From: Thermodesulfovibrionia bacterium
GTDB taxonomy: Bacteria; Nitrospirota; Thermodesulfovibrionia; UBA6902
Direction of reading: 5' to 3'
DNA length: 34,590 nt
NCBI GenBank assembly: GCA_947259645.1
Contig: CAMYND010000023.1
Span: forward strand, 1 to 34,590
Below the pieces are notes generated by a model. That model saw only the letters and a list, made by a program, of their open reading frames with translations. It made no database searches and had not been told where the DNA came from. The position numbers and the translations under genes were made by a program. Below are positions 1 to 34,590 of the stretch, one piece after another (position 1 is the first letter of the stretch; every line of letters starts with the position of its first letter).

Positions 1-38
1 TTTTGAATCCACCGCGTCTGCCATTTCACCACTCCGGC
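1..38 (-). tRNA. tRNA-Leu(CAA), 5' part, cut by the window edge
   Basis: Read on the minus strand from 38 to 1, the sequence begins GCCGGAG (acceptor 5' strand). It continues through a D-arm containing TGGCAGAC and then the anticodon arm GTGGA-TTCAAAA. The seven-base loop places CAA at positions 34-36, giving a leucine anticodon. The layout matches bacterial leucine tRNAs of the leuX type. Only the 5' half lies inside the window; the variable arm, T-arm and 3' end lie beyond position 1. The identity rests on the anticodon loop and leucine-like D-arm. Confidence 0.85.
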
Positions 39-60
39 TAATACCTGGTGAGCTAAAATA

Positions 61-66
61 ATTATA
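61..66 (-). promoter_or_regulatory. -10 element of the tRNA-Leu promoter
   Basis: On the minus strand a perfect TATAAT lies at 66-61, about 23 bases before the tRNA 5' end. I see no good TTGACA-like -35 at the expected distance, so the promoter is proposed on the -10 box and its location only. Confidence 0.4.
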
Positions 67-113
67 CACGTAACCAGCTAATTGCGCTGCATAATGCTGT
101 GAGTATCAGGGCC

Positions 114-302
114 TTATCTCTGACTGATGAAATAGTCAATAGAACGGTTATAGGTCTGCTCCTGAGATTTATTAAAAAAACAGGCAGGAAGCTCATCATT
201 CTGCCTGTGATAATGAAGACATTCGCAACATTTACCCTTTCTGCCGCAGGATTCATAGGTACAGTTGCAATGAGGATTATCCTTCTCCATTTTACAGTCC
301 AT
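114..302 (-). CDS. Small cysteine-rich DUF6485 family protein
   Basis: A 62-residue protein with eight cysteines (residues 3, 12, 14, 19, 25, 26, 28 and 41), including the cluster KGKCCEC. The segment ELPACFFNK and the tail TYNRSIDYFI are, to my recognition, the hallmark of the DUF6485 family of small Cys-rich proteins in anaerobic and environmental bacteria. The function is unknown; the cysteine spacing suggests metal or Fe-S binding, which is inference. The ATG at 302 is preceded by a strong Shine-Dalgarno (AAGGAGAGG), which supports this reading over the overlapping plus-strand frame. It stands alone between the tRNA and the divergent motAB promoter region. Confidence 0.75.
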   Translation of the reverse strand: MDCKMEKDNPHCNCTYESCGRKGKCCECLHYHRQNDELPACFFNKSQEQTYNRSIDYFISQR

Positions 303-417
303 TACAGGCCTCTCCTTCTTTCATTTTTTATTACGATAATAAACATGGAACGAATAATCAAGCTCCCGCTTCCGTTGAACACAAAATTCATCTTCTTATC
401 TCAATCGCAATGAATTT

Positions 418-433
418 GGTGATCTGGATCACA
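418..433. promoter_or_regulatory. CRP/FNR-family operator-like palindrome
   Basis: The sequence GGTGA-TCTGGA-TCACA matches the CRP consensus TGTGA-N6-TCACA at nine of ten defined positions. Its core TGAT-N4-ATCA also fits the FNR-type pattern. It lies about 80 bases upstream of the motAB sigma-28 -35 box and about 115 bases upstream of the DUF6485 start codon, so it could serve either gene. The palindrome is seen directly; the regulator is inferred. Confidence 0.45.
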
Positions 434-505
434 TATGATTTTCTCCACGCTTTTCCAAATACTATTTTCTGTTTATTTTTCAAAGGTTACCCTCACAATC
501 ATCGT

Positions 506-533
506 TAAAGTTTTTGCCTGTTCGTACCGATTA
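506..533 (+). promoter_or_regulatory. Sigma-28 (FliA) promoter for motAB
   Basis: TAAAGTTT at 506-513, a 12-base spacer, then ACCGATTA at 526-533. The enterobacterial consensus is TAAAGTTT-N11-GCCGATAA; the -35 is perfect and the -10 differs at two positions. Transcription would start near 541, about 95 bases before motA. Confidence 0.75.
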
Positions 534-635
534 TATATGTAGAGATAAAAATACAGTAAAAGGTGCAGTAAATCAGATATCCATGGTCCAAGCAGTTCAA
601 ATGAAATTATATAGACATATATCAGCAGGAGTCCA

Positions 636-1481
636 ATGTTAGTCATAATCGGAGCAGTCATCGTAACTGTGTCGGTCTTTGGCGGTTATTCCATTCATGG
701 AAACCTGGCAGTTCTGTGGCAGCCTGTTGAGTTGATAATTATCGGTGGAGCAGCGCTTGGTGCATTTGTTATCTCATCGCCGGTAAAAATACTGGGCATG
801 GTCTTGAGAAACAGCGCTCGAATTTTTTCGAGCAAGAGTAAAGACAAAAATGAATATCTTGAAATCCTCGGAGTATTAAACGCCATATTTACAAAGATGA
901 GAAAAGAAGGGCTCATAGCTATTGAAGACGATATCGAGAACCCTTCGCAAAGCCCGATATTCCAGAAACATCCGAGTGTTCTGAATAATCATCATGCCCT
1001 TGATTTCATGGGAGACAATCTCAAAGTAATAATTTCAGCAAATGTTACGCCCTTTGAACTTGAAAATATCATGGACCTTGAAATTGAAGCACATCATCAT
1101 GAAGCGATGATACCTTCTCATAGTGTCACCAAGATCGCGGACGGTCTTCCGGCCCTGGGTATTGTCGCAGCAGTACTCGGCGTTGTCATAACAATGGGTA
1201 AAATCAATGAACCCCCTGAAGTTCTGGGACAGAGTATCGGAGCCGCCCTTGTTGGAACATTCCTCGGTGTTTTACTCAGTTATGGATTTGTGGCTCCCGT
1301 AGGTACGCTCCTGGAGCACATTGCCGAAGAAGACATGGTGAGCCTTCAGGTTATAAAGATAGCCCTCGTGTCGTTTGTTGGCGGCGCTGCACCCCAGATA
1401 GCTGTCGAGTATGCTCGCAGAGTGATCCCTACAGACGCAAAACCAAGCTTTACCGAGCTTGAAGATGCGATGAGATCATGA
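636..1481 (+). CDS. motA: Flagellar motor stator protein MotA
   Basis: A 281-residue inner-membrane protein, close to the 295 residues of the E. coli protein. It forms the proton-conducting stator with MotB and pushes on FliG. Two N-terminal hydrophobic segments are visible (about residues 1-20 and 28-55), then a long charged cytoplasmic stretch. The signature third and fourth membrane helices follow (about 165-190 and 200-225), including DGLPALGIVAAVLGVVITMG with the conserved proline. The motif EAHHHEA near residue 150 is typical. The start is supported by CAGGAG six bases upstream. The stop overlaps the motB start by four bases (ATGA), so the two are translationally coupled and share the sigma-28 promoter at 506-533. 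Confidence 0.95.
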   Translation: MLVIIGAVIVTVSVFGGYSIHGNLAVLWQPVELIIIGGAALGAFVISSPVKILGMVLRNSARIFSSKSKDKNEYLEILGVLNAIFTKMRKEGLIAIEDDIENPSQSPIFQKHPSVLNNHHALDFMGDNLKVIISANVTPFELENIMDLEIEAHHHEAMIPSHSVTKIADGLPALGIVAAVLGVVITMGKINEPPEVLGQSIGAALVGTFLGVLLSYGFVAPVGTLLEHIAEEDMVSLQVIKIALVSFVGGAAPQIAVEYARRVIPTDAKPSFTELEDAMRS

Positions 1482-2698
1482 GCGCCAACAAATCAATAAT
1501 CATAAAGAAAGTAAAAAAAGTTACTGCCGGCGGTCACCATGGCGGGGCCTGGAAAGTGGCCTATGCCGACTTTGTCACAGCAATGATGGCATTTTTCCTT
1601 CTCCTGTGGCTCCTGAATATGTCTTCTGACGAAAAAAGGATCCGTCTCTCAAGGTATTTCAAACACTTCAGTATCTACACTGAAGGCGGCACATCTTTTA
1701 TGGGTAAGGCAAGTGAAATTTTCAATGAATCAGGTGAGAGCGCGGACAAAGTCTTTCGTAACCCGAAAGGGAGGGATGTTATAAATGTAGAAAGCAAGAA
1801 GAGAAGGATTGAGACCGGTATTGCCGCTGAACTGGGGGGAGCAGCTGACCAGGTTATTGTTGACACTACAGAGGACGGTATACGAATACAGCTGATTGAT
1901 AAAAATGGGAATGAGATGTTTGAGCAGGGCAAAACAACTCTCACTCCGGAAGGCAAAAAGGTTTTACAGGTAGTGAGCGACAAAATTAAAGACCTGCCGA
2001 ACAAGCTTTCCATCGAAGGTCATACAGACGCCATGCCTGTTGAAAAAGATAACTACGGCAACTGGGAACTCTCTTCTGAACGGGCACTGGTAGCACGACG
2101 GTCACTCCAGGTTTCAGGAGTTGATCCCAAGCGAATAAATGAAGTCTCAGGATTTGCAGACAGGGTACTCCTGGTAAAAGACAACCCTGCCGATCCGAGT
2201 AATAGAAGGATAAGTATCATTCTCCATAAATTGCCGGATGCATTGGCTGCAGATGGCGGTGTTGGTCAGCCGAAATACTCAATAGATAACCCAGCAGGTG
2301 AAAATATTAAACTCTCTGTTATCACAGAAAGATCGGTAGTCCCTGAACCGGAAGAAGAGATCATCGAAACAGTGGAGCCGGATACAGGCCTGATGAAGGC
2401 AACTCCTGTGATAGACGAAGAGTGGATTCCTGTTATTGATGAGACTGATAACCAGCCGGTCGTTGATGAAGGCTGGGCACCTGTTATTGAAAATGAAAAT
2501 ATTCCTCTCGAAAAGGACGACTGGCCGGAGCCGGCACAAGAGGATGAAACAGAACGTGAAGTCGTTGCAGAACGGTCAGATGGTATTACAAAACTCCCTT
2601 ATATTAAATTATATAAATCCGAGCGGGCAAAATCCGGCATATTGAACGACTTTAACAGCCCGGTCATATCAAACGGAAATATGCTGGACAGCAAATAA
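1478..2698 (+). CDS. motB: Flagellar motor stator protein MotB with extended C-terminus
   Basis: 406 residues, about 100 longer than E. coli MotB. The N-terminal cytoplasmic lead is followed by a membrane helix beginning YADFVTAMMAFFLLLWLL; Asp31 is the expected proton-binding residue. The OmpA-like peptidoglycan-binding domain spans about residues 130-252 (SIEGHTDAMP, NWELSSERALVARRSL, NRRISIIL). Beyond residue 255 lies an unusual acidic, proline-rich tail with two related segments, PVIDEEWIPVID at 310-321 and PVVDEGWAPVIE at 327-338, and a basic end. Together with MotA it anchors the stator to the cell wall. The gene is convergent with the histidine kinase gene, with nine bases between the stop codons and no clear terminator. 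Confidence 0.95.
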   Translation: MSANKSIIIKKVKKVTAGGHHGGAWKVAYADFVTAMMAFFLLLWLLNMSSDEKRIRLSRYFKHFSIYTEGGTSFMGKASEIFNESGESADKVFRNPKGRDVINVESKKRRIETGIAAELGGAADQVIVDTTEDGIRIQLIDKNGNEMFEQGKTTLTPEGKKVLQVVSDKIKDLPNKLSIEGHTDAMPVEKDNYGNWELSSERALVARRSLQVSGVDPKRINEVSGFADRVLLVKDNPADPSNRRISIILHKLPDALAADGGVGQPKYSIDNPAGENIKLSVITERSVVPEPEEEIIETVEPDTGLMKATPVIDEEWIPVIDETDNQPVVDEGWAPVIENENIPLEKDDWPEPAQEDETEREVVAERSDGITKLPYIKLYKSERAKSGILNDFNSPVISNGNMLDSK

Positions 2699-2707
2699 TA
2701 GAACTGC

Positions 2708-4204
2708 TTAATCGGTCAGAGGCAGCTTAATAAGAAAAGACGTACCCTTTTCCACCTCGCTCTCCATCTCTATGGTCCCGCCCTGCTCCGCGATGATACC
2801 GTGAGTTATTGAAAGGCCAAGTCCGGTTCCCTTGTTCACCGGTTTTGTCGTAAAAAAAGGATCAAATATCAGCTGTTGTAATTCCTCTGATATACCTTTA
2901 CCGTTATCCGATATTTTAATGCTGATAATTTCTGCTGTTTTGTCGAACTCTGTCTGTAATTCAATCCGCCCCCGTCTATCTGTTTCAGAAATAGCATGTT
3001 CCGCATTGGTAAGAAGGTTAAGAATAACCTGCTGGGTCTGCTGACGGTCCATCAGGATAAAAGGCACCTTGTCGTATTTCTTTACTATTTCGATGTTCGT
3101 TGACCGCAGCCAATATTCAAGGAGGTCTATTGTCTTGTCAATTATATCATTTATGTTTTCAGGAGATTTGCGAGATGTTGTTTGCCGGGAAAATGTCAGC
3201 ATGTTTTCCACAATCCCCTTGCACCGAATAGCTGAATCAAACACTTTCTGCAGATATTTCCTGTTTGTTTCGTCCTTTTCATTCATAAGAAGCATTTCTG
3301 TATAGCCTATTATTCCTGTGAGGGGGTTATTGATTTCATGGGCAACACCCGACGTCAGCGTACCCAGAGAGGAGAGCTTGTCCATATGATAGATCTGGTC
3401 TTTCAGCCTGCGGGTTTCCGTTATATTTTTAACTATGTATACAACCGCATCGTGCTCATCAAAGAAAATAGGATAGGAACTGATGAGATAATAGGTGCCA
3501 TCAATTTTCTGTTCAACCGAATTATTGGTGACACTGTCCATTTTATCAGGGGGCAGACACCAGTCATGAGGTTTCTCAAGGCCGAACAGTTCATAGTAGG
3601 GCTTCATTATAATATCAACAGGCTCTTTATTGAAGTGGCTCGCAAATGCCTTGTTGGTTCTCAGAATCCTGTACTCCTTATTTATGACAAAGAGGTAGTC
3701 AGTTATGGAGTCAATAATATTCTGCCACCACTTCTGGCTTCTGAAGATCTGTTTGAAGAGAGGTGACTGCTGCTCAAGCACCTCTTCCTTCCCTTTATTG
3801 GGGCTGAATACGTTTTCAACCCTCTGCACTATAGAAGGGACCGTATCACCATAATCACTGTTCTTCATGAGATAATCAAATGCTCCGCCCTTGATCGCTT
3901 CAGCCGCCTGAAGTTCATCTCCTGTTTCAACAATCACTATTACATGGCTCATTACGCCCGTCTTTTTCATCTCTCCCAAAAAGTCTCTATCTGATTTTGA
4001 GGAGGCAGAATCAATAAATACCATGTCAAAGGGTTCTTGCCTGATCCTGGAAAGCGCCTCTGAGACGCCCGTGACCTGCTCCACTTCAATAGATTCATTA
4101 ATACTTTTTATTGCCTTTTCAAGCAGTTGATTCCGCTCTCTTCCTGTATCGATAAGAAGTACTTTTTTAATCTTGTGTTCTCTCTGCATTATCTTTTTCC
4201 ACAC
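2708..4204 (-). CDS. REC-PAS sensor histidine kinase
   Basis: 498 residues. Residues 13-130 form a receiver-like domain with Asp65 in the phosphoacceptor place, Thr94 and Lys114; the acidic pocket is thinner than usual. A PAS domain spans about 155-265, followed by a HisKA/HATPase kinase core. The H-box contains His289 (VAHEINNPLTG), with the N-box NLLTNAEHAI, the G1 box DNGKGI and the G2 box KGTGLGLSI. There are no membrane helices, so it is a cytosolic sensor. The start shown is GTG; an ATG five codons in (4189) is an equally possible start, because neither has a strong Shine-Dalgarno. It ends a run of motility genes but has a possible promoter of its own at 4257-4285. The partner may be the receiver protein at 5047-5682; this is inferred from proximity. 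Confidence 0.88.
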   Translation of the reverse strand: MWKKIMQREHKIKKVLLIDTGRERNQLLEKAIKSINESIEVEQVTGVSEALSRIRQEPFDMVFIDSASSKSDRDFLGEMKKTGVMSHVIVIVETGDELQAAEAIKGGAFDYLMKNSDYGDTVPSIVQRVENVFSPNKGKEEVLEQQSPLFKQIFRSQKWWQNIIDSITDYLFVINKEYRILRTNKAFASHFNKEPVDIIMKPYYELFGLEKPHDWCLPPDKMDSVTNNSVEQKIDGTYYLISSYPIFFDEHDAVVYIVKNITETRRLKDQIYHMDKLSSLGTLTSGVAHEINNPLTGIIGYTEMLLMNEKDETNRKYLQKVFDSAIRCKGIVENMLTFSRQTTSRKSPENINDIIDKTIDLLEYWLRSTNIEIVKKYDKVPFILMDRQQTQQVILNLLTNAEHAISETDRRGRIELQTEFDKTAEIISIKISDNGKGISEELQQLIFDPFFTTKPVNKGTGLGLSITHGIIAEQGGTIEMESEVEKGTSFLIKLPLTD

Positions 4205-4256
4205 CTGTCCCGATATCCATCAATTAAGATGGGGACTCTGTTTATAAATCTTTTTT

Positions 4257-4285
4257 ATTATGTTAGTTGAGATGGGATTTTGCAA
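4257..4285 (-). promoter_or_regulatory. Candidate sigma-70 promoter for the histidine kinase gene
   Basis: On the minus strand TTGCAA (4285-4280), a 17-base spacer, then CATAAT (4262-4257) lie in the 155-base gap upstream of the kinase. The -10 is five of six and the -35 four of six relative to consensus. It suggests the kinase can be transcribed apart from the flagellar genes. Confidence 0.4.
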
Positions 4286-4359
4286 CAGTGGTTCGTTGCT
4301 GTATCGTAAAGCGGGGAAATTAGCGGCATGAACTGGCATCTACCCGATTTCACAGACGA

Positions 4360-4974
4360 CTATCTGGAACCGGTTTCTCTGTGCCTTCGAATCGTCTCTC
4401 TCTGGTGCTCCAGAGTATATTGAATGATCTCATTTCTGACGGAATCAGACATATTGACATACTCAATCGCGACTTCATATTTATCATCGCCAAGTTCCTC
4501 TACCCGTTTCACTTCTCCATAGGCGAAAACAGCCACCGGCGGATAGGTCGGCAACAGCAGTTTTACTTCCATGATATCGTTGACTTTCGCCCGATGGTTT
4601 ACAACAAACCTTATGCCGGAAGCGCTGATATTCACATATCTTTTTTCAGGATTGGCAAGGCCCTCTTTCTCCAGGATGAAGTGATTAATAATATAATCCA
4701 GTTTTGCTTTTATATCTGCGAGTTCGTCCTGCACCTTGTCGCTCCCGGTTTTATCATACCGGGTCGTTATTGCTGTCTCATCGGCATCAGTGGCGGGCGC
4801 GCCAGAAATATTTCCCATTGAAATAGCCTTGGAGCTCATTATTTTAGTGAGGGCTTCATCGTTGTCTATGCCGTCTACATGCACCGGTATCGCAACGAGC
4901 GGGATAACATCATCTATTCTGAAATAATTTCTGTGTTCATCTCCTCCTGTTGCCCCGTCTTTTTTTTCATTCAT
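4360..4974 (-). CDS. PilZ domain protein (c-di-GMP receptor)
   Basis: 204 residues. The two c-di-GMP-binding motifs of PilZ domains are visible: RxxxR at residues 15-19 (RNYFR) and NxSxxG at 115-120 (NISASG). They are followed by the beta-barrel pattern IMEVKLLLPTYPPVAVFAYGEV and an ending VAIEYVNMSDSVRNEIIQY that is common in this family. In ordinary PilZ domains the two motifs are about 20-30 residues apart. Here some 95 residues separate them, including a helical, coiled-coil-like stretch (about 78-105), so this is an insert-bearing variant. It is probably a cytosolic effector linking c-di-GMP to motility, inferred from its place among flagellar genes. The ATG is preceded by AGAGGAG. Confidence 0.85.
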   Translation of the reverse strand: MNEKKDGATGGDEHRNYFRIDDVIPLVAIPVHVDGIDNDEALTKIMSSKAISMGNISGAPATDADETAITTRYDKTGSDKVQDELADIKAKLDYIINHFILEKEGLANPEKRYVNISASGIRFVVNHRAKVNDIMEVKLLLPTYPPVAVFAYGEVKRVEELGDDKYEVAIEYVNMSDSVRNEIIQYTLEHQRETIRRHRETGSR

Positions 4975-5046
4975 GGTAGACTCCTCTTATCTATTGCCAG
5001 TCACAGTAAATATATCTTTTCCTGGCCCTTCTCTGCTGAGATTGAT

Positions 5047-5682
5047 TCAGGGTTTTTCAGTTTTCAGATTATTTACAAGTGAACTGTACTTTTTTATGCT
5101 CTCCTTGTTGTCCCTGTTATCCAGCACATCTGAGTGCAATCTATAATCATTGCTGTCTGCAAGGCTGCCTGGTTCCGAAGAAGATCGGCTATCAGATGAA
5201 TCAGTGTTATCATATTTACTGTTGCTGCCTGCCGATTTCTTCACCTGTTCAAGACTTCGATGAGTTTCCTTCAACTGGGTCATGAGCTCTTTATTCTCAG
5301 CGAGCAGTGACGTGAGCCTGAAGGCATTCCTGACAGTAATCTGCAGCTGCGCCATGACAAAAGGTTTCACCAGGTAATCATAGGCCCCCTCGTTTACGGC
5401 CTCAAGAACAACATCAAGGGTACCATATGCTGTAACCAGCACGACACAGATCTGAGGATTAATCTGCAGTGCGGTTCTCAACACCTCCATCCCGTCAGCC
5501 CCGGGCATCCTGAGGTCAGTAAGCACCATCTTTATATCTTCGAGCCTCAGCAGGTTGAGGGCGCTAGCTCCGTCATTTGCCACAAAAACAGAATAACCGT
5601 CATCCTGAAGAATTTTCAGGACAACGTCTCTTACCATTTCGTCATCTTCAGCAACGAGAATAGTAAATTCCTCTTTTTTCAT
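5047..5682 (-). CDS. Single-domain response regulator with C-terminal coiled coil
   Basis: 211 residues. The receiver domain (about 5-125) is canonical: Asp13-Asp14, phosphoacceptor Asp56 in LTDLRMPG, Thr84 in VTAYG and Lys106 in LVKPF. It is followed by a coiled-coil helix (about 118-150, LLAENKELMTQLKETHRSLEQV). The tail of about 60 residues is low-complexity and rich in Ser, Asp and Asn. No DNA-binding, AAA or enzyme output domain is present, so output must be by protein contact or phosphotransfer. It lies 23 bases downstream of the FliT-like gene in a flagellar operon and upstream of the PilZ gene. The nearby REC-PAS kinase is a plausible partner (inference). GGCGGAGAAGG precedes the ATG. 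Confidence 0.88.
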   Translation of the reverse strand: MKKEEFTILVAEDDEMVRDVVLKILQDDGYSVFVANDGASALNLLRLEDIKMVLTDLRMPGADGMEVLRTALQINPQICVVLVTAYGTLDVVLEAVNEGAYDYLVKPFVMAQLQITVRNAFRLTSLLAENKELMTQLKETHRSLEQVKKSAGSNSKYDNTDSSDSRSSSEPGSLADSNDYRLHSDVLDNRDNKESIKKYSSLVNNLKTEKP

Positions 5683-5705
5683 CCTTCTCCGCCTGTCTCC
5701 CGCTA

Positions 5706-6041
5706 TTACGGATTATATGCCTTGACAGCCTTTTTCTGTTTATGGCTGTCTGATACTTCTCCTATGATACTGCGTTTCATGTTTTTCACAGCTTCTGCAT
5801 TGGTATCATTTAAATCAATTATTTTTTTCAGGAGATGTTCGACTTCAGCGCTCCTCTCTGAGGGAGATTCCCTGGCCAGTTCGCTGTTTATCCGGTCAAG
5901 ATCCTTTATCAGTTCCATCTTGAGAGAACAGTAATGTTCAACATTATCAAGATGTTCCTCATCGATTTCCTTCTGCTCCTTCTTTAGAATGTCCAGTATT
6001 TTCCCGCAGCATGAAAGGGCTTCATTTATATTTGGTTTCAT
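5706..6041 (-). CDS. FliT/FlgN-like flagellar export chaperone (putative)
   Basis: 111 residues, almost wholly helical and charged, beginning MKPNINEALSCCGKILDILKKEQ. Size, helical heptad pattern and position directly after fliS fit the small export chaperones FliT and FlgN. Those proteins hold FliD or hook-associated proteins in the cytosol before secretion. Sequence similarity in this group is too low for me to choose between them by eye; FliT is preferred because fliD and fliS are immediately upstream. The Shine-Dalgarno is weak, but no better in-frame start exists. It probably shares the fliD transcript. Confidence 0.6.
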   Translation of the reverse strand: MKPNINEALSCCGKILDILKKEQKEIDEEHLDNVEHYCSLKMELIKDLDRINSELARESPSERSAEVEHLLKKIIDLNDTNAEAVKNMKRSIIGEVSDSHKQKKAVKAYNP

Positions 6042-6080
6042 TATTTTTTACTCGGTATTTTTTAGCTGTAACTCGATAAA

Positions 6081-6566
6081 TTATACCTTTATTTCCAGTT
6101 TCCTGTCATGCTTACTCGTTACGTCCGGGTCATTTACCGATTCATCCATTGCAGCATCAAATTGATTTGACGGATGGTTTGTATTATTGCCGTCTTTTTT
6201 CTCACATATTTCGTTCCAGCCGTCCCTTATAGTATGCATGAGGTTTAGAACCTCTTTCATCTTTTCTGTATCATTTTTCAGGTTCGCCTCTGTAAGTCTT
6301 AATAACATATAGTCATAAAGTCTGTAGAGGTTTACCGCTATCTCTCCGCCCTTTTCATTATCAAGGCAGGACTGCAGATATTCCAGTATCTTTACGGTTT
6401 TTTCAATCAGGTTCGCCTTTGCCACCACATTATTATTCTGATTGATTTCTTTTATGGCGGATCTGAGAAATCGTATGGCGCCGTCATAGAGCATGAGCAC
6501 CCTTTTCTCCGGAGCAGTAGATGAAACCTGACTTGTCGTGTACTGGGAAAGACTGGAATTCGGCAT
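6081..6566 (-). CDS. fliS: Flagellin export chaperone FliS
   Basis: 161 residues; the first 125 give a clear FliS: PEKRVLMLYDGAIRFLRSA, then the four-helix core with YLQSCLDNEKGGEIAVNLYRLYDYMLLRL. FliS binds the C-terminal helix of flagellin in the cytosol and prevents premature polymerisation. The last 35 residues form a polar extension absent from the shortest homologues. AGGAGG lies nine bases before the ATG. It is directly downstream of fliD (78-base gap) in the usual fliD-fliS order, so it is likely driven by the sigma-28 promoter at 9067-9094. Confidence 0.95.
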   Translation of the reverse strand: MPNSSLSQYTTSQVSSTAPEKRVLMLYDGAIRFLRSAIKEINQNNNVVAKANLIEKTVKILEYLQSCLDNEKGGEIAVNLYRLYDYMLLRLTEANLKNDTEKMKEVLNLMHTIRDGWNEICEKKDGNNTNHPSNQFDAAMDESVNDPDVTSKHDRKLEIKV

Positions 6567-6644
6567 GGTAATGATCCTCCTAACGAATCACCTTTGGCAG
6601 TTCGTCAGCTTTCTTTATGATTTTCTTATTAAACATTGTTATTG

Positions 6645-8975
6645 CTATCTATCGTTCTGCTGCAGTGCTGATAATGTATTTGTCAAAAACTGGGAAATCG
6701 AGTCATATTGCGAAAGGAGAACTTCGAGCCTGGCAAACTGTGCCAGCAACCGCTTCTCCTTGTTTGAAATAATGTCTTCCATCCGCAATATCCTGCTTTC
6801 TATATCGTTTATTGAGTCTTTCATTGAAGATTCTTTTGCCCTCAGCACCCCTGAGTCAGAATCAACATAAGATTCAAGAATTGAGGGAAGCAGGTCCGCT
6901 ATGCCGAGGGAAACTGATACTGAACCGAATAGTCCTGTTGATGCTGATGTGGTGCTGATTTTAAGGCCTTCTTCAGGATACCCGGCACCTGCTGTCAGGA
7001 TGTTCCCCTTCCCGATGGTGGCGTGGCCGTTGATCGTTCCGGCAATATCTACTCCGTCATCTTCTCTCGATGCTGCTGTGGCCCAGATCTGATTTGTAGC
7101 GTGGCCCTGATCTGTGGTTACTTTAAACCAGAAGTCATCCCCATACGCAGTGGAGGTGATTTTCAGTTTTCCGTTACTGTTTGAGGCTGCGAGTCCGGCG
7201 TTGTTGGTGGCAAATCCACTGTTCAGGGATGTAACTATGCTGTTTATGGTAGAGCCTGCAGCCAGTGTCACAGAGAAAGCCGTGAATTCAACATCAGTTG
7301 AGGTGTTATTAACTGAGTATTTAAATATGAGAGTTTCTTCAATTCCGAGTCCTGTCGTTGACAGATCATTATCACCTGTGAGTGTTGCCTGTTCCGGAGC
7401 TGTAGCTATCGAAAGGCTGTAGCTGCCTGCCTGCGTCTTTGATGTCTTGCTCTCAAATGTGACAGCCTGGTTCGATGGGGTAGCTGTGCCAATAAATAGT
7501 TTCGAGACAGCATCAGGGTTTGTGCCAAGAACGCTGGAAAGTACCGCATCATCTATGAGCAGCTCTCCGGTCTTGTAATCAGTTGTAATTCCTACCTGGG
7601 AAAGGCTTTTATAGGCTGCACCGGAGAGACCGGGGATGATACCTGATATGGAATCAGTAATCCTTCTTCGTATTTCAAGAAGCGTCGGATCACCAAGCAG
7701 GGGGTTTGTCTCTCCACTTTCCGGGTCATAGCTTAATTGCTCATCTATAAATTTGTAGAGCTCGTTATAAGAACTGACAAAACTCTCTATATCCTCTTTG
7801 ACAGAGGTGTTGCTGGATGATACTTTCAGGTTCAGTGTTTCTGAAGAGTCCGCCTTCAGCAGGTTCAGTGTCACTCCCTCGATCGCATCGGTTATGGTGT
7901 TGCTGCTCTTCACAATCGTAGCGTTGTCCACCGCTATAACAGCATCTTTGGCCGCCTGCATTTCAGGATTAAACACATCTATGGTAAACTTATCTCCCAC
8001 TGCGAGTGTGCCATCATCAAACTTGACTTTCGCTCCCTCAGTAGTTGTTGAACCGTCTCCAAGACCGTCTATGTTCTGGAGAGTGTCATCAGCAGCTACC
8101 GCTATCCCATTGGTCCCGTCGTATTCTTCGACCGTATTTCCAGGCCCATCTCCAAGCCATGTGATGCCGCCGTCAATGGAATATTTATATTCAGCAGAGC
8201 CTGAAGCAGGAGTGCCGGCTGTGATAACCTCGATCATAAATGTTTTATTTGTGGTTCCTGTATAATTATTTCCATCATTTGATGAAACAGTTCCTGAATA
8301 GGTATTTGTAGTGTCTGCATAGGCAGCTTCCACCCTTTTATTTGTGAAATCCAGGTCCGTAGTATTTGTGACAATATTAACAGTATTGGAAGAGCCTGAA
8401 TTATTCGCTGTTAAAATGAGTCGGTAGGGATTAGATCCTGTGCCATCATTAATGATCGTTGCGGTAACTCCGGCTTTAGCATTGTTTATTGTATCGGCCA
8501 GGTCCTGGAGCGTTGTTGTAGTGCTTACGACAATGTTTGTCTCAGCTCCGCTGTTGCCGACCTTGAATTTGAAATTTCCGGCCGCAGATGCGATTGCTGT
8601 TGAGCCCTTGTCAACGAACCCCTGGGAAGACTTTTTACTTTCCGCAGCCAGTTGGTTGACTTTTACAGTATAGCCGCCCTTTGCCGCTTCTTGTGATGCT
8701 GTTGCGGTGAGAAGCTCAATTCCCTCCGATGTTTTCGTCACCGAAGCTTCCCTGGTATTAAAGTTTTCACCGGTGTTCAGCGCTTCAATAGCGGATTTGT
8801 ATGACGAGAGCTTTTCCGAAAGAGTGAGGACTGAATTTATTCTGAGCTCATAATCATTCTGCCTTAAGGTGAGTAGATTGATCGGTCTTCTTTCAATCTC
8901 TATTATCTGTGATACGAGGCTGTTGACATCAAGGCCGGATATGAGGCCGCTTGTTGAAACACCTGATATAGCCAT
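6645..8975 (-). CDS. fliD: Flagellar filament cap protein FliD (hook-associated protein 2)
   Basis: 776 residues, much longer than the 468 of E. coli FliD. The N-terminal domain (about 1-110) starts MAISGVSTSGLISGLDVNSLVSQI, the family hallmark. The C-terminal domain starts near 390 (FVSSYNELYKFIDEQL) and includes VGITTDYKTGELLIDDAVL. The protein ends in a long coiled coil (about 700-770, DIESRILRMEDIISNKEKRL). The extra length is in Thr/Ser/Gly-rich surface domains, one at about 205-330 and another at about 505-660. The cap pentamer sits at the filament tip and folds incoming flagellin. The Shine-Dalgarno AAGGAGG lies in the loop of a hairpin (8977-8994). A sigma-28 promoter stands at 9067-9094. 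Confidence 0.95.
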   Translation of the reverse strand: MAISGVSTSGLISGLDVNSLVSQIIEIERRPINLLTLRQNDYELRINSVLTLSEKLSSYKSAIEALNTGENFNTREASVTKTSEGIELLTATASQEAAKGGYTVKVNQLAAESKKSSQGFVDKGSTAIASAAGNFKFKVGNSGAETNIVVSTTTTLQDLADTINNAKAGVTATIINDGTGSNPYRLILTANNSGSSNTVNIVTNTTDLDFTNKRVEAAYADTTNTYSGTVSSNDGNNYTGTTNKTFMIEVITAGTPASGSAEYKYSIDGGITWLGDGPGNTVEEYDGTNGIAVAADDTLQNIDGLGDGSTTTEGAKVKFDDGTLAVGDKFTIDVFNPEMQAAKDAVIAVDNATIVKSSNTITDAIEGVTLNLLKADSSETLNLKVSSSNTSVKEDIESFVSSYNELYKFIDEQLSYDPESGETNPLLGDPTLLEIRRRITDSISGIIPGLSGAAYKSLSQVGITTDYKTGELLIDDAVLSSVLGTNPDAVSKLFIGTATPSNQAVTFESKTSKTQAGSYSLSIATAPEQATLTGDNDLSTTGLGIEETLIFKYSVNNTSTDVEFTAFSVTLAAGSTINSIVTSLNSGFATNNAGLAASNSNGKLKITSTAYGDDFWFKVTTDQGHATNQIWATAASREDDGVDIAGTINGHATIGKGNILTAGAGYPEEGLKISTTSASTGLFGSVSVSLGIADLLPSILESYVDSDSGVLRAKESSMKDSINDIESRILRMEDIISNKEKRLLAQFARLEVLLSQYDSISQFLTNTLSALQQNDR

Positions 8976-8976
8976 G

Positions 8977-8994
8977 AACTACCTCCTTGTAGTT
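8977..8994 (-). promoter_or_regulatory. Hairpin presenting the fliD Shine-Dalgarno in its loop; CsrA-site-like
   Basis: As RNA: AACUAC-AAGGAG-GUAGUU. This is six perfect pairs closing a hexaloop that is itself the Shine-Dalgarno, seven bases before the AUG. The run CUACAAGGAGGU matches the CsrA/RsmA SELEX consensus RUACARGGAUGU at ten of twelve positions, with GGA in the loop as CsrA requires. The structure is seen; CsrA binding is inferred. Confidence 0.6.
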
Positions 8995-9013
8995 TATCCT
9001 GATAAAGCTCTTC

Positions 9014-9029
9014 ACTACGTCCCTGTAGT
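9014..9029 (-). promoter_or_regulatory. Second, upstream GGA-loop hairpin in the fliD leader
   Basis: As RNA: ACUAC-AGGGAC-GUAGU, five perfect pairs and a hexaloop containing GGA. It is a diverged copy of the hairpin at 8977-8994: ACTAC, TCC and TGTAGTTTA are shared in the same spacing. It too matches the CsrA consensus at ten of twelve positions. The two GGA triplets are 36 bases apart, an arrangement suited to one CsrA dimer bridging both. Confidence 0.55.
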
Positions 9030-9066
9030 TTAAGAATTGGCTTCATCTCTCTTCCTGTTACATATC

Positions 9067-9094
9067 TTATCGGTTACTCCACAGGGAAACTTTA
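9067..9094 (-). promoter_or_regulatory. Sigma-28 (FliA) promoter for fliD-fliS
   Basis: On the minus strand TAAAGTTT (9094-9087), a 12-base spacer, then ACCGATAA (9074-9067). The -35 is a perfect match and the -10 differs from GCCGATAA by one base. Transcription would start near 9060, giving an approximately 85-base leader that contains both GGA-loop hairpins. Confidence 0.8.
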
Positions 9095-9214
9095 ATTATT
9101 TTCCCCCTGGTTAGAATGTATACCATTCCTCTTAATTTCCATTATTTATCAAAAGGTTATCGCTATTCAGCAGAAAGCCGCAGCTCAAGTGTGAAAATCA
9201 TTATATGCCTGTAG

Positions 9215-9235
9215 CGGTGATGACATGGATCACCG
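9215..9235. promoter_or_regulatory. Perfect inverted repeat, operator-like
   Basis: CGGTGAT, a seven-base spacer GACATGG, then ATCACCG. The half-site GGTGAT/ATCACC recurs in the palindrome upstream of motA (418-433) but with a different spacer. It lies about 120 bases upstream of the fliD sigma-28 -35 box. It may be a regulator site or, if transcribed from flaG, an RNA hairpin. Confidence 0.35.
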
Positions 9236-9329
9236 TTATCAGAAAATTACTATTTCTTTCGACCGAGTACTACCTGCTGTAAAAGCATGCAGCACATAAC
9301 CTTTTGCGTTAAACATAATATCCACGGCC

Positions 9330-9357
9330 AAAGCCAGCATTTCGTTGCTGCGGCTTT
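9330..9357 (-). terminator. Hairpin just downstream of flaG, possible terminator
   Basis: AAAGCC pairs with GGCTTT and AGCA with TGCT around a six-base loop, with a two-base bulge. It begins 16 bases after the flaG stop. There is no real T-run after the stem on the minus strand, so termination would be weak or Rho-assisted. Confidence 0.4.
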
Positions 9358-9372
9358 ACAATTCCCGGGATA

Positions 9373-9753
9373 TCAGTATTTCACATCAAGTATCGCTGAC
9401 TTTACAGCGCCCATTACACGGTCATTCATTTCCCGCAGCTGCCTGAGATGAGCAGAAATCCTTAACATCTCAGTGGCAGGAACCTGCCGAATCACCTCAC
9501 CGCTTTCTTCATCAACAACCTTGACGACTATTTTCTCTGTGGAGTCATCAACGGCAAAGTTCAGTTTCCGTTTCAGTATCTTCCCGGTATCATTCGCATA
9601 TTCAACAGCCTTGTCTAACTCCGCCCGTGATATAGGCGCGTTTTTATCAGGCGCATCAGCCTTTGTCTCGGTTTTTTCACGTCCCTTTTGGGGTGAAACC
9701 TGCTCTGGACGCGCAATATTCGCTTTAACCGAATTTATGCTCTGTATATTCAT
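9373..9753 (-). CDS. flaG: FlaG family protein
   Basis: 126 residues with a Lys/Glu-rich, disordered N-terminal half and the FlaG core from about residue 50. The core reads YANDTGKILKRKLNFAVDDSTEKIVVKVVDEESGEVIRQVPATEML. The motif SGEVIRQVPATE is characteristic. FlaG proteins affect filament length in several polar flagellates; the mechanism is not settled. The gene sits between flagellin and fliD, its usual place. It follows the strong flagellin terminator (9788-9835), so it needs read-through or a promoter that I could not identify in the 92-base gap. GGGGAGGAGGT precedes the ATG by nine bases. Confidence 0.92.
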   Translation of the reverse strand: MNIQSINSVKANIARPEQVSPQKGREKTETKADAPDKNAPISRAELDKAVEYANDTGKILKRKLNFAVDDSTEKIVVKVVDEESGEVIRQVPATEMLRISAHLRQLREMNDRVMGAVKSAILDVKY

Positions 9754-9787
9754 TTTTACTTACCTCCTCCCCTAACTTAGCTCAATG

Positions 9788-9835
9788 AAAAGATACCGGG
9801 ACGGGGGCAGATGCCCCCCTGTCCCGTATCCTTTT
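9788..9835 (-). terminator. Strong Rho-independent terminator of the flagellin gene
   Basis: On the minus strand GATACGGGAC, a bulged A and GGGGGC pair with GCCCCC, GTCCCG and GTATC around a short loop, followed by TTTT. The flanks AAAAG and CTTTT make it nearly symmetric. It begins about 10 bases after the flagellin stop. This is one of the clearest terminators in the window and fits a highly expressed gene. Confidence 0.88.
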
Positions 9836-9845
9836 ACTCTTCATG

Positions 9846-11657
9846 CTACTGCAGTAACTGCAGTGCTGCCTGCGGCAGTGAATTGGCCTGGGCCAACATA
9901 GCGGTTGCCGCCTGAACCATAATCTGGTTCCTGGTGAATTGAGCTGTTTCTACTGCAAAGTCAGCATCCAGGATTCGGCTCTGAGAAGCAGCTGAATTCT
10001 CAGCAGCAATCTCAAGGTTCGATACGGTAAACTCGAGTCCGTTCTGAACAGCACCGATTCTGGCCCTGATTGCATTAACATCGTCAAGGGCTGCGTCAAT
10101 AGTAAGCATAGCGGCCTCTGCGTTTGCCTGTGTTTCAATACTTATTGAAGCAACATTATATGTTGACACGTCTGCTGCTGCGCTTGAGCTGGTTCCTGTT
10201 GTTCCTGTCAAATCTTCCAGAGAGCTGGAGCTTGTCAGCGAAAAGGCTTCATCATCATTCAGCAGGACAGATGACCTGTAAATATAAATGTTGTTTGTTG
10301 CGGTACCGGACATATTTAAATATCCGTCAATCGTTGCATTTCTAACGTCAACTGCTATATTCCGACCGTCAGCTGCTGTCATAACAAGCTTCCCGCCGTT
10401 GTCAGTTTTTGCTGTAACGCCGGTTTCTGAGGTCTGATTGTTGATCGCTGTTATCAGCGAGCCGGTTCCATCACTTGCTGTTATGGTCACGGCTCCAATA
10501 TCAACACCGTTGATATAGACATCGCCTGCAGCCAATGTGCCTGCTCCTACTGCCAGTGATCCCGTAACATTCAGAGCCTGAGCCGTTGCAGTTACACCAC
10601 TGTTGACTGCATTAATAGCCGCTGCCTTTGCAACTGCACTGGACTCACCATTGTAGTTGTTTATGGCATTGGTAGTTCCGGATCCGAACATTGCAGATGC
10701 TGTACCGGTGAGACCGAATGCGGACAGTAAAAATGAATGACCAGTAGCGTTTGCATCTGTTCCTGAAACTGCTAAATTAAGATTTGCTCCCTTTTTGGCG
10801 TCAATGGCTATTATTGAACCATCAACTGCCCTTGCAGTAATGTTCGTGATACTAGCAGCATTGATTGCGGCAACAAGGCTAGTCACCATCTCATTACCTG
10901 TCAGAGCCGATGCTGTACCAACTGACAATGTGACAGCCGTACCATTAATGGCAAAACTGACAGTACCAACAGCTAACTGGCTATCAAGAGCTCCAGAACC
11001 CTTAACAGTCAGAACCGAGTACTGATCATCTGTTGAGTTCGTAGCAACAACATCAACGCCGTTTATTTTTATCTCACCGGTTCCAAGGTTCTCATCAACA
11101 GCGTTAGTAACGCCGTCTGCTATATCAGCTGTCAACTGCGCTCTTCCACCTATGGATTTCCCGCGAACGTCACCAATAGTAAAGGTAACTTTCTGAGAAA
11201 AGTTGGCCCCAACCTGGAAATACCTACTATTAAATGACCCGTCCAGAAGTTTTGTTGTATTAAATTCTGAAGTGTTTACAATTCTTGTGAGCTCTGTTGT
11301 AAGGTTAGTTGCTTCAACTGCGAGGTTTGCACGGTCAGCAGATGTGTTATCATCAGAAGCAGACTGGACCGTGAGCTCCCTCAGCCTTTGAAGGATGTTT
11401 GTTACTGTATTGATACCACCCTCAGCGGTTTGAACCAGGGTAATGGCATTGTTCGCGTTTCTGATCGCCTGATTGAGACCCCGTACCTGGGTACCCAGCT
11501 TCGTGGCGATGGCGAGACCGGCTGCATCGTCTGATGCCTTGTTGATTCTTAAGCCTGAGGACAACCTCTCAATAGACTTGCCCAGTCTGCTGTTAATTTT
11601 GGTTAAGTGTCTCTGGGCATTAAGTGAAGCGATGTTTGAGTTAACTGTTAAAGCCAT
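9846..11657 (-). CDS. fliC: Flagellin
   Basis: 603 residues, longer than the 498 of E. coli K-12 flagellin. The D0/D1 domains are intact. The N-terminus begins MALTVNSNIASLNAQRHL. Residues 90-99 (QRLRELTVQS) keep the conserved QRxREL segment recognised by TLR5 in enteric flagellins. The C-terminus has ENSAASQSRILDADFAVETA and ends SLPQAALQLLQ. The central part (about 175-500) is Ser/Thr/Ala/Gly-rich with Flagellin_IN-type units (INGVDVVA near 198, INGVDIGAVTI further on). It offers many hydroxyls for the O-linked sugar predicted from the neighbouring operon. No cysteine is present. AAGGAGG lies six bases before the ATG, inside a hairpin loop. Transcription is from a sigma-28 promoter (11874-11900), with a structured leader and strong terminator. 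Confidence 0.97.
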   Translation of the reverse strand: MALTVNSNIASLNAQRHLTKINSRLGKSIERLSSGLRINKASDDAAGLAIATKLGTQVRGLNQAIRNANNAITLVQTAEGGINTVTNILQRLRELTVQSASDDNTSADRANLAVEATNLTTELTRIVNTSEFNTTKLLDGSFNSRYFQVGANFSQKVTFTIGDVRGKSIGGRAQLTADIADGVTNAVDENLGTGEIKINGVDVVATNSTDDQYSVLTVKGSGALDSQLAVGTVSFAINGTAVTLSVGTASALTGNEMVTSLVAAINAASITNITARAVDGSIIAIDAKKGANLNLAVSGTDANATGHSFLLSAFGLTGTASAMFGSGTTNAINNYNGESSAVAKAAAINAVNSGVTATAQALNVTGSLAVGAGTLAAGDVYINGVDIGAVTITASDGTGSLITAINNQTSETGVTAKTDNGGKLVMTAADGRNIAVDVRNATIDGYLNMSGTATNNIYIYRSSVLLNDDEAFSLTSSSSLEDLTGTTGTSSSAAADVSTYNVASISIETQANAEAAMLTIDAALDDVNAIRARIGAVQNGLEFTVSNLEIAAENSAASQSRILDADFAVETAQFTRNQIMVQAATAMLAQANSLPQAALQLLQ

Positions 11658-11675
11658 AATTTCCTCCTTGAAACT
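11658..11675 (-). promoter_or_regulatory. Hairpin presenting the flagellin Shine-Dalgarno; CsrA-site-like
   Basis: As RNA: AGUUUC-AAGGAG-GAAAUU, six pairs including one G-U, with the Shine-Dalgarno as hexaloop directly before the AUG. The loop AAGGAG and six-pair stem are the same design as in the fliD leader. The match to RUACARGGAUGU is eight of twelve. Binding by CsrA is inferred. Confidence 0.5.
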
Positions 11676-11711
11676 TTTTAATCACGGTTTCTATGATTTT
11701 CCGTGACATTC

Positions 11712-11725
11712 GGGCATCCTTGCCC
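11712..11725 (-). promoter_or_regulatory. Upstream GGA-loop hairpin in the flagellin leader; CsrA-site-like
   Basis: As RNA: GGGCA-AGGA-UGCCC, five perfect pairs with an AGGA tetraloop. It contains CAAGGAUG, identical to the central CARGGAUG of the CsrA consensus; over twelve positions the match is nine. Its GGA is 52 bases from the one in the Shine-Dalgarno hairpin. Confidence 0.5.
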
Positions 11726-11873
11726 TTTTTTCAGCAAACTGATGTCTGCTGGTCCTTCTGTTCAGTTCAGGTCTAAATGACTGATTTCCGGCTGCTTCAT
11801 TACAGCCAGTTCGGCTCAGTCCTGCGTCATCACCCCTTTCCGGACCATCACCTTTTATTTTTCTCTGTCTCTC

Positions 11874-11900
11874 TTATCGGTCGTTAATGAGAAATCTTTA
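11874..11900 (-). promoter_or_regulatory. Sigma-28 (FliA) promoter of flagellin
   Basis: On the minus strand TAAAGATT (11900-11893), exactly 11 bases, then ACCGATAA (11881-11874). Each box differs from the TAAAGTTT-N11-GCCGATAA consensus at one position. Transcription would start near 11866. Confidence 0.88.
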
Positions 11901-12199
11901 GGAAAATCAGGAAATTTTTTCCTTGTACATAAAAAACTTTCCCAACGGACTTTTGATTACGCTGATTTATCTTTAATATTATGTTTAATTAATGATAGTT
12001 ATAGATTTATCTGATAATTTTGATTAACATAAATAATTCTTTTTTATGTAAATTATTATTACAATTTATCTGATTGCTTCTTTTTTTGCGCAGAAGTATT
12101 GAACATGCCACACCCGACCATGGGAAAATTTTTCCATTACCGGTAAACAGCGATCTCAGTAGTCAGATGGACATCAGACTAAAGACAAGCCACTGCAGG

Positions 12200-12234
12200 A
12201 GCCCTGAGTCTCTGAAACGTGCTCAATCAGGGCT
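12200..12234 (-). other. Inverted repeat downstream of the sulfotransferase gene
   Basis: AGCCCTGA at 12200-12207 and TCAGGGCT at 12227-12234, a perfect eight-base stem with a 19-base loop, about 75 bases after the sulfotransferase stop. No T-run follows on the minus strand. It could be a weak terminator or an RNA structure. Confidence 0.35.
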
Positions 12235-12307
12235 TGTATAAGGAGGTACGTTTTATCTTAGAAAGGGTGGTATTGAGGCGGAGTATTAAACTTGCTGCAG
12301 ATGCTTT

Positions 12308-13126
12308 TCAGTAGTCGACATTATAATCACCACTGTAACCGAACTTTTTCATCGTCTCGCCGCATATGGTATTAAATTGGTTTTCCTGTTCAGGACTGAG
12401 CGGGAAGGATTTGGGAATGTGCACATTCTGTGGCTTGCGCAGAATATTGTATGCTTCATCATTATAGTCAAGGCCGATATAGTCAATGAATGCTGAAAAA
12501 TGTTCGGCATCAAGGAGATCTTCAAATCTGAATAATATTTTCTGCTCTGACGGAACTTCGTTCATGCACTGTTCTATGTGCAGGTTAATCGTTGTCCAGT
12601 AATAGCATAACCGCTCAAAGCGGTCCATCTCAGCAAACTCCTCAGAAAACTGCTCACCTCTCTGAGGTATCGGCCGCCAGTATTTTTTTTCAGCAGGAGG
12701 CATTACTTTCCCTGGATCATCAAGCCATTCTTTCAGCACGTTCACATCCCGGTCGTTATACATTATTTCACTGAACTTATGATAAAAAGAACTGACTACC
12801 CGCCGTCCATTTCTTGTTATATGAATAAATTTTGCCTCGGGAAAGAGCTGGTAAAGGGGGGTTGTTACCCAGGGAAGAGCATTTGAACTGTCTATCCAGA
12901 GGCGTTTATTTGAGTAGTGTACAGCTGCAACGTGGGTTTCCGTTAGTATTTCTCTGATCGCTTCCAAAGACATACGTTTTAAATAAAAGAGCACAGCATT
13001 GCGCAGAATATTCTCAAAGAGATATTCGTGGTGCACCTCTACTTCAGAGTATGTCTTCAGACTTTGCACAAGAGAAAATGTTCCGGAGCGTCCGCTTCCA
13101 AGGATAAATATGGGTGAAGTTTTCAT
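12308..13126 (-). CDS. Sulfotransferase family protein
   Basis: 272 residues. The N-terminal P-loop-like GSGRSGTFSLV (residues 10-20) is the 5'-phosphosulfate-binding loop of PAPS-dependent sulfotransferases. The 3'-phosphate-binding segment is at 103-114 (ITRNGRRVVSSF, Arg105 and Ser112). Such enzymes move sulfate from PAPS to a hydroxyl or amine of a sugar or small molecule. No signal peptide or membrane segment is present, so it is cytosolic. It sits alone between the flagellin and the glycan genes on the same strand as both, making a flagellar or surface glycan a reasonable substrate (inference). The Shine-Dalgarno is weak (AAAGAGAT). A candidate promoter is at 13238-13267. Confidence 0.8.
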   Translation of the reverse strand: MKTSPIFILGSGRSGTFSLVQSLKTYSEVEVHHEYLFENILRNAVLFYLKRMSLEAIREILTETHVAAVHYSNKRLWIDSSNALPWVTTPLYQLFPEAKFIHITRNGRRVVSSFYHKFSEIMYNDRDVNVLKEWLDDPGKVMPPAEKKYWRPIPQRGEQFSEEFAEMDRFERLCYYWTTINLHIEQCMNEVPSEQKILFRFEDLLDAEHFSAFIDYIGLDYNDEAYNILRKPQNVHIPKSFPLSPEQENQFNTICGETMKKFGYSGDYNVDY

Positions 13127-13237
13127 CGGGATCTCTTTGTTAACAATGTTAAATACTTTTCAGACAACTTCGTTTCACGAGCATCACTTCTATTCATGTC
13201 ATGGACATTCTTTGAGAAACAATATAAATTGAATCAG

Positions 13238-13267
13238 ATAATGATGTATTTAACATCCTATTGTCAA
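13238..13267 (-). promoter_or_regulatory. Candidate sigma-70 promoter for the sulfotransferase gene
   Basis: On the minus strand a perfect TTGACA (13267-13262), an 18-base spacer, then CATTAT (13243-13238, four of six). It lies in the 268-base divergent region between the sulfotransferase and the plus-strand methyltransferase. A plus-strand candidate (TTGAGA at 13212, GATAAT at 13237, 19-base spacer) overlaps it. Confidence 0.4.
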
Positions 13268-13394
13268 ATTCCTTCACTCTCTTCTCCTGGGGAGACTACT
13301 TAAATGCGCCCGTTGCACCTTGCTTTTTCAAGTCACCCTGAGATATTTTATCCAGAGAATCGCTTTTAATTATATCATCTGTCTGGAGAGTACC

Positions 13395-14555
13395 GTGTCA
13401 ACTAGTTTTAAGTGCGATTTCTGCACATCAGGCAATATTCAGCATGTCCATGATCCGATTAACTCAACGAGAGGCATGAAGGTATATGTCTGCATGAAGT
13501 GCGGATTGGTGCAAAGCATCTCGACGAGTGCCTACAGCAGTGCGCCTCCCGGCTCAATGTCAGGGGACGCAAACAGATCGAGCTACCGGTATACAAAAGA
13601 GCTTGTTTTTGACAACTATCTCCAGCTTTTCAAATCACACATTAATTTTGCTGATCTTGAACGGGTACTCGATATCGGCTCGAACAGGGGTATTTTTGTT
13701 CACTGGGCCCTTGATAATTTTCCTCACATTTTAATTGATGCTATTGAGCCTCAGCAATCAGTTGTTGAGTCCTATTGTGATCATCAAAATGTATCGTTAA
13801 AGATCGCCCGTTTTGAAGATGTCCAGCTGAATGAAAATACCTATGATTTTGTTTACTGCGTACATACCCTTGAACATGCCCGCTCCGCGTCTCAGATGAT
13901 GACCCAGTCATACCGGTCATTAAAACCCGGGGGGATTCTCTTTCTGGCTGTGCCGCAAACACTCCTGTTCCATAATAATCTGGTAGAGGAAATATTCATA
14001 GATCCCCATACCTTCCATTTTGATCTAAATATACTAGTTGATTTCTCATCCCAGCTTGGATTTAAAACAGTTTATTCAAGCAGGAATGAAGACGCTGAGG
14101 TCATCCTGATCCTTAAAAAAGAGGTGGCACATATTGGCAACTTTGTACCATCAAACCAGGACGCGGCGCAGGACAACGTGAGAAAAATCGCTGACTACCA
14201 GAAGGGGTTACATGATAATAGAGTTCTGTTAAGAAAAATAGGAGCTGAACTAAATGATCTCTCCCTGACAGGTTCTTTGATTATATGGGGCGCCGGAAGG
14301 CTTTTCGACCTCCTGGTGCGGGAGGGTGGACTTGTCACATCAAGAGTTACGGTCGTTTTCGATAAAGTCCTCTATAAGTTTATCAATAAATCACATGACT
14401 GTGTTATAAGCAAGGCCAGGCCCAGAACAGAACTGGATGAGTCCAGTGTCATAGTGTTTATAGCGTCCCGTGAATATGCCGCTGAAATAAAGGCTGAAGC
14501 AAATAAACTCGGTTATGAAAAGATCATCAGTTTTACTGATTTCTTTTCAGACTAA
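13395..14555 (+). CDS. Zinc-ribbon SAM-dependent methyltransferase with Rossmann-like C-terminal domain
   Basis: 386 residues from a GTG start preceded by GGAGAG. The open frame extends upstream to a TTG at 13320, but that extension has no ribosome binding site and no family resemblance. A four-cysteine ribbon (Cys7, Cys10, Cys33, Cys36) precedes a class I methyltransferase with DIGSNRG at 93-99 and the post-motif CVHTLEHARSAS...LKPGGILFLAVP. The C-terminal third (from about 285, SLIIWGAGRLFDLL) is a small Rossmann-like domain. This three-part order is that of sugar C-methyltransferases of the NovU/TylC3 kind and relatives. The substrate is unknown. It is the only plus-strand gene in the right half and overlaps the radical SAM gene tail-to-tail by nine bases. 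Confidence 0.8.
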   Translation: MSTSFKCDFCTSGNIQHVHDPINSTRGMKVYVCMKCGLVQSISTSAYSSAPPGSMSGDANRSSYRYTKELVFDNYLQLFKSHINFADLERVLDIGSNRGIFVHWALDNFPHILIDAIEPQQSVVESYCDHQNVSLKIARFEDVQLNENTYDFVYCVHTLEHARSASQMMTQSYRSLKPGGILFLAVPQTLLFHNNLVEEIFIDPHTFHFDLNILVDFSSQLGFKTVYSSRNEDAEVILILKKEVAHIGNFVPSNQDAAQDNVRKIADYQKGLHDNRVLLRKIGAELNDLSLTGSLIIWGAGRLFDLLVREGGLVTSRVTVVFDKVLYKFINKSHDCVISKARPRTELDESSVIVFIASREYAAEIKAEANKLGYEKIISFTDFFSD

Positions 14556-15956
14556 CGCGCCTGCACCGTGCTCCTTTATTATCTTCTGAGTCGATGTCTG
14601 TCCTTTCTTCACCTTGTTCGGCAGGGTGTTGCTGAGAAACGTATCAATGGGGGCGTTTCTTTTCCAGTTTTCAAAGAGCGTTTCCCACTTCTGCTCCTTG
14701 CATATTTTCTTAACCTTATCTTCGTTCAGTATCAGGAGAGGGCAAAGGGTAAGCAAATATGATTTCAACTGTACCAGCCTTTTTTCTTCAAGGCTGAAGC
14801 CTTCCACGCCAAAACAGGCATCTTCAGGCAGGTCATCATAGCGGCCTGACTGCAGCCATGGAATAAAGCCGTCTTCAATGACACCCTGTTTCAGGAAATA
14901 GTCATAGGACCACGTTCCCCTGTAGGGGGCAAAATGGAGCCACTGCACAATCCGGGGCTGCGGAATAGAGAGCACCCAGTTTAATGAATTCTCATGGTTC
15001 TGAGGAGAATCTCCCGGCAGACCAACAACCATATTAAGCCATGGCGTTATACCTTCTTTTTGAATCATATCAATCGCATTACGGATAGTCTCCAGGGTTT
15101 CTCCCTTTCTTACCAGCTTGAAAACCTCAGGATCACCTGATTCAATTCCGATACAGAGGCTTTCAATGCCAGCCTCTCTCAGGAGCTGCAGAAACTCCCT
15201 GTCGATCTGATCTGCCCGTACATTAAAGACGCTTAATTTATATTTGTAGGATCTCTTTAAATATTCTTCCAGGAAGGTTTTGGCGTGTTCAAGGTTTCCC
15301 GTAAAGGCATCATCTATGACTGCTATCCTGTCTACATTGGGAAAGTTTTTTTCAATGCTCTCAATTTCCTCCCAGAAACTCTCATCCAGCGGACGGGCGC
15401 GCCACTTGCTGCCATGTGTTTTGGTCCCAACACAAAAAGAGCAATTATGAGTACATCCCCGTGATGTAAATATCGGATAGGTAATCATTTTGTGGTGGTC
15501 CCTCACAAGAGTAAAATCCGGTGACTGAAAATCATTGGCAACACCAAGGTGTATGACACGTTCATTAGTGTTGAGTATTCTTGGAAATGCACCGTCTGCT
15601 TCTCCCACGATAATTTTTGAAACACGGTTGTCCTTTTCGAGGAAGTCCCAGTACCCATAGGTGTGTGGCCCCCCGACCCATATTTCAATATTTCTTTTGT
15701 GTGCTGCTTCAAGCATGTCCTGTACTGCCTGAAAAAGCCACTCCTGTGACACCATGGATATACAGAGAAGGTCTGGCTTTTCCTCATCTAATACATCTAT
15801 AGCATTTTTCTGGTCATCGGGATTAAAGTGCTGATCAAGAATAAATACATCATGTCCATCTTCCTTTATGGATCGTGCCAGGATCGCAAGCCCTGTATGA
15901 GGCAGTTCTCCTGTAGACCCGTCATTAATTCCATGTTTCCATAACATTACTTTCAT
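14547..15956 (-). CDS. B12-binding-domain radical SAM protein
   Basis: 469 residues. The N-terminal part (about 1-130) has the cobalamin-binding-type Rossmann fold seen in class B radical SAM enzymes (GELPHTGLAILARSIKEDGH, VGGPHTYGYWDF); the histidine-ligand motif DxHxxG is not present. The radical SAM core has Cys168, Cys172 and Cys175 (SRGCTHNCSFC), followed by GIESLCIGIESGDPEV. Such proteins catalyse methylations or rearrangements on unactivated carbons; the substrate here is unknown. The open frame begins at a TTG at 15971. I chose the ATG at 15956 because GGGGAGG lies six bases before it. It is 53 bases downstream of the Maf gene on the same strand, so it is probably the last gene of the glycan operon. 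Confidence 0.82.
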   Translation of the reverse strand: MKVMLWKHGINDGSTGELPHTGLAILARSIKEDGHDVFILDQHFNPDDQKNAIDVLDEEKPDLLCISMVSQEWLFQAVQDMLEAAHKRNIEIWVGGPHTYGYWDFLEKDNRVSKIIVGEADGAFPRILNTNERVIHLGVANDFQSPDFTLVRDHHKMITYPIFTSRGCTHNCSFCVGTKTHGSKWRARPLDESFWEEIESIEKNFPNVDRIAVIDDAFTGNLEHAKTFLEEYLKRSYKYKLSVFNVRADQIDREFLQLLREAGIESLCIGIESGDPEVFKLVRKGETLETIRNAIDMIQKEGITPWLNMVVGLPGDSPQNHENSLNWVLSIPQPRIVQWLHFAPYRGTWSYDYFLKQGVIEDGFIPWLQSGRYDDLPEDACFGVEGFSLEEKRLVQLKSYLLTLCPLLILNEDKVKKICKEQKWETLFENWKRNAPIDTFLSNTLPNKVKKGQTSTQKIIKEHGAGALV

Positions 15957-16009
15957 CTTCATCCTCCCCAACAGCGGCTTATGTCTGAGTATTCTTGTAC
16001 ACTGATTTA

Positions 16010-18787
16010 TTAATGATATTCTTTCTGTTCTTCATTTATTGCTGCTTTATAAATCTCAGCCAGGTCCTTCTGAATGACCGGATTGTCAGGATTGTCCAAG
16101 AGTGCTCTCTCGAAGAGGGCTATAGCCTTTGCCTTTTCACCAATGACTACATACAGATCAGCAAGCGGCTTGTAGAGCTCTTCCAGATCCGGCTTCAGTT
16201 CAATCGCTTTTGAAAAGAATATCTCAGCAGATGAAACATCATTATTCTGAAAAGCTATGAATCCAAGGTCACGATAAAAGATCGGGTTATCAGGTTCAAC
16301 TTCTATTGCCTTTTCAAGTTCGTTAAAAGCATCCTCCGGATTATCCATTGCAAGGTATGTATGGGCGAGACCATAAAAAGACGCAGATTGCCTGCTGGAG
16401 TTTTCTATATTTTCTTCATGAACCGCTTTTAAATACGCCCCTTCTGCCCTCATAAAATCTTTTGTCCTGAAATAAAAATATCCCGTTTCAAGGTCAGTTC
16501 CGTAATGTGTCTCTGCCTGTTCAAGGAGCTCACCCATCCTCTTCGTGCGTTCCTTCCATTCCCTAATTTTTCCATTACAGGTCTGTAGCATCTGGTTAAT
16601 CCGGCTATCCGCTTTTGAACTGCTAACTCCCGAATGTTCTCTATTCCTGAGTTTCTCCAGCAGTTCGCGTGCCTCAAAAAACCTGAACTGTTTTATGTAC
16701 AAACCGGCCAGCCTACTTTCCAGCGCTTCATCAGGTGCATTGCTATCAGTTTTTCTGGCCAATTCCAGGTACCTGACAGCCTGAGCTATCATTCCGGCTT
16801 TTTCATATATATCAGCAATGCTCTTCATCGTTCCCTTTTCCAGGGGCTCTTCAACAAGAGCACTGTCAACCTTTTTTTCCACTTTTAGTGCTTCTATGAG
16901 CTTATTCAGATGTTTGTTAAAGTGGTCTGTTGCTCTGACAACCTCGGTATAGTAATGTGTACCTCTCTGAAGCTGTTTTTCAAGCCTTTCCCAATCATCC
17001 TTCATTTCATCGATTTCCTGCATCTCCTGCTTCTTCAGATAGATTTCCAGGCCGTAATGATAAGCCGCGATAAGATTAAGCACCGGATGTTTGATCTTCT
17101 CAATTGTAGAATCAATTTTATCCAGTATGTTGTGAAACTCAGCGGTGTCTTTCTGTCCCCTTTTCTTCAGGGCCTTTATTTTTTTAATATGTTTCAGCAC
17201 ACGGTTTGAATTCTGCTTAATCTCACGAAGCTTGTCCCTGGCGACGGTTACTGCCTCGATAATGCCATCCAAATCATATTGGGAACTCTCCTCCGAAATA
17301 GTTGATAATTGGCCGAATACGTCTGTAGCCGGAAGATCACAATACTCATCGATAAAATCTTCCAGTCTCATGGTCAGAGCACCGTCAACATGCAGGCCGC
17401 CTTCAGTGGCATTTATGACTTTGCCGTCATATATGCGTATCTTGTTTTCAAAGGATGTCTTAAACACGAGCAGGCTGTGAAGGGCATACACCTTTTCGTC
17501 AAATATGTCTTTTACTTCAAAACCACCTTTAAAAGCGTCATAGTCCGGGTTTTCAACAGCCTCCTGCAGCAGTTTTGTCGTATCGCCTGCATGGTATTTC
17601 TTTTCATTTTTAAATGACAGATCTGAGCCGATCATCGCCGTAACATCTGCACCTATGTATTCAGCAACCCCAAATGCGAAATGAGAAACAGAGCCGCCAA
17701 AACATGCCACATATCCCCTGTCTTCCCACAAAGATCCGAGCCAACTATGAATAGCATTGTCAGCACCGCTGTTAATAAAGAGCGGGCCTGGGTACAATCT
17801 CACTATTTCCGGTGTAAACTGTCCAAAGCAGATGAAAGGCACATCTTTCAACAAAGGGTTATCTCTGAACATACCGGTATTGTCGGCCAGAGGATCTATT
17901 GCAACAACAATGTCCGGTAAAATCCCGGCCGGCAGAAGAGTGGGCAATACAACATCTACCGCTATGATTACGGCCCTGCCCTTGGCCTTTTTCAGAAGAT
18001 GAAAATTCTTTTCCAGCGAGGGGCCCGCAGAAACTATAATGGCCGGTCTTTTCTTAAAGATATCTTTCAGATTTTTTACTCCCGGCCTTTTGAGGATAGA
18101 GGGTATATTCTCCATATATGTATTCATAAAACTCTTGCCAAGCCCTATGGCTGTTGCTATACCGCTCTCGGTTATTCTTTTTTCTTCTGTCAATCGCTTA
18201 AAGAATCTGTCATAGGTTTTTTCAGATAACCTGATCGAAGGGTGGTGCTTTACAACCCAGAACTTTCCATTGACAATAAGGTGATGATAGCGCTGCAGAA
18301 TAGAGAAATTGTCTACATCGTGACCAAGGAATATCTGCACCTTGCCTGAGGCCAGAAAACGAGAAAGATCTCTTTCTTGAAGGGCAATTTTAAAGATCTC
18401 GGGCGTTGCCTCATACACCATCATTATATGCCCCTCGGCAAACCTCTTCAGAATTTCATCAGCAAAATACCCCAGTCCAAAGCCAAACAGGACAGCTATT
18501 CCCTCCTTCTCCATCTGTCCCAGTATATCAACAGCCTGATGAGCACAGTCTGCAGGGTCAACAGCACTGTGTATATATATTTCCTCCCCGGCGTTATTTA
18601 TATGGAGAACGCGGGGCACACCACTTTCTGACTTCAGCACCTTGAACCTATCTTCATTGATATGGAGAGGCTCAATGATTTCTGCTACCTGAGGGTGATG
18701 CTTACGCAGTGCGTTGAGGTTTCTCTGATAGAGGTCCCTCTCTTCGCGCTTGCCTTGATCTGTATTACCGGTATCTTCTGATCCCAT
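16010..18787 (-). CDS. maf: Maf-type flagellin glycosyltransferase (DUF115/MptE-like) with C-terminal TPR domain
   Basis: 925 residues. The central region (about 215-400) is the DUF115/MAF_flag10 domain, related to archaeal MptE: GLGKSFMNTYMENIPSIL, AIIVSAGPSLEKNF, DIVVAIDPL, FGGSVSHFAFGVAEYIGA, IGSDLSF. An N-terminal Maf domain precedes it (about 20-210, with FGFGLGYF). Residues 470-640 are helical. From about 670 to the end are tetratricopeptide repeats, uncommon in the Campylobacter and Helicobacter Maf proteins. Maf proteins are required for adding nonulosonic acids to flagellin, probably in the cytosol before export. The start has AGAGGGGT upstream, and one base separates it from the preceding gene's stop. 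Confidence 0.9.
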   Translation of the reverse strand: MGSEDTGNTDQGKREERDLYQRNLNALRKHHPQVAEIIEPLHINEDRFKVLKSESGVPRVLHINNAGEEIYIHSAVDPADCAHQAVDILGQMEKEGIAVLFGFGLGYFADEILKRFAEGHIMMVYEATPEIFKIALQERDLSRFLASGKVQIFLGHDVDNFSILQRYHHLIVNGKFWVVKHHPSIRLSEKTYDRFFKRLTEEKRITESGIATAIGLGKSFMNTYMENIPSILKRPGVKNLKDIFKKRPAIIVSAGPSLEKNFHLLKKAKGRAVIIAVDVVLPTLLPAGILPDIVVAIDPLADNTGMFRDNPLLKDVPFICFGQFTPEIVRLYPGPLFINSGADNAIHSWLGSLWEDRGYVACFGGSVSHFAFGVAEYIGADVTAMIGSDLSFKNEKKYHAGDTTKLLQEAVENPDYDAFKGGFEVKDIFDEKVYALHSLLVFKTSFENKIRIYDGKVINATEGGLHVDGALTMRLEDFIDEYCDLPATDVFGQLSTISEESSQYDLDGIIEAVTVARDKLREIKQNSNRVLKHIKKIKALKKRGQKDTAEFHNILDKIDSTIEKIKHPVLNLIAAYHYGLEIYLKKQEMQEIDEMKDDWERLEKQLQRGTHYYTEVVRATDHFNKHLNKLIEALKVEKKVDSALVEEPLEKGTMKSIADIYEKAGMIAQAVRYLELARKTDSNAPDEALESRLAGLYIKQFRFFEARELLEKLRNREHSGVSSSKADSRINQMLQTCNGKIREWKERTKRMGELLEQAETHYGTDLETGYFYFRTKDFMRAEGAYLKAVHEENIENSSRQSASFYGLAHTYLAMDNPEDAFNELEKAIEVEPDNPIFYRDLGFIAFQNNDVSSAEIFFSKAIELKPDLEELYKPLADLYVVIGEKAKAIALFERALLDNPDNPVIQKDLAEIYKAAINEEQKEYH

Positions 18788-18788
18788 A

Positions 18789-20771
18789 TTAACCCCTCTG
18801 CTTATTGCCTTTATTACAAGTTGTTTGACTTATACTGTTAATGTATTTTCTTAATGAACAATCTATTTGTGAAAAGACAGTGTGCCAGTCTCCTCTTTCT
18901 TCCTGTCGGAACAGTCTCATCGCAGGATACCAGGGACTGTCGTCACGACTGAGCATCCATCTCCAGTCAGGGACATAAGGCAGCAGGGTCCAGACAGATT
19001 TGCCTAAGGCGCCGGCCAGATGAGCTACAGCCGTATCTACTGTAATCACAAGATCAAGGGCTTGAATAATCGCTGCGGTATCGCTGAAATCCCTCAGTTC
19101 TCCCCCCAGATCAGTCATCACCTTCCCTGGAGACAAACAGTTGTCATTGCTCTTCATGGCTTGTTTCTGAAGGCTGAAGAGCGCAACTCCCGGAATAGTG
19201 TTCAGTATCTCAAAATGCTCCTTTTCACAGGACCTGTTCAGGTCATTGCTGTGATTTGGGTTGCCCGCCCATACTATGCCGACATTAAAAGAGCTGCTCT
19301 TTAGTCGTAAATTCCATCTGTGTACCTCTTCATGGTCCGCGAACAGATAGGGACCCCCTGAATCGATGTTATCGGAATCTGTACCCAACAGAGCCGGCAG
19401 ATTTAACAAATGAACACAGAAATCTAATTTTTCACCATAATCACAGCTGTCGGATCTCTCCACAATCCTGTCTATTCCATTGAACGATTCAAATAGGCGC
19501 ATCAGTTCCTTAGCTGATTCCAGGACAACCCTGGCTCCCATCTTTCTTAAATGAGTCACATAACGCACAAACTGTATCTGATCACCTATTCCCTGCTCAG
19601 AGATAACAAGGATAGTTTTATTATTAAGGGAAGATCCTTCCCACTCGGGAATGGAGATACGTCTATAGTTGATCTGCTCCGCTATCTCCTTGCACTTAAA
19701 GCGCCAGGAGTATTCCTTCCAGCCTTCCCTGTACTCGCCCTGCATAAGCAAGACGAGACCCAGGTTGTAGTGAGCGTCAGCATAATCAGGTCTTATTTCA
19801 AGGGCCTTTTTATAGTGGTCAATAGAAGCAGAAAATTCACCGCAGTCATGGCGGGTAGTGCCAAGCGTAACATATGCCTCTTTGAAGTCCGGCTTGATCG
19901 CAAGGGCTTTTTCGCATGAGTCCAGGGCATCATGAAACCTGCCCAGGATCCTGAATGTATCTCCAAGATTACTGTACGCCTCCGCAAAATCAGGATTCAC
20001 GTGCAGCGCCTTTTTATAATGAGTTATTGCCTTGTCATATTGCTTCGTCTTCTTGAAGACATTAGCCAGGTTGCTATGTGCTTCCGCAAATTCAGGAGAT
20101 ATATGTATTGCCTGAGAATATTCATTAATTGCACGCTCATGCTGTCCTGCTTCCCTATAGGCGTTGCCCAGGTTATAATGTGCCGCAGAATTAGCGGGAC
20201 TGATGGCCACAGACTCCTCATGAAGAGCGATCGCTTCATCAAGCCTGCCCTCTTCTTTTAATATATTTGCGAAATTATTTCTCGCCGGCAGATAGTCAGG
20301 AGCAATCTCAATAGCTTTACAATAGTGCCTTCGTGCCTGGAGATTATCTCCCTTTTTCTGAAAGGCGTTTCCAAGGTTGTTCAATGCTTCAATATAATCA
20401 TCTTTTAATCTCAACGCCTCTTCAAAACACCTGATCGCCTCATCTGTCCTGTCCATGGCTACGTAAGCGCTTCCAAGGTTATTGTGATAATGGGGCATTA
20501 AAGGTTTAATAGTGATTGCCTTTTGAATAAACTCAATAGCCGCGATGTTCTGATCTCTCTGATGTGCTATTACCCCGAGCAAATGGAGCACATCAGCATT
20601 ACAAGGATCATGAACCGCAATTTTCTTATACAATGATTCCGCCTGCAAGAGTTGTCCGGCCTGATGGAGGGAAACAGCCTGGCTGAGCATCCCATTTATA
20701 TCTAAGGTCGACAAAGAACCTCGATACCCATTTGTAAGATTCCTCTTCTTATTGCTCAGCGTTTTTACCAT
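18789..20771 (-). CDS. TPR-GT9-like glycosyltransferase, FlmG-like architecture
   Basis: 660 residues. About nine to ten 34-residue tetratricopeptide repeats fill residues 25-350 (for example EAHSNLANVFKKTKQYDKAI). A GT-B glycosyltransferase half resembling family 9 heptosyltransferases follows, with ILVISEQGIGDQIQFVRYV near 394 and DLVITVDTAVAHLAGALGKSVWTLLP in the nucleotide-sugar-binding C-terminal half. The same TPR-plus-glycosyltransferase plan is used by Caulobacter FlmG, whose TPR part binds flagellin. No membrane segment is present. It lies one base from both neighbours, between the GH57-like and Maf genes. Flagellin is the likely acceptor, inferred from architecture and context. No strong Shine-Dalgarno is visible, so coupling to the upstream gene is probable. 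Confidence 0.83.
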   Translation of the reverse strand: MVKTLSNKKRNLTNGYRGSLSTLDINGMLSQAVSLHQAGQLLQAESLYKKIAVHDPCNADVLHLLGVIAHQRDQNIAAIEFIQKAITIKPLMPHYHNNLGSAYVAMDRTDEAIRCFEEALRLKDDYIEALNNLGNAFQKKGDNLQARRHYCKAIEIAPDYLPARNNFANILKEEGRLDEAIALHEESVAISPANSAAHYNLGNAYREAGQHERAINEYSQAIHISPEFAEAHSNLANVFKKTKQYDKAITHYKKALHVNPDFAEAYSNLGDTFRILGRFHDALDSCEKALAIKPDFKEAYVTLGTTRHDCGEFSASIDHYKKALEIRPDYADAHYNLGLVLLMQGEYREGWKEYSWRFKCKEIAEQINYRRISIPEWEGSSLNNKTILVISEQGIGDQIQFVRYVTHLRKMGARVVLESAKELMRLFESFNGIDRIVERSDSCDYGEKLDFCVHLLNLPALLGTDSDNIDSGGPYLFADHEEVHRWNLRLKSSSFNVGIVWAGNPNHSNDLNRSCEKEHFEILNTIPGVALFSLQKQAMKSNDNCLSPGKVMTDLGGELRDFSDTAAIIQALDLVITVDTAVAHLAGALGKSVWTLLPYVPDWRWMLSRDDSPWYPAMRLFRQEERGDWHTVFSQIDCSLRKYINSISQTTCNKGNKQRG

Positions 20772-20772
20772 A

Positions 20773-22896
20773 TCAATTTCTGTCGAACTCTATGCTGACC
20801 TGCCATTTGCTCTTTCCCTTCCACATCCAGTGGCTTGTCTCATCCTGTTCTCCGAGTGAATACAGCAACCGCAGCAGAAAACTGTCATCAACGCTATAAA
20901 ACTGAATCATGGGCTGGGCTGCGAGGGGATGCCTGTGAGTCTTTATTGTGAGTGCTTTGTCTTTATCTCCGATTCTCACTATGCCTTCAGTAGCTCCAAG
21001 GCAGTGGGTCGCTGTGATCATAGAATGCATGACCGGATGTGAATGATCGAACTCATGTCCCTTCAAGTAATATTTTTCTTCAGGCCCCCCATTGTTGGTT
21101 GCATAATAGAGGGAGTCTTCGTCAAATGCCTCAGGGTTAAAGGTAAATATTCCGGCATGTAAGGAAGAATCTTTCAGTCCGTTCCACTCAAACTCATACT
21201 CTAATTCGATCTTTGGTCTGTCCGGGAAAACATGTATACTTTTACAGATGCTGCCCAGGGATGTCTTAACAGCAGATGAAAGTGATGTTACTCCCTCAGA
21301 CCCGAAACCATTCCCTTGAGTCACCATTTCAGTAACTCTTACTTTTTCAAGGTCAGTCACCTTGGAACTGCTCAGCGGCTGTACAATAACATGCCCTGAG
21401 TAAAGGTCCACGCCCCACGATATGTCATTAAAATATCCCTGGCGTAATGTGCCCACTAAAGGGATTTCTCCAGCTTCCCTGAACACCAGACTGTCAATGG
21501 ACATCCCTCTGCGGCTATTCACCGTCAGCATAACCGACGGAGTCTCCACCGCAACATAGTGAGCTTCCCCATCTGTACGGACGCGCCTCAGTTTTCTTTC
21601 GCAGGAAGAAACAGGACGCTCTGATCCAGATTTATTCATTTTTTTCAGCCTGTATTCGAGTATTCCCTGCCTCTTAATAAAACTGGAGTACTTCTCGTCT
21701 GTAATATGTGTCCTGAAATCACTCCCCCATAAAGAGCAGAGTTCCTTCCAGCACTCCTGAATTTCTTTATGGCAACAGTCATCTCTCGTGGTCAGTCTTT
21801 CCAGCATCTCGTACAAACCATAACAGGCGCCATTATTTCTCACATCATCTCTTCCTGTCAGGGCCCACCGGGTAATATTGTATTTAGCCTGTTTTTTTAC
21901 CGGTACAGGCTGAGCCGGAGTGCTGAGCTGAAGTTTATTAAAGCCCGTACTCTCACGACTGCTGAGGGTGTCGCCGGGAAGGACAAATGAATAATGATCT
22001 GATTTATTTAAAGTACCAATCAGTTTTTCATATCGTCTCCACTCATTGTGATCCTCAAGTTCAGCTTCAGCATGATACCGTCCCGGCCGGAAGTTAATTA
22101 TTTCCAGGTCATTCCCGTACATACAGAGGCTGCGGGTCTTCTCAGAAGTGTGAGTTTTCAGGTAGCTGATATAATCCCCTGATGATATTTCTCCATGAAT
22201 ATATCTCTGGAGCCGCTGAAAGGATACCGCATTGTTCCATATAACAGGGATTTCCCTCCCTGTTGCGCTGATTGCATACTGGGGATAATACTGCCACTCA
22301 GGATTCCAGAAGTTTTTATTGGCGGAATAAACATTATTCCACTCCATTATAATTGCTTCGAAACCTGCGTCAATATAAACATCAGCGAGGCCCGATGAAA
22401 AGGCCTGCTCATTGACATAGGCAATTTTTGGCCGTAGACCCAGACCCTCTTCATAAATATTCAGACCTGTCTCAAGATTTTTTTCATTAACCCTCTGTGG
22501 TACCAGCGGTCCTATGATCTGCGCGTAACCTGATGCCTGCAGCTCAGATAATCCCGCTTCAATAATCTGCTTTAGTTTAGCAACCCATGTTCTGTCAATT
22601 TCAGCAATTCTCAGCAGAGTGCTCCCTGTCATCTCTATGCTGAAGGGCACCCTGTATTTTTCATGGACTTCAAGGAGGGGCCAGTAGCAGTCATGAATTA
22701 CCCTCTTATGATCATCCTCATGAATAGAAGAGTAGGAAAGGTTACAATGAAAAACAGAATACAGGTTTAATGATGAGATGGTATTGTCCTTTGTGTTCAG
22801 TTCAGACCTGTTCCTGCAGGCGTTGTATTTTAATCTGCGTGAACCAGCCTGCCTGGCCAAACTTATATGATTATGCCCATCTTGAGTGCTTCTCAA
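20773..22896 (-). CDS. GH57-like (glycoside hydrolase family 57-related) protein
   Basis: 707 residues if begun at the TTG at 22896, which has GGAG nine bases upstream and directly follows the preceding stop. No ATG occurs before residue 89, inside the domain. The N-terminal half is a GH57/NodB-like barrel: SVFHCNLSYSSI (His50), PFSIEMTGSTLL, IGPLVPQRV, AYVNEQAFSSGL with Glu163 in the place of the GH57 nucleophile, and YGNDLEIINF (Asp263) as possible acid/base. The second half (about 430-707) is beta-rich and resembles the C-terminal domains of carbohydrate-active enzymes. The first 40 residues look unstructured. GH57 enzymes act on alpha-glucans or alpha-galactosides, but relatives in glycan clusters have unknown substrates. 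Co-transcription with two glycosyltransferases suggests a trimming or transfer step. Confidence 0.72.
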   Translation of the reverse strand: MRSTQDGHNHISLARQAGSRRLKYNACRNRSELNTKDNTISSLNLYSVFHCNLSYSSIHEDDHKRVIHDCYWPLLEVHEKYRVPFSIEMTGSTLLRIAEIDRTWVAKLKQIIEAGLSELQASGYAQIIGPLVPQRVNEKNLETGLNIYEEGLGLRPKIAYVNEQAFSSGLADVYIDAGFEAIIMEWNNVYSANKNFWNPEWQYYPQYAISATGREIPVIWNNAVSFQRLQRYIHGEISSGDYISYLKTHTSEKTRSLCMYGNDLEIINFRPGRYHAEAELEDHNEWRRYEKLIGTLNKSDHYSFVLPGDTLSSRESTGFNKLQLSTPAQPVPVKKQAKYNITRWALTGRDDVRNNGACYGLYEMLERLTTRDDCCHKEIQECWKELCSLWGSDFRTHITDEKYSSFIKRQGILEYRLKKMNKSGSERPVSSCERKLRRVRTDGEAHYVAVETPSVMLTVNSRRGMSIDSLVFREAGEIPLVGTLRQGYFNDISWGVDLYSGHVIVQPLSSSKVTDLEKVRVTEMVTQGNGFGSEGVTSLSSAVKTSLGSICKSIHVFPDRPKIELEYEFEWNGLKDSSLHAGIFTFNPEAFDEDSLYYATNNGGPEEKYYLKGHEFDHSHPVMHSMITATHCLGATEGIVRIGDKDKALTIKTHRHPLAAQPMIQFYSVDDSFLLRLLYSLGEQDETSHWMWKGKSKWQVSIEFDRN

Positions 22897-24141
22897 TTAT
22901 TCTTTCTCCGTCACTATATTAATCGTTCTGTAGACCCATTCTGCCCGCTCATCGACTTCCTGCCGAGATGCACCGACTGCAACAAAAACCCCAAACCGTT
23001 TTGCATGATTCACCGGTGATGGGACAAGATCGCCCGCTTCATACCAGAATTCCAGCTTTTTAATCCATTCCTTACTCAAAACATCCTCAACTCCTTCGAC
23101 GCGAACCAGACGTCCCGGTTCAGGGAAGAAGTAGCGGTTTACAACCGCCTGACAATATTTCGGCTTTAAGCTCTCAAGCTCCGGATCTTTATTCATGGCG
23201 ATCCTCGCAGCAGTTTCTACGTAATTCACTCCCGTACTTAAGGGGACCAGACTTTCACAGAGATCACCACCGCTGAGGCGCGCTGCCATCTCAATCATAA
23301 AGGGGCCTTTGTTCGTAAGCACAACATCCCCCTTCACCACGCCATCAGTAATATCCAGTGCCAGTGCCGCTTTTTCTACCAGATCTTCAACAGCGGTTCT
23401 TTCTTCCAAGGTCACTGTGCTCGGTGCCCATCCGCCGTTTTCAATGATGTGGGGAGCATATACTTCCCTCATCTCATAGTTCCTGTCAACGAACCCGGGG
23501 GTATAGGCCCTGCCTTTATACATTATTGTTTCTGTGCTGATCTGCGGACCATCCAGATATTCTTCAACCATAACCTGGCCGCAGAATGATTCTGAAAGGG
23601 ATTTATCAAAAAGAGAATGGGGGTCATCTTTCTCTGTCAGCCGGAAGACACCTCGTGCTCCGGAACGGTCCACAGGCTTAATTATAAGTGGATAGCCCCG
23701 CTCATTAACTATTTCACAAAGCTCATCAGGGGAGTTAACCAGCTTAAACCAGGGCACAGGGACCCCACGGTCCCTGAAACGGCATTTCATTTCATACTTG
23801 TGCGTTGTCAACAAGGCAGACTCCATTGATATGCTTGGAGTGCCAATGTGCTCTGCCAGAGCTGTTACAACATGGGGAATATCACTGCCCATCACGAACA
23901 CTCCACTTATGTAATGGCCTTTGTCTCTATAGTCATCAATATATTTCTTCAGGGCAGCTACGTCCTTTGTGCTGATTACTGCGTGGTCATCAGCCAGCGC
24001 AAACCCCGGGGCATCAGGGTTTATGTCTACCGTTAATACGTGCAATCCCATTGACTTCGCCGTACGAATCGCAAAAAGCTGATCAGCTCCAGCTCCTAAT
24101 AACAGTACTGTTTCTTTTTGGGCAAGAGCCATACTATCCAA
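22897..24141 (-). CDS. ATP-grasp ligase, CarB/DdlB-like fold
   Basis: 414 residues. A Rossmann-like pre-ATP-grasp domain opens with VLLLGAGADQLFAIRTAKSMG. The ATP-grasp core has LIIKPVDRSGARGV (Lys155), VEEYLDGPQISTE (Glu193/194) and the metal-binding segment FMIEMAARLSGGD (Glu284). This layout resembles carbamoyl-phosphate synthase-like and amino-acid ligases, which activate a carboxylate as acyl phosphate and join it to an amine. Here it could make an amide on an amino sugar or build a small acyl substituent (inference). The start is ambiguous: TTG at 24141 has GGAGGAG six bases upstream, while ATG at 24132 sits 15 bases from it. Either way the gene is tightly coupled to the SDR gene (stop 24134). 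Confidence 0.85.
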   Translation of the reverse strand: MDSMALAQKETVLLLGAGADQLFAIRTAKSMGLHVLTVDINPDAPGFALADDHAVISTKDVAALKKYIDDYRDKGHYISGVFVMGSDIPHVVTALAEHIGTPSISMESALLTTHKYEMKCRFRDRGVPVPWFKLVNSPDELCEIVNERGYPLIIKPVDRSGARGVFRLTEKDDPHSLFDKSLSESFCGQVMVEEYLDGPQISTETIMYKGRAYTPGFVDRNYEMREVYAPHIIENGGWAPSTVTLEERTAVEDLVEKAALALDITDGVVKGDVVLTNKGPFMIEMAARLSGGDLCESLVPLSTGVNYVETAARIAMNKDPELESLKPKYCQAVVNRYFFPEPGRLVRVEGVEDVLSKEWIKKLEFWYEAGDLVPSPVNHAKRFGVFVAVGASRQEVDERAEWVYRTINIVTEKE

Positions 24142-24898
24142 GATATGCTCCTCCGCTGACGCTCAGGACCTGTCCTGTCATATATTCCTGCTCATCAGAA
24201 GCGAGAAATACGCAGGCACTGGCAACATCTTTCAGCTGTCCCGGCCGTTTCAGAAGAGTCAGGTTAATAATGTCCTGACCGGCCTGGCTGGACAGTTCAT
24301 CTGCTGTCTGGTCTGTGAACATGATACCGGGGGCGACCGCATTGACAAAAATGTTATGTGGAGCTCCATATCGCGCTACAACTTTTGTAAGGGTGTTTAA
24401 CCCGGCCTTGGACGTTGCATAGTGTACTGTCTTTGGCCCGTGGTATTGTCCAGCAACAGATGAGATATTAATTATTCTGCCGCTATTCTGTTTCTTCATG
24501 TAGGGAAAAACCTCCTGACAGCAGATAAATGGACCCTTCAGATTGATTTTCATTATATGATCCCAGTCATCATCAGTAATTTCTTCAAAATACCCTCGCT
24601 TATTGATTCCGGCATTGTTCACCAGTATGTCAATCCTGCCAAATTCTGCATGAGCGGCCTGAAAAGCTTCACGAACACTTTCTCGGTCACTGACATCCAC
24701 CCGGGCCAATAATGCCTCTCTCCCTCCCTCGCGAATCTGCTTTATTACTTCTTCCCCCAGCGCAGCTTCACTGTTATACGTAACAACTACCTTTGCCCCC
24801 TGCCTTGCGTATTCGAGGGCAATTGCCCTGCCAATGCCCCGTGAAGATCCAGTGACAAGAGCGACTTTTCCGGCTAGCCGACTTTCATCATTTCCCAT
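24134..24898 (-). CDS. Short-chain dehydrogenase/reductase (FabG-like)
   Basis: 254 residues. The classical SDR pattern is complete: TGSSRGIG at 16-23 for NAD(P), NNAG at 94-97, Ser146/147 and YxxxK (Tyr160, Lys164). The C-terminus [10 protein letters not shown] is FabG-like. It reduces or oxidises a keto/hydroxyl group; being next to a DXS-like carboligase, it could reduce the ketone such an enzyme forms (inference). I start at the second methionine (24898) because AAAGGAG lies nine bases before it; the ATG at 24907 abuts the same ribosome binding site. It overlaps the end of the DXS-like gene by 25 bases. Confidence 0.88.
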
Positions 24899-26655
24899 GC
24901 CGGCCATCTCCTTTTAATTTCCCGCAACACACCTGTGGCATCAAGTCCATAAGCTGAACATAATTCTTCATGAGAACCGGGCTCAACAAATATACAGGGA
25001 AGACCGATGCGCAGTATTTCGCATTCCACGGCATGGTCTGAAGCGAGGGCCGCAATTGCACTTCCAACTCCGCCATCGAGCACACCCTCTTCAAGAGTTA
25101 CCACATGCCTTGACCTGCCCATCAGTTCCAGAAGCTGCTCCTCGGGAAGGGGCTTCAGATATCTGAGGTTTACCAATCCGGCGTCTATTCCCCTGCTTCT
25201 TAAATCAGCCGTTACTTCCTGCGCTACCCTGAACTTATGTCCCACGGTGATAAGGAGCAGGTCTTTTCCTGTCTGTACTTCCTGTGCCTTCTGGAACGAG
25301 TCCAGAGGCTCTGCAAGCACTGAGCTGTCAAATTCATCGACAGGGCCATAGGGCATGCTGATAATAGTGGGCCCTGTTAAATTCTTCAGGTTGTCGCGGA
25401 CCATCCTCTCCAGCTCGAAGCGGTCTTTCGGATACATCATTCGCAGGTTCGGTAATCCGCGCATGTAGGCAAAATCATAAATACCATGATGTGTCGGGTT
25501 GTCATAACCGGAGAATCCTGTACGGACATTCAGTATCAGTGTTGGAAATTCCATGAAACATATGTCATGAATCAGCTGGTCAAACGCCCTTTGCATGAAC
25601 GTTGACTGGTAAAAAATGACCGGTTTGCATCCCTCAAGGGCAAAGCCCGCAGTCATTGTCATGGCATGCTGCTCTTCCATCCCCGGATCGAAACAGCGCT
25701 CCGGGTAAAGATCAAAGACCGGCTGCAAACCAGTTGCGTAGAGCGTAGATGCGGTTATGCATACGATCTTTTCATCCTGCTCCATCTCTTCCTTTACTGT
25801 GCCCGCTGCTACATCCTGGTAACCTGTAGACACAAAGTCTCCTTTGCTTGCCCCTGTTTCAGGATCAAAGGGAAAGGAGAAATGAAGTTTGTAGGGATGT
25901 TCGTCTGCTATGGGAAGACCATACCCTTTGACTGTTTTAACATGTACAACAGGAACTCGACTGGACTCTTTAGCCTTTTTAAACGATTCGACCAGCTGCT
26001 CAATGTTGTGACCGTCCACCGGACCAATATAGTCAAACCCGAGTGATGTAAAGAGTGTCTCTTTATCGGTGCTTTCGGTAGTTCGGCTTTGCAGGTAGTT
26101 ATGGAGTCCTCCGAACCCCGGACTTATGGCGTATCCGTTATCGTTCAGAACAATGACAGTGTTTACATCCTCAACAGCAACATGGTTAAGCGCTTCCAGA
26201 GCCAGGCCTTCGCAAATGGCGCCGTCACCTATAACTGCTATTGAATAATCTTTTTGACCTTTGAGCTTTTTTGCCAGGGAGATGCCCAGTGCTATTGAAA
26301 TGGAGGTCCCTGCGTGTGAGGCCTCGATAATGTCATGTTCACTCTCGGTCCTTGTTATGAAGCGGTTCATGCCGCCATAGGTATTCAGTGTCGGAAACAT
26401 CCTGGCGCGCCCCGTAAGTATCTTGTGTGTATACCCCTGGTGTCCTGTGTCCCAAATAATCTTGTCTCGTGGTGAGTCAAAAATATAGTGCAGTGCAACG
26501 GTCATGTCCACAGCCCCGAGGTTCGTGCCGATATGACCTCCTGTATCTGATATATTATTTATGATGAATTGCCGGATCTCATCTGAGAGATGATTGAGTT
26601 CTTCCAGAGAAAGATGCTTGATCTTCTCAGGTGTCAGTGATTCAAGTGGTATCAT
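24874..26655 (-). CDS. DXS-like transketolase (thiamine-diphosphate carboligase)
   Basis: 593 residues, close to the 620 of E. coli 1-deoxyxylulose-5-phosphate synthase. The three-domain order is kept. ThDP/Mg binding is seen in [15 protein letters not shown] (143-157) and NDNGYAISP (171-179). Active-site His41 and His72 are in DTGGHIGT and [10 protein letters not shown]. The catalytic glutamate is in [14 protein letters not shown] (327-340). Arg378, Asp385 and Arg399 are retained. The DXS motif RYPRG, which supplies one arginine for glyceraldehyde-3-phosphate, is replaced by SMPYG at 433-437. A changed acceptor is therefore likely. The start at 26655 is chosen for AAGGAG six bases upstream; an ATG at 26685 has no site. 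It heads a tight SDR/ATP-grasp/GH57 run in a glycan operon. Confidence 0.85.
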
Positions 26656-26777
26656 GATTTTCTCCTTTTGATGAAGTGTAAACATCTCATTATCTGAAGC
26701 CTGTTTTTTTGTCCTTTTCTTCTTTCAGAAAGAATTTTCAAATGACATTTCTTTTTCATGGTTCTTGTCCGCCTTAC

Positions 26778-27671
26778 TCATATTTTTTTTGCATAGAGAA
26801 TTACTTCTCGGCCTATTCCCATCTCTGCAAACTGCCGGTACAGTTTTCTCTTTATGTCTGATAACCCGGCTGCAGTCAGGTTCATTTCCATTGTCTTGCG
26901 TTTCATGTGACAGGCTCTGCCGAGATCATCATTCCCTACATAGTTGTCCCCCATAAGCAGGAACATATCCATCGGGAAAGTGGCTTCGCTTACAATAATT
27001 TCAAATCCATTGTTCATGACAAGCTTTTTCAATGAATCCAGATTGAAGTAATTAATATGATGAGGAGGCGCGATCCACCAGGGTTTATAATTACAGGCAT
27101 TCTTCAGTGCCTTCTGAAAATGGCTGTATTCATTCGGGACAATAGCGCAGAGCAGACCCCCTGGCTTCAGCATAGAATAGCAGAGCTGAACAAGGTCAGC
27201 GGGACCAGGTATATGTTCAAGGACTTCGCTCATATGAATCACATCGAATTGACCAAGACCCTCCGCCGTGTATCTATTCAGAAAACTGTTGACTATATAT
27301 AGTCCAAGAGACCGGCTGTGCTCAGACGCCTGTTCGGAAGGCTCAATGCCTGCAGTTTTCCAACCCCGCTCTTTCCCGTGAAGCAGAAAATAACCGGGTC
27401 CGGATCCAACATCAAGTATCCTCCTGCGTTCAGGCGGAAGGTGCTCTTCAAAAGTTTCATACCGTTCTTTGTAGCAGATATTCCACCACACAAGGTCCTC
27501 TTCTGATCTCGCGATGTACTCAGGTTTTTCAACTGAATAGTATTCCTCTCTGTAAGTCTTTTCCAGATCTGCCTCAGATGGTACGGGATCAATATGAACA
27601 AACCCGCACTCTTCACAGTCAATCACATTGTACTCATTGCATCGGTCAAGTATGTTTCCCTTGTGCATCAT
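26778..27671 (-). CDS. SAM-dependent methyltransferase (Methyltransf_23-like)
   Basis: 297 residues. A half zinc-ribbon (Cys11, Cys19, Cys22 in RCNEYNVIDCEECGF) precedes a class I methyltransferase core with ILDVGSGPGYF (85-95), GIEPSEQA, VIHMSEVLEHIPGPADLV and LKPGGLLCAIVPNE. The target is unknown; in this operon an O- or N-methyl group on the sugar or its acyl side chain is plausible (inference). The frame is open further upstream, but GAGG precedes the ATG at 27671 by five bases. That start overlaps the PseG-like stop by four bases. The 122 bases between this gene and the DXS-like gene are the largest gap in this stretch of the operon; they are purine-rich on the coding strand and hold no clear gene. 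Confidence 0.85.
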   Translation of the reverse strand: MMHKGNILDRCNEYNVIDCEECGFVHIDPVPSEADLEKTYREEYYSVEKPEYIARSEEDLVWWNICYKERYETFEEHLPPERRRILDVGSGPGYFLLHGKERGWKTAGIEPSEQASEHSRSLGLYIVNSFLNRYTAEGLGQFDVIHMSEVLEHIPGPADLVQLCYSMLKPGGLLCAIVPNEYSHFQKALKNACNYKPWWIAPPHHINYFNLDSLKKLVMNNGFEIIVSEATFPMDMFLLMGDNYVGNDDLGRACHMKRKTMEMNLTAAGLSDIKRKLYRQFAEMGIGREVILYAKKI

Positions 27672-28717
27672 ATATTCCTCTGACTCATAGCTGTCATACC
27701 AGCACTGCTGCTGACTCCGCAGACATTGCATATAACACGTGCTATGCGCTTTGCTCCATTACCGTCTATAAGGGCTCTTCCTTCTCTAGCCATTTTTTCC
27801 AGTAAATCATTATTTTGCAAAAACAGTGCCACTGAATCGCTGATCTCATTGTCCTTGACATCTTCGTAATATCCGAGCGGAATACCCGCTCCACGATTGC
27901 CAAATGCATCCATATTTTCTTTATCATTTCTATAGTTAGCAATAATAAGCGAGGGCACCCCCATAAAGGCGAGCTCATACAGGGTTATCCCGAAGGCTGT
28001 AAACGCTATGTCTGTTTGATTCATCAGTAATGCCATTTTTTTGACATCAGCCTTATGGATCAGCCTCTCTTTCCCGATCAATTGCCCCACTGCTGAAGCG
28101 TCTCTCATAGAAGGACCTGCAACAACTGTCAAAGTGATACCTTCCATGCCTTTCAGCGCTCTGACAGTCTGCATGGTCAAGTCATTGGGATCAGATCCAC
28201 CCATACTTACCAGCACCCTGAGCCCTGTTTCTCGCGGAGGTTTCTCGATGCGTCTCGCCCTGATAAAATGATGATTCAGGGGAAAGTATTCCAGCCCTGC
28301 CAGAATATTCTTCTGTTTTGTGGACAGATTCTTGATGGTACTATTTATGAGAGAGGGGATTATTACACAATCAGGTTCACCCGGAGCAGCCGTAACTTTG
28401 TCAATGAAAATAACTTTTAAACCATTAGCCTTAAAGTATCGGACTTCTTCTGATATCTCATTTTTCGTATCAAAGATGACCCCATCAAAGTGCCTTAACA
28501 TCTGGAGCTTTTGAAATTCATCCTCACCTGTAACAACACTGAACCCAGCCATTATTATTGTTTCTACTACAGCCTCTTCCTGATTTACCTTGAAGGTTAC
28601 ATCTAAGCCGAATTCCTGAAGTGACTGGGCAATAGAGAGAGATCTCATGACATGGCCCATACCGATATTTTTCCCGCCGTCAGTCCATATCAGGATTCTT
28701 TTGCTGCTCTTGTTCAT
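27668..28717 (-). CDS. pseG: PseG-like UDP-sugar hydrolase (SpsG family)
   Basis: 349 residues with a GT-B fold. The N-terminal motif GGKNIGMGHVMRSLSIAQ carries the catalytic histidine (His22) used by PseG for water activation. The C-terminal half has VLVSMGGSDPNDLT and FTAFGITLYELAFMGVPSL for UDP binding. PseG removes UDP from UDP-2,4-diacetamido-2,4,6-trideoxy-beta-L-altrose to give the sugar that PseI condenses with phosphoenolpyruvate. Assignment to the family is firm, but the exact stereochemistry of the substrate cannot be read. It lies 17 bases downstream of the aldo/keto reductase gene and overlaps the following methyltransferase gene by four bases. Confidence 0.85.
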   Translation of the reverse strand: MNKSSKRILIWTDGGKNIGMGHVMRSLSIAQSLQEFGLDVTFKVNQEEAVVETIIMAGFSVVTGEDEFQKLQMLRHFDGVIFDTKNEISEEVRYFKANGLKVIFIDKVTAAPGEPDCVIIPSLINSTIKNLSTKQKNILAGLEYFPLNHHFIRARRIEKPPRETGLRVLVSMGGSDPNDLTMQTVRALKGMEGITLTVVAGPSMRDASAVGQLIGKERLIHKADVKKMALLMNQTDIAFTAFGITLYELAFMGVPSLIIANYRNDKENMDAFGNRGAGIPLGYYEDVKDNEISDSVALFLQNNDLLEKMAREGRALIDGNGAKRIARVICNVCGVSSSAGMTAMSQRNI

Positions 28718-28734
28718 ATTCTCAGCATCCTCTG

Positions 28735-29676
28735 TTATCCGATAGACCAGTTGGCAGGGTTAACAAGGGCCTCTTCGTCCAAAGCCAGGTCTTCAGCAAT
28801 TGAAAGCATATCTTCAGTAAACATAGTATCTGAAGCGGCCCGCACCGCGTCTTCCAGCTCCTCACTGCTGTTCACTCCAACAAGAACCGAATGGGCTAAA
28901 CCGGAGGAGAGGCAAAATTTCAGGGCTGTTTCAGGCAGTCGTTCCCATGATGTTGAAAACCGTTCGATAATCCTTTCTGTTGCGTAGCGAAGTGCCTGCA
29001 GCTCATCAGGCAGAAACTGCGCTCTTGCAGTCAAAACACCTTTGAGTAAAGCAGACCGGTTCATTATCCCTGTCTCTGATGCTCGTGCAAGGGGTAGTAT
29101 ATTTTTTCCCATACGCTGGTCAAGAAGACTGTACGCCACCTGAAGAACATCGTATGAACCTTGCTCTATAACCGCTCTCGCGGCAGCCTCTCCATACACT
29201 GATGCACCGAGAAACCGTATTTTCCCGGACTGGCGTGCCTTTAAGAGTATTTCTGTTACTTCACCCTCGTTGATCATTTCTTCTGTTGCATTATGAATCT
29301 GAACAATGTCCAGTGTTTCCCTTTGAAGCATACGAAGGCTCTTGTCAATGGAATCGTTCATTGTATCGCGCATCACGGTACCTGTTAACGCTGTACCGTT
29401 ATTTTGTGGAACAGAAACTTTTGTCGCTATGATACATTTCTGTATATGCCCGACTGCATCACCGAGCAACTTTTCACTGGTTCCGTAATTGGGGGCCGTA
29501 TCAAATAAATTAATACCCAGGTCAACAGCACGATGAATAATGCGCATGGCATTTTCCCTGCCAGGCTGGTTTAACTGGCCTGCCTTCTTGATTCCATACT
29601 CAAGACCGAGCTCCACTGTACCAAGTGACAGAGATGATACCTTTAATCCTGTTTTTCCAAGTTGACGATATTCCAT
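28735..29676 (-). CDS. Aldo/keto reductase
   Basis: 313 residues, an NADPH-dependent AKR barrel. The catalytic tetrad is visible: Asp59 and Tyr64 in FDTAPNYG, Lys86 in ATKV and His128 in VQIHN. N-terminal MEYRQLGKTGLKVSSLSLGT is typical. It would reduce an aldehyde or ketone; AKRs are not part of the canonical pseudaminic acid pathway. The ATG follows the preceding stop with no gap. It sits between the GSAM-like aminotransferase and PseG-like genes, so its substrate is probably an intermediate of the same sugar (inference). Confidence 0.9.
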   Translation of the reverse strand: MEYRQLGKTGLKVSSLSLGTVELGLEYGIKKAGQLNQPGRENAMRIIHRAVDLGINLFDTAPNYGTSEKLLGDAVGHIQKCIIATKVSVPQNNGTALTGTVMRDTMNDSIDKSLRMLQRETLDIVQIHNATEEMINEGEVTEILLKARQSGKIRFLGASVYGEAAARAVIEQGSYDVLQVAYSLLDQRMGKNILPLARASETGIMNRSALLKGVLTARAQFLPDELQALRYATERIIERFSTSWERLPETALKFCLSSGLAHSVLVGVNSSEELEDAVRAASDTMFTEDMLSIAEDLALDEEALVNPANWSIG

Positions 29677-30954
29677 CTACTTCCGTGACCGGTACACTGA
29701 GCCGATCTTTTTACCTTTCATATATCCGTCAATGTCTCCTTCATCAACCGCCTGTTTTACAATTATCAGCGCTTCATATGAGGCATCAAGTGTTCTGCTG
29801 ATATCAGCATCAGAATGTGAAAATGATATATAGACCGGACCGCCGAAAAGGATTCCCCGTTCAACAGTTTCCTGTAGAAACAGGCTTTTCATATCAGTTG
29901 ATTCATTGCCGCTCTGGTCTCTGAACACCAGTCCTGAGCGGACTGGGTTGCCGGGGATATCCAGATTGACGCCTATCTCATCCCGTATTTTTTCCAGTCC
30001 GTCTCTCAGTTTTTTGCCCTGCTTCCAGATATAGTCGATTACATTTTTCTCCTTTATTTCTTTTATGGTCTCTATCGCAGCAGCAAGGGCGGTTGTTTCC
30101 CCGGAATATGTCATGGAGAAAAAAATGTCATTCAGTTCCCTCATAAACTCTTTCTTCCCGGCAATTACTGATATAGGCATTCCATTGGCCATGCCTTTCC
30201 CAAAGCAGGCAAGGTCAGGCATGATCCCGTAGTATTCCTGGGCCCCTCCGGCTGCGTAGCGAAAACCTGTGCATATTTCATCAAGAATAAAGACAGCACC
30301 ATTTGCATGGGCAATATCAAGTGCATTCTGGAGAAAATTGTCTTCCGGTTCTGTGCCGGGCTGTTCCATGATTACAGCGGCAATCTGTTCGGGGTATTCT
30401 GCAAATATCTTACGCAGTGTATCAGGCCGGTTGTATTCAAATGAATGAACAACTGATTTGTTCCATTCAGGTATGCCATTGTTCAGTGATGTTGTCACAG
30501 CATACCAGTCATGACAGCCGTGGTATCCGCAGAAAGCTATATGGTCCCTGCCTGTGCTGGCACGTGCGATCCTCAGAGCAGCCATGGTCGCGTCTGCGCC
30601 GTTTTTTCCGAACCGCACCATCTCGGCGCAGGGAACAGTATCAATAATGAGTTCTGCCAGTTCCAGCTCCAGGGGGTTCATCAGCGTAAATGTTGTTCCT
30701 TTTTTAAGCTGCTTAATGACCGCCTGCGTAATGCGCGGATAATCATAGCCCAGCAGAATAGGACCAAGGGCCATGGGGTAGTCAATGAACTCGTTGCCGT
30801 CAACGTCCCACACGTGGGCACCTTTGCCATAATCCAGATATTTTGGATAGACACCATCGACAAACTGGTCAGGGCCCTTGCTCAGCGTCTGAGTCCCCCG
30901 GGGGATAATTTCAACCGCCCTTTTCCATAGCCTTTCCGATTCTGTTATATTCAT
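29677..30954 (-). CDS. Class III aminotransferase, glutamate-1-semialdehyde aminomutase-like
   Basis: 425 residues. The PLP lysine is Lys253 in ACFGKGMANGMPIS. The cofactor-binding Asp225-Glu226 are in FILDEICTGFR, and GYHGCHDW is the phosphate-cup segment. The closest relatives I recognise are HemL-like proteins that recur in surface-sugar clusters rather than tetrapyrrole HemL, because the neighbours are all sugar genes. The role would be to add an amino group to a keto intermediate, possibly in the sugar side chain or an acyl substituent (inference). The start overlaps the cytidylyltransferase stop by four bases (ATGA). Confidence 0.85.
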   Translation of the reverse strand: MNITESERLWKRAVEIIPRGTQTLSKGPDQFVDGVYPKYLDYGKGAHVWDVDGNEFIDYPMALGPILLGYDYPRITQAVIKQLKKGTTFTLMNPLELELAELIIDTVPCAEMVRFGKNGADATMAALRIARASTGRDHIAFCGYHGCHDWYAVTTSLNNGIPEWNKSVVHSFEYNRPDTLRKIFAEYPEQIAAVIMEQPGTEPEDNFLQNALDIAHANGAVFILDEICTGFRYAAGGAQEYYGIMPDLACFGKGMANGMPISVIAGKKEFMRELNDIFFSMTYSGETTALAAAIETIKEIKEKNVIDYIWKQGKKLRDGLEKIRDEIGVNLDIPGNPVRSGLVFRDQSGNESTDMKSLFLQETVERGILFGGPVYISFSHSDADISRTLDASYEALIIVKQAVDEGDIDGYMKGKKIGSVYRSRK

Positions 30955-31739
30955 GGTTTTTTCAGATCGAGATACTTTTCATCATCAGTCAGTGATTTAA
31001 GGTATCCCTCATTTCTTATTATGTGAGAATTAAGAGCCATAAGCTGAGGTTCCTTCTCCAGAAGGTCCAGGATTTCCTGTGTCAAAAAGATCTCCTCTTC
31101 CCTATAAAGCCGGTTAAATATCTCCTCCAGAAACCTGAGGTCTGCCTGTTCATCCAGAGTCCACCTGTGATGAGACAGTCCTTTGAATTTATTGAGTCTT
31201 CCGGTCCTGTATTTTTCCGGATGCTTTTCCATATAAGGCCCTACGTGCTCTCTTTCTGAAGGCAGACTGGCGTTCTTCCATGTATTTTTCAGGACCGGAT
31301 ATGAGAATATAACGCAGTCAAGTCCATCAGGAAACTCATTGCCAAGACCATAGAGATCGTAATTTCCTTCAAAATACCCTGCTACGACTTCATCAACAAC
31401 ACAGGGATCAATGAGGGGGCAGTCAGATGTTATTCTTACAATATGGTCCACGCTGAACTTTGTGGCAGCCTGATAATAACGGTCAAGAACATCCTGCTCG
31501 CTTCCCCGGAAACAGGTTACTTTATAGTCTCTGCAGAATTCTTCTATCACCGAATCTTCGTTGTTTATGGTAGTAGCGATGATTATTTCGTCAATATTTT
31601 TTGAATAGCCGAGCCTGTTGATAACATGCCAGAGAGCCGGCTTTCCGGCCAGAGGTTTCATTATTTTTTCAGGCAGACGGGTAGAACCCATACGGGCCTG
31701 AATTATGGCAGATACTTTTTCATTCGACTGATTTAGCAC
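30951..31739 (-). CDS. pseF: SpsF/PseF-like cytidylyltransferase
   Basis: 262 residues. The N-terminal nucleotide-binding motif AIIQARMGSTRLPEKIMKPL and the segment VRITSDCPLIDPCVVDEV mark the CMP-sugar cytidylyltransferase superfamily, SpsF branch. Next to a NeuB-type synthase it should activate the nonulosonic acid with CTP, giving the CMP-sugar donor for the glycosyltransferases at the operon's end. The start is a GTG overlapping the synthase stop by seven bases, with GGAAGGAT upstream. The family is certain; the symbol is by context and the sugar could be legionaminic or another nonulosonate. Confidence 0.85.
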   Translation of the reverse strand: MLNQSNEKVSAIIQARMGSTRLPEKIMKPLAGKPALWHVINRLGYSKNIDEIIIATTINNEDSVIEEFCRDYKVTCFRGSEQDVLDRYYQAATKFSVDHIVRITSDCPLIDPCVVDEVVAGYFEGNYDLYGLGNEFPDGLDCVIFSYPVLKNTWKNASLPSEREHVGPYMEKHPEKYRTGRLNKFKGLSHHRWTLDEQADLRFLEEIFNRLYREEEIFLTQEILDLLEKEPQLMALNSHIIRNEGYLKSLTDDEKYLDLKKP

Positions 31740-32770
31740 TCGATATCCTTCCAGAGGATCAGTTCATGTGATTTGATATTACGGGATGATCTCTTTCCTA
31801 TCACTGTCTCCATCTCTCCTGGTGACAGACCACTGGCATGTCGTACGAGCTTCAGCATTTCTTCTTTCATGACCGTGCCTCTCGGAATATCAGCTGAGGC
31901 ATAAATGCTCCTCCTCGCCCCGAATCTTTCTCCCATTTCATCTTCTACAGGCCTTTTGATTCCATCCCCGAGGGCTTTTTCAAGGTTTCTGGTCTCTTCC
32001 ACCATTTTCTTGAACTCATCCGGTTCCAGCGCATAGGGGTGGTCAGGCCCCTTCAGTTCTCTGCTCAGCGTTATATGTTTTTCAATTATGGAGCCTCCCA
32101 ATGATACCGCGGCAAGTGGGACTGTCCAGCCGGGCGTGTGGTCTGAGTAACCAACAGGAAGGCCAAATGCTTGTGACATGGTTACCATAGCCCGTATATT
32201 TGAATGCTCAAACCGTGGCGGGTACAATGAGGCGCAATGGAGGACCGCTATCTCTTTAACACCCTCTGACCTGATAAGATGAATTGCCCGCTCCACTTCT
32301 CCAAGATATGCTGCCCCCGTAGAGATAATCATCGGCTTCTGATAGTGAGCGACCTGTTTTAACAGTGGTTCATTTGTAAGATCTCCTGAGGCGATCTTAA
32401 ATGCGGGCACATGAATGGAATCAAGCAGGGCAGCCCTGCCGCTGTCAAAGGGGGCTGATATAAACAGTATCCCCTGTGTATCAGCATACTCCTTAAGCTG
32501 TGCGTGCCATTCTTCCGGAAGGGTCAAGCGCTCTATAACGGGATATGCAGGGTGAGGAACCCACGTTCCATTATCTGCCTTATAGGGATTAAAGAGACCT
32601 TCAGCAGTAAAGGATTGAAACTTTACCGCCTCTGCTCCTGCCTCCCTGGATGCTGCGATGAGCTCCTTAGCCCTTTCGATGCTCCCGTCATGATTAGACC
32701 CGATCTCAGCAATAAAAAAGGCCGGCTCTCCCTTACCAACAGCTCTACTGTCTATATGTATCTTCTCCAT
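31733..32770 (-). CDS. pseI: NeuB-family nonulosonic acid synthase (PseI-like)
   Basis: 345 residues. The TIM-barrel has FFIAEIGSNHDGS, AVKFQSFTAEGL, FKIASGDLTNEPLL, MIISTGAAYLGE and GYSDHTPGW. The phosphate-binding HITLSR is followed by the C-terminal SAF (antifreeze-like) domain (about 285-345, GARRSIYASADIPRGTVM). The enzyme condenses phosphoenolpyruvate with a six-carbon amino sugar to form a nine-carbon acid in the cytosol. PseI, LegI and NeuB cannot be told apart securely by eye; PseI is favoured by the PseG-like gene nearby. It lies three bases after the Gfo/Idh gene, with CAGGTAAGAG upstream. Confidence 0.88.
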   Translation of the reverse strand: MEKIHIDSRAVGKGEPAFFIAEIGSNHDGSIERAKELIAASREAGAEAVKFQSFTAEGLFNPYKADNGTWVPHPAYPVIERLTLPEEWHAQLKEYADTQGILFISAPFDSGRAALLDSIHVPAFKIASGDLTNEPLLKQVAHYQKPMIISTGAAYLGEVERAIHLIRSEGVKEIAVLHCASLYPPRFEHSNIRAMVTMSQAFGLPVGYSDHTPGWTVPLAAVSLGGSIIEKHITLSRELKGPDHPYALEPDEFKKMVEETRNLEKALGDGIKRPVEDEMGERFGARRSIYASADIPRGTVMKEEMLKLVRHASGLSPGEMETVIGKRSSRNIKSHELILWKDIEC

Positions 32771-32773
32771 CTC

Positions 32774-33841
32774 TTACCTGCTCAACACCTTGAGCGTTTT
32801 ATCTTCCATTGGAAGCAAAACCCTTTCTCCACTATTTCTGTCTGATTGATGAACAGCAAGGGCGATTTCAAGGGCAGCCCTGCCGTCTTCTGCTGTGCTC
32901 ATGTTGCTGGCTCTTCCCTCTATAGCGTCAAGAAGATTGTTCGCCGCCTCTGTCCAGATGTTTTTTGATTTATCAGCAACAACCTCTTGCCTCTGGAGCT
33001 CAATAAGCCCGCTCTCTGTAGGGCTTTCTCTCGCGCAATAAACCTCAAGCAGTCTGTTTCCGATCTTTATCCTGCCTTCAGAGCCAATGATGTCAAATTC
33101 AAAAATGAAATACCCCTTGCTGTCGCCATGCACTGTCGCGTAGAGTCCGCTTTTGAAATATATCAGCGCGTATCCGCCGACATCCCGGGTTATCAGCTGG
33201 TCCGCTGAATCAAAGGCATTGTGATGGGAAATAGAGGAATTATCCTCCAGGTGCCCTTCTACCCAATCTGCGTCTCCAAAAAAATACCTGAGTACATCAA
33301 AGGCATGGGTACCTGTATGAAGCATGCTGCCGCTAAAGTGGCATACAGCTGAAATCGGCTCGCCGATTGCGCCCTCTGCTATCAACTTCTTTGCCCGTTG
33401 ATAGTCCGGATCCCATCTTCTCATGTGAGATACAATGATTTCAGCACCATACTGATCAGACAAGCTCACCATCTCATCAGCCTCTCTTAATGATGCTGCA
33501 AAGGCTTTTTCACACCAGATACCTTTTACTCCGGCCCTGATGCAGTCACAGACCATTCGGTATCTCTCATTCGCGTAGGCGCAAATGCTCACGATATCCG
33601 GCTTCTCTTTTTTAAGCATTTCTTCATAGTCATGGTACAGATTCTCAACATGGTACTGCTGCGCAAAATCATGAAGCCTGTCTGACCTGCAATCAGCTGC
33701 AGCCGATATTTCTACTCTCTCGCAGGCCTGGTATGCTCCGGCATGAGAGCAGGGCTTTTCCGGTATGAGTGGGTCGTTGTCAAGAAGCCAGGCTACTCTG
33801 CCACAGCCGATTACTGCAGCTCTGTATCTTTTACTGCTCAT
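32774..33841 (-). CDS. Gfo/Idh/MocA family oxidoreductase
   Basis: 355 residues. The N-terminal Rossmann fold has VIGCGRVA (10-17). The EKP motif that normally ends the NAD domain is EKA here (111-113). The C-terminal domain has GTHAFDVLRYF, with His179 and Asp182 as likely catalytic residues. These enzymes oxidise or reduce a sugar carbon, often preparing a keto group for a DegT aminotransferase; here a DegT gene is directly upstream and overlaps by four bases (ATGA). The substrate is unknown, and this step is not part of the canonical pseudaminic acid route, which uses PseB. Confidence 0.88.
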   Translation of the reverse strand: MSSKRYRAAVIGCGRVAWLLDNDPLIPEKPCSHAGAYQACERVEISAAADCRSDRLHDFAQQYHVENLYHDYEEMLKKEKPDIVSICAYANERYRMVCDCIRAGVKGIWCEKAFAASLREADEMVSLSDQYGAEIIVSHMRRWDPDYQRAKKLIAEGAIGEPISAVCHFSGSMLHTGTHAFDVLRYFFGDADWVEGHLEDNSSISHHNAFDSADQLITRDVGGYALIYFKSGLYATVHGDSKGYFIFEFDIIGSEGRIKIGNRLLEVYCARESPTESGLIELQRQEVVADKSKNIWTEAANNLLDAIEGRASNMSTAEDGRAALEIALAVHQSDRNSGERVLLPMEDKTLKVLSR

Positions 33842-34590
33842 TTTCCGCTCTTACAGGAGCAAAGCTTCAGGGCCTTTGAAAACTCATCTATGACTCGCTC
33901 TCTATCGGGCCTCTCAAGGAGCGTGTGCATTGGCAGTGAAATTGCCCTCTCGAAATACTCTTCTCCATGGGGGCACAGCCCTTCCCTGTAACCCATCTGT
34001 TTATAGTAGGGGAATAAATAGACCGGGATATAATGGACCTGAACACCAATGCCCTGGTCTCTTAAATGTCTGAAAACCTGGTCCCTCATTCCATTCCTTA
34101 ATTGAAGGACATACAGATGCCTGCTGTGATTACCCTGACTATCCGGGGGGAGGATTACCCTGTCTTCCATCTCCATAAAGGCAGTATTGTATTCTTTTGC
34201 AATATCCTCTCTTTTTTCCAGAAACCTGTCGAGTTTTGCCAGCTGGCTTATTCCGAGGGCGCATTGAAGGTCATTCAGCCTGTAGTTATAGCCAAGAACC
34301 TGCATTTCATAATAATAGTCCTCATGGTGCGCAGTGAACCCGGAATTGTCTTTCGTGATACCATGAGTCCTGAGCATCAACAGCCGCTCATACAGTTCTG
34401 GGTCATTGGTTGTTATCATTCCCCCCTCTGCTGTTGTCATATTTTTCAGGGGGTGGAAACTGAATACCGTCATATCTGAATAGCTACAGCTGCCGACTTT
34501 CTCACCCGAAGCATATCTCGCGCCATGAGCGTGGCAGGCGTCTTCTATAATAATCAGTTCGTTCTCATCTGCGATCTTTTTGATTGCCTC
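33838..34590 (-). CDS. DegT/DnrJ/EryC1 aminotransferase, C-terminal part (N-terminus off the window)
   Basis: The frame stays open to the right edge; 250 residues are visible and the N-terminal part is missing. The visible part begins before IIEDACHAHGARY, which corresponds to the PLP-ring-stacking region of the family. It contains the PLP lysine in SFHPLKNMTTAEGGMITT. Sugar aminotransferases of this family include PseC, which makes the 4-amino group of the pseudaminic acid precursor, and the relatives QdtB and WbpE. PseC is a reasonable guess in front of PseI, PseF and PseG homologues, but the adjacent Gfo/Idh gene also fits a WbpB/WbpE-like pair making a 3-amino sugar. The internal ATG at 34473 is not the true start. 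Confidence 0.88.
   Translation of the reverse strand, partial: EAIKKIADENELIIIEDACHAHGARYASGEKVGSCSYSDMTVFSFHPLKNMTTAEGGMITTNDPELYERLLMLRTHGITKDNSGFTAHHEDYYYEMQVLGYNYRLNDLQCALGISQLAKLDRFLEKREDIAKEYNTAFMEMEDRVILPPDSQGNHSRHLYVLQLRNGMRDQVFRHLRDQGIGVQVHYIPVYLFPYYKQMGYREGLCPHGEEYFERAISLPMHTLLERPDRERVIDEFSKALKLCSCKSGK

What the first reader, a model, noticed from the sequence alone, without database searches (positions are those of the whole stretch)
24874..26655. DXS-like enzyme with altered acceptor site inside a glycan operon
All thiamine-diphosphate and catalytic residues I could place are kept, and so is Arg399. The RYPRG motif, whose arginine (R478 in E. coli numbering, from memory) helps bind glyceraldehyde-3-phosphate, has become SMPYG. 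With an SDR and an ATP-grasp gene directly downstream, it may perform an acyloin-type condensation of pyruvate with another aldehyde, as YerE does in yersiniose synthesis, rather than make isoprenoid precursor.
Basis: partly seen in the sequence, partly recalled or inferred. Interest (0 to 1): 0.65.

Follow-up and report, generated by a model that had tools for sequence, protein, structure and literature searches.

The report
DXS paralogue in flagellin glycan operon
A copy of the isoprenoid enzyme DXP synthase has lost the residues that recognise its normal substrate and sits in an operon that builds flagellar sugars, so it probably joins pyruvate to a different molecule to make a sugar side chain rather than isoprenoid precursor.

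Summary
Window 24874-26655 (-) encodes a 593-aa protein with DXP-synthase (DXS) fold and ThDP/catalytic residues, but with two of the three residues of the glyceraldehyde-3-phosphate pocket lost (E. coli R478 to Tyr, Y392 to Gln). It has also lost R99, R475, D419, G428, M346 and Y288. R420, D427, H431, H49, H299 and E370 remain. None of 97 other aligned DXS proteins lacks Y392, R99 or R475, or lacks a basic residue at 478. No other copy was found in 230 genomes of its class. The operon is a flagellin nonulosonate operon (PseC, NeuB, cytidylyltransferase, PseG-like, methyltransferase, SDR, ATP-grasp, GH57-like, Maf). The SDR/ATP-grasp/GH57-like module recurs in two distant loci, with a split transketolase or a KduI/IolB protein in place of the DXS-like gene. 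Shewanella sfmABCDE (published; required for flagellin modification) puts an IlvB-like ThDP enzyme there. Best reading: a ThDP carboligase making a keto acid that the SDR reduces and the ATP-grasp ligase couples to an amino sugar. The substrate is unproven. Solved DXPS-like enzymes that lack some of the same residues exist (PDB 9KPQ), so this is a new variant, not a new kind.

The parts
24874..26655 (-). DXS-like ThDP carboligase (593 aa; longest ORF to 26685) with altered acceptor pocket
24134..24898 (-). SDR ketoreductase (FabG-like); its RBS lies inside the end of the DXS-like gene, 25-nt overlap (translational coupling)
   Evidence: 45% identical to Solidesulfovibrio FabG in the parallel module
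22897..24141 (-). ATP-grasp ligase with L-amino-acid-ligase C-terminal domain (LAL_C2), putative carboxylate-amine ligase
   Evidence: nearest solved relatives include L-amino acid ligases; 42% identical to the Solidesulfovibrio module protein
20773..22896 (-). GH57-like protein, a rare marker of this module (found elsewhere only in G262 and Solidesulfovibrio pDCAR1)
26778..27731 (-). SAM methyltransferase (Methyltransf_23), 41% identical to the module methyltransferase of Solidesulfovibrio
27668..28717 (-). PseG-like nucleotide-sugar hydrolase (TIGR03590 134.6 bits, below cut-off)
28735..29676 (-). aldo/keto reductase
29677..30954 (-). GSA-like class III aminotransferase
30951..31739 (-). cytidylyltransferase (CTP_transf_3)
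31733..32770 (-). NeuB/PseI-type nonulosonate synthase
32774..33841 (-). Gfo/Idh/MocA oxidoreductase
33838..34590 (-). PseC-type DegT aminotransferase, cut by the contig end
16010..18787 (-). Maf-type (MptE-like) flagellin glycosyltransferase with TPR
9846..11657 (-). flagellin, the probable glycosylation target

Best explanation
The gene encodes a former DXP synthase turned into a glycan-pathway carboligase. Shown: DXS fold; intact ThDP and catalytic residues; loss of two of the three glyceraldehyde-3-phosphate pocket residues and of R99 of the lactyl-ThDP-holding network; a separate normal dxs; and a place in a flagellin nonulosonate operon, immediately before and overlapping an SDR and followed by an ATP-grasp ligase. 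Inferred: it decarboxylates pyruvate (or a similar 2-oxo acid) on ThDP without waiting for GAP and adds the acyl anion to an aldehyde that carries a carboxylate, for which the kept R420 could be the anchor. The SDR reduces the resulting keto acid to a polyhydroxy acid, which may then be O-methylated. The ATP-grasp ligase couples it to the free amine of a pseudaminic-acid-type sugar, a position that PseH would normally acetylate. Maf then puts the sugar on flagellin. Likelihood: not the isoprenoid DXP synthase about 0.9; ThDP carboligase of the glycan pathway about 0.75; acid-for-ATP-grasp scheme about 0.5.
For: Residues. R420, R478 and Y392 are the conserved GAP pocket and R478A raises Km(GAP) to 1.4 mM (PMC11019550). 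H431-D427-R99-H49-H299 stabilises lactyl-ThDP, and Y288Q cuts kcat/Km for pyruvate 1249-fold (PMC12633525). Separate dxs. Absent from the rest of the class. Contig belongs to this genome: MotA 77% to the same genus. Slot swapping: Solidesulfovibrio pDCAR1 has MT-SDR-split transketolase-MT-ATP-grasp-GH57-PseB-PseC, and G262 has MT-KduI/IolB-SDR-ATP-grasp-GH57-Maf-flagellin. The GH57-like marker was found in no other place. Shewanella sfmABCDE (NeuB, IlvB-like TPP enzyme, SDR, methyltransferase, ATP-grasp) is needed for a Pse-type modification with a nitrogen-free, O-methylated C9-C11 substituent (PMC3765264). No PseH above cut-off in the genome. Split transketolases lie beside GSA-AT/SDR/NeuB in 4 of 21 nonulosonate loci examined, and near GSA-AT in a fifth.
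Against: No enzymatic or glycan data exist for this organism. The query is a singleton with a very long branch (2.63), so selection on the altered site cannot be tested from orthologues. Y288 loss lowers pyruvate use in E. coli DXS, so the donor could also have changed. Curated models still name it dxs (TIGR00204 540 bits). The Shewanella ThDP enzyme is from another superfamily, and deleting its ATP-grasp gene gave a milder phenotype than the other four. The contig ends inside PseC, so a PseH could be in a gap.
Confidence: 0.55

Rival explanations
1. C-branching enzyme like YerE: it adds a two-carbon acetyl unit from pyruvate to a keto group of a nucleotide sugar, and the SDR reduces the branch.
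For: ThDP enzymes of three superfamilies (YerE-like, alpha-keto acid dehydrogenase type, transketolase) do or are proposed to do this, and acetyl branches are reduced by ketoreductases (PMC12247030, PMC4753412). The PseB product in such pathways is a 4-keto sugar. The SDR is coupled to the gene.
Against: It does not explain the conserved ATP-grasp ligase, nor the KduI/IolB protein in the same slot of G262. In the analogous Shewanella modification the Pse core looks normal and the extra mass is a separate substituent.
Confidence: 0.2
2. A second DXP synthase that feeds 1-deoxyxylulose 5-phosphate (or a 1-deoxy sugar) into the glycan or a cofactor.
For: Automatic models call it dxs and its fold and catalytic core are those of DXS.
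Against: R478 and Y392 are lost, with R475, R99 and other conserved residues. R478A in E. coli raises Km(GAP) to 1.4 mM. The genome has a canonical dxs.
Confidence: 0.08
3. A ThDP enzyme without carboligation: it turns pyruvate or another 2-oxo acid into an aldehyde or acid for the operon.
For: E. coli R99A, D427A and H431A variants make a two-carbon product (PMC12633525), and this protein has lost R99.
Against: Acetate or acetaldehyde are available from central metabolism, and the coupled SDR suggests a new ketone (inference).
Confidence: 0.12

Closest known systems
DXP synthase (Dxs, EC 2.2.1.7; TIGR00204)
   Same: Whole fold, domain order, ThDP motif and catalytic residues; 33-42% identity
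   Different: GAP pocket residues R478 and Y392, plus R99, R475, D419, G428, M346 and Y288 are lost; short 'linker' as in some natural short forms; in a glycan operon beside a separate dxs in the genome
DXPS-like subfamily with solved structure 9KPQ (NCBIfam NF008968 / PRK12315)
   Same: Independently lost R99, R478 and M346, and in some members Y392, while keeping H49, E370, H299 and H431
   Different: Only 33-35% identity; score 480 is below the NF008968 cut-off of 510; that subfamily loses R420 and D427, which the window protein keeps; the two plasmid members viewed are not in glycan operons
Shewanella sfmABCDE flagellin-modification operon (SfmB, IlvB-like ThDP enzyme)
   Same: Nonulosonate synthase + ThDP enzyme + SDR + methyltransferase + ATP-grasp, next to Maf and flagellin modification
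   Different: The ThDP enzyme is annotated ilvB (acetolactate-synthase type), not DXS
Solidesulfovibrio carbinolicus pDCAR1 Pse cluster
   Same: Homologous MT, SDR, ATP-grasp and GH57-like genes (41, 45, 42 and 33% identity) with PseB and PseC
   Different: The ThDP enzyme is a two-subunit (split) transketolase
YerE / yersiniose branch enzyme
   Same: A ThDP enzyme working on a bacterial surface sugar, with pyruvate as donor
   Different: Decarboxylase superfamily and a flavoprotein; acceptor is a keto sugar; no ATP-grasp partner known to me

Membership tests
DXP synthase (functional) | DXS fold with ThDP motif and catalytic H49, H299, E370, D427, H431 | tested here: met
DXP synthase (functional) | GAP pocket R420, R478, Y392 | tested here: not met
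   R420 kept, R478->Y and Y392->Q; pocket defined in PMC11019550
DXP synthase (functional) | Full H431-D427-R99-H49-H299 lactyl-ThDP network | tested here: not met
   R99->N; network from PMC12633525. D. radiodurans has Lys at this place, Asn is not basic
DXP synthase (functional) | Forms DXP from pyruvate and GAP | not testable with these tools
   needs assay
DXPS-like subfamily (NF008968 / 9KPQ) | Score over curated cut-off and clustering by identity | tested here: not met
   480 < 510 bits; 33% identity to 9KPQ against 50-59% among the members compared
YerE-like enzymes | Decarboxylase-superfamily ThDP flavoprotein | tested here: not met
   Domain order DXP_synthase_N / Transket_pyr / Transketolase_C; superfamily of YerE from PMC12247030
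sfm-type flagellin nonulosonate side-chain module (working name) | ThDP enzyme + SDR + ATP-grasp + methyltransferase with NeuB-type synthase and Maf | tested here: met
sfm-type flagellin nonulosonate side-chain module (working name) | Flagellin carries a nonulosonate with a non-acetyl N-substituent | not testable with these tools
   needs mass spectrometry of the flagellin

The most novel reading that the evidence does not exclude
A DXS-derived carboligase joins pyruvate to a uronate-like aldehyde acid to build a long polyhydroxy acyl chain, which an ATP-grasp ligase attaches to a flagellar pseudaminic-type sugar. It would be a further ThDP lineage recruited into a slot that other bacteria fill with acetolactate-synthase-type or transketolase-type enzymes.
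Probability: 0.3. Interest if true: 0.7.

Novelty: new variant of a known kind. Interest (0 to 1): 0.52.

Why it matters
If true, a DXP synthase scaffold has been re-aimed at a new acceptor by changes in the pocket that inhibitor work on this antibacterial target studies (R478, Y392, R99). That gives a natural test of which residues set acceptor choice and substrate gating. It also suggests that one biosynthetic slot in flagellin sugar modules is filled by unrelated enzymes, which makes the unknown Shewanella-type substituent open to prediction. Finally, it is a likely mis-annotation case: NCBI models call it dxs.

Tried and rejected
A search for close relatives of the DXS-like protein failed in own-phylum samples, the whole class, GTDB contigs by peptide pattern, plasmids, phages and viral contigs; best identities were about 38-42%, to ordinary DXS where checked. 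Membership in the 9KPQ/PRK12315 subfamily was considered and rejected. The idea that this is the only dxs was rejected. A contaminant contig was judged unlikely. Apparent 920-970-aa DXS fusions in relatives were a read-through artefact in the two examined. A literature search for DXS with flagellin glycosylation found nothing. No Rfam family matched in the window.

Full report
CHECK OF THE OBSERVATION. The gene is real. Residue numbers given in query coordinates are those of the 603-aa ORF. The protein has the full DXS domain order, scores 540 bits with TIGR00204 (cut-off 466), and its AlphaFold2 model (mean pLDDT 85.9) matches DXS crystal structures with TM-scores of about 0.8-0.9.

ACTIVE SITE. 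I aligned it with 97 other DXS proteins, including E. coli K-12 Dxs and the genome's own canonical dxs. At 29 of 132 columns conserved in at least 90% of the others the query differs. By E. coli number: R99 is Asn, Y288 is Leu, M346 is Thr, A369 is Glu, Y392 is Gln, D419 is Val, G428 is Asn, R475 is Ser, R478 is Tyr. R99, M346, Y392, D419, G428 and R475 are invariant in the other 97; position 478 is R in 93 and K in 4. M. tuberculosis DXPS naturally has Lys at 478 and a normal Km for GAP (PMC9068908), so a basic residue is what matters there. Kept are H49, H80, H299, E370, R398, R420, D427 and H431. Published work names R420, R478 and Y392 as the conserved GAP pocket, gives R478A a Km for GAP of 1.4 mM (PMC11019550), gives H431-D427-R99-H49-H299 as the network that holds lactyl-ThDP until GAP arrives, and finds Y288Q 1249-fold worse in kcat/Km for pyruvate (PMC12633525).

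THE REFUTER. The genome has a separate canonical dxs at G000:C10, between a polyprenyl synthetase and tlyA. It groups with its own family's dxs genes, while the window protein sits alone on the longest DXS branch (2.63 against a median of 0.19; quick tree, position unsure). No second copy of the DXS-like gene was found in 230 genomes of the class or in the phylum sample. The contig belongs to this genome: its MotA is 77% identical to that of the same genus.

THE OPERON. On the minus strand, in order: PseC-type aminotransferase (cut by the contig end), Gfo/Idh, NeuB/PseI-type synthase, cytidylyltransferase, GSA-like aminotransferase, aldo/keto reductase, PseG-like hydrolase, methyltransferase, DXS-like, SDR, ATP-grasp with LAL_C2 domain, GH57-like, TPR/GT9, Maf-type protein, radical SAM, then (past other genes) flagellin, FlaG and FliD. 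The SDR's own RBS lies in the end of the DXS-like gene and the two overlap by 25 nt, so they are probably translationally coupled. No PseH above cut-off was found in the genome and no GNAT in the window by a phmmer search. PseB was also not found, presumably because the contig ends just before it.

THE SAME MODULE ELSEWHERE. The GH57-like protein is a rare marker. In 396 phylum genomes it occurs only here and in G262, and in 72,556 plasmids only in Solidesulfovibrio carbinolicus pDCAR1. In all three places it directly follows the ATP-grasp gene. In pDCAR1 the order is MT - SDR - transketolase N - transketolase C - MT - ATP-grasp - GH57-like - PseB - PseC, with identities to the window of 41% (MT), 45% (SDR), 42% (ATP-grasp) and 33% (GH57). 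In G262 the order is MT - KduI/IolB (PF04962) - SDR - ATP-grasp - GH57-like - Maf - flagellin. Thus one slot, next to the SDR, is filled by a DXS-like enzyme, a split transketolase or a KduI/IolB-type sugar-acid isomerase. In Shewanella oneidensis the published sfmABCDE operon has NeuB, an IlvB-like TPP enzyme, an SDR, a methyltransferase and an ATP-grasp protein; deletions of the first four give flagellin of unmodified size (PMC3765264). The Shewanella glycan is a Pse with a single N-acetyl group plus a nitrogen-free, O-methylated substituent of C9H16O7, C10H18O7 or C11H20O7. Independently, split transketolases lie beside GSA-aminotransferase, SDR and NeuB genes in four of 21 nonulosonate loci examined in the phylum, and near the aminotransferase in a fifth.

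MECHANISM. What the slot enzymes can share is a product that is a keto acid: KduI/IolB enzymes make keto sugar acids (established knowledge of those families), and ThDP carboligases make acyloins. The SDR would reduce the ketone and the ATP-grasp ligase would join the acid to an amine, taking the place of PseH acetylation. For the DXS-like enzyme this means pyruvate as likely donor and an aldehyde acid as acceptor, with R420 kept as a possible carboxylate anchor. As a check of plausibility only: a uronate (C6H10O7) plus a two-carbon unit (C2H4O) plus H2 minus water is C8H14O7, and adding one, two or three CH2 gives exactly C9H16O7, C10H18O7 and C11H20O7. Other decompositions fit as well, and the Shewanella enzyme is not DXS-like, so this is inference and not evidence for the window.

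COMPARISON. It works like a ThDP carboligase of a flagellin sugar module (inferred). It is in the DXS family by descent but fails the GAP-pocket and gating features that define DXP synthase. A solved DXPS-like enzyme (9KPQ) and its plasmid relatives from Cetobacterium and Lactobacillus have lost R99 and R478, and partly Y392, in the same way. The window protein is not of that subfamily (33% identity to 9KPQ, below the NF008968 cut-off, R420 and D427 kept), but the precedent means the kind is known. A 2025 review of ThDP enzymes that form tertiary alcohols, including sugar branching, lists decarboxylase, alpha-keto acid dehydrogenase and transketolase types; a search of its text for DXPS found nothing. 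A DXS-type enzyme in a glycan pathway would therefore be a new variant.

LIMITS. The protein is a singleton, so conservation of the altered site cannot be shown. All functional steps after the residue analysis rest on synteny and analogy. The genome-contig scan used six exact peptides and may have missed relatives. The 97 comparison proteins were partly chosen for similarity to the query.

Noticed in passing
L171, L176, L177, L178 (G236, G268, G328, G210): Compact clusters with cytidylyltransferase - transketolase N - transketolase C - GSA-like aminotransferase - SDR - NeuB, with a KdsC-like phosphatase between SDR and NeuB in the two read closely (L171, L177; judged by eye): possibly an uncharacterised ulosonic acid pathway that uses a split transketolase.
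   Followed up: partly
L134 8367-8978 (G262): A KduI/IolB-family protein takes the place of the DXS-like gene between the methyltransferase and SDR of an otherwise syntenic flagellin glycan operon.
   Followed up: partly
window 20773-22896: GH57-like protein always directly after the ATP-grasp gene in the three loci known; function unknown, could act on the finished glycan or be a deacylase.
   Followed up: partly
L199 3971-5728 and L200 3959-5698: Plasmid-borne Cetobacterium and Lactobacillus 'dxs' genes are of the 9KPQ DXPS-like type (R99, R420 and R478 all lost), so they are probably mis-annotated as DXP synthase.
   Followed up: partly
G047, G056, G058, G059, G060 (same class), and G002, G018 (same family): No DXS-type match better than transketolase level (E about 1e-26 to 1e-30), although several of these genomes are 99-100% complete; DXS may be absent or very divergent there.
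   Followed up: no
window 33838-34590: The contig ends inside the PseC-type gene and no PseB above cut-off was found in the assembly; the operon start is probably lost in an assembly gap.
   Followed up: partly
window 12308-15971: Sulfotransferase-like gene, a long methyltransferase on the + strand and a B12-binding radical SAM gene between flagellin and Maf: possibly further glycan decoration.
   Followed up: no
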